Assembly: GCF_004341505.2 (NCBI RefSeq)
Contig: NZ_SLYP02000001.1
Coordinates: forward strand, 1,561,001-1,625,000
Reading direction: 5' to 3'
From: Sphingomonas sp. JUb134
GTDB lineage: Bacteria; Pseudomonadota; Alphaproteobacteria; Sphingomonadales; Sphingomonadaceae
DNA: 64,000 nt
The translations under genes and the position numbers were made by a program. This document shows positions 1 through 64,000 of the stretch, one piece after another; within the stretch, counting starts at the first letter, position 1; each line of letters begins with the position of its first letter. The notes beneath the pieces are model-generated. The model searched no databases. It saw nothing but the letters and a program-made list of their open reading frames with translations, and was not told the origin of the DNA.

Positions 1-972
1 TTTTCGGGCTGCGGCTATGGCATCATCCCTGATGATCTGCCCTTCATAACGCTCGTTGGCTCCAACATTCGCGGAATGCAGTCCGCGCTCGCGCTGCTGA
101 AGGAATGGACCACGCTGTCTGGACCGAACGCGGTCCGCCTTGAGATCGCTTATGATGGGCCGGGCTACGTGCTCGCGATCTCGCAGCAGGTCGATCTCCT
201 GCGCTGGCGCGTTGCCGGCATCGATACGGTTCGCCAGCCGCTGATGATGGTGACGAGCCATATCAAGCGCATGGATTCGCGGCATTGGATGCTCGATCAG
301 CTCGCCGATTATGCCGAGCAGCCGGTAGCGCCTCTGCGGCTGATTGTGGCGGAGATGCCGGAGAGCGTCTCGCGCGGAGGCGGCAGCCGCGACTTCGGCT
401 TCACGCCTAATTGGGATAACGCCATCCTCCTGCCCGGCATTGAAGTCTATCGGCGGCCTGAGGATCGACCGCCTCACACGATGGCGAGAACCGAGGCCGA
501 ATTCGAGGCAAGGACGAAGAATGGTCCGGATCCCGGCTGGCCGCCATCCCCGGAACAGGATCCCGCGAGCGTCGCGAGCGCCCGTGAGCGGCGGCTCGCC
601 GCGTCGATGCCCAAGACGCTCCACGTGCTCCGCAACACTCACCGAGGTGCCGCGTTTCTGGAGCAGGCGTTGGTGCTGCGGTGCGCCCGGTGGCAGGTCG
701 AGCAGGCGATCTGCAATATTCGGTCGGCCGATTTTCTTGCCTATCAGCCAAGCGGTGGACGCAAGCGCCTCGCCATGATCGACGCCGTCCGTCATCGGGT
801 GCTGGAGCCGGCCTCAATGGACGTCGATCTCACCGTCATCTCGAACGACCAGATTAGCGCCCAGATCGGGCTCGACACCGCCTTCCTGTTGCGGCGTCTC
901 GAACCCGACCGTGAGATCGGGGACGCCGTCGCTGAGCGGATCGAGCGCATTCGGGAGCTCGGTTATGGCTGA
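1..972 (+). CDS. Hypothetical protein, 5'-truncated by the window edge
   Basis: The frame is open from base 1, so the true start lies outside the window; the first in-window ATG is at 76. I do not recognise the family. At least 323 residues are visible, with no signal peptide or membrane segment in the visible part, a charged proline-rich linker around the middle and an Arg-rich helical C-terminus. Its stop overlaps the ATG of the next gene by eight bases (ATGGCTGA), which suggests an operon and translational coupling with the DUF4062 gene. Context is a genomic-island cargo region with defence-type genes, so a role there is possible but is inference only. Confidence 0.6.
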   Translation, partial: FSGCGYGIIPDDLPFITLVGSNIRGMQSALALLKEWTTLSGPNAVRLEIAYDGPGYVLAISQQVDLLRWRVAGIDTVRQPLMMVTSHIKRMDSRHWMLDQLADYAEQPVAPLRLIVAEMPESVSRGGGSRDFGFTPNWDNAILLPGIEVYRRPEDRPPHTMARTEAEFEARTKNGPDPGWPPSPEQDPASVASARERRLAASMPKTLHVLRNTHRGAAFLEQALVLRCARWQVEQAICNIRSADFLAYQPSGGRKRLAMIDAVRHRVLEPASMDVDLTVISNDQISAQIGLDTAFLLRRLEPDREIGDAVAERIERIRELGYG

Positions 973-1252
973 CCCGCCCCTGCAGCGGGCGACGGCGGAC
1001 CGCCTGCGGGTCTTCATCAGCTCGACAATCGGCGAGTGCGCGACCGAGCGGGAAGCCGCGCGCGCCGCTATCCGGAGTCTCAACTTCGAGCCTGTGCAGT
1101 TCGAGCGTGAAGGCGCGCGAGCGGATCTGCGCGAGCGGGCTGGACCATATGGTCGTGCGTCATCGCCCCGACGACGATTTGAACCTTGTCCTTCGGCTAG
1201 GCAGCACGCAGCGCCTGCTTTTCACCGTGCGCACCGATGGCAAGAAACCTGA
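965..1252 (+). pseudogene. DUF4062 domain protein, N-terminal remnant
   Basis: The first 50 or so residues match the start of DUF4062 proteins: the signature RVFISSTIGECATEREA at about residues 14-30, then an FEREGARA segment. DUF4062 normally continues into a longer domain, often fused to NTPase or effector modules in defence-type genes. Here the sequence loses similarity after about base 1120 and runs off in a Pro/Arg-rich frame to 1252. A 10-base direct repeat (gcgcgagcgg at 1115-1124 and 1129-1138) lies where the frame is lost, which would fit a deletion through short homology. The frame that looks coding after this point is the one used by the next gene. Confidence 0.6.
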
Positions 1253-1664
1253 ATCCATGTTCGTGGCGCTGGTGATCGGAGCCTTCCTCGACGCCTTTGC
1301 AGATGAGCTTTCGGACATTCTCTCGCCCGACCTGTTGGAAGAGGGTGCCGCGATTGACGTCCATGTCTTCGGCCAGGTAGTCGAAAGCAAGACGGTCGCG
1401 GACTTTTTTCGCGAAGGTCTCAAGGACAAGCCCGTTGCGACCGCCCGGATCATCGCGAAGGAGGGCGAGGAGCCACCCATCGTGGTCTTTGCGCGGAAGG
1501 ATGCGATCGAGGCCCTGACAGCGAGCGAGGAACGGGGTGGGGAACTCGAGATCATGCTAGCGCGCGTCCTTGACGAAGTCATCTTCGTTACCACGGGTCG
1601 TAGCGTCGACGACGAGATTTTCTCCGCGAAGATCAGAGATCTGCTCATCTCAATCCTGCGATAG
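1107..1664 (+). CDS. Hypothetical protein, possibly the 3' part of a broken gene
   Basis: The longest frame is 185 residues from ATG 1107; ATG 1149 is an alternative start. Neither has a convincing ribosome-binding site. The product is acidic and soluble-looking, with a mixed alpha/beta pattern and no signal peptide. I do not recognise it. It overlaps the DUF4062 remnant in another frame, and the good coding character begins just where the DUF4062 frame decays. It is therefore either a separate short gene or the tail of a larger gene joined to the remnant by deletion. Its stop is about 107 bases from the stop of the HEPN gene on the other strand. Confidence 0.45.
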   Translation: MKARERICASGLDHMVVRHRPDDDLNLVLRLGSTQRLLFTVRTDGKKPESMFVALVIGAFLDAFADELSDILSPDLLEEGAAIDVHVFGQVVESKTVADFFREGLKDKPVATARIIAKEGEEPPIVVFARKDAIEALTASEERGGELEIMLARVLDEVIFVTTGRSVDDEIFSAKIRDLLISILR

Positions 1665-1771
1665 CGCGTCACGGCCAAACGGCTCGCCTCAGCCAAATCG
1701 GCGCAGCGCGTGGTCGGTTTGCAGAGGTCATCGGAGCGATGGGTCGAGTTGGCGATGGGCAGGGGCCACGA

Positions 1772-3355
1772 CTACCAGCTGGGGTCGCGCCGCTTTCGTC
1801 TTTCCTCAAGCGCGTATAGAGGCATCGACCCGATCAGCCGGTCCGGCGCCGCTGCGGCTTTGTTGCGCTCCTCGACGCCGATAGCGAGCGCCAGTTGGAT
1901 CAACGCTGCCCTCGCGATCTTCATCATCCGGAGCGCTTTGGCTTCGAGCAGATCGCTGTTGATCGACAGGCCTAAGCCGTTGGACGCGGGCAAGGTGAGC
2001 ATCAGATCCCATGCCCATCCCTCATGGACCTGCAGGTATTTATGCTCGAGCGCGTTGCGGATGTCGTGCAGCTCGCGGGCATCCGCCGCGGTCGTACGCT
2101 TGATCTCGTCATCGAACAGCTCCTTCGACAACCAGTAAAGGCCACGCAGTGGCCAGTTTGGATAGGCTTTGAAGCGGTCTAGCAGGCGCGGCTTGCCCTC
2201 AACCATCCAGACATTCTTGAAATTGATTCGGTCGGCGATCTTGCCGAGCTTCCAGACATGATCGACGAGGAACGCCACCTTGTCGAGCAACGAGTAAGCG
2301 ATGCGGTAGGCGGTGCGAACGCGCTCGGTCGCTAACGAATGCGCCGGATAGTCGAGCGTATCGAATAGCCGTACGCCAAGGTCGGAGAAATGGAGCTTGG
2401 TGCTATTCAGGCCCTCGTACAGCATAAAGCGTGCTGAGGCATATTCCTGCTTCATCTGGTTGAAGAAGCCGAACACCGGCGCCGGAGTGAAGGCGCCGGG
2501 CCGGTCAGCAAACGACTCCATGATCGTCGGCAACACGAGATCGTCGAACGCCGCCACTGTGAAAGCGCCGAGATCATTCAGCGGGTTGAGGAAGAGCCTA
2601 CGGTCTAGGCACCAGCGTCGATAGGCTCGCTCGGCCTTGCTGCGCCCGAGACCGGTGCCGTCGAGATCCTGCAAGGCGCGTATGCGATCCAGATCGGCCG
2701 CCGCGGCATATTCGGCGGCGGTCGCGGCGAACTGCCGCCGCAGGCCGATCTGATCCTCGCCTTCATAAATCGCATCGGGCGCAAGCGCGGCGGCGAAACC
2801 ATCATGTGCGTGTAGCAGGAGGATCGCTCGTTCACGATCATCCTCCAGCAGCCCGGCATAATGTTTGAGGCCGAAGCCGCGGTTCGCCAGCGCCATCGCA
2901 AAATTGGGGACGATTTGCAGCGCCTTGTCCCAGCCCTCGATCGCGTCGACGAAGCGCCCCATGGTGTCGAGTTGATTCGCGCGATTGGTCAGGATCTGGC
3001 AGCAGCGGACGATGTCGAGCTCGGCGAAGCCGGGGTGTGCGGCGGCGCGGGACAGCGCCAAGATCTGCTGTTCCCGCTCGGCATGCTCCCAGTCCCAAGA
3101 ACCGCGCTCACCCGCCAACTCTTCCTTGGCGCTCCAGGCATTCGCGCGAAAATACTCAATGAGAGCACCTTGCCTGGGCGTCAGCTCGCGCTTCGCCAAC
3201 TCGTCGAGCAGATAAAGCGCGCGTTCCACACCGCGCTGGAACTGCGCGTCGAGTGACGTGTCGACTAAGGTCGCGATATGGTCGAGCGCGGCGTCGGCAT
3301 CGAGCTTGGCGATCGAACGCTCGCGTAACTTTTCCATTTCCGCCGTTGTCGGCAT
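1772..3355 (-). CDS. TPR and HEPN domain protein, LA2681-like family
   Basis: A 527-residue protein. ATG 3355 is preferred over an upstream in-frame ATG at 3442 because AAGGGA lies six bases before it. The N-terminal half has TPR-like helices, clearest around GRFVDAIEGWDKAL. The C-terminal part holds an RNALEH hexapeptide near residue 433, the R-x4-H active-site motif of HEPN ribonucleases. The arrangement resembles the LA2681-like HEPN family, which is associated with toxin and defence loci. It lies about 106 bases downstream of the Avs-like gene on the same strand, so cotranscription is likely. RNase activity and a defence role are inferences from the family. The reading frame is intact, unlike its upstream neighbour. 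Confidence 0.7.
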   Translation of the reverse strand: MPTTAEMEKLRERSIAKLDADAALDHIATLVDTSLDAQFQRGVERALYLLDELAKRELTPRQGALIEYFRANAWSAKEELAGERGSWDWEHAEREQQILALSRAAAHPGFAELDIVRCCQILTNRANQLDTMGRFVDAIEGWDKALQIVPNFAMALANRGFGLKHYAGLLEDDRERAILLLHAHDGFAAALAPDAIYEGEDQIGLRRQFAATAAEYAAAADLDRIRALQDLDGTGLGRSKAERAYRRWCLDRRLFLNPLNDLGAFTVAAFDDLVLPTIMESFADRPGAFTPAPVFGFFNQMKQEYASARFMLYEGLNSTKLHFSDLGVRLFDTLDYPAHSLATERVRTAYRIAYSLLDKVAFLVDHVWKLGKIADRINFKNVWMVEGKPRLLDRFKAYPNWPLRGLYWLSKELFDDEIKRTTAADARELHDIRNALEHKYLQVHEGWAWDLMLTLPASNGLGLSINSDLLEAKALRMMKIARAALIQLALAIGVEERNKAAAAPDRLIGSMPLYALEERRKRRDPSW

Positions 3356-3461
3356 ACGTCGTCCCTTCGTCGGCGGTCCGTGTCCAGTGTGATGACCTGG
3401 CATCAGTCGCTCGCGCGGCGCTACGAGCGCCCGCGTCGGCATTTGGGAGGTCGGGTCATCG

Positions 3462-6026
3462 TCAGCGAAGCAGGTCGGGAAGTTCGTAGAGCAGCTTTAG
3501 CGCCTCTGACCAACCAACGTCCGAAAATAGGCGCAGGATCTCGACGAGCGCGGCGCGGCGTGTGTTATCCTCGAAGATCGAGCGGTGGTCGGCGATATAG
3601 CGGGTGATCATCCGTACGATGACCGGCGCGGCAAGGCCTTCGTGATGATAGCCCTCGCGCGCGGCCGGGCCTGTCAGCAGCGCATGGAGCGCGTCGAACA
3701 CGCCGGCCGGATCGCCGGGGATCAGAAACTCGTAGAGTTCGACGAGATGATGGTGTGTCGAAGGTTCGTGTGAGGTCGCCAGCAGAGCGAGCATCGGGCG
3801 ATAATCGACAAGGAACCGGTGTATGGTGTCGGGGGACGTGAGCCCGACCTTCGCCTCGCGATTGTCGGCATGCGCGCCCGAGCCGAAATAGACCTGGTTC
3901 ATCAGGTGGCCGATCACCGATTCCGCCGCCTTGTAGGTGGCGATGGCGGCCTCGCGTTCGGCGCCCTCAACCGTTTCGCCCATGACCGCGGCATGGCTGG
4001 CGTCCGCAGCTGCCGAGCACGCCTCCAGAATGACCATCGCCGCTTGCTGTGAGCGATCAGCAAGCCCCGCATCGCGCTCCTCACCGCTCGCATAGCGGGC
4101 GAAGAAGGCGCCGCGCAGCATCGACAGGAAGGAGGTGGAAAACTCGCGGTGCGCGGCGGGGTCACCGGCCCAAGCCTTGAGCCATTCGAGCGCGATGGCC
4201 TCTTCCTGCCAGCACCAGAGCTGCGCGGTCAGGCCGCCGAGCTGTTCGGCGACCTTGTCGCGGCCGGGCTTGTCATCGCGCTCGACCGCCTCACGGCGGG
4301 CGCGGACGATCTCGATGATCTCCTTGCATTTATCGACGTCCTGCCAGGTGACGCGCGGCACGACATAGTGGAGGAAAGACGCCAGCACTTCGGTGTGCGG
4401 CTCGTCACGCGCCACCTGTTCGGCGAGGTCCCACATCTTTTCCCGTGCGACATGCCATAGCACCAACAAGCGTTGCGCGGCTTGGAGGCGGACCTGGGGC
4501 GCGGGATCGGCGAGCATCACATCGAACTTGCCGACAAGTTCGCCATGCGTTTCGCCGAAGCGCCGGGCGAGTTCGACATAGGCCTGGGCGGCATAGACGC
4601 GGACTTCCCAATTGCCCCAGCTCAGGCTTGAATCCTCGTCCTTCTGCCTGGGTTCGGGGAAGCGGCTGGCCCACAAGCGCTCGAGAATGCCCAGCAACTC
4701 ATCGAGCGACGGCAGACCCTCGGTGCCGGGCACATAAGCGTCGGCATCGACGATGCGCTCGACGGCATTGCTTATATGCCCCCAGACGGGCTGCTCGACC
4801 TTTTCGTGAAGCGCGGCCGCATTGGCGTCGTACATGCCGATCGTCGCGAGCGTTGCCGTCCACAAGGCGCCAAGCGCAGCCGCGTTGCTGGCTGGGGGCG
4901 TCGTCTGCACCAGGTCGTAGAGCGCCTCGGACCGCGACAGCATCTGCGCGTCTACGCCTTCCTCGGTATCGACGCCTTCGCCGGCAAGCAGGCGGCGCGT
5001 GACTCCGCGCGACGATCCCCAGCGGATCGACCCCGAGCGCGTCGGAGGATTGCCGGCCAGCTCGTTCCCCGCGACCAGTTCCTCGCGCAGCGCACGCATG
5101 GGATCGGTCGCGATCGCGTCGGCATCGATCAGCGACAGGAAGCGGCTTAGTGTGCGGCGCCACCAGCGCTGCTCGGCCTCGTCGGTAAACAGATCGGGCC
5201 GCAGCGCTTCGGCCTCGAATGCCGCCCGCTCGGAACGCGGCCGCGACGGATAGACCGCGGCCAGAAGGCGGACCGCGTCGCGGACGATGTCGCCATGGGC
5301 CAGGATCGTGATGTTGCATGCGAACGGCCACAGCAGGTCTGCGACCTCGCCAACGCGCTCGGCGCCGACGCCGAGGATCCGCGTCCATACTGCCGGCCCG
5401 GCATAGCCGGTCGCCGCCGCACCGACCGTCTCGGCAAAGGCGGCGGGCGAGCAGTCGCGCAGATGCGCGACCAACTGCGCGAGCACATCGTCGTCCTGCG
5501 TGCCGTGACGTTCTTCGGTGTCGTCCCAGGCTCTATACTCATGATCGTGGCCGAGCAGGTCGAACGGCGCGCGGCCCGGCACGACGACTTGTTCGCGATC
5601 GTCGCCCAAGGGCATCGCGCGATTGGTGTCACCGAGCGATGCCTCGACGATCGCGCGCGTGCCGAGTGGCACCGACAACTCAAGGAGGCGCGTGACCCGC
5701 CGGCCCAGATTGTAGCGGCAGTGACGGTAATCCTGGCTGCGGTTGGACGAGAGTGGCATGATCCGGCTCGCCTGCCCGCCCATGAACGAGGTGCTGTTAT
5801 CGGTGATGTCGCGCGAGAAAAGGACGCTGTAGATCTCGATCGCGAAATCGGCGTCGGCCCGCGCGATCGGCATGATCTGCTCGGAAAGCCAGGTCGCTTC
5901 CTTGTCGGCACGGGCTGAGAAATGCGGATCGCGCAGCATGCGGTCGAGCAGCGCGCGAGATGCGGCGGGATCGGACGCGAAGCTCTTGCCGACGAAGCGG
6001 ATGGCATTGGTCGCGGTCTGCTGCAT
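3462..6026 (-). CDS. C-terminal part of frameshifted nuclease-STAND NTPase (helical repeat sensor region)
   Basis: An 854-residue frame rich in Ala/Leu/Arg helices, read here as a HEAT/TPR-like repeat region, with no catalytic motif that I recognise. It probably did not evolve as a separate gene: it continues the protein encoded at 6030-8395. If one C is restored to the C-tract just before its ATG (complement of ggg at 6027-6029), the upstream frame reads on as S-H-P-M-Q-Q-T without interruption. The two frames are co-open only from 6027 to 6098. In Avs-type STAND proteins the C-terminal repeats recognise phage proteins, and by analogy this would be the sensor. An ATG without a clear ribosome-binding site leaves independent translation doubtful. 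Confidence 0.6.
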   Translation of the reverse strand: MQQTATNAIRFVGKSFASDPAASRALLDRMLRDPHFSARADKEATWLSEQIMPIARADADFAIEIYSVLFSRDITDNSTSFMGGQASRIMPLSSNRSQDYRHCRYNLGRRVTRLLELSVPLGTRAIVEASLGDTNRAMPLGDDREQVVVPGRAPFDLLGHDHEYRAWDDTEERHGTQDDDVLAQLVAHLRDCSPAAFAETVGAAATGYAGPAVWTRILGVGAERVGEVADLLWPFACNITILAHGDIVRDAVRLLAAVYPSRPRSERAAFEAEALRPDLFTDEAEQRWWRRTLSRFLSLIDADAIATDPMRALREELVAGNELAGNPPTRSGSIRWGSSRGVTRRLLAGEGVDTEEGVDAQMLSRSEALYDLVQTTPPASNAAALGALWTATLATIGMYDANAAALHEKVEQPVWGHISNAVERIVDADAYVPGTEGLPSLDELLGILERLWASRFPEPRQKDEDSSLSWGNWEVRVYAAQAYVELARRFGETHGELVGKFDVMLADPAPQVRLQAAQRLLVLWHVAREKMWDLAEQVARDEPHTEVLASFLHYVVPRVTWQDVDKCKEIIEIVRARREAVERDDKPGRDKVAEQLGGLTAQLWCWQEEAIALEWLKAWAGDPAAHREFSTSFLSMLRGAFFARYASGEERDAGLADRSQQAAMVILEACSAAADASHAAVMGETVEGAEREAAIATYKAAESVIGHLMNQVYFGSGAHADNREAKVGLTSPDTIHRFLVDYRPMLALLATSHEPSTHHHLVELYEFLIPGDPAGVFDALHALLTGPAAREGYHHEGLAAPVIVRMITRYIADHRSIFEDNTRRAALVEILRLFSDVGWSEALKLLYELPDLLR

Positions 6027-6029
6027 GGG

Positions 6030-8395
6030 TGGCTCGGTGGCCAGGCAAAGGCTAGCAGCGCCCGTGCCGCGCGGCCAAAGACATCGAGCAGCTCCGCCTC
6101 AGCAAGGTCACCCTTGTCGAATAGTGTGTGGAGCAGGAACCGCGTCGCGTCTGAAAGGTCGCGCGAACCGGTCGCGATCGCTGCATCGGCGACCCGTGCC
6201 CAAGCGACCGCCTCGCTCGCCACAACGCTGCCGGCTGTGTCGACCGCAAGCCCGACAAAGCGGGCCAGTCGCGAAAGCATCGTCGCCAGCGCTTCCTCAC
6301 TCGGGCGGGCTGCAATCAATGCGACCAAGCCCGCGATGTCGGCGGACGTTGCAACGCGCTCGATCGCGGTGCGCAGCGCGACATTGGCAAGCACTGGATC
6401 GACCGCCGGGTCAGCGTAGATATCGGCGACGAGCTGCCAGAGCTGCGCCTTGCCGTCGGTGTCCTGGCGCCATAGCCGCTCGATCGCGAAGCGCAGCGCC
6501 GGCGCCAGCATCAGCGCAATCGAGCTGTCGCCGCCGAGCTGGCCAATCAGTCGGACCGGGTCATCCCATTCGAGGAAGAAACGACCGGCGACATGGTCGA
6601 ACAGAACATGATGAGCAAAGCTGACAAGATCGCCGGATTCCGTCAGAACGCCAGTCTGAATCACTGCGTCAAGCTGACTATGTTCGACCACGACCTTGCG
6701 TACCGCGAGCCTGCGCCGGGTCACCATCGCGCCGACCGTCATTGCCGTCGCCTGATGTAGGGCAGTGCCAGTGAGCCGGAGATCCTCATAGGCATCGATG
6801 AGGTCGGACTGCGTGGCAACCGTGCGGATGCTGTCGGGGCTGGCGCCATCGGCGAGCAATTGCGCGGCGAGCGAGAGGTTAAAGACGTTACGCAGCAGGT
6901 CGCGCAACTTGCCGGGCACGGCGGCGACCAAACTGCCGAGATCTGCTGCAGCGGCACCCGCAGTGTCGAGATCTTTGTCTGCCAGCCGCGGCACCTGAAA
7001 ATGCCGTACATTCGCCAAACCTGCCTCGGCGAAGGCCGGATCGGGCGGCGATCCCGGCATGGCGTCGCGGAACCGTCGCCCATTGCGCAGATCGAAGGTG
7101 CGGATTGACGCAATGACGGTCCAGTTCGTGCCAGACGCACTAAGGGTTTCGATCAGCTGCGCGAACACGCCTTCAGCCGGACCACCGCGCGCGGCATCGA
7201 GCGCATCGATGATGATCAGCTTGGCGCCTGAACCCGGCGCAGCATCCAGCACTTCGACCAGCGGGTGCTCCAGCCCCAGCTCGGACTGGAGATTTGCAGC
7301 GATGGCAACACCGGGGAAGCGGTCCACCGAGAGGAACACAACCGTATCGCCGGCCGCGCGGCGCGCCTCGGCGAGTGCGACCAGGGCACCGGTCTTGCCC
7401 GCGCCAGGTTCGCCGATGACGATGAGCGAGCCGGAATCAACCGCTGCGCTAAGGGGGCTATCGCTTACTCGCGCGATAGGTATGCCGCCGGCGATCGGCA
7501 GGCGCCTATGACCGGCGAGACGGTTTAGCTCGGCGCCAGTCGCCTCCGACAATCGCCCGAGATCGGCGGTATAGTCAGCCGCGCCCACGTCATTATGGCC
7601 GAGCCGGCGAAGCTCGCGCAGCAATCCGGCGCGATCCGCGGGCGCGCCGCTGCCGATCATGCCGCGGATAATGCCCTTCAGGTCGCGCAGCGGCGCCTCG
7701 CCGGCGGTTTCTGAACCGTAGAGCCTCACGGCGAGCAGCCGCGATGCCTCACGCCAATTGTCCTCGCCCTCGTTCATCGAGAAACGCGAGACGCGGAACA
7801 CGCGTGCCATCATTACCAGATCATCGTCGGTCGGTGGCGGCGCGGACATCGACGCCAATGCGGTTCGGGCGTGTGCCTCAAACAGATCGAGCGCCTCTCG
7901 CTCCTCCTTCGATCGTCCCGCCTTAGTGGTACTCCAGTGGCCACCCAGGTCGAAGGCACGGCAGCCGCGTTCGAGCGCATCGAGCGTGCGCGGCGCGTCC
8001 CCCGCGACAGCCAGTACCGCACGCGCCTTCTTTGAATCGATCTCGACGCCGGCACTGCGTGCATCGACCATCAGCCGTGCAAGTTGACCGATGGTTTTGC
8101 CAAGCGGGCTCTTGGCGCTCTTTGCGAGGCCAGCACTAGTCTTGCTCTGCAGGTCGATGCGGCTGGCATCGTCCTGGTCCAGCCGGATGTCGTCGAGCCC
8201 GTCGCCGGTTTCGAGCTGGATCGTCGTCGGCAACGCCACATTGGCGAGACCGAAGTGTCCGCCTACCGGCATGCGCGCCAGCAGATGGGCGGCAAGCCAG
8301 GTCCCGACCTCGGCCTGGAAGGCCATCCCGGCTTCCGTCGCCCGCCCACCGGCGTTCATTCTAGATGTCGGTGGAGTTTCGCTAGCCAATTGCAT
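6030..8395 (-). CDS. N-terminal part of frameshifted Avs-like protein: DUF4297/Cap4-like nuclease plus STAND-type NTPase
   Basis: About 780 residues. Residues 20-110 resemble a PD-(D/E)xK nuclease of the DUF4297/Cap4 kind, with GDGLDDI near residue 68 and IDLQSKTS near 82 (acidic residue, then Q-x-K). A P-loop GEPGAGKT lies near residue 325 and a Walker B KLIIIDALDA near 394, followed by helical sequence. The order nuclease-NTPase-helical repeats is that of Avs antiviral STAND proteins. ATG 8395 touches its ribosome-binding sequence AGGGAG; TTG 8389 is better spaced (six bases) and may be the real start. The frame stays open to 5147 but becomes Arg/Ser/Pro-rich after about 6030, which marks the frameshift into the downstream part. 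Confidence 0.65.
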
Positions 8396-8623
8396 CTCCC
8401 TAAAGACATGGCGTCGAAGATATTGTTGGAACTGACAACATCCGCAACGTTGTTGACTGCGGAGGGTCAGGGTTGCCACCTCCGACCGCATTGGCTGCCA
8501 CTTTGACGCCGCGCCAGTTTCCGCCGCACCGCGTTATCTGAATGGACGTCTGCTTTCGGGAGGCAGGCGCTCGGCCCGGCACTTCGTCTATCGGGTATTT
8601 TCGCCCCCGCAAGGTGGCAGCCG

Positions 8624-9453
8624 CTACGGGAAGCTAGCCTGATAGCTGGTCGCCATGAGCGACACATGCGCCTCCAGCGGCGGCCGCAACTCGAATGCCT
8701 TTGGCTCCCGCGCAAAATTCCACAATCGCACTAGCCGCCAATCACTGCGTCGCTCCTCCGCAACGGCCAACTCATTGCGCGTGATGTGAAACGGCGTCCG
8801 CTCCCAACCATTGGTCGTCTTCACCTCGATCAGACGATCGCTGCCGTCGGTGTCGAAGCTACGGATGTCATAGCCGGCACCGTCGCCATCGACATGCGAC
8901 ACCCAGCGGATGCGCTCGGCGAGATCGGTCCGGCCGGCGGCGAGCAGGCTGGCACGCTCATGAGCGAGGACCCGCTCTTCGCCGGCGCGACCTAGAGCGC
9001 GATTGCGGGCATCGCGCTCCGCCACGTCGTACTTCCGCGCGATGAAGGTCATCTGCTCGAGCTCGTCGGGCGGCGGCGCATTGCTGTGCGTGGGTGGCGG
9101 CCCGATCCACAGCATTGCTTCCTCCCGGAGCGCTGACGGCGACGGACCCATCGCCATCCGCGCGGCCGGTGCGAGCCAATCTGGATAACGCTGGAGCCAG
9201 CGCACCACAGCGAGGCCTGAAAATTGAAAGCCGGCTTGTAGCCCGGGATCCAGTCCTCACCGAGCCCCTTGAGCACGGCGCTGATGTTCTGATTCTTATA
9301 TTCGATCGAGCCGCGCGGGCGATCGATCAACGCTTGCAGCAGACGGTTGTGCTCGGCCTTGCTGTAGGGCTGCCCAGCGATGTCGTCGCCAAGCATCGCG
9401 AAATAGTCCGCCACGATCGCGTCATTCTGCTCGTTGGACCAGTCACCGGCCAT
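8624..9453 (-). pseudogene. DUF3883 domain protein (nuclease-like), single-base frameshift
   Basis: Two frames make one protein of about 276 residues. The first (9453 to about 9211) begins MAGDWSNEQNDAIVADYF. The second (from GTG 9208 to 8624) continues at VVRWLQRYPDWL. Adding one base in the GTGG run near 9208-9211 joins them as F-Q-A-S-L-V-V-R-W. The C-terminal third is a DUF3883 domain, with AGYDIRSF and RLIEVKTT resembling the D...E-x-K core of the PD-(D/E)xK fold. DUF3883 domains occur in defence and restriction-linked proteins. It is on the same strand as the Avs-like gene and about 230 bases upstream of it. The substrate is unknown and the frameshift probably inactivates it. Confidence 0.65.
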
Positions 9454-9495
9454 GGCGGCTCCCGAGCGGGTGAGCCAAGCTGGAGAAGGCCCGGA

Positions 9496-9920
9496 TCATG
9501 CCAGTAACTGCGCCGGCACACCGAGCGCCGGGCCTGCCTCGGCGAGCCGCTGGTCGAGCGTATGCACTGTGGCGCCATGCTCCGACGCAATCGCTAGGTG
9601 CAACGCGTCACCGGCGCGAAGCCCCAATGTGTGCTGATCGGCAAACCTCGCCGCCGCCCGGAACTGCCCGCCCGTCACGGGCAGCACCGTGAAGCTCTCG
9701 GCGACGAGCTTGTTAAACATGGCGAGTGCTGCCGCGCGCTGCTCCAGGTTGATCTGCCCGGTCCGCAGCTTGATCGCCATGGCGGAAGACGTCTCGGTGA
9801 CGGTCCAGTCGCTGATCAAAAGCTGGGCTGGATCCTGCTCGGCCAGCCAGGCCTGAACACGCGGCGTCATAGCTTCGTTGGAGAGCGCCGCGACGATCAG
9901 CGACGTATCGAGATACTCCA

Positions 9921-9921
<1 letters not shown>
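9496..9921 (-). CDS. vapC: VapC-type PIN-domain toxin
   Basis: A 141-residue PIN-domain protein, the usual VapC size. Acidic active-site residues are visible: D5 in MEYLDTS, the E in TVTETSSA, D in GDALHLA and D in HTLDQRL. VapC toxins are Mg-dependent ribonucleases that cleave tRNA or rRNA and are held inactive by the cognate antitoxin. Its ATG shares one base with the stop of the antitoxin gene (TGATG), so the pair is translationally coupled. The frame is intact although neighbouring cargo genes are broken. The RNA target cannot be read from the sequence. Confidence 0.88.
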
Positions 9922-11415
<1,494 letters not shown>

Positions 11416-11470
11416 CAATGATCTGAGCGGTGCGTAGTGCCAGAAATTCGTGTATATTTCTGACATCGTT

Positions 11471-11616
11471 ATGCAGCGACTGACCGACCAGATCATGGCC
11501 GATGTGGAAGGCCTGCCCGAGGGCACCGGCGTGTCCGCCAAGGCTCTGCTACATTTTGGAAATCGAGCGGCGGTGGATCAGGCGCTGTCCAGTCTTGCTC
11601 GACGCAATTGCTTGGT
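11471..11616 (+). pseudogene. DUF6088 (AbiEi-like) antitoxin, truncated by IS21-family insertion
   Basis: The 49 codons from ATG 11471 match the start of DUF6088/AbiEi-like proteins, notably LPEGTGVSAKALLHFGNRA and VDQALSSLARRN. These are winged-helix antitoxins of type IV toxin-antitoxin systems. The match stops at the left inverted repeat of the insertion sequence (11617), and the frame then runs through IS sequence to a stop ending at 11692. No ribosome-binding site is seen. The rest of the gene and any AbiEii-type toxin partner are absent beyond the other IS end, so the insertion was probably accompanied by a deletion. Confidence 0.65.
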
Positions 11617-11683
11617 TGTCAACGGCGGAGCAAAACCAGGCCAGCGGGGCGGAGTAAAAGCAGGCCACTTGAGGCGCGCGCTG

Positions 11684-11725
11684 ACGATATGAAAAGGGCC
11701 CCGATCGGGGCCCTTTTCATATCGT
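11684..11725. terminator. Perfect 42-base palindrome, bidirectional terminator
   Basis: The sequence is a full palindrome centred on gatc, with A4-G3-C4 and its complement in the arms, so it ends in a T-run on both strands. It lies 21 bases after the istB stop and inside the IS left end. It would end istB transcription and could also insulate the element from reading through the cut DUF6088 gene. Confidence 0.75.
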
Positions 11726-11745
11726 TGCCGTCCTCGGCCTGATGG

Positions 11746-12597
11746 TCAGGAAGATAATATCTCACCGGTGTCCGGGTCGGACAGGGCACTGGCCTGGTTT
11801 TGCTCCGCCCCGCGACGTTTGCGTCCGGTGGACTGCTTGAGGCGATAGCTGTCGCCGTTCATGGTCAGGATGGTGGCATGGTGGGTGAGCCGGTCGAGCA
11901 GTGCGCCGGTCAGCCGCTCGGAGGCGAGCACCTGCGTCCAGTCCTCGAACGGCAGGTTGGAGGTGATGATGGTCGAGCCGCGCTCGTAGCGCTGCGACAG
12001 CACCTCGAAGAGCAGTTCGGCGCCGGTCGGGGACAACGGGACGTAGCCGAGTTCATCGACGACGAGCAGCTTCACGGCCGCCATCTCGCGTTGGAGCTTG
12101 AGCAGCCGTCGCTCGTCTCGCGCCTCCATCAACTGGTTCACCAGCGAGGCCGCGGTAGTGAAGGCGACTGTGAAGCCCTTCTGGCAAGCCGCCAGGCCGA
12201 GCGCGAGGGCTACATGCGTCTTGCCTGTCCCGCTGTTGCCGAGCGCAATGACGTTCTCGCGGCGCAGGATATATTCGCACCGTGCGAGCTCGACCACCAT
12301 CATCTTGTTCAGGCTGGGGATGGCGGTGAACTCGAAGGTGTCGAAGCTCTTCACAGCCGGGAAACGGGCTGCGCGGATCCGTCGTTCGATGGTCCGGCGC
12401 TCGCGGTCGATGAGCTCCAACTCGATAAGCCGCAACAGGTAGCGCGTGTGGTCGACCCCGCCTTGCGCGCATTCGCGCGCGACCTTTTCGTACTCGCGCA
12501 GAACGGTTGGCAGTTTGAGTTGTTTGAGATGATGGGCGAGCAGCACCTGTGGCGTACCTGCGGTCGTGCCCACCGGCATGGCGTCCTTGTCCGTCAT
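11746..12597 (-). CDS. istB: IS21-family helper ATPase IstB
   Basis: A 283-residue AAA+ ATPase of normal IstB length. The Walker A is ALGNSGTGKTH (about residue 110) and the Walker B is KLLVVDELGY, followed by the SNLPFEDW segment typical of the family. IstB assembles on target DNA and stimulates the IstA transposase. ATG 12597 overlaps the istA stop as ATGA, which indicates translational coupling; the upstream in-frame codon at 12627 lies within istA and is not needed. The gene is intact. Confidence 0.9.
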   Translation of the reverse strand: MTDKDAMPVGTTAGTPQVLLAHHLKQLKLPTVLREYEKVARECAQGGVDHTRYLLRLIELELIDRERRTIERRIRAARFPAVKSFDTFEFTAIPSLNKMMVVELARCEYILRRENVIALGNSGTGKTHVALALGLAACQKGFTVAFTTAASLVNQLMEARDERRLLKLQREMAAVKLLVVDELGYVPLSPTGAELLFEVLSQRYERGSTIITSNLPFEDWTQVLASERLTGALLDRLTHHATILTMNGDSYRLKQSTGRKRRGAEQNQASALSDPDTGEILSS

Positions 12598-14081
12598 GCT
12601 GCCAGCACCGCATAGTCGGCCGCGCACGTCGTTTTGACGTCCATCTTGGGCACGTGCGGATACGCCGCTAAATCCAGGCGCGGCGGACGGCGCTCGATAC
12701 GCGCCAGCGCGATGAGTTTTACCGCGTCAAAACCAGGTGCGCCCAACTGGACTGCCTCGGTCACGGCATCCGTGACGATGGGAAGCGGCATCGCCTCGAG
12801 CAGCCGCAGCACCTGGATGAACTCGCGTTTACCCTTGTTGCCCATCCGGGCCTCGAGCAGGTGGCGCAGATGCTGGAAGATGTCCGGCAGGTTCCAGTCC
12901 TGAAGGGCTGCCGCCTGGTCGAGCGCACCGGGCTTGGTCTCGATGAGCGCGAGATAGTGCAGTGGGTTGGAGACGAATACGCCTTCGTCGTAGCAACGCG
13001 CGTGCCGGGCAATCTCTTCGCCCGCGCATATGATGACGACCTCGTCGACGAACCCCTTCACCATCACGTCGCGGTAGCCGTACGCGGTCGGCACCGAATA
13101 GTCGTTGGTCCGGTAGCGCACCATCGCGGTCGACGACACGCGCGCCGCGCGTTTCTCGCATGGCTCCAGTGGTACGGACGGCAGCGTGCGCAATGCCGAT
13201 ACGTCTGCCGCCAGCCGCTCGGCAATGGTCTGCGCGTGCTGACCGGCATGCTCGCCCTGGCGCGTACGGCAGGACTCCTCGAACCTGGCGTTCAGGACAT
13301 CGAAATTGGCAGCGACCGGCACGGGCACCATGAAGTTGTTGCGCGCAAACTTCACCAGCCCCTCGACCTTGCCTTTGTCGTTGCCTCGCGCTGGACGCGC
13401 AAAACGGTCCTGAAACAGGTAGTGGCTGACCAACTCGGTGAAGGCGCGTGTGCGCTCGCGCGTTCCATCGCCGCAGATCTTTGCCACGGCGATGGTTGTG
13501 TTGTCGTAGAGGATGGACAGCGGCACGCCCCCGAAGAACGCGAATGCCGACACGTGCCCGTCAAGAAACGCCTCGGTCGTCTCGCGCGGATACGCCTTGA
13601 AGAAGCAGGCATCCGACTGCGGCAGCGACATGCAGAAATAGTGGATCTTCATCCGCTCCCCGCCGACGACCGCGACCGCCTCGCCAAAGTCGACCTGTGC
13701 ATGCCCCGGCGGGTGCGCCAGCGGCACGAAGGTCTCGCGCCCGCGGGCCCTGCACAGCCGCACATGGTCCTTCACCATCGTGTAGCCGCCCGTATAGCCA
13801 TGCTCGTCGCGCAGCCGCTCAAAGATCCGCTTGGCCGTGTGCTGCTGCTTGCCCGGCGCCTCGCGGTCGGCTGCCAGGATTGCGTCGATAACCGGTAGCA
13901 GCGTCCCGAGCTTCGGCTTGGTCGGAGGTTTCGTCCGGCGGTATCCAGGAGGCGCCGAATACAGGCACATCTTGCGTACCGTATCCCGGTTCAGCCCGAA
14001 CACCTCCGCCGCTTCCCGGCGACTATGCCCCTCGACAAATACAAACCGTCTGACCGCTGCGTAGCTCTCCACGACAAACAT
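12594..14081 (-). CDS. istA: IS21-family transposase IstA
   Basis: A 495-residue DDE transposase. An N-terminal HTH region (GHSRREAAEVFGLNRDTVRK) precedes an rve integrase core. The DDE triad can be read as D in QVDFGEA, D in ILYDNTT and E in DKGKVEGLVKF. The start was taken at ATG 14081 (MFVVESYAAV) rather than a GTG/ATG further out near the terminal repeat. It acts with IstB to move the element by cut-and-paste or circle formation. Complete and apparently functional. Confidence 0.9.
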   Translation of the reverse strand: MFVVESYAAVRRFVFVEGHSRREAAEVFGLNRDTVRKMCLYSAPPGYRRTKPPTKPKLGTLLPVIDAILAADREAPGKQQHTAKRIFERLRDEHGYTGGYTMVKDHVRLCRARGRETFVPLAHPPGHAQVDFGEAVAVVGGERMKIHYFCMSLPQSDACFFKAYPRETTEAFLDGHVSAFAFFGGVPLSILYDNTTIAVAKICGDGTRERTRAFTELVSHYLFQDRFARPARGNDKGKVEGLVKFARNNFMVPVPVAANFDVLNARFEESCRTRQGEHAGQHAQTIAERLAADVSALRTLPSVPLEPCEKRAARVSSTAMVRYRTNDYSVPTAYGYRDVMVKGFVDEVVIICAGEEIARHARCYDEGVFVSNPLHYLALIETKPGALDQAAALQDWNLPDIFQHLRHLLEARMGNKGKREFIQVLRLLEAMPLPIVTDAVTEAVQLGAPGFDAVKLIALARIERRPPRLDLAAYPHVPKMDVKTTCAADYAVLAA

Positions 14082-14189
14082 CCCCGCCGCTCCGCAAAGG
14101 GAGCAGCTTACCAACTGGCCGGATTTTACTCCGCCCCCGACGGCACTGCGCCGGCGGTCCTGTGGCCTGGTTTGTCACCGCCCTTCACA

Positions 14190-14264
14190 CCCCACAGGGT
14201 CTCTATCGTCGTCCTCCTGATACGGCATCATCAAGACGCGCACGCGGCTTGGCTTCTTGGTCAT
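14190..14264 (-). pseudogene. 5' end of an unidentified gene cut by the IS21 element
   Basis: ATG 14264 is preceded by a strong GGAGGATTA ribosome-binding site and opens MTKKPSRVRVLMMPYQEDDD, a plausible protein start, but the frame meets the IS right end after 25 codons. The remainder of the gene is missing on the other side of the element. The product cannot be identified from so short a piece. Confidence 0.4.
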
Positions 14265-14267
14265 GTT

Positions 14268-14290
14268 AATCCTCCGATAGTTGGAGGATT
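14268..14290 (-). promoter_or_regulatory. Inverted repeat overlapping the ribosome-binding site of the cut gene
   Basis: AATCCTCC-gatagtt-GGAGGATT forms a perfect 8-base stem with a 7-base loop. One arm contains the ribosome-binding site of the ATG at 14264. It could be an operator or an RNA hairpin hiding the ribosome-binding site. Its original gene is destroyed, so it is now only a relic. Confidence 0.35.
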
Positions 14291-14556
14291 TCTGATGGTG
14301 GCCAGACCTTGCCCGTTCGCGTAGGCGCTGGATTCTGCCGACGCTGACGGTATTTTTAGCCGCGATCTGGGCTCGGGTGTCAGAGCTGGAATGGTGCGCA
14401 AAGAGCCAATAGTAGTCGATAGATGGCTTGCGAAGGTTGGTGGAAATTCCTCAACGATATCAGCAGCGTAGGTTTCTGACGGGCCCTGAGCCGGTAGTAC
14501 TTGAGCGCAGAAATATTTTCTCCAATTATTTCATGTGGTTGATATGGACCAAAACA
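14291..14556. other. AT-richer island end, no gene called
   Basis: No complete gene is supported here. All three minus frames contain short protein-like stretches broken by stops, for example ISALKYYRLRARQKP near the right end and TRAQIAAKNTVSVGRIQRL nearer the left. This suggests a decayed minus-strand gene, perhaps a DNA-binding protein. The base composition is visibly less GC-rich than the chromosome that begins after 14571. Confidence 0.35.
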
Positions 14557-14571
14557 ATCGAGTGGGAATGA
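14557..14571 (+). other. Putative island attachment site: duplicated guaA 3' end
   Basis: ATCGAGTGGGAATGA encodes I-E-W-E-stop, the conserved C-terminus of GMP synthase, in the orientation expected for guaA reading left to right. The bases before it are not guaA coding sequence, so this is a detached copy of the gene end. The 3' end of guaA is a known chromosomal integration site for genomic islands, whose insertion duplicates the core site. This would be the distal att site, with guaA itself beyond the left edge of the window. Base composition changes here. Confidence 0.6.
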
Positions 14572-14600
14572 TCCCCGGCTCGCGCTAAGCGACCCGCATC

Positions 14601-14633
14601 CGTCCGGCGCACTCCACCCGAGTGCGCCGGACG
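14601..14633. terminator. Strong hairpin terminator
   Basis: A 13-14 base-pair stem (cgtccggcgcact and its complement) with a short ccacc-type loop lies 16 bases after the sugar dehydrogenase stop. It lies 30 bases from the guaA-end copy and may originally have served both guaA and the convergent dehydrogenase gene. Confidence 0.7.
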
Positions 14634-14648
14634 TTGCGTTTGGGGATG

Positions 14649-16007
14649 TTACGTCCCGCTAGGGCCGCCGGAGCCGGCAGCGGGAGCCCCGCCGGCATGG
14701 CTGATCCGCCACACCGTGTTGCCGACGTCGTCCGCCACCAGCAGCGCGCCGGTGCGATCGACCGCAACGCCCACCGGCCGGCCGCGTGCCTTGCCGTCCT
14801 TCAGGAAGCCGGTGACGAAATCCTGCGGCATGCCGGTCGGCCGGCCGCCCTGGAAGCGGATGAACGCCACCTTGTAGCCATGCGGGTCGCTGCGGTTCCA
14901 GCTGCCATGCTCGCCCACGAAGGCCCCGCCCTGATAGGCCGCAGGGAAGCTCGCGCCGGTGTAGAAGGCGAGCCCGAGCGGCGCGACATGCGATCCCAGC
15001 GAGTAATCCGGGGAGATCGCCTTTGCGACCAGTTCGGGCCGCTGCGGCCGCACCCGCGGATCCACATGCTGCCCGTAATAGCTGTACGGCCAGCCATAGA
15101 AGCCGCCCGGCTGCACCGACGTCATATAGTCGGGCACCAGGTCGGGGCCCAACTCGTCACGTTCGTTGATGACGGCCCACAGCGTGTTCGATCCGGGATA
15201 GAAGGTGAGCCCGTTGGGATTGCGCAGCCCGCTGGCATATACCTTCAGCAGGCCCGTCGCCGGATCGACCTCCAGGATCGCCGCCCGGTCGCGTTCGGCC
15301 TCTTCGCCGCGCTCCATCGCGTTGCTGTTCGATCCGATGCCCACGTACAGGCGGGACCCGTCCGGGCTCGCCGTCAGGCTCTTGGTCCAATGGTGGTTGA
15401 TCGGCCCCGCCGGCAGGTCGGCCACCTTCACGCCGGGCGCGGTGATCCGCGTCTGGCCGGGCACGAAGGGATAGCGCACGATCGCATCGGTGTTCGCGAC
15501 ATACAGGTCGCTTCCGATCACCGCCACGCCGAAGGGCGCGTTCAGCTTGTCGACCAGCACCGATCGCCCGTCCGGCCGGCCGTCGCCGTTGGTGTCGCGC
15601 ACCAGGGTGATGCGGTTACTCGGCGGCGGGGCTTCGCCGCTCTTCGCCTGGCCATGCGCCATCGACATGATCCAGTCGCGGATGGGGTCCTTCGGCCGCT
15701 GGACCGGCTCGCCGCCTTCCTTCTTCGATTCCACGATCAGCACGTCGCCGTTCGGCAGCGCCAGCACGTTGCGCGGGTTGGCGAGCCCGGTTGCGATCGC
15801 CTCGATGCGGAACCCGGCCGGCACGGTCGGGGTCTCGCCCGCCTTCCAGCCCACGACCTTGTAGACGCCCACGTCGGAGATCAGCGCCTCCTTCGGCTCG
15901 GGCAGGAGAGGGTTCGGCCCATATTGCGCGTTGGGGTCGATCTTCTGGCCGCCTCCGCAGCCGGCAAGGGCGGAAACGGCGAGCAGGGCTGCCAGGCTGC
16001 GCTTCAT
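14649..16007 (-). CDS. PQQ-dependent sugar dehydrogenase-like lipoprotein
   Basis: A 452-residue protein. ATG 16007 opens a lipoprotein signal MKRSLAALLAVSALAGCGGG, with the lipobox cysteine at residue 17. The rest is a six-bladed beta-propeller of the glucose/sorbosone dehydrogenase type, with blade motifs such as GLANPRNVLALPNGDVL, LRNPNGLTFYPGSNTLW and VAPLGLAFYTG. Such enzymes oxidise aldoses or sorbosone in the periplasm with PQQ or a similar quinone. The substrate cannot be told from sequence. Its ATG shares a base with the stop of the upstream membrane protein gene (TGATG), so the two form an operon. A frame that extends upstream is only the shadow of that gene. Confidence 0.85.
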   Translation of the reverse strand: MKRSLAALLAVSALAGCGGGQKIDPNAQYGPNPLLPEPKEALISDVGVYKVVGWKAGETPTVPAGFRIEAIATGLANPRNVLALPNGDVLIVESKKEGGEPVQRPKDPIRDWIMSMAHGQAKSGEAPPPSNRITLVRDTNGDGRPDGRSVLVDKLNAPFGVAVIGSDLYVANTDAIVRYPFVPGQTRITAPGVKVADLPAGPINHHWTKSLTASPDGSRLYVGIGSNSNAMERGEEAERDRAAILEVDPATGLLKVYASGLRNPNGLTFYPGSNTLWAVINERDELGPDLVPDYMTSVQPGGFYGWPYSYYGQHVDPRVRPQRPELVAKAISPDYSLGSHVAPLGLAFYTGASFPAAYQGGAFVGEHGSWNRSDPHGYKVAFIRFQGGRPTGMPQDFVTGFLKDGKARGRPVGVAVDRTGALLVADDVGNTVWRISHAGGAPAAGSGGPSGT

Positions 16008-16456
16008 CACAGGTCTCCCCCCACGCGGCGATTGGCGGATTGCCAGAACCACCCGGCCAGCAGCGCGAGCACGACGGCCAGGATCGACAGCATCAGCCCG
16101 GTCGGCACCACCGCCGTCCATCCGTCGCGCGTGTGGACGAAGGAGTTGAACACCTCCACCACCCAGGCGGCGAGGAACAGCAGCGCATGCGCCGCCCACG
16201 CGCCCGTGCGCCGCGCGCGCCTGCGGACCGTCTCCACGATCAGCACCACCCCGGCGACCCCGCCCACGACCAGGCCCGTCAGCAACAGCCAGCTGGAGAA
16301 GTTGAGCCACATCATGTCGGGTGCGCGGGAATAGGCGATGTCGGTGATCAGCGCGCCGACGAAGCAAGTGATCGAAGCCGGGAGCAGCGCGGAATAGATC
16401 CGGTGGCCGAGGACGCCGGGTGGCCGTCGATCGGCGTGCGCGATGCTCTCGGCCAT
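16007..16456 (-). CDS. DUF2231-type four-helix membrane protein
   Basis: A 149-residue protein with four predicted membrane helices (around ALLPASITCFVGALI, SWLLLTGLVVGGVAGVVL, AAHALLFLAAWVVEVF and MLSILAVVLALLAGWFW), typical of DUF2231. ATG 16456 is preferred because AAGGA lies seven bases upstream; ATG 16462 is too close to it. It is translationally coupled to the downstream sugar dehydrogenase, so it may anchor the enzyme or pass electrons from it; that role is an inference from the pairing. Confidence 0.75.
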   Translation of the reverse strand: MAESIAHADRRPPGVLGHRIYSALLPASITCFVGALITDIAYSRAPDMMWLNFSSWLLLTGLVVGGVAGVVLIVETVRRRARRTGAWAAHALLFLAAWVVEVFNSFVHTRDGWTAVVPTGLMLSILAVVLALLAGWFWQSANRRVGGDL

Positions 16457-16635
16457 AGGCATGTCCTTCCCTGTGTCTGGGGGGACTACGACCGGAGGGG
16501 AAGGGAGTTCCCGCGCGGGCGTCACGCGCGCGCGAAGCTGCCCAAAACGCTGTCTGGTCGATGAATGTCGCGGACGGGCTTCGTTCAGGCCGGCGCGCTT
16601 AGCTTCTCCCCATCGAGATTGTGAAGGAGAGGACC

Positions 16636-16932
16636 ATGCGTACGCTGATCATCCTGGCCACTGTGGCCGCTGCGGCATTCACCCCGGCCGCCGCATCCGC
16701 CCAGCGCTACGGCTACAACCACGAAGTCCGGCGCGAAGTGCAGGAATGCCGCCGCGAGCTGCGCCGTGCCGACAGCCGCCGCGAGTATCGCCGCGAACAG
16801 CGCGAGTGCCGCCGCGAAATCGCAGACGCACGCCGCGACGGCCGCCGCGACTGGCGCCACGATCGCCGCGACTGGCGAGACGATCGCGGCCACTATGGCT
16901 GGCGCGACCGTCAGTACGGCAGCCGCTGGTAA
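16636..16932 (+). CDS. Small secreted Arg/Asp-rich protein
   Basis: A 98-residue protein with a clear Sec signal peptide (MRTLIILATVAAAAFTPAAASAQ). The mature part is almost wholly made of RRE/RRD/RRDWR-type units, a highly charged periplasmic or exported peptide. ATG 16636 follows AAGGAGAGG by a few bases; a GTG at 16621 is less likely. Function unknown; small charged proteins of this kind are common in sphingomonads. A strong terminator follows. Confidence 0.75.
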   Translation: MRTLIILATVAAAAFTPAAASAQRYGYNHEVRREVQECRRELRRADSRREYRREQRECRREIADARRDGRRDWRHDRRDWRDDRGHYGWRDRQYGSRW

Positions 16933-16940
16933 GCGATCGA

Positions 16941-16970
16941 CGCCGGGCAGGGGCCACCCCTTGCCCGGCG
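16941..16970 (+). terminator. Hairpin terminator after the Arg-rich gene
   Basis: CGCCGGGCA pairs with TGCCCGGCG, and an inner GGGG pairs with CCCC around a cca loop. It starts nine bases after the stop codon. There is no long T-run, as is frequent in high-GC genomes. Confidence 0.6.
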
Positions 16971-17046
16971 CGAACGTTCCTGCCGATCCCGGCACCCGAA
17001 CCAAGCCGCCGCCCCGGCGTTGGTCTCCTGCAACGGGAGCAGGCTA

Positions 17047-18369
17047 GTGGTGGCAGAAGACGACACGCGCCGGGCGGCGCAGCTGGTGGCAGGCGCTGCC
17101 GAACCGCTGCCCCATTTCGACGATCCGGCATTCGGCGCGCTTTTTGATCGCTTCGCCGACGCCCGCGTGGTGTGCTTGGGCGAGGCGAGCCACGGCACCT
17201 CCGAATTCTACCGCGCCCGCGCCGCCATCACCCGCCACCTGATCGAGCGGCACGGCTTCACCATGGTCGCGGTCGAGGCGGACTGGCCCGATGCGGCGGT
17301 CATCGACCGCACCGTGCGCGCAAAGCCTGCGCCGGCCGAAGCGCCGACCCCCTTCACCCGCTTTCCCGCCTGGATGTGGCGCAATGTCGAGTTCGACGGC
17401 TTCGTGGACTGGCTCACCGCCCACAACGCCGAACGGGAGGCGTCCGCCCGCGTCAGCTTCCACGGTCTGGATCTCTACAACATGACGGCGTCGGTCGCCG
17501 CCGTGATCGGCTATCTGGAGCGGGTCGATCCGGCCGCCGCCGCCGAGGCCCGCCGCCTCTACGGCTGCCTGAAGCCCTGGAAGGAGCAGCCCGAACGCTA
17601 TGGCCGCATGGCGCTGAGCGAAGGGCATGGCCGATGCGAATCGGCGGTGGTGCAGCTGCTGCGCGACCTGTTCGCCAACGAAGCCGCCTATGCGCCCGGC
17701 GATCCGGACTCGTTCCTCGATGCGGCGCAGAATGCCAGGCTCGTCGCCAATGCAGAGGCCTATTATCGCGCCATGTACTATGGCTCGGCTGCCAGCTGGA
17801 ACCTGCGCGACGAGCATATGGCCGACACGCTGGAACTGCTGCTGCAGCGCAAGGGGCCGGATGCCAAGGCGGTGGTCTGGGCGCACAACAGCCATGTCGG
17901 CGACGCCCGCCGGACCGACATGGGCCAGAGCCGCGGTGAGCTGAACCTCGGCCAGCTGGTGCGGGAGCGCTACGACGGCGCCGCCTGCCTGATCGGCTTC
18001 GGCACCCACGCCGGCACCGTCGCCGCCGCCGATGATTGGGACGAGCCGATGCAGATCATGACGGTCAATCCGTCCCGGCCCGACAGTTTCGAACGCATCC
18101 TCCACGACAGCGACGCCCCGCGCTTCCTGCTCGATCTGCGCGAGGGGGCGGCAAGCCCCGAACTGCGCGAGGCGCTCACGGCCGAACGGCTCGAGCGCTA
18201 CATCGGCGTCATCTACCGCCCCGATACCGAACGCTGGAGCCATTATTCCGAGGCGTCGCTGGTCCAGGAATATGATGCCTTCCTGTGGTTCGACACCACG
18301 ACGGCCGTGCAAGCCACGGCGGCAACCGGTGAGGCGGGGCAGGACGAGACCTGGCCAACGGGACTGTAG
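17047..18369 (+). CDS. Erythromycin esterase family protein
   Basis: About 440 residues. The conserved LGEASHGTSEFYRAR near residue 40 contains the catalytic-type Glu/His of the EreA/EreB family, followed by AVEADWPD and, further on, VVWAHNSHVGDAR. Members hydrolyse macrolide lactones, but most chromosomal homologues have unknown esterase substrates, so resistance should not be assumed. GTG 17047 is preferred (GGGAG seven bases upstream); GTG 17050 is the alternative. No signal peptide, so it is cytoplasmic. Confidence 0.82.
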   Translation: MVAEDDTRRAAQLVAGAAEPLPHFDDPAFGALFDRFADARVVCLGEASHGTSEFYRARAAITRHLIERHGFTMVAVEADWPDAAVIDRTVRAKPAPAEAPTPFTRFPAWMWRNVEFDGFVDWLTAHNAEREASARVSFHGLDLYNMTASVAAVIGYLERVDPAAAAEARRLYGCLKPWKEQPERYGRMALSEGHGRCESAVVQLLRDLFANEAAYAPGDPDSFLDAAQNARLVANAEAYYRAMYYGSAASWNLRDEHMADTLELLLQRKGPDAKAVVWAHNSHVGDARRTDMGQSRGELNLGQLVRERYDGAACLIGFGTHAGTVAAADDWDEPMQIMTVNPSRPDSFERILHDSDAPRFLLDLREGAASPELREALTAERLERYIGVIYRPDTERWSHYSEASLVQEYDAFLWFDTTTAVQATAATGEAGQDETWPTGL

Positions 18370-18463
18370 AAGGACGACCGCTAAGAGTCGGAACCGCACC
18401 GCCGGAGTGGCGCGGGGTCGCGCACGGTGCCTATGATGGCCCGCACCTGTCCGGGAGATCCCA

Positions 18464-18907
18464 ATGCGCTTCCTGCTCGCCGCCTGTCTTGCCGCTGCGG
18501 CAATCGCCAGTCCTGCCGCCATGCGTCCGGCGATCGCCCAGTCCGCGGCACTCGATCCGAAGACCGCGGTCTACGAGTTGCGCATCTATTACCCCGCGCC
18601 CGGCAAGCTCGCCGGCCTCAACGCCCGCTTCCGCGAGCATACGCTCAAGCTCTTCGCCAAGCACGGCATGCACAACGTCGCCTATTGGAACGAGCAGCCC
18701 ACGGCGGAAGCCCCCGAGGGGCGGGTCGTCTACGTGCTCGCCTATCCGAGCCGGGAGGCGCGGGAGGCGAGCTGGAAGGCGTTCGGCGCCGATCCGGAAT
18801 GGCGTGCGGTGGTCGCGACCTCCGAAGCCGACGGCAAGCTGGTGACGAAGATCGACAGCGTCTTCATGACTCTGGCCGACTATTCCCCGCGCCTCCCGCT
18901 CCGCTGA
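18464..18907 (+). CDS. NIPSNAP family protein, secreted
   Basis: A 147-residue protein with a Sec signal peptide (cleavage near AIAQS). The mature part begins VYELRIYYPAPGKLAGLNARF, the typical NIPSNAP ferredoxin-like barrel start, and continues with an HTLKLFAKHGM helix and a VVYVLAYPS strand. NIPSNAP domains are small dimeric alpha/beta barrels without a firmly known activity. The gene has its own upstream region and ends in a terminator shared with metE. Confidence 0.8.
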   Translation: MRFLLAACLAAAAIASPAAMRPAIAQSAALDPKTAVYELRIYYPAPGKLAGLNARFREHTLKLFAKHGMHNVAYWNEQPTAEAPEGRVVYVLAYPSREAREASWKAFGADPEWRAVVATSEADGKLVTKIDSVFMTLADYSPRLPLR

Positions 18908-18920
18908 GCCGAGGCGGGGA

Positions 18921-18950
18921 GGCTGCGTGCCGCCGATCCGGCACGCAGCC
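18921..18950. terminator. Bidirectional terminator between convergent genes
   Basis: ggctgcgtgcc pairs perfectly with ggcacgcagcc (11 bp) around an eight-base loop. It sits between the ends of the NIPSNAP gene and metE. Confidence 0.7.
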
Positions 18951-18961
18951 GCTCTTCAGCG

Positions 18962-21250
18962 CTAGGCGGCGCGCAGCGTGCGTGCCGCGGCGACCATCGC
19001 CTCGATCGCCGGCTTCACCTCGTCCCATTTGCGCGTCTTCAACCCGCAGTCCGGGTTCACCCAGAGCTGCTCGGGCCTCAGATGCTGCTGGGCCAGCCGC
19101 ATCAGCTCGACCATTTCGGCCTCACCCGGCACGCGCGCGGAATGGATGTCGTACACGCCCGGGCCGATCGCACTCGGGTAGCGATACTTCGCGAACGCCT
19201 CCAGCAGCTCCATCTGCGACCGCGCCGTCTCGATCGAGATCACGTCGGTGTCCATCGTACCGATCGACGGCAGGATGTCGTTGAACTCCGAATAGCACAT
19301 GTGCGTGTGGATCTGGGTGCCGTCCGCCACGCCTGCGGCCGAGAGGCGGAAACAATCCACCGCCCAGTCGAGATACTGCTGCCAGTCCCGCTTCCTGAGC
19401 GGCAGGCCCTCGCGCAGCGCCGCCTCGTCGATCTGGATCGCCCGGCATCCGGCCGCCTCCAGGTCCTGCACCTCGTCGCGGATCGCAAAGGCGATCTGCC
19501 GGCAGGAGGTCTCGCGCGGCTGGTCGTCGCGCACGAAGCTCCAGTTGAGGATCGTGACCGGCCCGGTGAGCATGCCCTTCACGGGCTTGTCCGTCAGCCC
19601 CTGCGCAAAGCGCCACCAATCCACCGTCATCGGGTGGGTACGGCGGACGTCCCCGAACAGGATCGGCGGCCGGACGCAGCGCGAGCCATAGCTCTGCACC
19701 CAGCCGTTCACCGTGAAGGCGAAGCCCGCCAGCTGCTCGCCGAAATACTGCACCATGTCGTTGCGCTCGAACTCGCCGTGGACGAGCATGTCGAGCCCGA
19801 CCACTTCCTGCCAGCGGATGGCGCGCTCGGTCTCCTCGCGCAGGAACTGCTGGTAGCCGGCATCGTCGAGGTTGCCGCGACTATGCTCGGCACGCGCATG
19901 GCGTACCTCGGCGGTTTGCGGGAAGGAGCCGATCGTGGTGGTGGGGAAGGGCGGCAGGTCGAGCAGTTCGGCCTGCGCACGCGCGCGTTCGGCATGGCCG
20001 GATCGGCGCTCCCGCATGTCCGGCGTCGCCTGCGCCACCCGCGCCTGCACCGCCGCGTCATGGATGCGCGGCGACACCTTCCGGTTCGCTGCCGCCTCCG
20101 CCGCCGCCGCGAGTGGCCGGGCCACGCTGTCCCGTCCTTCGTTCAGCGCGCGCTTGAGGACGGTCAGTTCCTCCACCTTCTGAACCGCAAAGGCGAGCCA
20201 CTGCTTCACCTCGGCGTCGAGCTTGGGCTCGAGCGTAAGGTCCACCGGCACGTGCAGCAGCGAGCAGGACGGCGCCAGCACCAGGTCGCGCGATGCCGCA
20301 ATCGGTGCCACGCGTTCCAGCACCGCGTTCAGGTCGGCACGCCAGACGTTGCGCCCGTCGATCACGCCCAGCGAAAGCAGCAGGTCCTTGGGTGCGGCCC
20401 GCAGGACGGCATCGAGCTGCCCGGGCGCGCGAACGAGGTCGACGTGCAAGCCCTGCACCGGCAGCGCGGTCGCCAGGGCCAGATTGTCCTCCAGCCCGCC
20501 GAAATAGGTCGTCAGCATCAGCTTGGGGCCGGACCGCTGAAGCGCCGCATAGGCGCGGGTAAAGGCGGCGCGCTGCTGCTCCGAAAGATCGGTGGCCAGG
20601 ATCGGCTCATCGATCTGCACCCACTCGGCCCCGGCGTGCGCGAGATGGCCCAGGATCACGCGGTAGAGCCCGAGCACCTCGTCGAGCAGGTCGAACGGAT
20701 CGATGCCGTGCCCCTTAGCAAGGCTCAGCCAGGTGATCGGGCCGAGCAGCACCGGCCGCGTCTCATAGCCCTGCGCCTGGGCTTCCCGATATTCCTCGAC
20801 CACCTTCAACCGGCCGAGCGCGAGCTTGCGGCCGGGTTCGATCTCCGGGACGATATAGTGGTAGTTGGTGTCGAACCACTTCGTCATCTCGCCGGCGGTC
20901 ACCGAACCATGCGCATGGCCGCATCCCGCGTCCTCGCCGGTGGTGCCCCGCGCCATCGCGAAATAGGTGGCCAGGTCGGTGACCCCGTCCGCCGCGCCAT
21001 AGCGGCTCGGGATCGCGCCCAGCATCACGCTGGTGTCCAGCACATGGTCATAGAGCGAGAAGTCGTTGGACGGCAGCCAGTCGGCCCCCAACGCCTTTTG
21101 CCGCGCCCAGGCCGCGGTGCGCAGGCCCGAGGCGGCTTCCTGCAACTCGGCTTCGCCGATCCTGCCGGACCAGAACTTCTCCAATGCGAACTTCAACTCG
21201 CGGCGCGGACCGATGCGGGGAAACCCCAAGGTCGCGATCGTCACTGTCAT
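18962..21250 (-). CDS. metE: Cobalamin-independent methionine synthase
   Basis: A 762-residue protein, the normal MetE length, starting MTVTIATLGFPRIGPRRELK. It transfers the methyl group of 5-methyltetrahydropteroyl-polyglutamate to homocysteine, the last step of methionine synthesis. The C-terminal barrel holds the zinc ligands: H and C in IHTHMCYSEF, E in VISIETARS and C in VNPDCGLKTR. The DMLVHGEFERNDMVQYFGE segment is also typical. The gene is preceded by a cobalamin riboswitch, so it should be switched off when B12 allows use of the B12-dependent enzyme MetH. Confidence 0.97.
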   Translation of the reverse strand: MTVTIATLGFPRIGPRRELKFALEKFWSGRIGEAELQEAASGLRTAAWARQKALGADWLPSNDFSLYDHVLDTSVMLGAIPSRYGAADGVTDLATYFAMARGTTGEDAGCGHAHGSVTAGEMTKWFDTNYHYIVPEIEPGRKLALGRLKVVEEYREAQAQGYETRPVLLGPITWLSLAKGHGIDPFDLLDEVLGLYRVILGHLAHAGAEWVQIDEPILATDLSEQQRAAFTRAYAALQRSGPKLMLTTYFGGLEDNLALATALPVQGLHVDLVRAPGQLDAVLRAAPKDLLLSLGVIDGRNVWRADLNAVLERVAPIAASRDLVLAPSCSLLHVPVDLTLEPKLDAEVKQWLAFAVQKVEELTVLKRALNEGRDSVARPLAAAAEAAANRKVSPRIHDAAVQARVAQATPDMRERRSGHAERARAQAELLDLPPFPTTTIGSFPQTAEVRHARAEHSRGNLDDAGYQQFLREETERAIRWQEVVGLDMLVHGEFERNDMVQYFGEQLAGFAFTVNGWVQSYGSRCVRPPILFGDVRRTHPMTVDWWRFAQGLTDKPVKGMLTGPVTILNWSFVRDDQPRETSCRQIAFAIRDEVQDLEAAGCRAIQIDEAALREGLPLRKRDWQQYLDWAVDCFRLSAAGVADGTQIHTHMCYSEFNDILPSIGTMDTDVISIETARSQMELLEAFAKYRYPSAIGPGVYDIHSARVPGEAEMVELMRLAQQHLRPEQLWVNPDCGLKTRKWDEVKPAIEAMVAAARTLRAA

Positions 21251-21364
21251 GTCTTCAACCCCGAAGAGGGCGAAGCGCCGGACCGAGCGCAGGCAGGCAC
21301 GCGCCAGGGATCGCCCGGCCGCACACGCACGCGACCAGACCGGGCACCCCGCCGGTGGACGTTA

Positions 21365-21545
21365 TGGCGTCAGAGGCAGGTCTCCTGGCTCGCGGGTCAG
21401 CACGGACGATCCGTCTTCCCAAGACGCGGGACGCCTCAGTGACATGGTTGGATCGCCGCTCGCCGCTTACAGTTGCGGGGGCAGCGCCGGCCTTGCCCCA
21501 TCAGGAGCGCACCGGCTTCCCGTCTTAGCTCCGGCGCAGGCAAGC
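21365..21545 (-). promoter_or_regulatory. Cobalamin riboswitch upstream of metE
   Basis: Read on the minus strand, the leader has the conserved order of a cobalamin riboswitch: GGGAAGCCGGTGCG near the 5' end (about 21510-21525), CCCCGCAACTGTAAGC, CACTG, GGGAAG and finally the B12 box AGCCAGGAGACCTGCC at 21375-21390. It ends about 115 bases before the metE start. The family binds adenosylcobalamin or related corrinoids and represses the gene behind it. Confidence 0.93.
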
Positions 21546-21690
21546 GCCCGGCCGGAGAACCTCGACGCACCAAGCATCGGCAAAAATCATGGTCCGGTCA
21601 ACCATCATATAAAGAAATCTTTATATGACGTCTGCCGAACCCTTTCGCCGGTTGGAAAACGGGGGCGGACGCAGGGGTTCCGCCGCCCGG

Positions 21691-23973
21691 TCAGAAGGCG
21701 TGGCGCATGCCGATTACGACGTTGCGGCCACGCAGCGGCGACTGCTCCTTCACGAAGGAGGTGTGGACGAACGCCAGTTCGTTGAGCAGGTTGCTGCCGC
21801 GTGCGTAGAGTTCCACCGCCCGCGCGCCGCCCAGGTCCATGCGATAGCTCAGCGTGGCGTTGAGCATGTCGTAGCCCGCCGTCGGCGTCTCGTAGGAGGC
21901 GACCTTGTCCTGCTCGAACGTGCGATAATATTCGACGTCACCCGAAAGCGGTCCGGCGGCAAGGTCATAGCGCGCGCCCAGCCGGCCCGGTGGGATGCGC
22001 GGCAGGTTGTCGTCCTCGCGCTTCAGCTTGGCATCGACATAGTCGCCGAACACCGTCACCCGCGACTGGGGCGTCAGCTGATAGCTGAGTTGGCCGTCGA
22101 TCCCGGCGAAGCGCGCATCCGCCGCCGTGTAGATCAGGAAGTCGTGCGGGACGCCGGTCTCGGTCTCGGTCTCGATCAGGCGCGCGAAGACATAGTCGTC
22201 GACCTCCTGATAGAACAGGCCGACCTCGAACTCGAACGGACCGCCCGCCTTGCGCAACGTCAGGTTGATCGCGTCGGTGGTCTCCAGAATGTCTTCGGCG
22301 GACAGCCCCTCCTCGCCGAGGATCGGGTTCCCGACCGCAAGCCCGAGTTCGTAGCTGTTGGTCGCCAGGTTGTTGCCGCGCGCGTACAGCTCGCGCACGC
22401 TGGGCGCGCGTTCGGTATGCCCCAGTGAAAGCGCGAGGCCATATCCGCGCCCGATGTTCCAGTTTGCTGCAAGCGAGGCGGAGAAGGGATCGTGCTTCAC
22501 GGCCGGATTCCGGGCGCGGAACGCGTCCACGTCCTCGCGCTCCAGGATCTGCCGCCAGTCCGGCCCATACCATTCGGCAAAGAGGTCCTGCAGCTCGGCA
22601 TCGAGGGTGATGCGATAGGGCGGCACCGTCACGTCGACTGTGCGCCAGTCCTTGCGAACCGCTGCTTCGACGTCGACCGAGCCGAACGACCGCCGCTCCG
22701 ACAGGAAGATGCCGAAGTTGTCGGTGAGGTAATCGGGACTTCCGTCAAAGCCATAGGCTCCGTCCGGAAAGGGCTTGTGCCGGTCGTTGACGTTGATGCC
22801 GCCGAACCGGCCGTCGGTATATTGCACCCCCAGCACGCCGGTGAAGCCGAGGACGGGCTTGTGCGTCAGCTCGAGACGCCCGTCCCAGACCTCGTTGGTG
22901 TAGCGGCTGAACAGCAGCGCGCCGTCGATCTCGTCATGGGCATAGTCGGTGTAGGAGAGGCGCGCGCGCGTGTGGGAAAAGCCCGGCAGCAGGTCGTCAT
23001 AGTCGGCCCGGACATCGACCCGGTCGCTGCGCAGCTTGATATAGGCCGTGTGGTCGTCGGGGGAGCCGAACGGATCCTCCCAGCTGCCATGTGCCCCGCA
23101 ATGCAGGTCCAGCCCGTGCGTGTGGCAGACGCCGTTCAGATGGCTGTGGCCGGGCAGCCCATATTCGCTCTCGATGCGCGAATAGGCGGCGCCGACATAG
23201 CCCTTGGCGGTGATCCAGGACGCGCCGAACGCATAGCTGGTGCTCTCGGCAAAGGAATCGCGCAGCTTGTCGGAGCCGTAGCTGTCGGGCACGTCATAGT
23301 CGTCCGCCGCTCGACGTGCTCCCTCGGCATGGAGGGCGAACTGGCCGATCCCCGCCGTCACGCGGCCGACGACGGTCTTCTCTTCGTCGCCGGTCCTGTA
23401 TCGCACCTCCGTCGCACCGGTGAGGCCGCCGACCGGCACCACCTTGGGCACCTTGCTGTCGATCAGGTTGATCGCGCCGTTGGTGGCATTGCCGCCATAG
23501 CGGGTCGCGGCAGGCCCGCGCTGGATCTCGATGGCGTCGAGCAGCAGCGGATCGGTGGTGATGGCGTGATCCGGCGACACCGACGCCACGTCGAACAGGT
23601 TGGCGCCATCGGTCAGCACCTCGATGCGGGGCACCGTCTGGCCGCGGATCACGGGACGCGAAGCGCCCCCGCCGAAATTGTCGAGGTGCACGCCCGGCAG
23701 GCCGGCGAGTGTCTCGCCCAGGCCGCCTTCACGGCGATGCGCCAGTTCGTCGCCGGCGAGCACCTGCACCGGCAGGGCATTCTCCTCCTCCGTCTCCAGC
23801 GATCGGCCGGTGACGACGATCTCGCGCGTGCCGAGGTGGCCGCGCGCGTCGACTTCCGCCTCTTCACCCCCGGTTACCGCCTCCTGCGCCCACGCCGGGG
23901 CCGGCGCACCCGCCGCAAGGACAGTCGTCGTCAGCAGCGCTGCTGCGCCGCGGCGCATGTTTCGAAAACCCAT
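21691..23973 (-). CDS. TonB-dependent receptor, ZnuD-like (probable metal uptake)
   Basis: A 760-residue outer-membrane receptor. A signal peptide ends at PAWAQ, then a TonB box-like EIVVTG, a plug domain (LPGVHLDNFGGGASRPVIRG, IEIQRGPAATRYG) and a 22-strand barrel ending in the C-terminal Phe signature (MRHAF). An extracellular loop EYGLPGHSHLNGVCHTHG, continuing with more His and Cys, resembles the metal-binding loop of zinc receptor ZnuD. Zinc is therefore the best guess, though another metal chelate is possible. ATG 23973 has GGGGAG seven bases upstream; ATG 23988 overlaps that site. The gene lies upstream of the metE riboswitch on the same strand. Confidence 0.85.
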   Translation of the reverse strand: MGFRNMRRGAAALLTTTVLAAGAPAPAWAQEAVTGGEEAEVDARGHLGTREIVVTGRSLETEEENALPVQVLAGDELAHRREGGLGETLAGLPGVHLDNFGGGASRPVIRGQTVPRIEVLTDGANLFDVASVSPDHAITTDPLLLDAIEIQRGPAATRYGGNATNGAINLIDSKVPKVVPVGGLTGATEVRYRTGDEEKTVVGRVTAGIGQFALHAEGARRAADDYDVPDSYGSDKLRDSFAESTSYAFGASWITAKGYVGAAYSRIESEYGLPGHSHLNGVCHTHGLDLHCGAHGSWEDPFGSPDDHTAYIKLRSDRVDVRADYDDLLPGFSHTRARLSYTDYAHDEIDGALLFSRYTNEVWDGRLELTHKPVLGFTGVLGVQYTDGRFGGINVNDRHKPFPDGAYGFDGSPDYLTDNFGIFLSERRSFGSVDVEAAVRKDWRTVDVTVPPYRITLDAELQDLFAEWYGPDWRQILEREDVDAFRARNPAVKHDPFSASLAANWNIGRGYGLALSLGHTERAPSVRELYARGNNLATNSYELGLAVGNPILGEEGLSAEDILETTDAINLTLRKAGGPFEFEVGLFYQEVDDYVFARLIETETETGVPHDFLIYTAADARFAGIDGQLSYQLTPQSRVTVFGDYVDAKLKREDDNLPRIPPGRLGARYDLAAGPLSGDVEYYRTFEQDKVASYETPTAGYDMLNATLSYRMDLGGARAVELYARGSNLLNELAFVHTSFVKEQSPLRGRNVVIGMRHAF

Positions 23974-24011
23974 GATCTTGCTCCCCACCTTTTTGACCGG
24001 TGTCGTCTAGG

Positions 24012-24032
24012 TGATGTTATATCGTTAAATCA
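24012..24032. promoter_or_regulatory. AT-rich partial dyad upstream of the TonB receptor, possible Zur/Fur-type operator
   Basis: TGATGTTATATCGTTAAATCA is an imperfect dyad (TGAT..TTA / TTAAATCA) in otherwise GC-rich DNA, 39 bases before the receptor start. Zur-type operators of Alphaproteobacteria are AT-rich palindromes of similar length. The match is weak and only suggestive. Confidence 0.3.
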
Positions 24033-24117
24033 AGATGCGTAGTGCTCCTGTACGCTCCCGCTGCGGAACGGCCGCGCCACGGCTTTCGTTGAGGCGCAAA
24101 CGGTGAGGAGCAAGCAG

Positions 24118-24687
24118 ATGGCCACGACACAGCAAGCATCTTCGGGGAATGTCGGCCGCACGGTCGCGATCGGCGCGGCGACGGGAGTGGCCGCCGGCCT
24201 CCTCGCCAATTTCCTGCGCAAGGCGGCGGTACAGGCACCGACGGTGATGGCCGGCCGCTGGGACAAGGCACTGGCGGCCGAGCATGCCGCGGCTCTCAAG
24301 ATCTTCGACCTGCTGGAAAAGACGAAGGACGAGGACACCGCCCGCCGCGCCTTTCTGCTGATGCAGTTGAAGCATGCGATCAGCAAGCATGCGTTCCAGG
24401 AAGAGAACGTCGTCTACGCGATGATGCGCGATCAGGGCCTGACCGAGGCGGCGGACCATCTCAATCACGAACATGGCTATGTGAAGCAGTATTTCTTCGA
24501 CCTGACCGAGATGCCCAAGGACGATCCCGCCTGGCTCCCCAAGCTCAAGGAGTTCCGCGTCCTGATCGAAAGCCACATGCGCGAGGAGGAACAGGACCTC
24601 TTCCCGAAGCTGCGCGATCAGCTGTCGGAGACGCAGAACAAGCACATCACCGCCGCGATGAACAAGGAAGGCCTCAAGCTCGCCTGA
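24118..24687 (+). CDS. Hemerythrin HHE-domain protein
   Basis: A 189-residue protein. After a short hydrophobic, glycine-rich N-terminal helix (VAIGAATGVAAGLLANFL) comes a four-helix HHE domain with candidate di-iron ligands: H in LAAEHAAA, H-x3-E in SKHAFQEEN, H in LNHEHGY and H/E in IESHMREEEQDLF. Such proteins bind O2, NO or iron. ATG 24118 follows AGGAG by seven bases; the GTG at 24103 overlaps that site. The N-terminal helix may attach it to the membrane. Confidence 0.85.
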   Translation: MATTQQASSGNVGRTVAIGAATGVAAGLLANFLRKAAVQAPTVMAGRWDKALAAEHAAALKIFDLLEKTKDEDTARRAFLLMQLKHAISKHAFQEENVVYAMMRDQGLTEAADHLNHEHGYVKQYFFDLTEMPKDDPAWLPKLKEFRVLIESHMREEEQDLFPKLRDQLSETQNKHITAAMNKEGLKLA

Positions 24688-24714
24688 GGGCGCTTCCCTT
24701 CATCCCGGCCGCGG

Positions 24715-24744
24715 CCGCCGCTCCGAATCCCAGCGGAGCGGCGG
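24715..24744. terminator. Bidirectional hairpin between convergent genes
   Basis: CCGCCGCTCCG pairs perfectly with CGGAGCGGCGG (11 bp) with an eight-base loop. It abuts the stop of the SDR gene and follows the hemerythrin gene by 27 bases. Confidence 0.65.
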
Positions 24745-25764
24745 TCACCGCTCTGCCTTGCGGCCCCGCGCGCGAACGGCGAGGCCCAGCGCCGCACCCG
24801 CCAGGGCAACGGCCCCCAGCGCAATCCCCGGGTGCGTGCGGGTGGCCGTGAAGGCGCTGACCGACCGCCCCTTCTGCTCGCCCTCGGTGACCCCGTCCTT
24901 GCCGTCCGGCGCGTAGAGATTGCCCGGGCTCACCGGCACCGGCTGCGCGGGGTTGGCCAGCAGCGCCCCCATGTTCTGCGCGACCCGGTCGAACAGCAGC
25001 GGCACCAGCTGGGCGCCCAGCACCTGCAGCTTGCCGACACCGCCAACCGTCAGCGACCGCCGCGGGTGCTGCGCCGCGTCCAGGATCGCGTCTGCCACCA
25101 GCGACGGTGCGTAGAGCGGCGGCGGCAGCTGCGCCTTGTATCCGGTCAGGTTGCGACCGTGCTGGGGGAAGGGGGTGCCGACCGGGCCCGGCTTGATGAG
25201 GGTGATCGACACCGGCGCACCCTCCGCCATCATCTCCAGTCGCAGCGAATCCGTAAAGCCCTTCACCGCATGCTTGGACGCCGTGTAGGAGGAGATGACA
25301 GGGGACGGCATGTCGGAGTTGATCGACCCGACGTTGATCAGCGCGCCGCCGCCGGGCTTCTCCTTCAGGTGGCGCAGCGCCGCCAGCGATCCGTACACCA
25401 CCCCCCAGTAATTGGTTTCGAACACCTGGCGGTGGTCGGCGGTGGGCGTCTCCAGCGCTGCGGCATAGACGCCGATCCCGGCATTGTTCACCCAGGTGTC
25501 GAAGCCGCCGAAGTGGTCGATCGCAAACGCCGCCGCGCGCTCGACTTCCTCCTCCTGGCCGACGTCGGCGACGAAGGTGACGGCGGTGCCGCCGGTGGTC
25601 TGGATCTGGTCCCGCACGCGCGCCAGCGCGTCGCCGTCGCGCGCGATCAGCACCACCCGCGCGCCTGCCGCGGCCGCCCGGCGGGCGGTCTCCAGCCCGT
25701 GGCCGGAACTTGCGCCGGTGATGACGATCACCTGCTCGGAAAGCGGCTTCAACTGGGCCTTCAT
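24745..25764 (-). CDS. SDR family oxidoreductase with C-terminal membrane tail
   Basis: A 339-residue classical short-chain dehydrogenase. The cofactor motif is VITGASSGHGLETARRA, the NNAG is in VNNAGIGVY, and the catalytic Ser and YxxxK are in SSYTASKHAVKG. The SDR fold ends near residue 250. A linker then leads to a C-terminal hydrophobic segment (GIALGAVALAGAALGLAV) and a basic tail, which suggests membrane anchoring. NAD(P)(H)-dependent; the substrate is unknown. Confidence 0.85.
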   Translation of the reverse strand: MKAQLKPLSEQVIVITGASSGHGLETARRAAAAGARVVLIARDGDALARVRDQIQTTGGTAVTFVADVGQEEEVERAAAFAIDHFGGFDTWVNNAGIGVYAAALETPTADHRQVFETNYWGVVYGSLAALRHLKEKPGGGALINVGSINSDMPSPVISSYTASKHAVKGFTDSLRLEMMAEGAPVSITLIKPGPVGTPFPQHGRNLTGYKAQLPPPLYAPSLVADAILDAAQHPRRSLTVGGVGKLQVLGAQLVPLLFDRVAQNMGALLANPAQPVPVSPGNLYAPDGKDGVTEGEQKGRSVSAFTATRTHPGIALGAVALAGAALGLAVRARGRKAER

Positions 25765-25908
25765 GCTACCTCGTCTGGTTGGGCGACGCCGTGGAAGGCG
25801 GCGCCGTGCGGGCGCAGAACGAGCCGCCGTTGCGATCCGATCCCTCGCGGCTCTGGCGGCGGCGAGGGCGCTTGGCTATGCGGGCACCTTGCAGGGGAGG
25901 GGGCGAGA

Positions 25909-26295
25909 ATGAACGTACGGAACGGCCGGGCCAGGGGCATGAAGCTGGCGGCTGCGGTGCTGCCGCTGCTCTTGGCCGCCTGTTCGGACGAGGCGCCGCG
26001 ATCCGACCCGGCACTGCCGCCGCACGCCGCCGCGACCAGCCTTCCGCCCGCGATGCTCGGCCGCTGGGGAGAGGACGCGGCCTGCGCCCAGCCGCTCGAG
26101 GTGGCGGCGGATCGCATCGCCGACGCCCGCATCGACGCAGTCACCACCGCCGCCGACGGCGCGGTCGACGTCGATACTTCGGCCGAGGTCGACGGCATCA
26201 CCACGGGGCGGCGCTATCGGCTCGCACGCTCCCGCGGCGAGCGGCTGGCCGTCACCGTCGACGGCATCACCACCACCCGCATCCGCTGCCCGTGA
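25909..26295 (+). CDS. Small lipoprotein of unknown function
   Basis: A 128-residue lipoprotein. ATG 25909 follows a strong AGGGGAGGGGG site; a second ATG at 25939 (MKLAAAVLPLLLAACSDE) would keep the same signal, with the lipobox LLAAC. The mature domain has a LGRWGEDAACAQPLEV start and alternating strands ending in ITTTRIRCP. It looks like a small beta domain with two cysteines that could form a disulfide. Its stop overlaps the GTG of the acetyltransferase gene. Confidence 0.7.
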   Translation: MNVRNGRARGMKLAAAVLPLLLAACSDEAPRSDPALPPHAAATSLPPAMLGRWGEDAACAQPLEVAADRIADARIDAVTTAADGAVDVDTSAEVDGITTGRRYRLARSRGERLAVTVDGITTTRIRCP

Positions 26296-26714
26296 CCCCG
26301 GTCGAGGCCGGCCCCGCGGACGCCGCCGCCGTGGTCGCGCTGTGGCAGGCGGCCGGGCTGACGCGGCCCTGGAACGATCCCGCTGCCGATTTCGCCCGCG
26401 CGCTTGCCGCCGCGGACTCGGCGGTGCTGGTGCTGCGCGACGGCGCGGCGCTGATCGGCAGCGTCATGGTGGGCTATGACGGCCACCGCGGCTGGGTCTA
26501 TTATCTCGCCGTCGCCCCCGATCGCCGCCGTCACGGGCTCGGCCGCACGCTGATGCTGGCTGCAGAGGCATGGCTGCGCGCCCGCGGCTGTCCCAAGATC
26601 CAGCTGATGGTCCGCACCGGCAATGCCGATGCGCTCGCCTTCTACGGTCGGCTGGGGCTCGCCCCGCAGGACGTCGTCACCCTCGGCCGCTTCCTCGCGC
26701 CCGAGCCTGCCTGA
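26292..26714 (+). CDS. GNAT family N-acetyltransferase, YpeA-like
   Basis: A 140-residue single-domain GNAT protein. The acetyl-CoA binding loop motif is seen in VAPDRRRHGLGRTLMLAAE, followed by IQLMVRTGNADALAFYGRLG, the closing helix-strand of the fold. Overall it is close to the YpeA type. GTG 26292 overlaps the stop of the upstream lipoprotein gene (GTGA), indicating coupling. The substrate is unknown. Confidence 0.83.
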   Translation: MTPVEAGPADAAAVVALWQAAGLTRPWNDPAADFARALAAADSAVLVLRDGAALIGSVMVGYDGHRGWVYYLAVAPDRRRHGLGRTLMLAAEAWLRARGCPKIQLMVRTGNADALAFYGRLGLAPQDVVTLGRFLAPEPA

Positions 26715-26822
26715 CCGGGCACGCGCGCCCATCCCGAAACCTTCGCGCCGCGGCTCGCGTTCCAGTCCCTGGTCTCGGCCGCCTCGCGCTCACGCGATCC
26801 GACCGGCTGCCGGGAGAGGCGG

Positions 26823-28058
26823 ATGGCGCACTTCATGTTCTGCACGGGGATCGAGAGCAGCATCCCCACCATCGACAACGGCCGGGTACGCGTCGACCAG
26901 ATGGAATCCTGCGGCCATTATGCGCGTTGGCGGGAGGACTTCGACCTGGTCCAGGATCTCGGCATCCACTTCCTCCGCTTCGGCCCCCCGCTCCACAAGA
27001 CGCTGCTGGGGCCGGGCAAATATGATTGGGAGTTCGCCGACCTCACGCTCGGGGATCTCCGCCGCCGCAACATCACGCCCATCGTTGATCTCTGCCACTT
27101 CGGCGTGCCGGACTTCGTGGGCGACTTCCAGAACCCCGATTTCCCGCAGCTCTTTGCCGATTATGCGGCCGCCTTCGCCCAGCGCTACCCCTGGGTGCAG
27201 CTCTATACCCCGGTGAACGAGATGTTCGTCTGCGCGGTCTTCTCCGCGCTCTACGGCTGGTGGAACGAGCAGCTTGCGAGCGACCGCGCCTTCGTGACCG
27301 CGCTCAAGAACATCGTCTATGCCAACGTCCTCGCGATGCGGCGCATCCTGGAGCATCGCGCCGACGCGCTGTTCATCCAGAGCGAGTCCTCGGAGTATTT
27401 CCACGCCGACAGTCCGGCTGCGATCCGCCCTGCCGAGGTGATGAACGCCCGCCGCTTCCTCAGCCTCGATCTCAACTACGGCCGCCGGGTCGACAGCGCG
27501 ATGTACGAATATCTGCTGGATAACGGCATGACGCGCGAGGAGTACCACCGCTTCCACGGCAACCGGCTGAAGCAGCACTGCATCCTCGGCACGGACTATT
27601 ACTGGACCAACGAACATCGCATGCACCAGGACGGCCACAGCTGGGCCTCGGGCGAGGTGTTCGGCTACAGCGAGATCACCCGCCAATATTACTGCCGCTA
27701 CGGCCTGCCGGTGATGCACACCGAAACCAACATCGCCGAGGGGCCGAACGGCGACGAGGGCGTCAACTGGCTGTGGAAGGAATGGGCCAACGTCCTCAGG
27801 CTGCGCAACACCGGCATCCCGACGGTGGGCTTCACCTGGTATTCGCTGACCGACCAGATGGATTGGGACACCGCACTCCGCGAAAAGAACGGCCGGGTGA
27901 CGCCGGTCGGCCTCTACGACCTGGACCGCAACATCCGCCCGGTGGGCAAGGCGTACAAGCAGCTGATCGCCGACTGGCGCGACGTGCTGCCGGCGCAGAG
28001 CCTGTGCCTGGTGGTCCCGGTCGTGCCGCCCTCGTGCAGCCACCCCACCGGACCATGA
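26823..28058 (+). CDS. Glycoside hydrolase family 1-like protein
   Basis: A 411-residue TIM-barrel protein. The acid/base Glu is in YTPVNEM (near residue 130) and the nucleophile Glu in VMHTETN (near residue 300), the two hallmark strands of clan GH-A family 1. It is slightly shorter than typical beta-glucosidases (about 450) and has no signal peptide, so it is cytoplasmic. From memory, close relatives are often annotated as family 1 glycosylhydrolases of unknown specificity. It may hydrolyse beta-glucosides or related sugars. Stand-alone gene. Confidence 0.82.
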   Translation: MAHFMFCTGIESSIPTIDNGRVRVDQMESCGHYARWREDFDLVQDLGIHFLRFGPPLHKTLLGPGKYDWEFADLTLGDLRRRNITPIVDLCHFGVPDFVGDFQNPDFPQLFADYAAAFAQRYPWVQLYTPVNEMFVCAVFSALYGWWNEQLASDRAFVTALKNIVYANVLAMRRILEHRADALFIQSESSEYFHADSPAAIRPAEVMNARRFLSLDLNYGRRVDSAMYEYLLDNGMTREEYHRFHGNRLKQHCILGTDYYWTNEHRMHQDGHSWASGEVFGYSEITRQYYCRYGLPVMHTETNIAEGPNGDEGVNWLWKEWANVLRLRNTGIPTVGFTWYSLTDQMDWDTALREKNGRVTPVGLYDLDRNIRPVGKAYKQLIADWRDVLPAQSLCLVVPVVPPSCSHPTGP

Positions 28059-28205
28059 CCGCCGGCGAGCCGGTCGATCGCCCGCGCACCGGCCATCTCC
28101 CGGCAATCGAAGCGTCCGCTATGCCGTGCCCCTCCAGTCGGGGCTACAGCGCGAGCCTCGGTAGGACGGGGCGAGGGCGGCCGTTTTGGCACGCCTCCTC
28201 GCCCG

Positions 28206-28385
28206 CTATTCCTCGGCCGAGCTGTCCTTGTCGTCGCCGGTCTTGTCGGGCGACTTCTTCTTCGACGCCTTGCGCGCGCCGGTCCCGGTGGCGCCGCCGC
28301 GACCGGTGCCGGTGCTGCCCCTCGCACCATCGCCGCCCTTGGTCGTGATCGCGCCGGGATTTCCGCCTGCACCTTTCTGAGCCAT
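28206..28385 (-). CDS. Small Gly/Lys-rich basic protein
   Basis: A 59-residue gene. ATG 28385 has GGAG seven bases upstream. It begins MAQKGAGGNPGAITTKGGDG, continues with Gly/Thr/Arg repeats, has a Lys-rich core (KASKKKSPDK) and ends in an acidic tail. It is low-complexity and probably unstructured. The good ribosome-binding site and a composition unlike a random GC-rich frame support it as a real gene. Its role is unknown; KGG-type small stress proteins are a loose analogy. Confidence 0.6.
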   Translation of the reverse strand: MAQKGAGGNPGAITTKGGDGARGSTGTGRGGATGTGARKASKKKSPDKTGDDKDSSAEE

Positions 28386-28528
28386 GTCGAGTCTCCGTCA
28401 GGGAAGACAATGCAACCCGCCGGCCCAGTCCCCAGTTCCGCCGCGGGGCTGACGCCTAGTAGCGGGCAGCCAGCGACCCCAGGTTGCGGACGTTGACGGC
28501 AGAACGCCAGCACGCCAGCGTACCTCCC

Positions 28529-29050
28529 ATGAAGCAGCTGACATTGTTGATGCTTGCGCTTGCTGCCGCCTGCTCAGTTGGATCGGCGGGGAATTCCTCT
28601 ATCGAGGATAGCCGTTCAAGGCAGTCCCCGGCGTCGTCGCAGCCGGCGGTCGTCCCGACAGGGTATGTCACCGATGCCGCCGGCATTATCGATGCCACGC
28701 GAGAAGAGGCGCTTTCCAAGCGTCTGTACGCGCTTGAACAGGCGACGGGTCATCAGATGGTCATCGTGACCGTCCCTTCGCTGGACGGGCAGGACATTTC
28801 CCACTTCACGACCGCTTTGGCCAACGCCTGGGGGATCGGGCGGGCAGAAAACGACGACGGCGTCGTCCTCCTCGTGGCTCCCAACGAACGCAAGGTACGG
28901 ATCGCGGTCGGCTACGGCCTTGAGAAAACCCTGCCCGATGCGCTTTGCGGCCACATCATCGAGGAGCAAATGCTGCCTCGCTTCCGGCAGGGCGACCTGG
29001 CAACGGGGATCGAAGCCGGAGCGACGGCCCTGATCAATCAGCTGACCTAG
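28529..29050 (+). CDS. TPM-domain lipoprotein
   Basis: A 173-residue lipoprotein. ATG 28529 opens a lipoprotein signal (MKQLTLLMLALAAACSVG). After a Ser/Gln linker, a TPM domain starts at TGYVTDAAGIIDATREE. Conserved features are HQMVIVTVPSLDGQDI, WGIGRAENDDGVVLLVAP and RIAVGYGLEKTLPD. TPM domains occur in periplasmic proteins and in YgcG-type membrane proteins. Here there is only the short anchored form, so it lies on a membrane facing the periplasm. Confidence 0.82.
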   Translation: MKQLTLLMLALAAACSVGSAGNSSIEDSRSRQSPASSQPAVVPTGYVTDAAGIIDATREEALSKRLYALEQATGHQMVIVTVPSLDGQDISHFTTALANAWGIGRAENDDGVVLLVAPNERKVRIAVGYGLEKTLPDALCGHIIEEQMLPRFRQGDLATGIEAGATALINQLT

Positions 29051-29196
29051 ACTCGGGATCGCTCGCGTCCCGTCCTCCCGATTGCCTGAGTTGCCGGCGC
29101 TGGTGCGGCTGCGCGCAAGTTCCCGATCCCGCTTCACAGCTATCAGCGCCCTCGTTACTGAGGCCGCCACGAATTGGGGCAGTAACTTCGGGGGGA

Positions 29197-30150
29197 ATGA
29201 CTTTGCGCACCGTGTGGATCAAGGTTCTGGCGTCGGTTTCCGTGTCGATGCTCGCCTGGGGCGCCGTCCCCGCGGATGCGCAGTTCGGCATGCTCGGCGA
29301 TCTCGCCAAGCGTGCGGGCGTCTCGATGCCCAGCCTGCGCAAGGAACCGATCACCACCAGCCTTCCCGACGCGCGCTGGGGCGATCCCAGCCAGGACGGG
29401 TTCGTGCCGCGGGAGCCCAAGCGTAACCTCGCCGAACTGCAGCGCACGCCCAATGGCGGCTTTGTCCTGCAGCCGGGCTATTACAGCTTCCACGACCAGA
29501 GCTACTGCCTGCACGCCGGCACCCACGGGCCGGGCAACGGCGACGGCTATCTCTATGCCCCGCCGCTGGGCGCGGCCAAGGATGCGGTGATCACCATCGT
29601 CCGCAACTCGGTCCAGCACCCGGAGATCGATCAGCACACCATCCAGGCGCTGCTGTGGGCGATCCTGTCGCGCGCGAAGCTGGAGGACATGTCCAACGAG
29701 CATCGCGCCGCCGCCGCCCAGCTGCTGACCCCGCGCCAGCTCGCCGGCCTCAACCGCGGCGTGCTCGACATGCTCTCGTCCGGCCCGATCGCCGACAACC
29801 TGCCGGCCGAGGTGCGTGCCGTGCTCCGGGCGGAGGCGGACCTGCGCCAGATGCTGACCACCCCCGGCACCAGCTACAGCGAGCTGGAGCGCGTGGCGGT
29901 ACTCGCCGGCATGGCGCCCGTGGGCGCCGGCAGCCGCGACGTGCCGACCGGCCGCTGGAGCCACCATCCGGACGGTTATTGGGTCCGCTACCTGCCGAGC
30001 AGCTACACCAATACGGTGGTCGAGATCTGGGTCCCCGCCGATGCACCCGGCGCCGGCAAGGAGTTCGACCCTGCCACCCACATCGCCGTCCCGGGCAACA
30101 CCGCGCGCCAGCGCCTCATCCAGTCCGGCCGCGCCTACCGCGCCAGCTGA
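29197..30150 (+). CDS. Hypothetical secreted protein
   Basis: A 317-residue protein starting at ATG 29197 after GGGGGG. The signal peptide ends at AVPADAQ. The mature part has a QPGYYSFHDQSYCLHAGTHG segment with paired Cys/His, then mostly helices, and a C-terminal YWVRYLPSSYTNTVVEIWVP strand region. I do not recognise a named domain. From memory, similar proteins sit next to polysaccharide or pilus genes in Proteobacteria, but no such neighbours are seen here. Confidence 0.65.
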   Translation: MTLRTVWIKVLASVSVSMLAWGAVPADAQFGMLGDLAKRAGVSMPSLRKEPITTSLPDARWGDPSQDGFVPREPKRNLAELQRTPNGGFVLQPGYYSFHDQSYCLHAGTHGPGNGDGYLYAPPLGAAKDAVITIVRNSVQHPEIDQHTIQALLWAILSRAKLEDMSNEHRAAAAQLLTPRQLAGLNRGVLDMLSSGPIADNLPAEVRAVLRAEADLRQMLTTPGTSYSELERVAVLAGMAPVGAGSRDVPTGRWSHHPDGYWVRYLPSSYTNTVVEIWVPADAPGAGKEFDPATHIAVPGNTARQRLIQSGRAYRAS

Positions 30151-30202
30151 CCGGGCGCGGCTCGTAGGGGGCGCTGCAGTCATCGGCTAACAGGCTGCCT
30201 CT

Positions 30203-30223
30203 CCCCTCCCTGGAAGGGAGGGG
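30203..30223. repeat. Short palindromic intergenic repeat
   Basis: CCCCTCCC-tggaa-GGGAGGGG followed by a G-rich run, a type of small palindrome I recall as scattered between sphingomonad genes. It lies in the 164-base gap between the secreted protein gene and the ArsC-like gene and could act as a terminator. Confidence 0.5.
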
Positions 30224-30314
30224 CCGGGGGTGGGTACCGCCGAGGCACTCGGCGGTCGCCTTTCTCGACCCTCGCGGCTACTCCCGGGCCAACCCAAACC
30301 ACCAAGGACCCGAT

Positions 30315-30662
30315 GTGACCGCCACCCTGTACGGCATCCGCGCCTGCGACACGATGAAGAAGGCGCGCAGCTGGCTGGAGGAGAAAGGCGTCGCCTTCAC
30401 CTTCCACGACTACAAGACCGCCGGTGTCGACCGGCAGGCGCTGGAGCGGTGGGTCGACCGGCTCGGCTGGGAGGCGCTGCTCAACCGCTCCGGCACCACC
30501 TTCCGCAAGCTGCCCGAAGAGCAGCGCGCCGACCTCGACCGCGACCGGGCAATGGCGATCATGCTCGCCAACCCCTCGTCGATCCGCCGCCCGGTGCTGG
30601 AGGATGGGGATGCGCTGCTGGTCGGCTTCAAGCCGGATGCCTATGCGCAGCACTGGCGCTGA
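30315..30662 (+). CDS. ArsC/Spx-like reductase family protein (YffB type)
   Basis: A 115-residue thioredoxin-fold protein. A single redox cysteine lies in YGIRACDTMKKARSWL, and the ArsC-type core follows, with LLNRSGTTFRKLPEEQR and SSIRRPVLEDGDALLVGF. The C-x2-M rather than C-x5-R context points to the YffB branch and not to a true arsenate reductase. The start is GTG 30315, since no in-frame ATG precedes the fold. It lies 49 bases upstream of panB in the same direction. Confidence 0.83.
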   Translation: MTATLYGIRACDTMKKARSWLEEKGVAFTFHDYKTAGVDRQALERWVDRLGWEALLNRSGTTFRKLPEEQRADLDRDRAMAIMLANPSSIRRPVLEDGDALLVGFKPDAYAQHWR

Positions 30663-30711
30663 TCGGCGCGAGTGACTGGCGCGCTGGCGCCGCACCCTCT
30701 ATTCCGCCCCC

Positions 30712-31578
30712 ATGTCCACCACCTCCTCCATCGAGCGCGGCGCGCGTCGTGCCGATCCCGCGTCGCCTCCTCCCAAGCGGCTGACCGTGCCCGCGCTCCG
30801 CGCCCGCAAGGGTGCCGATGCCGAGCCGCTGGTGATGATCACCGCCTATACCGCGCGCATGGCGCAGCTGCTCGATCCGCATTGCGACGTGCTGCTCGTC
30901 GGCGACAGCCTGGCGCAGGTGATCTACGGCCTGCCGTCGACCGTGCCGGTCACGCTGGAGATGATGGCGGCGCATGGTGCGGCGGTGGTGCGCGGCAGTG
31001 CCCATGCGCTGGTCGCGATCGACATGCCCTTCGGCAGCTATGAGGCGAGCCCGGCCCAGGCGTTCGAGAGCGCCGCACGGCTCCTCAAGGAAACCGGCGC
31101 CGCCGCCGTCAAGCTGGAGGGCGGGGAGGCGATGGCGCCCACCGTGCGCTTCCTTACCGAGCGCGGCATCCCCGTGATCGGCCACATCGGCCTGACGCCG
31201 CAGGCGGTGAACCTGCTCGGCGGCTATGGCGCGCGCGGCCGCAGCGAGGCGGAGGCTGCCAAGATCGTCGCCGACGGCGTCGCGATCGCGGACGCGGGCG
31301 CCTTCATGGTCGTGATCGAGGGCGTGCTGGAGCCGATCGCGATCGCAGTGACGGACCGCATCGCCTGTCCCACCATCGGCATCGGCGCGTCGGCGCAGTG
31401 CGACGGCCAGGTCCTGGTGGGGGAGGACATGCTCGGCCTGTTCGATCGCACCGCGCGGTTCGTGAAGCGCTACGAAGATCTCGCCGGCCGTATTTCGGCC
31501 GCGGTTGAGGCCTATGCGGGGGAGGTGCGGTCGCGTGCGTTTCCCAACGCTGAACACCTCTATCAACCCAGGGTTTGA
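30712..31578 (+). CDS. panB: 3-methyl-2-oxobutanoate hydroxymethyltransferase
   Basis: A 288-residue PanB of normal length with a slightly long N-terminus. It makes ketopantoate from 2-oxoisovalerate and methylenetetrahydrofolate, the first committed step to pantothenate and CoA. Signatures: [26 protein letters not shown] (metal-binding Asp), [20 protein letters not shown], and [15 protein letters not shown]. panC is not adjacent. Confidence 0.95.
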
Positions 31579-31646
31579 ACGGCTTTCGTTTCCCTTCCCG
31601 CGCGGCTAGATAGCGCGCTTCGTTCGCCGCACGCATGGAGTAGGAC

Positions 31647-32369
31647 TTGGCGCTCACCCCCCAGAATAACCAGGCCTTCCTGCGCGAGGTCGACGAGGAG
31701 CTGCGGCGCGACCAGGTGGCGAGCTTCGGCCGCCGCTACGGCCTGTGGGTCGCGGTGGCGATCGTCGCGGTGCTGGCGGCGTTCGGCGGCTGGATCTGGT
31801 GGCAGCACCACCAGAAGGAGAAGGCGGCCGAACAGGGCGTGCTGCTCCAGCAGGCGATGGACGACCTGGGCGCGAGCAAGGTCAATGCCGCCACGAGCGC
31901 GCTCGCCAAGCTCGAGAGCTCGGGCAGCGACGGCTACCGCGCCTCGGCAAAGTTCGTGCAGGCCGACATCCTGCTCAACAAGCAGGACCTGAAGGGCGCC
32001 GCCGCCAAGTTCGCGGAGGTCGCAAACGACACCTCGCTTCCGGGCGAGTTCCGCGACCTTGCGCTCCTGCGCCAGACCGCGGCCGAATATGACACGTTGA
32101 AGCCCCAGGCCGTCGTAGACCGGCTGCGCGGCCTCGCCAGCAAGCAGAGCCCCTGGTTCGGCAGCGCGGGCGAGATGGTCGCGGTCGCCTATATCCGCCT
32201 GGGTCGCCGTGACCTGGCCGGCAAGATGTTCGGGGAAATGGCCCAGACCGAGAGCGTGCCGGAATCGATCCGGCAACGTGCGGTTCAGATGGCGAGTGCT
32301 CTTGGCGTAGACGCGCCCGCCTCCAAGGCGCCGACGACCCCCACCTCAGAGGAAAAGAACGCAGGATGA
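31647..32369 (+). CDS. YfgM-like tetratricopeptide membrane protein
   Basis: A 240-residue protein with one N-terminal membrane helix (LWVAVAIVAVLAAFGGWIWW, residues 33-52) and periplasmic TPR-like repeats. It is of the YfgM/ancillary SecYEG-translocon subunit type, which assists folding of exported proteins. The start is TTG 31647 behind GGAGTAGGAC; no ATG is available in frame. Its stop overlaps the ATG of bamB, matching the yfgM-bamB-der order known from other Proteobacteria. Confidence 0.85.
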   Translation: MALTPQNNQAFLREVDEELRRDQVASFGRRYGLWVAVAIVAVLAAFGGWIWWQHHQKEKAAEQGVLLQQAMDDLGASKVNAATSALAKLESSGSDGYRASAKFVQADILLNKQDLKGAAAKFAEVANDTSLPGEFRDLALLRQTAAEYDTLKPQAVVDRLRGLASKQSPWFGSAGEMVAVAYIRLGRRDLAGKMFGEMAQTESVPESIRQRAVQMASALGVDAPASKAPTTPTSEEKNAG

Positions 32370-33700
32370 GGACCAGCGCGAAGCTGATGACGGCCGTGGC
32401 AGCGCTTTCGCTGCTGGGCGGCTGCGGCATCTTCAAGGGCGATGGCAAGCGCAAGACGCCGATCCTTGGCGAGCGCGTGCCGATCCTGTCCGCGGAGAAT
32501 GACGTGACGGTCGATCCGTCGCTCGCCGCGGTGCAGGTGCTGCTGCCGCCCCCGGTCGCCAATGCCGACTGGACCCAGCCGGGCGGCAACGAGTCGAAGG
32601 CGATGGGCCATCTCGCGCTCGCCGCTGCGCCCAGCCGCGTGTGGACCGCCCGCATTCCCGGCGGCACCACCCGCGTCCGCCTGGGCGCCGCCCCGGTGGT
32701 CGCCGGCGGCCGCCTCTACGTCATGGACGTGGAGGGCGTCGTCCATTCCTTCGACGCGACGACCGGCGCTGCCGGCTGGACCGCCAACACCGTCAAGGAT
32801 GCCGACAACGGCAACCAGGCGGCGCGCTTCGGCGGCGGCGTGAGCGTCGGCGAAGGGCGCCTGTTCGCCACCAACGGCCTCGGCGACGTGGTCGCGTTCA
32901 ACGTGGCGGACGGCGCGGAGGTGTGGCGCGCCAAGCCGGGTGGCCCGCTGCGCGGTGCGCCCACGGTCGCCAACGACCAGGTCTATGTCGTCAGCCAGGA
33001 CAACCAGCTGTTCGCGCTGGCGCAGGCAGACGGCACCGTCGTCTGGACTCAGGCCGGCTCCGTCGAGAGCCAGGGCGTGTTCGGCGTCGCCGCCCCCGCC
33101 TCGGCGCAGGGTACGGTCGTCGCGGGCTTCTCCTCGGGCGAGCTCAACGCCTATCGCTACGAGAACGGCCGCTCGCTCTGGGCGGACAGCCTCTCGCGCA
33201 CCAGCGCCACCACCTCGGTCTCCTCGCTCGCCGACATCGATGCGGAGCCGGTGATCGACGCCGGCCGCGCCTATGCGGTCGGGCAGGGTGGCCGCATGGT
33301 CGCGCTCGAGGTCACCAGCGGCCAGCGCCTGTGGGAGCAGAACCTCGCCGGCATCTCGACGCCCGCCGTCGCCGGAGAGTGGCTGTTCGTCGTCACCGAC
33401 GATGCGCGCCTGCTTTGCGTCGCGCGCGGCAGCGGCAAGATCCGCTGGATGCACCAGCTGCCCCGCTACCAGAACGAGAAGAAGAAGAAGGGCCCGATCC
33501 TGTGGGTCGGCCCGGTGCTCGCCGGCAATCGCCTGGTGCTCGCCACCTCCGAAGGCCAGCTGGTCTATGCCTCGCCCGAGGACGGCACCGTCAGCGCCAC
33601 CGTGGAGGCTTCCAGCGGCCCGATCGGCCTGTCGCCGATCGTCGCCAACTCGACCCTTTACCTGCTCGATGACTCGGGCACGATCAGCGCTTGGCGCTGA
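32366..33700 (+). CDS. bamB: Outer membrane assembly lipoprotein BamB
   Basis: A 444-residue lipoprotein. The signal is MRTSAKLMTAVAALSLLGGC with the lipobox Cys at residue 20. The mature domain is a PQQ-like beta-propeller with repeated blade motifs, such as GGRLYVMDVEGVVHSFDA and NDQVYVVSQDNQLFALAQ. BamB is the scaffold lipoprotein of the BAM complex, which inserts beta-barrel proteins into the outer membrane. It overlaps the upstream yfgM-like gene by four bases and lies 18 bases before der. Confidence 0.93.
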   Translation: MRTSAKLMTAVAALSLLGGCGIFKGDGKRKTPILGERVPILSAENDVTVDPSLAAVQVLLPPPVANADWTQPGGNESKAMGHLALAAAPSRVWTARIPGGTTRVRLGAAPVVAGGRLYVMDVEGVVHSFDATTGAAGWTANTVKDADNGNQAARFGGGVSVGEGRLFATNGLGDVVAFNVADGAEVWRAKPGGPLRGAPTVANDQVYVVSQDNQLFALAQADGTVVWTQAGSVESQGVFGVAAPASAQGTVVAGFSSGELNAYRYENGRSLWADSLSRTSATTSVSSLADIDAEPVIDAGRAYAVGQGGRMVALEVTSGQRLWEQNLAGISTPAVAGEWLFVVTDDARLLCVARGSGKIRWMHQLPRYQNEKKKKGPILWVGPVLAGNRLVLATSEGQLVYASPEDGTVSATVEASSGPIGLSPIVANSTLYLLDDSGTISAWR

Positions 33701-33718
33701 TCGCTGCTGAAAACGGAC

Positions 33719-35074
33719 ATGCCGCTTCCTACCGTCGCCATTATCGGACGCCCCAATGTGGGCAAGTCGACGCTGTTCAACCGGCTCGTCGGCAAGCGCC
33801 TGGCGCTTGTCGATGACCAGCCCGGCGTCACGCGCGACCGGCGGGAGGGGGATGCGAACCTGCTCGGGCTCGAGTTCCGCATCATCGACACCGCAGGGTT
33901 CGAGGATGAAGACCCGCAGAGCCTGCCCGGCCGCATGCGCCAGCAGACCGAGGCCGCCGTCATGGACGCCGACGTCGCGCTGTTCATGATCGACGCGCGG
34001 GTCGGCGTGACCCCGCTCGACGAGGAAATCGCCCGCTGGCTGCGCGCCGCCGATCGCCCCGTCATCGTGCTCGCCAACAAGGCGGAGGGCCGCGCCGGCG
34101 AGACTGGCGTGATCGAGGCGATGGCATTCGGCTTCGGCGATCCGGTTCCGCTTTCGGCCGAGCATGGCGAGGGTGTGGTCGACCTGTTCGACGCGCTGCG
34201 CCCGTTCGTCGACCGCGAGGACGAGGAAGAGCCGGAGGAGGATCCCGAATCCCCCGACGCGCCACTCAAGCTCGCGATCGTCGGGCGCCCGAACGCGGGC
34301 AAGTCGACGCTGATCAACCGCATGCTCGGCCAGGACCGGCTGATTACCGGGCCCGAGGCCGGCATCACCCGCGATTCGATCGCGATCGAGTGGGAATGGG
34401 AGGGCCGTCCGGTCCGCCTGATCGACACCGCCGGCATGCGCAAGCGCGCCCGCGTGCAGGAGAAGCTGGAGAAGCTCTCCGTCGCCGACGCGCTGCGCGC
34501 GGTCGACTTCGCCGAGGTCGTCGTGCTGCTGCTCGACGCCACCCGCGGGCTCGAGGTGCAGGACATCAAGATCGCCGATCGCGTGCTGCAGGAAGGTCGC
34601 GCGCTGGTGATCGCCCTCAACAAATGGGACGTGGCCGAAAACGCCTCCAGCCTGTTCAACGGCGTCAAGGGTGCGCTGGAGGAAGGGCTGGCCCAGGCAA
34701 AGGGTGTGCCGCTGCTCACCGTCTCGGCCTTCAGCGGCAAGGGCATCGACACGCTGCTCAAGGTTGCGTTCGAGACGCGCGAGGCGTGGAGCCGCCGCGT
34801 GTCGACCGGCCAGCTCAACCGCTGGTTCGATCGCGCGATCGAGGCCAATCCGCCGCCCGCGCCTGGCGGCAAGCGCATCAAGATGCGCTACATCACCCAG
34901 AACAACACGCGCCCGCCCAGCTTCGTGCTGTTCGGCACGCGCGTCGACATGCTGCCGGAAAGCTACAAGCGCTATCTGATCAACGGCATCCGCCGCGAAT
35001 TCGATTTCGGCGCGGTGCCGGTGCGACTGAACCTGCGCGCGCCCAAGAACCCGTTCGACAACAAGGACGGATGA
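33719..35074 (+). CDS. der: Ribosome biogenesis GTPase Der (EngA)
   Basis: A 451-residue protein with two tandem GTPase domains and a C-terminal KH-like domain. The first P-loop is GRPNVGKSTLFNR (residue 10), the second GRPNAGKSTLINR (near 190). DTAG and NKAE/NKWD motifs are present in both domains. Der is essential for maturation of the 50S ribosomal subunit. Its stop overlaps the ATG of the TusA-like gene (ATGA). Complete and typical. Confidence 0.97.
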   Translation: MPLPTVAIIGRPNVGKSTLFNRLVGKRLALVDDQPGVTRDRREGDANLLGLEFRIIDTAGFEDEDPQSLPGRMRQQTEAAVMDADVALFMIDARVGVTPLDEEIARWLRAADRPVIVLANKAEGRAGETGVIEAMAFGFGDPVPLSAEHGEGVVDLFDALRPFVDREDEEEPEEDPESPDAPLKLAIVGRPNAGKSTLINRMLGQDRLITGPEAGITRDSIAIEWEWEGRPVRLIDTAGMRKRARVQEKLEKLSVADALRAVDFAEVVVLLLDATRGLEVQDIKIADRVLQEGRALVIALNKWDVAENASSLFNGVKGALEEGLAQAKGVPLLTVSAFSGKGIDTLLKVAFETREAWSRRVSTGQLNRWFDRAIEANPPPAPGGKRIKMRYITQNNTRPPSFVLFGTRVDMLPESYKRYLINGIRREFDFGAVPVRLNLRAPKNPFDNKDG

Positions 35075-35274
35075 TCGACGCCCGCGGCCTGCGCTGCCCC
35101 TGGCCGGCCCTGCGCCTGGCCAGGGCGCTCCGCCAGGGGGAGCACCCGGAGCCGTTCGAAGTGCTCGCCGATGATCCCAATGCCGAACGCGAGATGCGTG
35201 CCGTGGCCGAGGCCGCCGGCCGCCGCCTGATCCGCCTCGCCGACGCACGGTTCGAAGTCCGTCCCGCCGCCTGA
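35071..35274 (+). CDS. TusA/SirA-like sulfur-carrier family protein
   Basis: A 67-residue protein with [18 protein letters not shown] at the N-terminus. The CPxP cysteine, which carries persulfide sulfur in TusA, is intact. Slightly short for TusA (about 80). Translationally coupled to der by an ATGA overlap. It could serve tRNA thiolation or another sulfur transfer route; the partner is not visible here. Confidence 0.85.
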
Positions 35275-35419
35275 GCCGCGGCGGATTGCCACCGGCGACC
35301 CGCTGGCGTACCATCACCCCGTTCTCGGGAGTTTTCGAAATGATCCAGCGTCACCGCTAAGGCGGCAAAACCTGCGCCAGCGGAGCGATCCGCCGACCGG
35401 ACTCTGTTTCGAGAACATC

Positions 35420-36199
35420 ATGCAACGACTGAAGAACAAGACGTGCGTCGTCACCGGCGCTGCGCGTGGCATCGGCCGCGCCATCGCCGCCCGCTTTCAC
35501 GACGAAGGGGCGATCGTCATCGCGACCGACATCGACGCCGCCATGGGGGCGGTTGCGGCCGCCGAAATCGGCTGCCGGTTCGAACCCCTTGACGTGCGCG
35601 AGGAAGGCGACTGGGCGCGGCTGGCCGGCATCGTCCCGGTGGCCGATGTGGTGGTCAACAATGCCGGCATCACCGGGTTCGAGGCGGGCATGGTGCCCCA
35701 CGACCCCGAACACGCCAGCCTCGCCGACTGGCGTGCGGTGCATCGCGTCAATCTCGACGGCACCTTTCTCGGCTGCCGCTACGCGATCGGCGCGATGAAG
35801 GGGGCGGGAAGGGGCTCGATCCTCAACATCTCCTCGCGCTCGGGACTGGTCGGCATCCCGGGTGCGGCCGCTTATGCTTCGTCCAAGGCGGCGATCCGCA
35901 ACCACAGCAAGACGGTGGCGCTCTATTGCGCGCAGCAGGGCTGGCAGATCCGCTGCAACTCGATCCACCCGGCCGCCATCCTCACCCCGATCTGGGAGCC
36001 GATGCTCGGCAGCGGCCCCGATCGCGAGGCGAGGATGCAGGCGTTGGTGGCCGACACCCCGCTCAAGCGCTTCGGCATGCCCGACGAAGTCGCCGCGATC
36101 GCGGTGACGCTCGCCTCGGACGAGGCGACCTACGTGACTGGCACCGAGATCCACGTCGACGGCGGCCTGCTGGCAGGGTCCGCCGCTTCCCCCGGCTGA
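35420..36199 (+). CDS. SDR family oxidoreductase
   Basis: A 259-residue classical SDR. The cofactor motif is [17 protein letters not shown], the NNAG is in [11 protein letters not shown], the catalytic Ser is in LNISSRSG and the Tyr/Lys in [13 protein letters not shown]. The C-terminal [13 protein letters not shown] closes the fold. An Asp after the second strand (ATDID) suggests preference for NAD. The substrate is unknown. It stands alone and converges on the NmrA-like gene. Confidence 0.87.
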
Positions 36200-36204
36200 C
36201 CGCA

Positions 36205-36234
36205 GCGGCGGGCGCGGCCGACCGCGCCCGCCGC
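36205..36234. terminator. Bidirectional terminator between convergent genes
   Basis: GCGGCGGGCGCGG pairs with CCGCGCCCGCCGC (13 bp, loop ccga), followed by ctttgg. It sits between the stops of the SDR and NmrA-like genes. Confidence 0.7.
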
Positions 36235-36241
36235 CTTTGGC

Positions 36242-37180
36242 CTAGCCGCGACCACCTCCCGCCGGGCGGTGCTGCCGCAGCCAGCCGGCGACATCGGTGA
36301 CGGCGATCCCCTGCGCTGCGTTGAACGTCCGCTCCCGGTCCCAGGCGACCCCGGTATCGCGTGCGAACGCCAGCCGGTAGGCGCGCATGCCGTCCCCCGG
36401 ATGCGCCGCCGCGTCCGCACGAAGCTGCTCCATGCTCCAGAGCACGCGCTCCACCGGCCGCTCCAGATGCGCCTCCACCCGGTCCGCCAGCTCGGCATAG
36501 GAGACGGTGTCGCCCGCCACGTATACGACCTGATCGTCCAGCCGCGGCTGATGCGCCAGGATCGCTGCCGTCAACCGGCCGATGTCCTCAGGCGTGGTCA
36601 CCGTCAGCCGATGCTCCCAGCTGCCGAGCGCATGCACCCGGTCATGCTCCAGGTCGACCAGCCCGAACGCTGGCTCGAACAGGAAGCTGGTGAACATGCC
36701 CGTCGAAACGATTGTCCAGCGCGTGCGCGACTGGCCGCGCAGCAGGTCGCGCACATCGGCCTGCTCGTCGAACACCGGCTGGCCGCTGCCGCGTCCCACC
36801 ACGTCATAGTCGACGCCGAACTGCCAGGGCACGTATCGCTCCACTCCTGCCTTCAGCACGGCCGCGGTGATCCTGCGCTGGGTGCCGGGCCCGCCGACGA
36901 ACCCCGTGCAGCAGATCACGGTGTCGAAGCGCGCAAACACCGCGGCAAGCGCGTCCTCCGTCTCCGTCGCCAGGTCCGCGCGAACGATGTCGATGCCCAG
37001 GCTGTGCAACCGTGCCTCGATCCGCTCCTCGGCGGCAGGGTCCTGCCGGGGCCGCAGCAGCACGCTCAGCGTGCGTCCGTCCGCCGTGCGCCGGTCGGCG
37101 AGCGCCTCCAGCATCGCCATGCCCAGTTCGCCCGCGCCGAGGACGAGCGTGGCATCGGTCTTGGGTTCGGTGTCGTGCAT
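36242..37180 (-). CDS. NmrA-like NAD(P)-binding family protein
   Basis: A 312-residue atypical SDR. The nucleotide-binding motif is LVLGAGELGMAMLEAL, and PWQFGVDYDVVGRG is typical of the isoflavone-reductase/NmrA group. The classical YxxxK is not evident, as in NmrA redox sensors. ATG 37180 has GGAGGA upstream; a frame extending to 37231 is not needed. It is divergent from an HxlR regulator 65 bases away, which is the usual arrangement of a regulator and its target. Confidence 0.83.
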   Translation of the reverse strand: MHDTEPKTDATLVLGAGELGMAMLEALADRRTADGRTLSVLLRPRQDPAAEERIEARLHSLGIDIVRADLATETEDALAAVFARFDTVICCTGFVGGPGTQRRITAAVLKAGVERYVPWQFGVDYDVVGRGSGQPVFDEQADVRDLLRGQSRTRWTIVSTGMFTSFLFEPAFGLVDLEHDRVHALGSWEHRLTVTTPEDIGRLTAAILAHQPRLDDQVVYVAGDTVSYAELADRVEAHLERPVERVLWSMEQLRADAAAHPGDGMRAYRLAFARDTGVAWDRERTFNAAQGIAVTDVAGWLRQHRPAGGGRG

Positions 37181-37245
37181 TCGTATCTCCTCCAAAGGGG
37201 AGGGGGAGATGGCCCGCCGATCCGCGAGCAAAAGAAGGCACAGGC

Positions 37246-37674
37246 GTGATACCGCAGCCGAAAAGCAGCTTCGAAGACGTGATCGCCCAATCGCAGGCGG
37301 CCTGTGCGGCGCTGAGCGACGCGGACGATGGCCTGAAGCGGGAGGTGCTGGCCCATGCCGGCAACCGCTGGTCGCTGGGCATCGTCCATGCGCTGGGGGT
37401 CGCGGGAACGCTTCGCCACGCGGAACTTGCCCGGCGGCTGGACGGGGTCACCCAGCGCATGCTCACCCGCACCCTGCGCCAGCTGGAGCGCGACGGACTG
37501 ATCGCCCGCCACGACTATCGGGAGGTGCCGCCGCGGGTCGACTATCGGCTGACGGAGCTTGGGCGCGGGCTGCTGGTGGGCATGCTGCCGCTCTGGACCT
37601 GGGTGATCGACAACGCAGACGCGTTTCGAGCCGCCCGACGCCGATTCGACGGCGCGGATGCGGACCAGGGCTGA
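37246..37674 (+). CDS. HxlR family transcriptional regulator
   Basis: A 142-residue winged-helix protein. The signature runs GNRWSLGIVHAL, LRHAELARRLDGVTQRMLTRTL, RDGLIARHDYREVPPRVDY and LTELGRGLL. GTG 37246 is chosen because AAGG lies about six bases upstream. The usual cysteine before the HTH is at an atypical place (AACAAL, near residue 20). It probably controls the divergent NmrA-like gene and itself. Confidence 0.88.
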   Translation: MIPQPKSSFEDVIAQSQAACAALSDADDGLKREVLAHAGNRWSLGIVHALGVAGTLRHAELARRLDGVTQRMLTRTLRQLERDGLIARHDYREVPPRVDYRLTELGRGLLVGMLPLWTWVIDNADAFRAARRRFDGADADQG

Positions 37675-37699
37675 GCCAATCCCTCCGCGCACAAAAAAA

Positions 37700-37721
37700 G
37701 GGCCGGCGTCGCCGCCGGCCC
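37700..37721. terminator. Terminator between hxlR-type gene and bfr
   Basis: GGGCCGGC pairs with GCCGGCCC, preceded on the plus strand by seven A. On the minus strand this is a hairpin followed by a U-run, a good intrinsic terminator for bfr; it may also stop the plus-strand gene. Confidence 0.75.
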
Positions 37722-37748
37722 CATCTTTTCGGAAACGGGTAGGGAGGC

Positions 37749-38246
37749 TCAGCCTTCCTTCACGTCATATTCCGACTTCGCATTGAGGGCGATGTAGTTC
37801 TCCAGGCCCATGCGCTCGATCATCTCGAACTGGCGCTCCAGCGTGTCGACATGCTCTTCCTCATTCTCGAGGATCTCGGCGAACAGGTCGCGGCTCACGA
37901 AGTCGCGGACGCTCTCGCAGTACGCAATCGCCTCGCGCAGCTGGGCGACAGCCTCCAGCTCCAGGGCCAAATCGGCCTTGATCGCCTCGACCACGGTCTC
38001 GCCGATGCGCAGGCGGCCGAGCAGCTGGAAATTGGGCAGGCCGTCCAGGAAGAGGATGCGCTCCGCCAGCCGATCGGCGTGCTTCATCTCCTCGATCGAT
38101 TCCTCGCGCTCGAACTTGGCGAGCTTGTACACCCCCCAGTGGTCGAACATCCGGTAGTGCAACCAATATTGATTGATCGCCGTCAGCTCATTGCGGAGCG
38201 TTTCGTTGAGAAACTCGACGACCTTGGGATCACCCTTCACGTTCAC
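37749..38246 (-). CDS. bfr: Bacterioferritin
   Basis: A 165-residue ferritin-like protein. Ferroxidase ligands are visible: E in LRNELTAINQ, E and H in EEMKHADRL, E in ALELEAVAQ, and E/H in ENEEEHVDTL. The Met of EEMKH is the haem ligand of bacterioferritins. It forms a 24-mer cage that stores iron. The start is GTG 38246. It lies about 100 bases downstream of bfd on the same strand. Confidence 0.95.
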   Translation of the reverse strand: MNVKGDPKVVEFLNETLRNELTAINQYWLHYRMFDHWGVYKLAKFEREESIEEMKHADRLAERILFLDGLPNFQLLGRLRIGETVVEAIKADLALELEAVAQLREAIAYCESVRDFVSRDLFAEILENEEEHVDTLERQFEMIERMGLENYIALNAKSEYDVKEG

Positions 38247-38308
38247 ATGCCCTTGCTGGTAAATTATGGGCGTGAATCTACGGTGCTGATCCCGGTTTGA
38301 ACAGGCGG

Positions 38309-38332
38309 AAAACGGCAGAAATCTGCGGTTTT
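38309..38332. terminator. Weak bidirectional hairpin between bfd and bfr
   Basis: AAAAC-g-GCAG-aaat-CTGC-g-GTTTT forms a stem with one mismatch and a T-run on each strand. It may give partial termination between bfd and bfr. Confidence 0.45.
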
Positions 38333-38346
38333 TCTACCTGCAAGCG

Positions 38347-38517
38347 TCACGCAATCGCGCGCTCCTCGTCGATGATCTCGCGTGCGAATGGCACGCATTG
38401 TCCGCACTTCGCCTGCCGGCCGAGAGCGCGATAGGCCTGACAGGCACTCATCGCGCCGGACCGCGCAGCCCGCCGGACTTCGTCTTCCCGAATCGCATTG
38501 CAAACGCAGACGACCAT
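38347..38517 (-). CDS. bfd: Bacterioferritin-associated ferredoxin
   Basis: A 56-residue [2Fe-2S] protein beginning MVVCVCNAIREDEVRRAA and with a second cysteine pair in AKCGQCVPFA. The C-x-C...C-x2-C spacing is that of Bfd. It binds bacterioferritin and reduces the stored iron for release. It is next to bfr, as in many Proteobacteria. AAGGAA stands upstream of the ATG. Confidence 0.92.
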   Translation of the reverse strand: MVVCVCNAIREDEVRRAARSGAMSACQAYRALGRQAKCGQCVPFAREIIDEERAIA

Positions 38518-38609
38518 TGCCGATTCCTTGTTGACCGGGACCGGGTAGCGCCATTGCGAACTGCTCGCAACTGTTTTGCGACGCATTCGCAAATCGGTAT
38601 GCCGAACCG

Positions 38610-39866
38610 TCAGCCGGGCAGCGCGGCGGTCCTCCGCATCGGCTGCAGTTCGAGTCGCGCCAGCGAACGCCACAGCCACTCGAACGGCCCGTAGCGAAAG
38701 CGCGACAGCCACGCCGGGGACCACAACAGCATCGCCGCCCACATCGCGAACACGATCGGATAGAGCGCCGCGCGCGAAAGCGTCCCGTACCAGCCCAGGC
38801 CATAGCCGTAGAAGAGCGTGGTCATGACGATGCTGGTGGTCAGATAGTTGGTGAACGCCATCCGCCCGGCCGCAGCGAGCCGCTCGGTGAGCCCGCCGCC
38901 CGGCCGCGCCACCAGCAGGATCAGGCACGCCCAGCCCAGGATCATCGGCACGCGCAGCAGCGCGGCGAGGGGCATGGTTGCGGTCGCCACCGTCAGCAGG
39001 TCGAAATCGCGCGAGACCAGCCATGCCGCGAGCAGCGCATAACCCGGGATGCCCACGCCGAAGCCCACCAGCATCCACCGCGCATAGCGCGCCCGCGACC
39101 AGCCGCCCGTCAGCATGCCCGACCGCAGCCCCGCCATGCCCAGCAGCAAGTATCCCAGCGTCTCCGCCCCCACGAACAGCGTGGTCGACAGCAGATGCGC
39201 CAGCTCTTCCCAGCGATGCGCGACCAGGCCGCTCCAGCTGCCGCGATGCAGCGCCAGTTCCTCCTGGATATGGGCAGGGCCGGGGACGCCCATGGTGTCG
39301 ATAAAGGCGCGCAGCGACTTGGCGGCTTCGGCGGCCTTGGCGGGGTCGGGGTCATGGATGCCCGCCTGCATCGCCATCACGCCCAGCGGCATCATGGCGT
39401 ACAACAGCCACGCCACCCCGGCGAGCACCAGCCCGCGGGTCACCAGCGCCCGCACGCTCGCGTTGCGGCACGTATAGGCGATCGCCCCGATCACCGCATA
39501 TTGGTTCAGAATGTCGCCCCACCACAGCAGCAGCAGATGGGCGATGCCGAACACGAACAGCCAGGCCATGCGCTGGAAGTGCACCCGCGCCGGGCTCTCG
39601 CCCTTGGCCACGGCCCGGTCGATCACCAGCAGCATCGACGCGCCGAACAGGAAGCTGAACAGCCCCCGCATCTTGCCGTCGAACAGCACGAAGTTGACTA
39701 GATAGACGGCCAGGTCGATCCCCTGGTGCCCGCCATAGGCCTTGGGGTTCGTGTACGCCGCATCGGGCATCGCGAAGGCCACGATGTTCATCAGCAGGAT
39801 GCCGAGCACGGCCACCCCGCGCACCGTATCCAGCGACCCGATCCGGTCCGCCTGCGTCGTCGCCAT
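38610..39866 (-). CDS. DUF418 domain membrane protein
   Basis: A 418-residue protein with about ten membrane helices. It starts RIGSLDTVRGVAVLGILLMN, the typical beginning of the DUF418 family, and the C-terminal DUF418 block includes GRMAFTNYLTTSIVMTTLFYG. Function unknown; the family is related to acyltransferase-3 type membrane proteins. No operon partner is evident; bfd follows 92 bases downstream on the same strand. Confidence 0.85.
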   Translation of the reverse strand: MATTQADRIGSLDTVRGVAVLGILLMNIVAFAMPDAAYTNPKAYGGHQGIDLAVYLVNFVLFDGKMRGLFSFLFGASMLLVIDRAVAKGESPARVHFQRMAWLFVFGIAHLLLLWWGDILNQYAVIGAIAYTCRNASVRALVTRGLVLAGVAWLLYAMMPLGVMAMQAGIHDPDPAKAAEAAKSLRAFIDTMGVPGPAHIQEELALHRGSWSGLVAHRWEELAHLLSTTLFVGAETLGYLLLGMAGLRSGMLTGGWSRARYARWMLVGFGVGIPGYALLAAWLVSRDFDLLTVATATMPLAALLRVPMILGWACLILLVARPGGGLTERLAAAGRMAFTNYLTTSIVMTTLFYGYGLGWYGTLSRAALYPIVFAMWAAMLLWSPAWLSRFRYGPFEWLWRSLARLELQPMRRTAALPG

Positions 39867-40235
39867 ACCCGTTCCCCCACTCGCCCCGACGCGGTTCTAG
39901 AACAGGATCGCGGCCGGCAGAAGTCGAACCCGCCCCGACCCCTTCTTCTCCCGTACCCCGGCGAAGGCCGGCGCCCAGTCGGGAAGGCGGATGAAAGGGG
40001 CAACCCGCTCCCGCCTACGTGAAACCGCTGCAAAGCACGGGCCGCCGTGCCTGGGTCACACGTATTCCTGCGCAGGCAGGAATCCAGGGCCAGGCAGACC
40101 AACGCCTCGCGGTGCTTGGAACCCTGGGCTCCTGCCTTTGCAGGAGCACGGCCAGGCGCTTCGCAGAGGTCTCGCCTGCGCGGCGTGCGTGGGGTGGGCC
40201 GGGGCTGCCTCGATCGACAGCCCCTGGCGGTTCCG
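39867..40235. repeat. Gene-free interval with dispersed palindromic repeats
   Basis: No gene is seen in these 369 bases. At 40063-40100 there is a unit ttcctgcgcaggcaggaa followed by tccagggcc, which recurs at 59534-59571. A related palindrome, gctcctgcctttgcaggagc, lies at about 40128-40147. A cggcgaaggccgg hairpin lies near 39960. These look like small dispersed intergenic repeats and may also end transcription of purL. Confidence 0.6.
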
Positions 40236-42455
40236 TCAGGCGAGGGCGGCGTCGCTGCCCATCAGGTTGGGGAAGAAGCCCTCGTGCGCCGTGCGCAGCG
40301 CATCGAGCGACACGACGAAGTCGCCATCGGCCAGCTCGAAGATCAGCCGGCTGCCGATGGTGCGGCCGATCGGCTCCGCGTCGATCCCGGCCGCCTGCGC
40401 GCCCTTCAGGAAGTCGAGCAGCGCATGGTCGTGCACCGTCACCAGATACACGCCCTGGTCCTCGCCGAAGAAGGAGCAGGCGTGGTCGTACGGCTGCTTC
40501 TTGTCGAGGATCGCGCCGATGTTGCCGGCCAGCGCCATCTCGGCGAGCGCCACTGCGAGGCCGCCATCCGAGACGTCGTGCGCGGCCGTAACCACGCCCG
40601 CGGTGATCGCGGCGCGCAGATAGTCGCCGGTGCGGCGCTCGGCATCCAGGTCCACCGGCGGCGGCGGCCCATCCTCGCGGCCGTGGATCTCGCGCAGCCA
40701 CAGCGACTGGCCGAGGTGGCCGGAGCGATTGCCGAGCGCGATGATGATGTCGCCGGTCTGCTTGAAGGCGATGGTCATCGACTTCTCCCAGTCGGCCATC
40801 AGCCCCAGGCCGCCGATTGCCGGCGTCGGCAGGATCGCCGAGCCGCCGCCGGTCGCCTTCGACTCATTGTAGAGCGAGACGTTGCCCGACACGATCGGGA
40901 AGTCGAGCGCGCGGCAGGCCTCGCCCATGCCCTCCAGGCATCCCACGATCTGGCCCATGATCTCCGGCCGCTGCGGGTTGGCGAAGTTCAGGCAGTTGGT
41001 GATCGCGAGCGGGGTCGCGCCCACCGCGGTCAGGTTGCGCCATGCCTCGGCCACCGCCTGCTTGCCGCCCTCGACCGGGTCGGCAAAGCAATAGCGCGGC
41101 GTGCAGTCGGTGGTGATCGCCAGCGCCTTCTTGGTGCCATGCACGCGCACCACCGCGGCGTCGCCACCGGGGCGCTGCACGGTGTCGGCGCCGACCATGT
41201 GGTCGTACTGTTCCCAGATCCAGCGCCGGCTGGCGATGTCGGGCGATCCCATCAGCTTCAACAGGTCCGCCGCCGGATCGCCGCAGGCCGGCACGTTCGT
41301 CAGCTCTGCCGGCTTCGGCGTCGGCACGTGGGGACGGTCGTAGAGCGGCGCTTCGTCGGCGAGCGGGGCGAGCGGAATGTCGGCAACCGTGTCGCCCTTC
41401 CACTTCAGCACCATGCGGCCGGTGTCGGTCACGCGGCCGATGATCGCGAAGTCGAGTTCCCACTTGCGGAAGATCGCCTCGGCGAAGGCCTCGCGGCCGG
41501 GCTTCAGCACCATGAGCATGCGCTCCTGGCTCTCCGACAGCATCATTTCATAGGGCGTCATGCCCTCTTCGCGCTGGGGAACATCGTCCATCACCAGCTC
41601 GATGCCGACGCCGCCCTTGGACGCCATCTCGACCGAGGAAGAGGTGAGGCCGGCAGCACCCATGTCCTGGATCGCCACGATCGCGTCGGACGCCATCAGT
41701 TCCAGGCACGCCTCGATCAGCAGCTTTTCGGTGAAGGGGTCGCCGACCTGGACGGTGGGACGCTTCTCCTCCGAATCCTCGCCGAAGTCGGCCGAGGCCA
41801 TGGTCGCGCCGTGAATGCCGTCGCGGCCGGTCTTCGACCCCACATAGACGATCGGATTGCCGACGCCCGAGGCGGCCGAGTAAAAGATCTTGTCCGTGTC
41901 GGCGACGCCCACGGTCATCGCATTGACCAGGATGTTGCCGTCATAGGCGGGGTGGAAGTTCACCTCGCCGCCCACGGTCGGCACGCCCACGCAGTTGCCA
42001 TAGCCGCCGATGCCGTGGACCACGCCCGCGATCAGGTGGCGCATCTTGGGATGGTCGGGCCGGCCGAAGCGCAGCGCGTTCAGGTTCGCGACCGGCCGAG
42101 CGCCCATGGTGAACACGTCGCGCAGGATGCCGCCGACGCCCGTCGCCGCGCCCTGGTAGGGCTCGATGTAGGACGGGTGGTTGTGCGACTCCATCTTGAA
42201 GATCGCCGCCTGGCCGTCGCCGATGTCGACCACGCCCGCATTCTCGCCCGGGCCGCAGATCACCTGGGGTCCCTCGGTCGGCAGCTTCTTGAGGTGAATG
42301 CGGCTCGACTTGTACGAGCAGTGCTCGGACCACATCACCGAGAAGATGCCCAGCTCCGTCAGATTGGGCTCGCGTCCCATCGCGTGCAGGACGCGCTCAT
42401 ATTCCTCGGGGGAAAGGCCGTGCTCGGCGACGATCTCGGGCGTGATCTGGGTCAT
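40236..42455 (-). CDS. purL: Phosphoribosylformylglycinamidine synthase subunit PurL (small type)
   Basis: A 739-residue protein, the short PurL used with separate PurS and PurQ and not the 1300-residue single-chain enzyme. It makes formylglycinamidine ribonucleotide with ATP and glutamine-derived ammonia in purine synthesis. Signatures: EHCSYKSSR, the GPGENAGVV loop, MESHNHPS, and [15 protein letters not shown]. purS and purQ are not in the window. Complete; the start [14 protein letters not shown] is standard. Confidence 0.96.
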
Positions 42456-42609
42456 GCGCGAGCCCTTAGCGACACCGGCGCGAACGGGCTAGAGGGCAGG
42501 CGCGCAGACCCGGGCCGGGTGCGGGATTTTCGCCCCTGCCGGACAAGCCGCTTGCCAGGACCGGCGCCCCGCTCGACCATGGCGCGGAAACCGATGGAGG
42601 AGCGTGCAC

Positions 42610-43032
42610 ATGCAGCAGCAGATTTCGGTCATCACGCTCGGCGTCACGGACCTGCACCGATCCCGGCTCTTCTACATGCACGGCTTCGGCTGGACGCCCG
42701 TGTTCGAAAATGCGGAGATCGTCTTCTACCAGATGAACGGGCTGGTCCTCGGCACCTTCGATCGCGCGGCGCTGGAACGCGACATGAACCGGTTCGGCTC
42801 CGGGGCGGGCGGCGCCTTATCGCTGGCGCATAACGTGCCGGCCCAGACGGACGTCGAACCCGTCATGGAGCAACTGGTCGCGGCGGGCGGGTGCATCCTC
42901 CGCCCGGCGGATGCCCCGCCGCACGGCGGCTATCGCGGCTATGTCGCCGATCCGGACGGGCACGCCTGGGAAATCGCGTGGAACCCGGCCTGGGTCATCG
43001 ACGAGAACGGTTTCGTCACCTTCGCGGCCTGA
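42610..43032 (+). CDS. VOC family protein (glyoxalase-like fold)
   Basis: A 140-residue protein with two beta-alpha-beta3 units. It starts ISVITLGVTDLHRSRLFYMH and ends with YVADPDGHAWEIAWNP, the usual metal-site strand (E in WEIAW). ATG 42610 follows GGAGGAGCG. Glyoxalase, dioxygenase and resistance proteins share this fold, so the substrate is open. Confidence 0.85.
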   Translation: MQQQISVITLGVTDLHRSRLFYMHGFGWTPVFENAEIVFYQMNGLVLGTFDRAALERDMNRFGSGAGGALSLAHNVPAQTDVEPVMEQLVAAGGCILRPADAPPHGGYRGYVADPDGHAWEIAWNPAWVIDENGFVTFAA

Positions 43033-43044
43033 GCCCGCCGCGCC

Positions 43045-43449
43045 TCACACGTCGATGCTGTCGTAGACCACGACCCGCGCCCACAGGTCGCCGCACGTCT
43101 CCACGAAGCGCTTGTGGACCGGGTGATCCTGGTACCGCGCCTGGTCTGCCACCGTGTCGAACACCATCAGCTCGGACACATGATAGCTGCTGTCCACCAC
43201 CGAACGCTGCTCGGTGGGGGCGGGGACGCCGACCCGCAGCTCCCGGATCTCGGGGATCGCGCGCAGCGTCTTGAGGCCGGCGATCAGCTTCTCCCGGTCG
43301 CCCGCGCGTCCCGGCTCCTTCAGCCAGAAGAAGACGTGATGCACCATCTGGCCCTGCCGGGGCGCCGCCGCGGCCGCGGCGTGCGATCCGAGCACCGGCA
43401 GCCCCAGTGCCGCACCCAGCCCCATCCATCCTCGGCGGTTCACGATCAT
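43045..43449 (-). CDS. Dabb (stress-responsive A/B barrel) protein with Tat-type signal
   Basis: A 134-residue protein. It starts MIVNRRGWMGLGAALGLPVL, a twin-arginine-like signal, cleaved after AAAAA. The mature domain MVHHVFFWLKEPGRAG and YHVSELMVFDTVADQARYQ is the Dabb dimeric barrel. ATG 43449 is preferred to ATG 43461. Exported; role unknown. Confidence 0.8.
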   Translation of the reverse strand: MIVNRRGWMGLGAALGLPVLGSHAAAAAAPRQGQMVHHVFFWLKEPGRAGDREKLIAGLKTLRAIPEIRELRVGVPAPTEQRSVVDSSYHVSELMVFDTVADQARYQDHPVHKRFVETCGDLWARVVVYDSIDV

Positions 43450-43527
43450 GCCTGTCTCCATCCTTGCCGCGCCTGCGATCGGGTTCGCAGGCGGTGTTTG
43501 CTCGTGCGGGTCGTGCCAGTCGGCGCT

Positions 43528-45084
43528 TCAGTCGGCACCGCCACCTTGCGCACCTTCCGCCTCCATCGCCGCCACCACCTCCTTGCCGGACTTCTTCGCG
43601 TCTAGCAGGGCCAGCAGCCGCGCTGCGCCATTGTCCGGGGCGGCGTGCGCCGAATAGGCGAGGGGGCGCAGCGCCCGCTTGGCGTCGTCCACCCGGTCGT
43701 CGATCAGCGACTGGTGCGCATAGGCGAAGCGCACCGCGTCGTCCTGCGGCACCAGTTCATGCGCGCGGGCGAGCGCCTGCTTGGCGTTGGCGGTGGGCAC
43801 TGCGCCCGCCATGCCGAAGCTCGAATAGAAGAGCAGCAGCGTATAGGCGTCGTTGGGGTCGATCTTGTTCGCCTTCAACAGCCAGCTGCGCGCCTCCTTC
43901 CACGCGGCCGGGTCGGTCGTCTGCGCCTCGCGCGCCCGGTTGAGGAGGACCTGCGCCTTGTAGACCAGCGCCTGGGAGGAGTTCGGGTCGATCGCCAGCG
44001 CGCGGTCGGCCGCCGCTTCGGCCAGGTCATAGCGGCGCGCGTCCAGCGCCATCTCGGCAAGCCAGCCCTGAACGACCGCGTCCCCCGGATAGCGCGCGCC
44101 GATCGGGATCGCGTCCTCCAGGATCGGCTGCGCGGTCTTGGTATTGACCCCGCGGTCCGACCGCATGCGCAGGCCGATCATCGCCTTCTCGCCGGGGCTG
44201 AGCGGCCGTACCTGCACCACCGGCTTCGGCAGCTTGTCCAGCCCGAACCGCAGCGCGGGGAAGGTCCGCCCCTTCAGCCGCGCGTTCAGCTCCTTGTCGA
44301 GCTGCTTCAGGTCGCCAAACGCCTCGCGCGCGGCTTCGACGCTCGGCTTTCCCTGGTTCACCGCCGCCAGATATTTGGCGAACTGCGCCCGCCGCTCGGG
44401 CGGTGCCGCGATGGTCAGATAGTGGGTGAGCAGCCAGCCGCGCGCGTACAGCCCGTCCATCTGATCCCTGCGGATCGTGCTCATGTTGACGGAGAGAAGC
44501 TCGGAGGCGGGGAGCGGATCGCCGTGCAGCAGCGAATAGGCGCGATGCTGCGCGGGCTTGCCGATCCAGGCCGTCTCCTTGTCGAACGACACCGTCGACA
44601 GGAACTCCGCATAGCCTTCGGAGAACCAGGCCGGATAGGCGGCGGCGAAATTGCCCAGCAGCAGGTGATGGGCATATTCGTGGAACAGCACGATCCGCGC
44701 CTGCTCGCGATCCGATCCCTCGCCGCCCAGCCCGCGCTGCGGGGTGAAGGCCACCGAACCGCTCGCCCGCCCGTCGTAGAAGCCGGCGATGTTGGCGCTG
44801 TTCGAACCGTACAGGCGCCGCACCGCACTGTCATTCGGCACGACATAGAGCGTCACCTTGTTGGACTCGTCCTCCGGCCGCGCCGCCACGTTCTGGAAAT
44901 AGCGGAAGACGCCGTCGAACAGCTCCAGCTCCTCGGCCCGCTCCTTGACCGACTCCGCATTGCCCTCGGCAAAGACGATGAAGTGCTTCGAGGTCGCCTG
45001 GTACCACTCCGCCCTGGCCGGCGCCGCCGCCGTCGTCAGCGCCAGGCCCAGGATCATCGACGCAAGCCGTATCGACCGACGCAT
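43528..45084 (-). CDS. DUF1570 / TPR protein with HExxH motif
   Basis: A 518-residue secreted protein (signal cleaved at ARAE). The N-terminal half is a gluzincin-like domain with IVLFHEYAHHLLLGNF and AWFSEGYAEFLST, i.e. HExxH with a downstream Glu, so a metallopeptidase is plausible. The C-terminal half has TPR units (RYDLAEAAADRALAIDPNSS). Periplasmic; substrate unknown. It is divergent from nadA, with 135 bases between the starts. Confidence 0.8.
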   Translation of the reverse strand: MRRSIRLASMILGLALTTAAAPARAEWYQATSKHFIVFAEGNAESVKERAEELELFDGVFRYFQNVAARPEDESNKVTLYVVPNDSAVRRLYGSNSANIAGFYDGRASGSVAFTPQRGLGGEGSDREQARIVLFHEYAHHLLLGNFAAAYPAWFSEGYAEFLSTVSFDKETAWIGKPAQHRAYSLLHGDPLPASELLSVNMSTIRRDQMDGLYARGWLLTHYLTIAAPPERRAQFAKYLAAVNQGKPSVEAAREAFGDLKQLDKELNARLKGRTFPALRFGLDKLPKPVVQVRPLSPGEKAMIGLRMRSDRGVNTKTAQPILEDAIPIGARYPGDAVVQGWLAEMALDARRYDLAEAAADRALAIDPNSSQALVYKAQVLLNRAREAQTTDPAAWKEARSWLLKANKIDPNDAYTLLLFYSSFGMAGAVPTANAKQALARAHELVPQDDAVRFAYAHQSLIDDRVDDAKRALRPLAYSAHAAPDNGAARLLALLDAKKSGKEVVAAMEAEGAQGGGAD

Positions 45085-45219
45085 TCGTCCTCTCCCCCTT
45101 GTCCCTGACGCGCAGCCTATCGAGCGCGGTCGCGCGTGTCAGCCATCTTGCCGCACCGTGCGCAAATGGCCATGTGGGCGCTTTGTGGCCCGCATCATGG
45201 GCACGCGGGGGAAGTTGGA

Positions 45220-46230
45220 ATGGACGCACGCAACGGCATCGGCGGCAACTTGGCCGGCGTCGACCTGCTGGGAGAAATCGACCGGCTGCGCAAGGAGCGC
45301 AACGCCGTCATCCTCGCGCATTATTACCAGAAGCCGGAGATCCAGGACCTCGCCGATTTCGTCGGCGACAGCCTCGACCTGTCGCGCAAGGCCGCGGCCA
45401 CCGATGCCGAAGTCATCGCCTTCTGCGGCGTGCGCTTCATGGCAGAGACCGCCAAGATCCTGAGCCCCGAAAAGATCGTGGTGCTCCCCGACATGGCCGC
45501 CGGCTGCAGCCTGGAGGACAGCTGCCCGCCCGAGCAGTTCGCCGCCTTCCGCGCGCAGCACCCGGACCATATCGCGCTCACCTACATCAACTGCTCGACC
45601 GAGGTGAAGGCGCTCAGCGACATCATCGTCACCTCGTCCTCGGCGGAAAAGATCCTCAGCCAGATCCCGCCCAGCCAGAAGATCCTCTTCGGCCCGGACC
45701 GCAACCTGGGCGGCTATCTCGCGCGCAAGACCGGGCGCGACCTGCTGCTGTGGCCGGGCGTGTGCATCGTGCACGAGGCGTTCTCGGAAACCGAACTGCT
45801 CAAGCTCAAGGCGGAGCATCCCGGCGCGCCGGTCGCGGCCCACCCGGAATGCCCGGCGGTGATCCTCGACCACGCCGACTATGTCGGCTCGACCCGCGGT
45901 ATCCTGGAGTACGCCCAGACCGTGCCCGGCGACACGCTGATCGTCGCGACCGAGCCGCACATCATCCACCAGATGGAAAAGGCGATGCCGGAGAAGCGCT
46001 TCATCGGCGCGCCGGGTGCCGATGGCAACTGCAACTGCAACATCTGCCCGTACATGGCGCTCAACACGATCGAGAAGCTCTACCTGGCGCTCCGCGATCT
46101 GGAGCCGCGCATCGAGATCGAGGAGAGCCTGCGCCTGAAGGCCAAGGTGTCGCTCGACCGCATGCTCGGCATGGCGAGCGGCACGGTCGGCATGGGCGAC
46201 CTCGGCCCCGTCCGCGTCACCGGAGACTGA
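45220..46230 (+). CDS. nadA: Quinolinate synthase A
   Basis: A 336-residue NadA. It condenses iminoaspartate with dihydroxyacetone phosphate to quinolinate using a [4Fe-4S] cluster. Candidate cluster cysteines are in [19 protein letters not shown] and [10 protein letters not shown]. The conserved [16 protein letters not shown] is near the start. ATG 45220 has GGGGAAG upstream; a frame back to 45136 is not supported. nadC is in the window at 59846; nadB is not. Confidence 0.95.
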
Positions 46231-46268
46231 TGGCCCACGCCTGACCCCACCCGCGAGAGGAAGTTCCC

Positions 46269-47105
46269 ATGCCGCATCCGAGCCCCTGGCAGCACCATCG
46301 TAGCAGCAGCATCGCCGACGACATCGACTTCGAGATCAAGGGCCAGGAACTCCAGTTCCTGGAGATCGAGCTCGACCCCGGTGAAAGCGCGGTGGCGGAG
46401 GCGGGCGCGCTGGTGTGGAAGGATGCCGCGGTGGACATGACCACAGTGTTCGGCGACGGCAGCGGCGGGCAGGGTGCCGGCTTTATGGGCAAGCTGCTCG
46501 GCGCCGGCCGCCGGCTGGTGACCGGCGAGAGCCTGTTCACCACCGTCTTTACCCACCAGGGCCATGGCAAGGCGCGGGTCGCCTTCGCCTCGCCCACGCC
46601 CGGCGCGATCCTGCCGCTGCGGCTGGGCGACCTCGGCGGGCGGCTGATCTGCCAGAAGGACAGCTTCCTCGCCGCCGCCAAGGGCGTGTCGATCGGCATC
46701 CACTTCCAGAAGCGCGTGCTCACCGGCCTGTTCGGCGGCGAGGGCTTCATCATGCAGAAGCTGGAGGGCGACGGCTGGGTCTTCGTCCAGATGGGCGGCA
46801 CCGTCGTCGAACGCACGCTCAGCGCCGGCGAGGAACTCCACGTCGACACCGGCTGCCTGGCGGCGATGACCGACACGGTGGATTTCGACCTGGTGACGGC
46901 CGGCGGCGTGAAGAGCGTGCTGTTCGGCGGCGAGGGCCTGTTCTTCGCCCGCCTGCGCGGCCCCGGCAAGGTCTGGATCCAGTCGCTGCCCTTCTCGCGC
47001 CTGGCAGGCCGGATGCTGGCGGCCGCCGGCAGCCGGGGCGGCCAGAACCGCGGCGAAGGCTCGATCCTCGGCGGCCTCGGCGACTTCGTCGGCGGCAACA
47101 ACTAG
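46269..47105 (+). CDS. TIGR00266/AIM24 family protein
   Basis: A 278-residue protein of the AIM24/TIGR00266 family. The beta-rich fold begins FEIKGQELQFLEIELDPGES and has a typical GEELHVDTGCLAAMTDTVDF segment. It ends in a glycine-rich tail, GSILGGLGDFVGGNN. Family function is not firmly known. It lies 38 bases downstream of nadA on the same strand. A decayed copy of the tail is found at 50239-50292. Confidence 0.85.
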   Translation: MPHPSPWQHHRSSSIADDIDFEIKGQELQFLEIELDPGESAVAEAGALVWKDAAVDMTTVFGDGSGGQGAGFMGKLLGAGRRLVTGESLFTTVFTHQGHGKARVAFASPTPGAILPLRLGDLGGRLICQKDSFLAAAKGVSIGIHFQKRVLTGLFGGEGFIMQKLEGDGWVFVQMGGTVVERTLSAGEELHVDTGCLAAMTDTVDFDLVTAGGVKSVLFGGEGLFFARLRGPGKVWIQSLPFSRLAGRMLAAAGSRGGQNRGEGSILGGLGDFVGGNN

Positions 47106-47124
47106 GGCAAGCGCGCGCGTCCGG

Positions 47125-48027
47125 TCAGAACGCTCTGTTCAGGTTCACCGAAAAGGTGGTGGCCGAGGGCGTATAATCCTTCTTCGCCACGGAGCGGGTA
47201 AAGGCGAGGTTGATCGCCGTCGCCCGGTCCAGACTGACGCTGCCGCTCGCCCCGAGCCTCAGCGTCTGCTGCCGGTTGTCCTGCCCGACGCCGTCGACTT
47301 TGGTGGTCCCGCCATGGGCATAGACTGCGTCCAGCGACAGCCAGGCCCGGTCGCCGACGTCGTGGCTGAGGTGCCCGTCGACGCCGAACAGGGCTTTTTG
47401 CTGCAGCCTGCCGTCGCCTCGATATTCGTCGTTCGCCCCGAACAACTGGACGTTGCCGTTCACGGCAAGGAGCGTGCGCGGGCCGAAGTATTTCCCGTAC
47501 GAAAGCTGCGGCTTCACCATCCACCGGTTCTTGCCGATGTTGAGGAGACTTTCCGCGTCATAGGCTCCGGTCGGCGCCGTCACGCCGATCGACCCGGTGA
47601 GATAGGCGTCCGGCTGCCACGTGGCGAACTCGCGGCGGGTCAGGGCAGGCGCGCCCGCGATGTTCATGACGAAGACGGCGTTCACATCGCCCAGGCCCTC
47701 GCTGTAGGTCTGTAGGTTCGTCCCATCCAGGCGTGCCGTCACGAAGCCATAGGGGACGATCAGCTGAACACCCGCGGCCTGGCCCGCGATGCCGAAGGAC
47801 CGCGCATAGCGCGCGATCGGCACATGCGCGTCCACCGATACGCCCTCGATCGGCAGCGACGGATCAACCGAGGCCTCGGTGTTCGAATAGGTATAGTAGA
47901 GGAACAGGATGTTCGTATCGACGGGGACATTCTCCCAGTCCCGGGCGCCCTGGGCGAAGGCGGATGGGGACGCCAGGATCAGCCCGCCGGCCAGGGCGGT
48001 CGCGAACGCGGCATGGTGCTTGCTCAT
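47125..48027 (-). CDS. Outer-membrane channel-like transporter (phenol MetA-pathway type)
   Basis: A 300-residue beta-barrel protein. The signal peptide ends at AFAQG. Repeated amphipathic strands follow (LIVPYGFVTARLDG, YLTGSIGVTAPTGAYD, KPQLSYGKYFG) and a C-terminal Phe (NLNRAF), typical of the Phenol_MetA_deg family of putative outer-membrane transporters. It lies ten bases after the alkyl sulfatase gene, so it may let the sulfatase substrate into the periplasm. Confidence 0.8.
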   Translation of the reverse strand: MSKHHAAFATALAGGLILASPSAFAQGARDWENVPVDTNILFLYYTYSNTEASVDPSLPIEGVSVDAHVPIARYARSFGIAGQAAGVQLIVPYGFVTARLDGTNLQTYSEGLGDVNAVFVMNIAGAPALTRREFATWQPDAYLTGSIGVTAPTGAYDAESLLNIGKNRWMVKPQLSYGKYFGPRTLLAVNGNVQLFGANDEYRGDGRLQQKALFGVDGHLSHDVGDRAWLSLDAVYAHGGTTKVDGVGQDNRQQTLRLGASGSVSLDRATAINLAFTRSVAKKDYTPSATTFSVNLNRAF

Positions 48028-48037
48028 GGGCGCGACC

Positions 48038-50008
48038 TCACGGCGTCACGATGTTGAAGAAGATCGGGAAGGTGTCGAGGTTGGAGAACAGCCGGGTGAC
48101 CGCGCTGCGATCTCCCGAAATCTTGATCGAACCGTCGCCGATCGCCCGATCGAAGCTGGTCTGGCCTAGCGTGATCGCGTCCAGCGTCTTGCGCGACAGG
48201 GAAAGGGTTGCCGTCGCGTCCGAAGATGCGTCGGCCTTGCGATGGGTGAGCGCGCCACCCCGCACCGTCACGACATGGGTCTCCGCCGGGTCGGAGAACA
48301 CCCAGTTGAGCTTGAGGTCTCCGCTCGAAGCAGCCTTGGGACCGTTCAACCGGATGCCCAGATAGTCGAAGTACATGGCGAGCGGCATGGCCTTGATCGT
48401 ATCCGGGGATGCCGTCCCCCCGGCGCCCTTGGGAACGCCGTTGCGCAGTTCGAAGGCGCCCATCAGCATCGCGTTGCGCCACGTTCCGTTCTCGGACTGG
48501 AAGCCCATCTGGTCGAGCGTCTCGGCAAGGAGGGCCTTGCCCGCCGCCGACTGCGGGTTCGCGAAGACGACGTGCTTCATGAGTTCGGCGACCCAGCGAT
48601 AGTCGCCCTGGGCAAAGGACGTGCGCCCCAGCGCGATGACCTTGTCCTCGCCGCCCATCGAGGCGACGTATTTCCTCGCGGCTTCCACGGGAGGCAGGGG
48701 GTTCAGGTTCGCCGGGTTCCCGTCGTAGAACCCCATGTAGCGCTGATATACCGCGCGCACATTGTGGCTCATCGAGCCGTAATAGTCCCGGTTATACCAC
48801 TTCTTGCCGAGTGCCGGCGGAAGGGTCTTCAGTTCCTCGGCGATCTCCATCGGCGTGTAGCCGAGGTTGATGAGCCGCAGCGTCTGATCGTTGATGTACC
48901 GGTACATGTCCCGCTGGTCGGCAAGCATGGCCGAAATCCGCGCGGTGCCCCAGGTCGGCCAGTGGTGCTGCGCGAACAATACCTCGGTGGTGGCGCCATA
49001 GCGGGCGATCGTGTCGTCGAGGTATGAGGACCAGACGCTGGGGTCGCGCACCTGCGCGCCCCGGATGGTCAGCACGTTGTGCAGGGTGTGCGTCGCGTTC
49101 TCGGCGGCGCCGAGCGCGCGATAGGCGGGAATGTACATGTTCATCTCCGCCGGCGCTTCGGTTCCCGGCGTCAGCTGGAACTCGATCAGCAGCCCGTCGA
49201 TGGTGACCTGTTCGACTGCTTTCCCGCCCGCGCCGATGCTGTCGGTCGGCGCGATCAGGCCCACGGTGCCGCGGGAGGTGGTCTTGCCCAGGCCGGCGCC
49301 GACCTGTCCGGTCGGGCTCTTCGGAAGCAGGGCACCGTACATATATTGAGCCCGGCGGCTCATCGCGGTGCCGGCATAGACGTTTTCCGAGACGGCGTGC
49401 TCCAGAAAGCCGTCGGGCGCATAGATCTTCACCTTTCCGGCGAGAACATCCGCTTCGCTGACGACGCCTTTCACGCCGCCATAATGATCTACGTGAGAGT
49501 GCGAGTAGATCACGGCAACGACGGGCCGGTCGCCGAAATGCTTCCGATAGAGCGCCATTGCGGCCGCCGCGGTCTCGGAAGAAATCAGCGGATCGACGAT
49601 GATGAGGCCTGACTTGCCCTCGATGATCGTCATGTTGGAGAGGTCCAGGCCGCGGACCTGGTAGATATGTTCGGAAACTTTGAACAATCCGGCAATATTG
49701 TTCAGCCGCTCCTGGCGCCACAAACTCGGGTTGACGGTCGCCGGTGCTTGCGCGTTGTTCTCGAACGCATAGGACTTCATGTCCCACACGACCTTGCCTT
49801 CCGCGTCGCGAATGACATCGCTGAACGCTTCAATAAGCCCCTTTTTCGCATCCTCGAAATCGGAGGTGTCGGAAAAGTCGAGGGTTTTGAGGAAGCGCTC
49901 CTGCGACTCCATCGTGGCCGTGGTCACGCCCTGTTGCTCCTGTGCCTGGGAGAGCGCGGGGCACAAAAAGAGAAACGGCGCCGAAAGGACGCGAGCCAGC
50001 GATCTCAT
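48038..50008 (-). CDS. Alkyl/aryl-sulfatase, metallo-beta-lactamase fold (SdsA1-like)
   Basis: A 656-residue secreted protein (signal to LSQAQ). The zinc site is in YSHSHVDHYGG, with further ligands expected in TPGTEAPAEMN and LFAQHHWPTWG. An alkyl-sulfatase dimerisation region and a C-terminal SCP2-like domain (LNWVFSDPAETHVVTVRGGAL) complete the SdsA1 layout. It probably hydrolyses alkyl sulfates such as detergents to alcohol and sulfate in the periplasm. It is upstream of the barrel transporter in an operon. Confidence 0.9.
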   Translation of the reverse strand: MRSLARVLSAPFLFLCPALSQAQEQQGVTTATMESQERFLKTLDFSDTSDFEDAKKGLIEAFSDVIRDAEGKVVWDMKSYAFENNAQAPATVNPSLWRQERLNNIAGLFKVSEHIYQVRGLDLSNMTIIEGKSGLIIVDPLISSETAAAAMALYRKHFGDRPVVAVIYSHSHVDHYGGVKGVVSEADVLAGKVKIYAPDGFLEHAVSENVYAGTAMSRRAQYMYGALLPKSPTGQVGAGLGKTTSRGTVGLIAPTDSIGAGGKAVEQVTIDGLLIEFQLTPGTEAPAEMNMYIPAYRALGAAENATHTLHNVLTIRGAQVRDPSVWSSYLDDTIARYGATTEVLFAQHHWPTWGTARISAMLADQRDMYRYINDQTLRLINLGYTPMEIAEELKTLPPALGKKWYNRDYYGSMSHNVRAVYQRYMGFYDGNPANLNPLPPVEAARKYVASMGGEDKVIALGRTSFAQGDYRWVAELMKHVVFANPQSAAGKALLAETLDQMGFQSENGTWRNAMLMGAFELRNGVPKGAGGTASPDTIKAMPLAMYFDYLGIRLNGPKAASSGDLKLNWVFSDPAETHVVTVRGGALTHRKADASSDATATLSLSRKTLDAITLGQTSFDRAIGDGSIKISGDRSAVTRLFSNLDTFPIFFNIVTP

Positions 50009-50450
50009 GAAACAACACCCCTGTTGATCAATACGACTACAAGTATAGAGTAGAATTGTTCCGCTGCATTTTCATGGCACCAGCGTTATTGTGGCTGAAG
50101 TTGCGGCATCGTGCTTTTTCGGCACTGGCCCGCCAGCCGTCGTTCCAAGCTGCCGGTTCCGAACCACCCGCGTGCAGGCTTCCTATCGGCCGCTACCAGG
50201 CGTGGTAGGCGGGCAGGGTTGGGGCACCGTCGCTTCGCCGCGCTCGATCCTCGGCGCCCTCGGCGACTTCGCCGGCGGCAGCAACCAGGCAAGTTGGGGG
50301 CCGCCATGGCCCGCTCTTTTCCCCCCCGAGACCCAGCCGCACGCGCTTCGTGCGCCGATTATCCCTATGCCGTTTGGCTTCGAAAGCGCATGTTACCGGT
50401 TGCGGTGCTTCAGATTCGGGTGAAGCCGGTCAGCAGGATGATGAGCGTAG
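50009..50450. other. Divergent promoter interval with a gene relic
   Basis: Bases 50020-50100 are AT-rich and probably hold the promoter of the sulfatase operon. The rest has no complete gene. A fragment similar to the tail of the AIM24-like gene lies at 50239-50292, and the surrounding frame (50091-50423) has no credible start. Confidence 0.5.
50239..50292 (+). pseudogene. Relic of the 3' end of an AIM24/TIGR00266-like gene
   Basis: The stretch reads RSILGALGDFAGGSNQA, closely matching the C-terminus GSILGGLGDFVGGNN of the gene ending at 47105. The DNA matches for about 50 bases, including the gcaa(c)...aggcaag just after the stop. It is a duplicated or left-over gene end without the rest of the gene. 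Confidence 0.6.
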
Positions 50451-51521
50451 ATGTTGACGGTATCCGGTGCGCTACTGCTCGCGGTCATCCCCCTGGGCTC
50501 AGTGCCGGCGGCGGATTTCCCGACCGCGGCGAGCGCTGCCTCGGCAACCCCGGCTTCGCCTTCCGTCCTGCTTGTCGATCCGGCCCTCCTTCCGGCGCAG
50601 CCGCTTCAGTCCCAGTCCAGCACGGCTGCTCCGCCGGCGGTCGTTCCGGTTCAAGTCTCGCCGGACTCGCCGGGTACAGTGCCCCCGTCGGACGCGGCTT
50701 CGCCCGTCCAGCTGCCGCCTGCCGAAGAGGCGGCGCACGGTGACATCGTCATCACGGGGCGCCGGGAGCCGGCAGGAGACCCGCTGCGCGCGGTGAATGC
50801 CGAGTCTTTTGCCGTCACGCAGAAGGTCGACGACACCGTCATCGGACCTGTCGCAAGAACCTACAAGAAGACTGTGCCCAGCCCGATCCGCAAGGGGATC
50901 CACAACTTCCTGTACAACATCCGTGAACCGATCGTGTTCTTGAACTTCTTGCTTCAGCTCAAGCCTGGGAAGGCAGCGGAGACGGTCGGCCGCTTCGTGA
51001 TCAATACCACCGTCGGCGCTGCCGGGTTCGTGGACATGGCCAAGCGGAAGCCGTTCCACCTGCCGCGGCGGTCGAACGGGTTTGCAAACACGCTGGGCTA
51101 TTATGGCGTGAAGAACGGGCCGTTCCTGTTCCTGCCCCTGGTCGGCCCCACGACCGTCCGGGACTTGCTGGGCGGCGCCGTCGATCGGCTGGTCCTGCCG
51201 GTCGGCGTCGGCAGTCCGTTCACGAGCCTGAGCTATTCGGTGCCCGCCGGGGTCCTGGGCGCGCTCGATCATCGTTCGGAATTCGATCAGACGCTCAAGG
51301 ACCTGCACGACAACTCGCCCGATCCCTATGCCGCAACCCGGGCATTCTACCTCAATCGACGCCAGGCCGAGATCGACCAGTTGCGCGGGCGCGTCGAGGG
51401 CGATCCCGCCGGCATGTCGGGGCCGCCGCCGAGCGTGAACCCGTTCGTTCCCGAGTATCTGGAGCCGAAGCCAACCCCAGCCCCGGCGCCCGAACCCTCG
51501 GAGCCGGTCGAGGGAAACTGA
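50451..51521 (+). CDS. MlaA (VacJ)-family protein
   Basis: A 356-residue protein. The MlaA domain lies at about residues 120-300: NFLYNIREPIVFLNFLLQL, RFVINTTVGAAGFVDMA, TLGYYGVKNGPFLFLPLVGP and TTVRDLLGGAVDRL. MlaA removes misplaced phospholipids from the outer leaflet of the outer membrane and feeds the MlaC-MlaFEDB pathway. This copy has no lipobox Cys after its signal peptide and carries a 90-residue Pro/Ala/Ser-rich N-terminal extension and a Pro-rich tail. It may thus be anchored differently from canonical MlaA. Confidence 0.85.
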   Translation: MLTVSGALLLAVIPLGSVPAADFPTAASAASATPASPSVLLVDPALLPAQPLQSQSSTAAPPAVVPVQVSPDSPGTVPPSDAASPVQLPPAEEAAHGDIVITGRREPAGDPLRAVNAESFAVTQKVDDTVIGPVARTYKKTVPSPIRKGIHNFLYNIREPIVFLNFLLQLKPGKAAETVGRFVINTTVGAAGFVDMAKRKPFHLPRRSNGFANTLGYYGVKNGPFLFLPLVGPTTVRDLLGGAVDRLVLPVGVGSPFTSLSYSVPAGVLGALDHRSEFDQTLKDLHDNSPDPYAATRAFYLNRRQAEIDQLRGRVEGDPAGMSGPPPSVNPFVPEYLEPKPTPAPAPEPSEPVEGN

Positions 51522-51750
51522 GCCCGGCAGGTTGCGTGGTCCGGTCCTACCAGCGCGCGCCGCGAACGGCGTGGTTCGCGCTCTGATGAGGACGGAACGA
51601 ACGGGCGGAGTCCGAAGCGCGATCGGCCTTGTGCGCTAGTGTCGCATCCGCCCCAAGCCGCGCCCTGGGGCGCCGCCGGCCTCCCGCGCCGGGACTCTCC
51701 GGTACCGTAAGCCCTTGTGCCACGGCTCGGAAAGGGCCATTTGCGCCTCC

Positions 51751-53457
51751 ATGCCCTTTGGTAAAGTTCCCGAACCGCTCGCCGCGGCGCTTGTTGCGCG
51801 TGGCTATGAAGCGCCCACGGCCGTCCAGGCCGCCGTCGTCCAGCCCGAAGCCGAAGGGCGCGACCTCATCGTCTCCGCCCAGACCGGCTCCGGCAAGACC
51901 GTCGCCTTTGGCCTCGCCATGGCTCCGCAGCTGCTGGGGGAGGATGGCGCGATCGGCCCCGCCGGTGCTCCGCTGGCCATTGCCATCGCCCCGACCCGCG
52001 AGCTCGCCCTCCAGGTCGCGCGCGAGCTCGGCTGGCTCTATGGCCAGACCGGCGCCCGCATCGCCACCTGCGTCGGCGGCATGGATCCCTCGCGCGAGCG
52101 TCGCAGCCTCAGCCACGGCGCGCACATCGTCGTCGGCACCCCGGGCCGCCTGCGCGACCATCTCGAACGCGGCGCGCTCGACCTGTCGGCGATCCGAGTC
52201 GCAGTGCTCGACGAGGCCGACGAGATGCTCGACATGGGCTTCCGCGAAGACCTGGAGCAGATCCTCGACGCGACCGCCGACGGCCGTCGCACGCTGCTGT
52301 TCTCCGCGACCATGCCGCGCCCGATCGTGGCGCTTGCCAAGCGCTACCAGCGCGACGCGCTGCGCATCGAGACGCTGTCCGCTGATCGCGGTCACGGTGA
52401 CATCGCCTATCAGTGCGTGACGGTCGCCCCGTCCGACATCGAGCACGCGGTGGTGAACCTGCTGCGCTTCCATGAGCCGGACACCGCCTTCCTCTTCTGC
52501 GCCACCCGTGAGGCGGTCCGCCGCCTGCACGCGAGCCTGGTCGAGCGCGGCTTCGACGCCGTGGCGCTCTCGGGCGAGCACAGCCAGAACGAGCGCAACC
52601 ACGCGCTCCAGGCGCTGCGCGATCGCCGCGCCCGCGTGTGCGTCGCGACCGACGTCGCCGCGCGCGGCATCGATCTGCCTTCGCTCAGCCTGGTGATCCA
52701 CGTCGAACTGCCCCGCGATGCAGAGGCGCTTCAGCACCGCTCCGGCCGCACCGGCCGCGCGGGCAAGAAGGGCATTGCCGCGCTGGTCGTGCCCTATCAG
52801 CGCCGCCGCCGCGTCGAGATGATGCTGCGCGGTGCCAAGATCAACGCCGAGTGGGTCGAGGTGCCGAGCGCCGACGCCATCCGCGAGGCCGATCGCGAGC
52901 GCCTGCTCGCCAAGCTCAGCGACACGGTGGAGCTGGACGAGGAGGATCGCGCACTGGGCGCCCGCCTGCTCGAAGGGCGCGAGCCCGCCGACATCGCCGC
53001 GATGCTGGTGCGCGCCTATCGCGCCAAGCTGCCCGCGGCCGAGGACCTCGTCGGCGGCAACGACCGCGGCGAGCGTGGTCCGCGCGACGACGGCCCGCGT
53101 GCCGGCTTCGAGGACAGCGTCTGGTTCCGCATGAACATCGGCCGCCGCCAGAACGCCGATCCGCGCTGGCTGCTGCCGCTGCTGTGCCGCCGCGGCCACA
53201 TCACCAAGGGCGAAGTGGGCGCGATCCGCATCGCCGCGGACGAAACCGCCTTCCAGATTCCGCGCGCCGTCGCCAGCCGCTTCGTGGCCGCGATCAAGCG
53301 TACCGCGGGCGAGGGCGACGACGACCTGCGCGTGCTGCCGATGGACGGTCCGCCGCCCCCGGGCAGCACCGGCGGCCCGCGCCCGCCCCGCGGCGGCCCC
53401 AACCAGCCGCGCCACCACGCCCGCCCGTTCCGCCCCCGCGGCGGCCCGCGCGGCTAA
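51751..53457 (+). CDS. DEAD-box RNA helicase
   Basis: A 568-residue helicase. Motifs in order: AQTGSGKT (I), PTRELALQ (Ia), TPGRLRDH (Ib), VLDEADEMLD (II, DEAD), LFSATMP (III, SAT), ATDVAARGID (V) and QHRSGRTGRAG (VI). The C-terminal part resembles the RNA-binding domain of DeaD/CsdA and ends in a Gly/Pro/Arg-rich tail. It probably unwinds RNA in ribosome assembly or cold adaptation. ATG 51751 fits the family start (MPFGKVPEPLAAAL). Its terminator follows at once and is abutted by an IS110-family element. Confidence 0.92.
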   Translation: MPFGKVPEPLAAALVARGYEAPTAVQAAVVQPEAEGRDLIVSAQTGSGKTVAFGLAMAPQLLGEDGAIGPAGAPLAIAIAPTRELALQVARELGWLYGQTGARIATCVGGMDPSRERRSLSHGAHIVVGTPGRLRDHLERGALDLSAIRVAVLDEADEMLDMGFREDLEQILDATADGRRTLLFSATMPRPIVALAKRYQRDALRIETLSADRGHGDIAYQCVTVAPSDIEHAVVNLLRFHEPDTAFLFCATREAVRRLHASLVERGFDAVALSGEHSQNERNHALQALRDRRARVCVATDVAARGIDLPSLSLVIHVELPRDAEALQHRSGRTGRAGKKGIAALVVPYQRRRRVEMMLRGAKINAEWVEVPSADAIREADRERLLAKLSDTVELDEEDRALGARLLEGREPADIAAMLVRAYRAKLPAAEDLVGGNDRGERGPRDDGPRAGFEDSVWFRMNIGRRQNADPRWLLPLLCRRGHITKGEVGAIRIAADETAFQIPRAVASRFVAAIKRTAGEGDDDLRVLPMDGPPPPGSTGGPRPPRGGPNQPRHHARPFRPRGGPRG

Positions 53458-53460
53458 CCG

Positions 53461-53483
53461 AAAAGGGGGCTTCGGCCCCCTTT
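53461..53483 (+). terminator. Terminator of the DEAD-box helicase gene
   Basis: AAAAGGGGGC-ttcg-GCCCCCTTT: a strong stem with a stable ttcg tetraloop and a T-run cut short at three T. The insertion sequence joins directly at the T-run. Confidence 0.85.
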
Positions 53484-53486
53484 ATG

Positions 53487-54713
53487 GATGGCTCGCCCCT
53501 TATCTGAACCGTTGTTGCTTCACGACAGCGGGTCGTTTGCGGAAGGAGCGAAGGTCATGGACATTTCTGTGCTCGGGATCGATCTTGGCAAGAACAGCTG
53601 CAGCGTGGTTGGGCTGGACGCAATTGGCAAGGTTGTCGTCCGCCGACGAATGCGGCGCGAGACAGTCATCACCTACGCGGCGACCTTGCCGGCCTGCGTT
53701 GTGGCGATGGAGGCCTGCTGCGGTGCGCATCACATGGGACGTGCCTTGGCGCGACAAGGCCATGCGGTACGATTGATGTCGCCGGAATACGTCCGCCCTT
53801 ACGTCAAGGCGCAGAAAAACGATGATCGTGATGCCGAGGCGATCGCCGAGGCGGCGACACGGCCGACTATGCGGTTTGTCGAGCTAAAGACCGAGGAGCA
53901 ACTCGACATGCAGACGCTCCATCGTATCCGTGACCAGCTTGTCGGAGACCGCACCTCCCTGATGAACCAGATCAGGAGCCTCCTCCTCGAACGCGGTTAC
54001 ATCGTCCCACAGGGGCGTGCAAAGCTTGCCCTTCGGCTGGGTGAGATGCTGGATGGTGACGAACCGGTACTCGGCTCCCGCATTCACCGGCTGGTGAGCG
54101 ACATGCGCCTGCGCTGGAGCGCGCTCGACGAACGGATCGCAGATCTCGATGCCGAGTTCACCGATGCGGCTCGGGCGGATGAACGGACACGGCGATTGCT
54201 GACCATTCCCGGCATCGGTGCGCTTAATGCCACTGCGCTGGTGGCAGCGATCGGGGATGCCCGGACCTTCGGGCGCGGGCGCGACCTTGCCGCATGGCTG
54301 GGCTTGGTGCCGCGGCAGGCAACGACCGGAGGCAAGCCGCGGTTGCTCGGTATCACCAAACGTGGGAGCCGTTACCTGCGCAAGAACCTGATCCAAGGTG
54401 CGCGTGCGTCCCTGCCGGTCATGAGCAAGAGCGATACGCGACTTGGCGCCTGGCTGCGCGGTCTCCTCTCACGTTCTCATCACAACACCGTCGTGGTGGC
54501 ATTGGCCGCCAAGATGGCGCGTATCGTGTGGGCGCTGCTGCGACACGAGCGCACCTACGATCCGGTTGCACAAGCAGCCTGAACAAGCTCGGCCGGCGCG
54601 CCTTGCGCCAGCTAAATGATGTCTGCGGGAGGTGAGTGAAAGATGGCCTGACAGTCGACCGGTGTCCCGGAACCCTATGGCTAAAAATGGCACTCGATGC
54701 CGGCCCCTTTATG
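53487..54713 (+). mobile_element. IS110-family insertion sequence, about 1.2 kb
   Basis: The element is bounded by a 10-base direct repeat cccctttatg (53477-53486 and 54704-54713), taken as target or core sequence at both junctions. The exact ends are uncertain by a few bases. No terminal inverted repeats are evident, as expected for IS110. It carries one intact transposase. The non-coding left end is about 70 bases and the right end about 130 bases; members of this family encode a target-choosing bridge RNA in one of these ends. Confidence 0.65.
53557..54582 (+). CDS. IS110-family transposase (DEDD type)
   Basis: A 341-residue protein of standard length. The N-terminal DEDD (RuvC-like) domain shows D in GIDLGKNSC, E in VAMEACCGAHH and D in NDDRDAEAIAEA. 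The C-terminal transposase_20 domain begins TIPGIGALNATALVAAIGD and includes FGRGRDLAAWLGLVPRQ and ITKRGSRYLRKNLIQGA, with the Ser used in strand transfer. ATG 53557 has AAGGAG upstream. Intact. Confidence 0.92.
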   Translation: MDISVLGIDLGKNSCSVVGLDAIGKVVVRRRMRRETVITYAATLPACVVAMEACCGAHHMGRALARQGHAVRLMSPEYVRPYVKAQKNDDRDAEAIAEAATRPTMRFVELKTEEQLDMQTLHRIRDQLVGDRTSLMNQIRSLLLERGYIVPQGRAKLALRLGEMLDGDEPVLGSRIHRLVSDMRLRWSALDERIADLDAEFTDAARADERTRRLLTIPGIGALNATALVAAIGDARTFGRGRDLAAWLGLVPRQATTGGKPRLLGITKRGSRYLRKNLIQGARASLPVMSKSDTRLGAWLRGLLSRSHHNTVVVALAAKMARIVWALLRHERTYDPVAQAA

Positions 54714-54882
54714 AGGACCAGGACGCGCGGATCTCCATCTTGGCCAACAACCTCGTGTTGGAAGGCCGGATACGTTTTCGCAGACTGCTCAGAACATCAG
54801 ACACAAACCGCTTGCCGACGGGGCGAGCCATACGTTTTTGTGCCCGCCGCACCTCGGCAGGCGCGTTGCTAGCGTGCCGGAC
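54583..54882. other. Gene-free interval: IS110 right end plus flank
   Basis: Bases 54583 to about 54713 are the right end of the insertion sequence and could encode a bridge RNA. The remaining bases to 54882 contain no gene that I can support; some moderately AT-rich sequence around 54770-54840 may hold the promoter of the gene starting at 54883. Confidence 0.45.
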
Positions 54883-55230
54883 ATGCGGCATCCTCCGCCG
54901 ATGCAGCCGGCCCTTCCTTCCACGATCATCGCAGCCCTCGCGCTCGCCCTGGCCGGATACGCGACGGGCAGGGCGGCGCCCGCGCCGTTCGAAATCGTGG
55001 TTCGAGGGCCAGCCGCCGACTGCACCATCGAAGCCGGCGGGCGCACGGTCACCCCCCAGGAACTGCTCGCCACCGCCCGCCCCGAAGCGAAGCCCGGACG
55101 CAGCGCCCGCATCCTGCTGAACACGAACGACGTCCCGTATCGCTGCATCGGCGGCGCGATCTACAGCTTGCAATCCGCCGGCTTCGAGGAGGTCACCGTC
55201 CTCGATCCGCAACGCCGCCCGCTGATGTAG
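54883..55230 (+). CDS. Small periplasmic protein, ExbD/TolR-like C-terminal fold
   Basis: A 115-residue protein with an N-terminal hydrophobic segment (STIIAALALALAGYATG). It then has FEIVVRGPAADCTIEAGGRT and ARILLNTNDVPYRCIGGAIY, which resembles the periplasmic domain of ExbD/TolR. There is no ExbB/TolQ partner nearby. ATG 54883 or 54901 may be the start; neither has a clear ribosome-binding site. Two cysteines may form a disulfide. Confidence 0.6.
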   Translation: MRHPPPMQPALPSTIIAALALALAGYATGRAAPAPFEIVVRGPAADCTIEAGGRTVTPQELLATARPEAKPGRSARILLNTNDVPYRCIGGAIYSLQSAGFEEVTVLDPQRRPLM

Positions 55231-55296
55231 CGCAACGCCGATCCCGTCTTCTGGTCGGCACGGCATCGCTGCAACCGGCAATTCCAAGGACTCCCC

Positions 55297-55719
55297 ATGC
55301 CCCTGTTCGCGCTCGCCCTGTTCCTCCAGTCGGCGGAGCCCGCGTCCTGCCCCGGCGCCGACACGCCCTCGGTCGACGCCTGCGCCTCCGCCGAACTCGC
55401 CGCGGCCGATGCCGAGCTGAACCGCTATTACCAGGCCGCGATGCGCCGGCTGCGCAGCGAAGGGGAGGCGCAGACCGCCAAGGAACTGGTGGAGGCCCAG
55501 CGCGCCTGGATCCGCTATCGCGACGCCGAATGCGCGAGCGTGTACCAGAACTGGATCGGCGGCACGATCCGCACCCACATGGGCATCACCTGCCGCACCC
55601 GCCTCACGAAGCTGCGCACCCATGTGATCTGGAGCCACTGGCTCACCTACATGGACAGCACCCCGCCGATCCTCCCGCGCCCGGACCTCGCCTCCGTGCT
55701 CCAGGACCAGGCGCGATAG
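55297..55719 (+). CDS. LprI/DUF1311 family protein
   Basis: A 140-residue protein with a short hydrophobic start. The DUF1311 signature is present: SVDACASAELAAADAELNRYYQ, with LVEAQRAWIRYRDAECASVY and a final CRTRLTKLR. The family includes the mycobacterial lysozyme inhibitor LprI. It is presumably periplasmic. Eight bases separate it from the barstar gene. Confidence 0.8.
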   Translation: MPLFALALFLQSAEPASCPGADTPSVDACASAELAAADAELNRYYQAAMRRLRSEGEAQTAKELVEAQRAWIRYRDAECASVYQNWIGGTIRTHMGITCRTRLTKLRTHVIWSHWLTYMDSTPPILPRPDLASVLQDQAR

Positions 55720-55727
55720 CCGCGTCC

Positions 55728-56120
55728 GTGACCAAGACCCTCACGCTCGAAGGCGCCCGCATCCGCGACATCGCTTCCTTCTATGCCGAGGTGAACCGCG
55801 TCTTCATGGCCGGAGAGGACTGGACGCTGGGCGAAAGCCTCGACGCGTTCGAGGACCTGCTGCACGGCGGCTATGGCGCGATCGCGGGCCGGGAACCCGT
55901 GCGGCTCGTCTGGAAGGACCTGGAGACGAGCCGATCGGCGCTCGGGTCAGAGGCCACCGCCGCCCACCTGCGCGCAAAGCTCCAGCGGCCCGACCGCTTC
56001 GACGTGGCCCGAATCCGCCGCCAGCTCGACGCGGTCGAGCGCGGCGAGGGGCCGACCTACTTCGACACCATCCTCCACATCCTCGCCGACCATCCCAACA
56101 TTGAACTGGTCGCCGCCTAG
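55728..56120 (+). CDS. Barstar-family protein
   Basis: A 130-residue protein beginning LTLEGARIRDIASFYAEVNR, the barstar start with its first strand and helix. GEDWTLGESLDAFEDLLHGG is the helix that plugs the barnase active site (DAFEDLL). Barstar proteins inhibit secreted or toxin RNases. No barnase-type gene adjoins it; the only extracellular RNase seen is the unrelated RNase T2 at 61184. The start is GTG 55728. It converges on the GFA gene. Confidence 0.8.
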   Translation: MTKTLTLEGARIRDIASFYAEVNRVFMAGEDWTLGESLDAFEDLLHGGYGAIAGREPVRLVWKDLETSRSALGSEATAAHLRAKLQRPDRFDVARIRRQLDAVERGEGPTYFDTILHILADHPNIELVAA

Positions 56121-56130
56121 CTGCGTCGCG

Positions 56131-56529
56131 CTAGGCGAAGTGCTCCATCCCGTCCGCGGACACGGTGACCCAGCCGTGCTTGCGGTCTTCCCACACCGAG
56201 TACTGCGGGGCCGGAAAGCCGGGATCGGCAAAGGCGCCCACCGCAACTGCCGTCAGCCCCGGCATGCCCTGGCTCGCATAGACCAAAGTCGCGCCACAGG
56301 TGGGGCAGAACCGAAAGCGCGCCACCGCGCCGCTGTCGCCCTGCTGGGTCCAGGTCCGGAACTCGCCGGCAAGCGCCACCTGTGCGTCGGGCCAGCGCGC
56401 CTGCACGGCAAAGGCGCTGCCGCTGCGCTTCTGGCACTCCAGGCAATGGCACACCGACACCCGCACCGGCTCGCCCGTGCAAGTCGCCCGCAATTGTCCG
56501 CACCGGCAGCTTGCAACCCGAACCCGCAT
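56131..56529 (-). CDS. GFA family protein (CENP-V/GFA zinc fold)
   Basis: A 132-residue zinc protein. The Cys ligands are in ASCRCGQLRATC, CHCLECQKRSGSAF and RFCPTCGATL. The family is named after glutathione-dependent formaldehyde-activating enzyme, but most members are of unknown activity. ATG 56529 is preferred (MRVRVASCRCGQL) with GGAAGGCGGG upstream. Confidence 0.85.
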   Translation of the reverse strand: MRVRVASCRCGQLRATCTGEPVRVSVCHCLECQKRSGSAFAVQARWPDAQVALAGEFRTWTQQGDSGAVARFRFCPTCGATLVYASQGMPGLTAVAVGAFADPGFPAPQYSVWEDRKHGWVTVSADGMEHFA

Positions 56530-56688
56530 CCCGCCTTCCCAAGGAACGGAGCGTCTCCGCACCGCCCTGGAGCGGCCGCCCGTTCTCGCCTGGCAGGCTA
56601 CGCCGTTCGCGCGCCCCTCGCCAGCATCGCGAGCCCGTAGCCGAATACAGGAAGCGGCCTGTTCCTGCGGGTGCCAGTCTGGCGAACC

Positions 56689-57135
56689 CTAGGCTTTCTT
56701 CATGGCGCGCGGATCCCGGCAGAGGATCGTCGTCCCCTTCATTTCGACTTCCGCGCGCTCGCCGGGCAAGGCCTCGATTTCGGCCTTCCCCTTCCCGGTG
56801 GATACGGTGAGGATCATCGGGCCTTCGATCCGGCAGAGAAAGTTCTTCTTCTGTTGTTCGCAGGCCTTTTGCAGGCGCGCATAGTCCTCGACCGTTGCGC
56901 TGTCCCCAGCCGGCTGCATGCCGAAGGAGACCAGGGTACTGCCGCCGAACAACACCGTCTTCAGCCCTGCCAGCGTGTTGACGCGCCATTCCCCAGTGGT
57001 CTGCCCCTGCCGTCCCTTCTCGATCGGGGCCATGCCGAGTTGCGGCGCAAGCCGCTCGCAGAAGCTGGCCTCCTGGGCCGCAGCAGGCGCGCCCGCAATG
57101 AGGAAGAAGCCCGCGGCGATGGGATGAAGCTTCAA
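56689..57135 (-). CDS. Hypothetical secreted protein
   Basis: A 148-residue protein with a signal peptide (KLHPIAAGFFLIAGAPAAAQ) if it starts at TTG 57135, which has CAAGGAC upstream; no ATG lies close to the signal. The mature part has three Cys and ends TTILCRDPRAMKKA. I do not recognise the family. Confidence 0.6.
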   Translation of the reverse strand: MKLHPIAAGFFLIAGAPAAAQEASFCERLAPQLGMAPIEKGRQGQTTGEWRVNTLAGLKTVLFGGSTLVSFGMQPAGDSATVEDYARLQKACEQQKKNFLCRIEGPMILTVSTGKGKAEIEALPGERAEVEMKGTTILCRDPRAMKKA

Positions 57136-57337
57136 AGTCCTTGCCCCCCGGAAGGATGAATGTGGAGAATCCAGCGCTAGGCGGGGAGCGTGACACTTCG
57201 ATGAAGCCGGTAGTTCCTTCCTTTGAGTGGCGCATCGCGCGCCCGGAGCATTGCGGTTCTGATTGCGCGCGCGACAATGCGTGCGAATATCCGCCGGCCC
57301 GGCACAGTGCGGCCGGCTCCGGAAGTCGGGAGATCCC

Positions 57338-57652
57338 ATGGCTGACTCGTTTCCGCACGGCACGGTCCACGACGCGCCCGAGGATCTTCAGGCCGCCGTG
57401 CAAGCAAGCGCCGACCTGTCGTCGCGCTGGCAGGCCCTGACGCCCCTTGGTCGCAACGAGTTCATCTGCTGGGTCACGGACGCGAAGCAGGCAGCGACGC
57501 GCCAGCGCCGCCTAGAGCGAATGGGCGAGTCGTTGCTGGCCGGCAAGAAGCGGCCCTGCTGCTGGGCAGGGTGCACGCACCGGACCGACAAGGCGCCAGG
57601 GCGGTGGCAGCAGGCGGTCCTGATCGAGGGGCGCCACAAACGCGGCAGTTAG
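57338..57652 (+). CDS. YdeI/OmpD-associated family protein (short)
   Basis: A 104-residue protein starting at ATG 57338 after GGGAG. The block LTPLGRNEFICWVTDAKQAATRQRRLERM is the C-terminal motif of YdeI/OmpD-associated (bacteriocin-protection) proteins. It lacks their N-terminal domain, so it is a short form. The trailing residues include a C-C-W-x2-C cluster. Confidence 0.72.
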   Translation: MADSFPHGTVHDAPEDLQAAVQASADLSSRWQALTPLGRNEFICWVTDAKQAATRQRRLERMGESLLAGKKRPCCWAGCTHRTDKAPGRWQQAVLIEGRHKRGS

Positions 57653-57774
57653 CCGATCGCAAGCCCACGCCGCTGGCGAGATCCGCGGGCCGCGACCCGA
57701 CACGTCCCGTGCCCAGACCCGGCCGCTCCTTCAACGGCAGGGGTCATGCGCCGGATGCGTCCGCCAGCCCCGGC

Positions 57775-58407
57775 TCAGGGCGCCGTCGCGGTACGGATGC
57801 CGCGGCCGGGCACCACGTCCTGCGAAGCGGTCACCGTGCCTGACATGGACGATTCGAAATTTTCGGCCGGCAGCGGCGGGGCGGAAAGCGGGTCGTAGGG
57901 GTCGTTGTTGATCGAAACCAACGCGCCCATCTCGGTCGCCGCGAACAGCTTCTTCGCAAAGGCCGACGGCAGTCGGACGCAGCCGTGCGAGGCCGGGCGG
58001 CCCGGGATGTTGCCCGCGTGCAGCGCGATGCCGTCCCAGGTCAGCCGCTGCATGAACGGCATGGGTGCGTCGTCATACAGGTTGGATTTGTGCATCACCT
58101 TCTTCTGAAGGATCTCGAACTCGCCGGTGGGCGTTTCATGACCGGGCTTGCCCGTAGAAACGGTGGACACGCCGATCAGGGTGCTGCCGCGGAACACATA
58201 GGCCCGCTGCAACGGGATGCTCACGGTCACCGTCACCGGTTCCGAAGTGTCGCCGCCGTCCTTCCAAACAAACTGGCCTGGCTTCAGCGCCTGGCTGGAC
58301 GCAATGTCGAATTGCGCGATCGCTTCCTGCGCAAAAGCGGGGGCTGCCGGCAGACAAAGGGCGAGCGCCCCGGCCGCCAGCCAGGCGCGACAATTGCGAA
58401 TGTTCAT
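57775..58407 (-). CDS. L,D-transpeptidase (YkuD family)
   Basis: A 210-residue secreted protein (signal cleaved at PAFAQ). The catalytic motif is LHAGNIPGRPASHGCVRLP, H-x14-S-H-G-C-x-R, with a strand LQRAYVFRGSTLIGVSTVSTG typical of YkuD. It cross-links or modifies peptidoglycan or attaches proteins to it. ATG 58407 (MNIRNCRAW) has GAGGTG upstream. Confidence 0.88.
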   Translation of the reverse strand: MNIRNCRAWLAAGALALCLPAAPAFAQEAIAQFDIASSQALKPGQFVWKDGGDTSEPVTVTVSIPLQRAYVFRGSTLIGVSTVSTGKPGHETPTGEFEILQKKVMHKSNLYDDAPMPFMQRLTWDGIALHAGNIPGRPASHGCVRLPSAFAKKLFAATEMGALVSINNDPYDPLSAPPLPAENFESSMSGTVTASQDVVPGRGIRTATAP

Positions 58408-58696
58408 TACGCACCTCAACATCATCATCATGCGGGTGGGGGGAAGTGCGACCCATCCGCTTCACATCTTTCTAAACGTAGGTAAGTCTATTTTGTGCCA
58501 TTGACAGGCGAGAAAGAATCTGCCGCCCGTGCAAGGGAACCTTCCTCAACCTGCCAACCGTGCGATCCTGCGATGAGCCGCGGCATGGCTGCGGCAGAGC
58601 GCGTGCGCGAGTAGGAACTGTTTGGAATTCTTGGCTAAAAGGGTGTCGGGCAGCGCGATGCGGTGTCCAGAGCGGGCTTCAGGGCAGGACATCCAC

Positions 58697-59359
58697 GTGC
58701 ACAACATCGTCGAAACGGCGCCCTCGCGCCGCGCATTCCTCACCTCTGGTCTCACGGTCGCGGGCGCCGTGGTCGCATCCGGCGCCTTCGCCTCGCCGGT
58801 CCGCGCGGCCGTGCCGGCGGCCCCCGTCGCCCCGCTCACCTCGCCGCGCATGGTGCGCCCCGCGCTGTTCCGCCGTGCGGTCGCTGCACTCCAGGCGCAT
58901 GGCGGCCGCGTCGCCAATCGCGACCGCATCGCCATTGCCGATTTCGCAGCCTCTTCGTCGGTGCCGCGCTTCCACCTCGTCGACCTCATCAACGGCCAGA
59001 CGACGACGCTGCTGGTCGCGCATGGCAGCGGCTCGGATCCCGCGCACAGCGGCTATCTCCAGCGCTTCTCCAACCTCAACGGCTCCAACGCCTCGTGCGA
59101 AGGCGCTTTCCTCGCCTCCGACTATTATGTCGGCAAGCATGGCAAGTCGCAGCGGCTGATCGGTCTCGATCCCACCAACAACAATGCGCTCGATCGCGCC
59201 ATCGTGATCCACGGCGCCTGGTATTCCAACGCCTCGATGCTGCGCACCCATGGCAAGCTCGGCCGCAGCCAGGGCTGCTTCGCCGTCGGTGAAAGCGAGC
59301 TGGCGCAGGTGTTCGGCCACCTCGGCAACGGCCGCATGCTCTACGCGGCCAAGGTCTGA
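58697..59359 (+). CDS. L,D-transpeptidase-like protein (YkuD_2 / murein transpeptidase catalytic type)
   Basis: A 220-residue protein. A twin-arginine signal SRRAFLTSGLTVAGAVVASG fits a start at GTG 58697. The catalytic segment is IVIHGAWYSNASML, then LGRSQGCFAVGE, i.e. H...S-x-G-C of the YkuD_2 type. Divergent from the first L,D-transpeptidase, with 289 bases between the starts, so both may share control. Longer frames back to 58622 are not needed. Confidence 0.8.
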   Translation: MHNIVETAPSRRAFLTSGLTVAGAVVASGAFASPVRAAVPAAPVAPLTSPRMVRPALFRRAVAALQAHGGRVANRDRIAIADFAASSSVPRFHLVDLINGQTTTLLVAHGSGSDPAHSGYLQRFSNLNGSNASCEGAFLASDYYVGKHGKSQRLIGLDPTNNNALDRAIVIHGAWYSNASMLRTHGKLGRSQGCFAVGESELAQVFGHLGNGRMLYAAKV

Positions 59360-59845
59360 CGGCACGCCCGGGCCACACGCCCGGGCTGTCCTACACGCGC
59401 CGGCGTCGCCACAGTCCTCTCCGCACCGGGAGAGGACTGCCATGGCCGATCACGCGAACCGCGTCCGGACGCCTTCTAAACGACACCGCGACTGCGCCCC
59501 GGCGGGTATTGCGCGCGCTTTCGGCTTCCACCGTGTTCCTGCGCAGGCAGGAACCCAGGGCCCGGCAGAGCCACGCTCCCCCCTTCGCACGCACACCAAG
59601 GGATCGGCCGTGCCTGGGGTCAGCCACCTCCAGCAGCATCCTGGCGCGGGCGATCGACGCCCGGCACCAGCCGTTCTTGGCCTAACCTTAGCCTAACCTT
59701 CCGCAGTGCAGCACGCCGCGCGGCAGGCCCCGGACACCGGTGCGCCACGCGTTCTTCGACTGACTTCCGACGCACTTTCCGCCTTGCGGCGGCTCTCCCG
59801 GGCACGCTACCGCGCGCCCTTCCTCACGTCCGGCGGAGAACGCGC
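59360..59845. repeat. Gene-free interval with hairpins and dispersed repeats
   Basis: No gene is supported in these 486 bases. Features: a hairpin cagtcctctcc/ggagaggactg at 59412-59439; the dispersed unit ttcctgcgcaggcaggaa plus cccagggcc at 59534-59571 (also near 40063); a gccgtgcctggg element that also occurs beside the other copy; and a tandem cctaacctta at about 59680-59700. Confidence 0.55.
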
Positions 59846-60691
59846 ATGCACTGGTCGCTCGAAGGTTTCGATCTGAATCGCTTCGTCCGCGAGACGCTTG
59901 CCGAGGATCTGGGGGAGGGGGGCGACATCACCTCCGCTGCCGTGATCCCCGCCGATGCGCGCTTCGCCGGCGTCATGGACAGCCGCGACGCCATCACGGT
60001 CGCGGGCCTCCCGATCGCGGAAGCCTTCTTCCGCGCGCTCGATCCGCAGGTGGAGATCGAGGCGCTGGTGCAGGACGGCGATCGCGTCGCCGCCGGCTCG
60101 CACCTGCTGCGCCTGCGCGGCAACGCCCGCGCGCTGCTGACGGCCGAGCGCTCGGCGCTCAACACCGTGCAGCATCTCTCCGGCATCGGCACGCTCACCG
60201 CCACCTATGTCGACGCGATCCGCGGCACCGGCGCCACGCTGCTCGACACACGCAAGACGCTGCCGGGCCTGCGCCGGCTGGAGAAATACGCCACCCGCAT
60301 GGGGGGGGCGACCAACCACCGCATGGGCCTGTGGGACTCGGCGATGATCAAGGACAACCATGTCGCGGTGGCGGGCGGCGTCGAGGCCGCGGCGCGCCGC
60401 GCGGCGGAGGCTGGTATCGCCTCGATCATCGTGGAGGTCGACCGGCTCGACCAGATCGCCCCCGCGCTTGCCGGCGGCGCCACCCACCTCCTTCTCGACA
60501 ACATGGACCCGCCGACCTTGCGCGCCGCGGTGGCGGAGGTCGCCGGACGCGTGCCCACGGAGGCCTCCGGCGGGGTCCGGCTCGACACCATCGCCGCGAT
60601 CGCCGCGACCGGCGTCACCTATGTGTCGGTCGGCCGGCTCACCCAGTCGGCGCCCGCCGCCGATATCGGGCTCGACTTCACCGCCCTCTAA
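59846..60691 (+). CDS. nadC: Nicotinate-nucleotide diphosphorylase (quinolinate phosphoribosyltransferase)
   Basis: A 281-residue enzyme of normal length. It turns quinolinate and PRPP into nicotinate mononucleotide and CO2. Signatures: EDLGEGGDITSAAVIP, AERSALNTVQHLSGIGT, LDTRKTLPGLRRLEKYA, and DSAMIKDNHVAVAGG. Upstream of a small membrane protein gene and RNase T2. Confidence 0.95.
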   Translation: MHWSLEGFDLNRFVRETLAEDLGEGGDITSAAVIPADARFAGVMDSRDAITVAGLPIAEAFFRALDPQVEIEALVQDGDRVAAGSHLLRLRGNARALLTAERSALNTVQHLSGIGTLTATYVDAIRGTGATLLDTRKTLPGLRRLEKYATRMGGATNHRMGLWDSAMIKDNHVAVAGGVEAAARRAAEAGIASIIVEVDRLDQIAPALAGGATHLLLDNMDPPTLRAAVAEVAGRVPTEASGGVRLDTIAAIAATGVTYVSVGRLTQSAPAADIGLDFTAL

Positions 60692-60752
60692 TTCGCTTGC
60701 CGAAAGGGGCGGGTCGGCTAGGTTCGGCGCTGTTTACAGGGGGAGAAACACC

Positions 60753-61187
60753 ATGCGTCCCAAGTCCATTCAACGCTTCGACATCTTCTATCTGGGCGCG
60801 CTGGCGCTCGGCCTCGTCAGCACGGCCATCGGCTGGAACGCCACCATGGAGCGGATGCAGGCAGACGCCGCCACTGCCGCCATTGCCACGCCCGTCATGC
60901 TCGGCAGCGTGATCGTCGGCTTCGGTATCTCGCTGCTGCTGTGGTTCTTCACCTCGCGCATGCGCAGCAACATCGCCCGGTGGATCGTGGTGATCTTCTT
61001 CGTGATCGGCGTGATCTCGCTGCTGTTCACCCTCCTGAACGGAGCCTATCCGGGCGGCTTCACCGGCATCCTCAGCCTCGTCTCGACCGCGCTTCAGGCC
61101 GCCGCCGTCGTCATGCTGTTCAAGCCGGACGCCGTCGCCTGGTTCAAGGGGCAGCCGACCGGCCCTGCGGAAACGCCGTTCGAATGA
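60753..61187 (+). CDS. Small four-helix membrane protein
   Basis: A 144-residue protein with four hydrophobic segments (FYLGALALGLVSTAIGW, PVMLGSVIVGFGISLLLWFF, WIVVIFFVIGVISLLFTLL, GILSLVSTALQAAAVVMLF). ATG 60753 follows GGGGGAG. Its stop overlaps the ATG of the RNase T2 gene. Function unknown. Confidence 0.75.
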   Translation: MRPKSIQRFDIFYLGALALGLVSTAIGWNATMERMQADAATAAIATPVMLGSVIVGFGISLLLWFFTSRMRSNIARWIVVIFFVIGVISLLFTLLNGAYPGGFTGILSLVSTALQAAAVVMLFKPDAVAWFKGQPTGPAETPFE

Positions 61188-61900
61188 TTCGCCTCTGGCA
61201 CAAGGCGGCGATGCTCCTCGCCGCCGCGCTTCCCGGCACCGCGCTGGCACAAAGCACCCAGTGCAGCGTGCCGGCGGCGCTGCCGCGGCCGCATGCCGAC
61301 CTGCCGACCCCCAAGCAGCCGCGCCGGGTGATCCCGATCGGCAGCTATACGCTCGCGCTCACCTGGTCGCCGCAATATTGCCGCGGCAAGCGGGCAGGCG
61401 ACGACAGCTTCCAGTGCGGCCAGGGCAACCGCTTCGGCTTCACCCTGCACGGCCTCTGGCCGGACGGGGAGGGGAAGACGTGGCCGCAATATTGCAAGCC
61501 GGTAGCGCTGCTGCCCCAGCCGGTGGTGCGCAAGAACCTGTGCGCGACGCCCTCGGTGCAGCTGCTCCAGCATGAATATGCCAAGCACGGCAGCTGCATG
61601 GGGGTGACGCCCGCGGCCTATTTCGCGCGCTCCAACGCGCTCTACGGGCGGCTGCGCTTCCCGGACATGAACGCGCTTTCGCGCCGCTCGCGCCTCACCG
61701 CCGGCCAGCTGGCGCAGGCGATCGCCCGGGCGAACCCCGGCATCGCGGCCAACATGATGCGGATCACCGCCACCCGCGACGGCTGGCTGGACGAGGTCTG
61801 GCTGTGCCTGGACAAGCGGCTGCGCTACCGCGCCTGCCCGGCGCACCAGGGTGGCCTCACCAGCAACGCCCCGCTCAAGATCTGGCGAGGCGGCCGGTAA
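61184..61900 (+). CDS. Ribonuclease T2 family protein
   Basis: A 238-residue secreted RNase (signal cleaved at TALAQ). The two catalytic segments are GFTLHGLWPDG (CAS I) and LLQHEYAKHGSCM (CAS II), with His in both and a Glu/Lys between. It degrades RNA in the periplasm or outside the cell. Eight or more cysteines probably form disulfides. ATGA overlap with the upstream membrane protein gene. Confidence 0.92.
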   Translation: MIRLWHKAAMLLAAALPGTALAQSTQCSVPAALPRPHADLPTPKQPRRVIPIGSYTLALTWSPQYCRGKRAGDDSFQCGQGNRFGFTLHGLWPDGEGKTWPQYCKPVALLPQPVVRKNLCATPSVQLLQHEYAKHGSCMGVTPAAYFARSNALYGRLRFPDMNALSRRSRLTAGQLAQAIARANPGIAANMMRITATRDGWLDEVWLCLDKRLRYRACPAHQGGLTSNAPLKIWRGGR

Positions 61901-61921
61901 CGGCCAGCGCCCCGCGCGCGG

Positions 61922-62356
61922 TCACGGGTTGTCAATCGTGGCCGTGCCGGGGTGGTGCTTGTCCAGGTGCCGCTTGATGATGCGCAGGTTGCGGGTGTTC
62001 GACCGGAACAGCAGGTCGGGCACCGCACCCACCACCGGGATCAGGCCCACCGCCCAGTCGACGCCGACATTGCCGGCCATGCGCGCCATCTGGAGCTTGG
62101 ACATGCCCAGGTTGCGGGCTTCCCAGATCATGTAGCTGCCCATCGCGGCGCCGATGAAGCTGCCGCCCACCGGTAGCAGGTTGAAGAACAGGTCGAGGCC
62201 GACCGGCACCTTGATGCCCGGGATCACGAAGCTGCGCTCCAGCAGCCGCTCCAGGGCCACCAGCCGCTTGCGCACGGCAGCGGCGTCGCGGCCCAAGGGC
62301 ACGACTTCGGCCAGGCGGTCGAACGCTTCGGGCGGGATGCGGGAGGTGCGGTTCAT
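61922..62356 (-). CDS. DUF4112 domain protein
   Basis: A 144-residue protein. The DUF4112 block is clear: LLERSFVIPGIKVPVGLDLF, NLLPVGGSFIGAAMGSYMI and VGVDWAVGLIPVVGAVPDLL, with one or two membrane helices. Function unknown. It starts five bases after the substrate-binding lipoprotein gene, so it is cotranscribed with it. Its stop is 21 bases from the RNase T2 stop. Confidence 0.83.
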   Translation of the reverse strand: MNRTSRIPPEAFDRLAEVVPLGRDAAAVRKRLVALERLLERSFVIPGIKVPVGLDLFFNLLPVGGSFIGAAMGSYMIWEARNLGMSKLQMARMAGNVGVDWAVGLIPVVGAVPDLLFRSNTRNLRIIKRHLDKHHPGTATIDNP

Positions 62357-62361
62357 GGATC

Positions 62362-63840
62362 TTAGCTGGGGTCGCCGCGCAGGTGATTCAACGGGTGCCA
62401 CGCGCGCGGGTTCGGCGTCCAGGCGCGCAGCCGCGGCGACACCAGCGACCACCGCAGTGGCAGGGCGATCGGCACGAAGCTCGCGTCCGCCGCCAGCGCC
62501 GCGTCCCCGTCCGCCAGCAGCCGCCCGCGTGTCTCCGCGTCCGGCGCATCGGCGGCGCTGTCGATAATCGAGCGGATCATCGGGTCGCAGGCGACACAGG
62601 CGTTGTCGAGGTACCAGCGGCCCGAATCGAGCGGCGCAACCTTGTCGACCAGGCGCAGGTCCGCGTCCGGGGCATCGATCGCCACCCGCTCCACGGGCAA
62701 GCCAATGGCGCGCAGGGACCGGCCGATGCCGCGCCACAGCAGGTTGCCGCCGGGTCCCTCCGGCAGTGCGATTCGGAGCGGCGCCATGTCCGGATGGTCC
62801 GCCATCCAGATCGCGACCCGCGCCCGCGCCTGCCCGATGGTGTCCTCCGTCGGTGTGGCGGGCCACGGGAACGCGGCAGGCGCGGCTGCGGAGTCGAGCT
62901 GCGCCGGGAGCAGCGTGGTGGCAGGCGTCCATTCCTCGCGCACCCCCGCCGCAATGGCGCTCCGGTCGAGCGCGCCCGCCAGCGCGGTCCGGTTGGCGGT
63001 CTCGGCCAGGAAGCCCTGTCGCCGCGCGACGGCCAGTCCGAACAGCCCCACCGCCGGATCGACGCGGATGCTCTCCCGCGCGACCTCCGCGACGGCCAGC
63101 AACGGCCAGTCATCCACGCCCCCGCCCAGTACCAGGTCGAGGTCGCCCCGCGTAAAGCGCAGCACCGCGCGCGCTGCCCGGTCCCCGCGCAGCTCGATCC
63201 TCTCGGCGGGGCTGGGCAGCGTGTCCGCATCCTCGTCGTCCAATCCGCGGATCGGCCGCAGCTGTTGCGCGCCGCGCGCCGGCTGGCCAAGCTCGAATGG
63301 TCCCGTCCCTCGCAGCCCGCGTGCCTGGAAGATGGCAAGCTCCGGCTGCGCGAGAAGCTTCAGGAACTCCGGCTGCGGCCGGCGCAGGCGGATCTCGACC
63401 ACCTCCGGCGTCATCTCGACGATCTCGTCGACCAGCCGCAAGGCACCGGCCAGGGGCTTGTGGTGCGCGGGGCGGACCGCCCGCTTCAGCGTCGCCACGA
63501 CCTCGCTCGCGGTGACGCGGTTGCCGTCCGGCCACCGCGCGTCGCCCAGGCGAAAGATATAGCTCTGGCCCTCGTCGATCACGATCCAGCGCTCGGCAAG
63601 CGCAGGCTCCACCTGGCCGGCGGCATCGAAGCGGACGAGGCCCTGTGCCGTCGCGCCCATCAGCACGCGCTCGGCGGGGGAGAGCTCCGTACGCGAAGGA
63701 TCGGCCACCCGAGCCGTTCCGCCCACGACGCTGACCGCCACCGCCGTATCGTCGGGCCGGCGGTCGCAGCCGCCAAGCGCCAGCGCAGCCGCGGCGAGCA
63801 GCAGCGGGAAGCGGGCGTGCGAGAAGGGGAAGGGCGCCAT
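62362..63840 (-). CDS. ABC transporter substrate-binding lipoprotein (peptide/nickel type, SBP family 5)
   Basis: A 492-residue lipoprotein. ATG 63840 opens a signal with lipobox ALALGGC. The SBP_bac_5 layout is visible: LMGATAQGLVRFDAAGQVEP, ERWIVIDEGQSYIFRLGDAR, and WPDGNRVTASEVVATLKRAV. It would bind oligopeptides or similar solutes; no permease or ATPase gene is adjacent. The start lies 41 bases from the 3' end of the tRNA-Leu gene on the same strand, so readthrough from the tRNA promoter is possible. Confidence 0.83.
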   Translation of the reverse strand: MAPFPFSHARFPLLLAAAALALGGCDRRPDDTAVAVSVVGGTARVADPSRTELSPAERVLMGATAQGLVRFDAAGQVEPALAERWIVIDEGQSYIFRLGDARWPDGNRVTASEVVATLKRAVRPAHHKPLAGALRLVDEIVEMTPEVVEIRLRRPQPEFLKLLAQPELAIFQARGLRGTGPFELGQPARGAQQLRPIRGLDDEDADTLPSPAERIELRGDRAARAVLRFTRGDLDLVLGGGVDDWPLLAVAEVARESIRVDPAVGLFGLAVARRQGFLAETANRTALAGALDRSAIAAGVREEWTPATTLLPAQLDSAAAPAAFPWPATPTEDTIGQARARVAIWMADHPDMAPLRIALPEGPGGNLLWRGIGRSLRAIGLPVERVAIDAPDADLRLVDKVAPLDSGRWYLDNACVACDPMIRSIIDSAADAPDAETRGRLLADGDAALAADASFVPIALPLRWSLVSPRLRAWTPNPRAWHPLNHLRGDPS

Positions 63841-63880
63841 GGCCCCTTCCTGCCATCGAAGGCGGCGGAGCGCCACATGG

Positions 63881-63966
63881 TGGTGCGGACGGCGGGACTC
63901 GAACCCGCACTCCTGTTCGGAAGCCGATTTTAAGTCGGCTGCGTCTACCGGTTTCGCCACGTCCGC
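63881..63966 (-). tRNA. tRNA-Leu (anticodon UAA)
   Basis: On the minus strand a full class II tRNA can be read. The acceptor stem GCGGACG pairs with CGTCCGC, and CCA is encoded at 63883-63881. The D-arm contains GGTAGACGC, the anticodon loop is CTTAAAA (TAA), there is a long variable arm, and the T-arm has GGTTCGAGTCC. Confidence 0.95.
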
Positions 63967-64000
63967 ATGGCGGCACGGGAACCGCAAGGCTGCATCCGCG

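Follow-up and report, generated by a model that had tools for sequence, protein, structure and literature searches.

The M54A gene and its frame break

The window, by which we mean the whole stretch of 64,000 nucleotides (64 kb) analysed here, contains near its start two minus-strand reading frames that are the halves of one protein. The N-terminal piece (6027..8491) holds a nuclease-like domain, a P-loop NTPase, a winged-helix-like region and a first helical segment, while the C-terminal piece (3462..6026) is helical and HEAT-like, and is the putative sensor. Against the PADLOC profile for PDC-M54A (PDLC04702, 1621 positions), the N piece covers positions 3-779 (6027-8395, E 6.4e-187) and the C piece covers positions 785-1621 (E 4.5e-182), the two being contiguous at the break.

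The nearest relative among the GTDB loci is L021, from Acetobacteraceae bacterium KSS12, where M54A is a single gene of 1676 aa counted from its first start. In a tblastn search with this intact protein, residues 1-825 fall in one frame (8491-6017, 95.5% identity) and residues 818-1676 in the other (6041-3465). In a codon-usage scan the reading frame shifts at about 6053, beyond which the N frame meets no stop for another 908 nt; the scan is coarse, is confined to the 64-kb window and missed another break described below, and is hence not decisive. The tblastn result, the profile coverage and the scan nevertheless agree, and bear out the initial annotation in its view that one gene has been split into two frames. 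The N piece has its first in-frame start at 8491, and the conserved region of its relatives begins with M-N-A-G-G at 8359; the start first proposed, at 8395, is thus one of three candidates.

The break falls at approximately residue 821 of L021, within a region that we delimit as 6017..6053 on the minus strand. The one-base slip previously noted is real in the sequence, but it aligns near 6040 against L021, some 12 nt away from the C-tract at 6027-6029 in which it had been placed. The joint had been reconstructed as S-H-P-M-Q-Q-T, where L021 reads A-T-E-P-P-M-Q-Q-T. Nor are the two frames open together only between 6027 and 6098, as had been thought: the N frame runs on to 5147, about 290 codons beyond the break, and the C frame can be traced back to about 6098 (878 codons), giving a common open stretch of about 950 nt. 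There is no stop-start overlap at the break, and an ATG at 6026 opens the C piece.

With an overlap of this length, slippage might in principle produce one fused protein, and a phase-variable tract had also been suggested. Homopolymers are no longer than 3 nt in 6000-6080 and no longer than 5 nt across the whole gene, and because no run at the site exceeds 3 nt, phase variation is unlikely. The slip moreover lies off the C-tract, and the relatives listed encode the region in one frame. We regard it as extremely improbable that a programmed frameshift or phase variation at this site yields the full protein. The relatives in question number 227, drawn from the best 120 of 469 and the best 120 of 316 proteins. 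All 227 cross residues 770-870, and each of them ends more than 40 residues away from the window break; the searches excluded proteins shorter than 0.55 of the query length, and very short fragments would be missed. Among these relatives, the break appears to be particular to the copy in the window.

The surrounding cassette and its other lesions

The similarity to L021 extends well beyond M54A. Window positions 1123-11390 are 95.0% identical to L021 over 10,281 nt, and positions 1-1125 are 98.8% identical. A MAFFT alignment of 10,280 columns contains 497 mismatches and five indels, of which three are intergenic, the fourth lies in M54A and the fifth, 10 nt long, in the neighbouring NOV_C gene (BLAST, which places gaps differently, opens 11 gaps over the cassette). 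The NOV_C gene, also recognised as PDC-S36 (8624..9471, minus strand), is broken into two frames that meet at about 9208-9247, at the 10-nt gap relative to L021. The PDC-S36 profile matches the window gene only from position 90, and the L021 copy over positions 4-279 of 280. On the plus strand, 821..1661 is the remnant of a DUF4062-ATPase-TPR gene, retaining only residues 2-103 and 1025-1203 of the 1203 in L021, with 2.76 kb missing. The complete gene in L021 (15732-19343, 1203 aa) has no PADLOC match at 1e-5, and is possibly an uncatalogued defence gene.

Other genes of the cassette are undamaged. A TPR protein with an LA2681-like HEPN domain (1772..3442, minus strand; PF18733, E 7.6e-68) is intact and lies 19 nt downstream of M54A. 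All 556 of its residues align to its counterpart in L021 (13955-15625) with 98% identity, and the 19-nt gap is the same in both. In the part of the source consulted, the LA2681-like HEPN family is listed as fused to TPR (PMC3710099). This protein is a possible operon partner of M54A and a possible RNase toxin partner. We also considered it as a required, defining partner of M54A, and rejected this, as it adjoins M54A only in the window and in L021 (blastp, 1e-8). PIN toxin-like and Phd/YefM antitoxin-like genes, both with open frames, lie at 9496..10250 (minus strand), and an IS21-like insertion sequence adjoins the cassette (11746..14114, minus strand), identified from its ORFs, the larger of which has a Mu-transpos_C_2 domain; the smaller is presumably IstB. 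The NOV_C gene, the toxin-antitoxin genes and the genes at 10234-11415 differ from L021 by 7-12%, which points to a mosaic history.

Taken alone, the one-base slip in M54A could be an assembly error, leaving the gene itself intact. It is a single slip, the assembly consists of four contigs from an unknown read type, and the C half has not visibly drifted: relative to L021, dN/dS is 0.20 for the N half, 0.18 for the C half and 0.11 for the HEPN gene. The undrifted C half would fit a recent break as well as an assembly error. On the other side, the same cassette carries larger lesions, of 10 nt and 2.76 kb, and the runs at the site are short. The M54A break is also the only same-strand frame change in the window that leaves its upstream frame open for more than 230 nt in the (coarse) codon-usage scan; at the eight others, one of which is a known deletion, the upstream frame stays open for 90-230 nt. 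An assembly error is on balance unlikely. Because three lesions of different kinds occur in one cassette, we favour real decay over sequencing error, and read the region as a probable decaying defence island. Elsewhere in the window, the scan records frame changes at 42602 and 45053 with upstream frames open for 220-230 nt, which may be overlapping genes or more breaks.

Relatives and the natural two-gene form

Intact orthologues, which the initial annotation had proposed to look for, exist: 15 of the 24 GTDB loci have one intact M54A gene of 1632-1676 aa. These represent 13 distinct proteins, those of L018, L019 and L027 being identical. Five loci (L022, L025, L028, L030 and L035) have a two-gene form, and in the other four (L023, L031, L032 and L036) the gene is broken or fragmentary or lies close to the end of its contig. 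Since most loci are intact and both pieces have a dN/dS of about 0.2, the earlier suggestion of a recent inactivation is probable. In the Nitratireductor locus (L031, 8899-12446), M54A is broken too, with a frame change near residue 857 and a match that stops near residue 1181.

M54A is, as far as these searches reach, rare and patchily distributed. A single copy was found in the genome of the window. Six of 385 class-level genomes match M54A, strongly only in this same genome, and 60 genomes of the same genus gave nothing beyond a partial match (best E 5.7e-9). That match, at 1501-2217 of L003 (genome G030), is a distant relative of the N-terminal region, in a frame with a weak P-loop/NACHT match. 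PLSDB yielded one plasmid by megablast, from Gemmobacter fulvus (78.9%), and no M54A relative was found in phage and viral collections, where part of the search used generic patterns.

Some relatives are shorter than the intact genes. A class of 1336-1338 aa includes seven proteins that start at L021 residue 339-341, and Bradyrhizobium pachyrhizi has both a 1621-aa protein (P0082) and a 1337-aa protein (P0102) from source contigs of equal size; the class is probably explained by internal start calls. A 920-aa protein of Tistrella mobilis (P0099), 99% identical to L021, starts at L021 residue 757 and is incomplete or start-shifted.

The two-gene form consists of proteins of about 1255 and 388 aa, and its boundary, read directly in the five loci, is fixed. 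In all five, the end of gene A corresponds to L021 residue 1281-1286, and the start of gene B to residue 1289. The stop and start codons overlap, as ATGA in L022, L025 and L030 and as GTGA in L035; in L028 the B frame at its longest begins further upstream, and an in-frame ATG overlaps the A stop in the same way. The system in L022 occupies 8992-13922. Converted to the window, the boundary corresponds approximately to 4628..4636 on the minus strand, where the C piece is uninterrupted.

Searches with the separate genes suggest that this form is widespread. Among the best 120 of 316 relatives of the L022 A protein, 94 are 1225-1290 aa long, 21 are 1600-1680 aa and 5 have other lengths, and 93 of the 94 A-length relatives listed reach within 20 residues of the end of L022 A. 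With gene B as the query, 114 of the best 120 of 175 proteins are 375-400 aa long, fused proteins being too long to qualify as candidates in that search. The A and B genes probably lie together beyond the five loci read directly, because 42 of the 94 A clusters match the contig of a B cluster exactly in size, against 0.35 expected after jittering.

The split and fused forms are interspersed. On a FastTree tree of 132 rows (99 split and 33 fused, by length class) there are 15 label changes, 13 of them on well-supported branches; five odd-length proteins were left out, the program flagged long branches, and rows of metagenomic origin may contain errors. An IQ-TREE tree of 60 rows requires three changes for the five split loci. 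Within a mostly split group, the fused proteins P0116, P0118, P0119, P0120 and P0156 still have a methionine where the two parts join, which is what a relic start would look like. The direction of change stays ambiguous, because L026, which lies outside that group, also has the joint methionine and most fused proteins lack one. Two further proteins, P0078 and P0083 (84-86% identical to L021), have a break close to the natural joint. We put forward tentatively, at a little less than even confidence, that M54A is an immune receptor whose last 388 or so residues, the HEAT-like arm, are in a large group of relatives a separate, translationally coupled sensor subunit, and that fused and split forms interconvert repeatedly at this one joint. 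If so, M54A would be a natural split receptor with a sensor subunit exchangeable between systems.

The existence of this form raises the question of whether the split in the window is functional, the halves being made separately and then assembling as in the two-gene relatives. The ATG that opens the C piece, and a dN/dS near 0.2 in both halves, are in keeping with this, although dN/dS may mostly reflect the time before the break. Orthologues encoded as two genes had been named in advance as evidence against a frameshift, and some relatives are indeed so encoded. Their boundary lies at residues 1281-1286/1289, not at about 821, and for this reason they fail to explain the window break, at which all of the relatives listed are continuous. 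The window also has no stop-start overlap at its break, and its N frame extends far past it. A functional split is therefore very unlikely.

Predicted domains, proposed mechanism and known systems

The N-terminal region has a predicted PD-(D/E)xK-like nuclease domain (7901..8359, minus strand, limits approximate) with the motif E..DD..QxK at 8141-8212. Acidic residues followed by QxK are the pattern of PD-(D/E)xK nucleases, and E62, D68, D69, Q83 and K85 are invariant among the 210 listed proteins that have residues at these positions, the other 17 of the 227 being gapped. Pfam searches with 15 members gave no nuclease family match in this region, and the PDB profile search gave no credible one. 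The motif suggests a nuclease, and because no nuclease family matched, the assignment is made at the level of the motif.

The P-loop NTPase is certain. Its Walker A motif, GEPGAGKT (7391..7414, minus strand), contains K334, present in 220 of 220 listed proteins with a letter there, and a Walker B-like motif, IIIDALDA (7193..7216, minus strand), contains D397 and D400, present in 222 of 222, as is R432. Further on, the motif HHVLFDH (6593..6613, minus strand) has H595, D600 and H601 in all 224 listed proteins that are ungapped there, H596 being kept in 223 of them; we take it to resemble a STAND winged-helix motif. STAND families match M54A in Pfam below threshold. The best HEAT-repeat match is at about 4440..4598 on the minus strand (profile A4 positions 477-529 against PP2A PR65 chains, E 2.3e-4), and a Pfam HEAT match in the C half (E 0.0023) falls below the Pfam cut-off. 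In general, the PDB profile search matched the C region to HEAT scaffolds, and its matches to the N region were weak and consisted mostly of P-loop proteins. The P-loop, the Walker B-like motif and the helical C-terminus described in the initial annotation are thus all present. We consider the NTPase to be probably of STAND type, and the whole suggests a nuclease-like start, a STAND-like NTPase and a HEAT-like arm. The layout of M54A would be the effector-NTPase-sensor plan of STAND defence proteins. Avs1-4 are described, in the part of the source consulted, as having nuclease effectors, with terminase, portal or another phage protein as the trigger (PMC12931631).

The gene neighbourhoods give some indication of function. 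One or two chosen neighbours were compared with PADLOC models in each of 13 loci, without a background control, and six loci gave a match: Avs2 (L022), Avs1b-like (L026), SduA (L018), RmrA (L015), PDC-S36 (L021) and M54B (L024), the last being M54A's own partner model. The Avs2 gene of L022 (4035-8636) is full-length and adjoins the two-gene M54A system on the opposite strand, and the neighbour in L026 (2419-8484) is a 2021-aa protein distantly similar to Avs1b (E 1.9e-21). Alternatively, M54A may be a cellular NTPase regulator and not a defence protein, which is compatible with the break. Seven of the 13 loci gave no PADLOC match among the chosen neighbours, our literature search found no mention of 'PDC-M54' and no work, experimental or other, on the M54A family, and PDC denotes a PADLOC candidate, proposed by guilt-by-embedding and yet to be validated, as far as the source consulted in part describes it (PMC10855318). 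Set against this are the patchy distribution, the plasmid copies, the defence-model neighbours and the several broken copies, and we consider a cellular role improbable.

The explanation that we favour for the family assignment, the motifs, the frame break, the intact relatives and the other lesions, with moderate confidence, is that the gene encodes a PDC-M54A defence protein, probably of STAND type, split by a one-base slip in a decaying cassette, and that this copy is probably inactive. In an intact protein, the C-terminal HEAT-like arm would bind a phage product, the NTPase would then assemble the protein into an oligomer, and the clustered N-terminal PD-(D/E)xK-like domains would cleave DNA and so halt the infection, probably with the death of the cell. 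In the window, the slip would cut off the greater part of the helical arm from the NTPase and nuclease, within a cassette that appears to have spread horizontally and contains at least two other broken genes. The inactivation looks real, and of an ordinary kind, in a defence gene that is little known and probably of STAND type, and the window would show how such a gene dies within a decaying defence island. A catalogued candidate family thereby gains a layout of domains and a mechanism that can be tested. The recurrent split point makes the division between the switch and the presumed sensor directly testable, and the recurrent split between the NTPase core and the terminal arm is the part most worth following.

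In comparison with known systems, both pieces match PDC-M54A of PADLOC-DB 2.0.0 from end to end, and the window copy differs in being broken and in having no M54B partner that we could find. PADLOC models gave no M54B match in the neighbours at 1772-3442 and 8624-9208, and phmmer with the M54B protein of L024, run against ORFs of 70 aa or more in window positions 1-20000 and the 24 loci, found only itself. That gene (L024, 13110-14726), the only PDC-M54B that sequence searches of the 24 loci turned up, overlaps the end of M54A.

The N-terminus had been likened to Cap4/DUF4297. The acidic residues and QxK of M54A resemble those of PD-(D/E)xK enzymes, and a nuclease-like start is supported at the level of the motif, but PF14130 is absent from the Pfam matches of the 15 members. 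M54A did not align with a Cap4 profile of three sequences, a set so small that the comparison is uninformative. EruA, a NACHT antiphage protein (NF058535), has a P-loop NTPase in common with M54A, and differs in that the match covers only 32 residues and scores 19.6 bits, where the cut-off is 1000.

The suggestion of a new Avs lineage is not supported, as the protein fits PDC-M54A far better than Avs2 (E 6.4e-187 against E 0.0032), and L022 has an Avs2 beside its M54A. Neither the Avs models nor the profile searches revealed full-length similarity between M54A and an Avs type. Avs1 and Avs3-Avs5 have a similar three-part plan, as Avs proteins are described in the part of the source consulted (PMC12931631); their models match neither piece at E<=1, so that they are set apart by sequence-against-model search, and no PDB chain matched at E<=1 is named Avs. 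The Avs2 model matches the N piece only around the P-loop, and the NCBIfam Avs2 model reaches E 0.13 in one of 15 M54A members. Searched with the M54A profile, seven Avs2 sequences gave E-values of 0.0013 to 0.33 and the Avs1b-like protein 0.0014, compared with 0.0031 for an IS21 ATPase and 0.5-0.6 for RpoB and EF-Tu as controls. Because single Avs2 sequences do no better than the IS21 ATPase, the link to STAND proteins rests on a six-protein Avs2 profile together with the motifs. Outside the NTPase and the stretch that follows it, the two profiles do not align, their nuclease regions included. Avs2 is nevertheless similar to M54A in size and plan, and its profile aligns with a 54-member M54A profile over positions 308-562, which take in the NTPase and what follows it (E 3.2e-5, with a probability of 73%).
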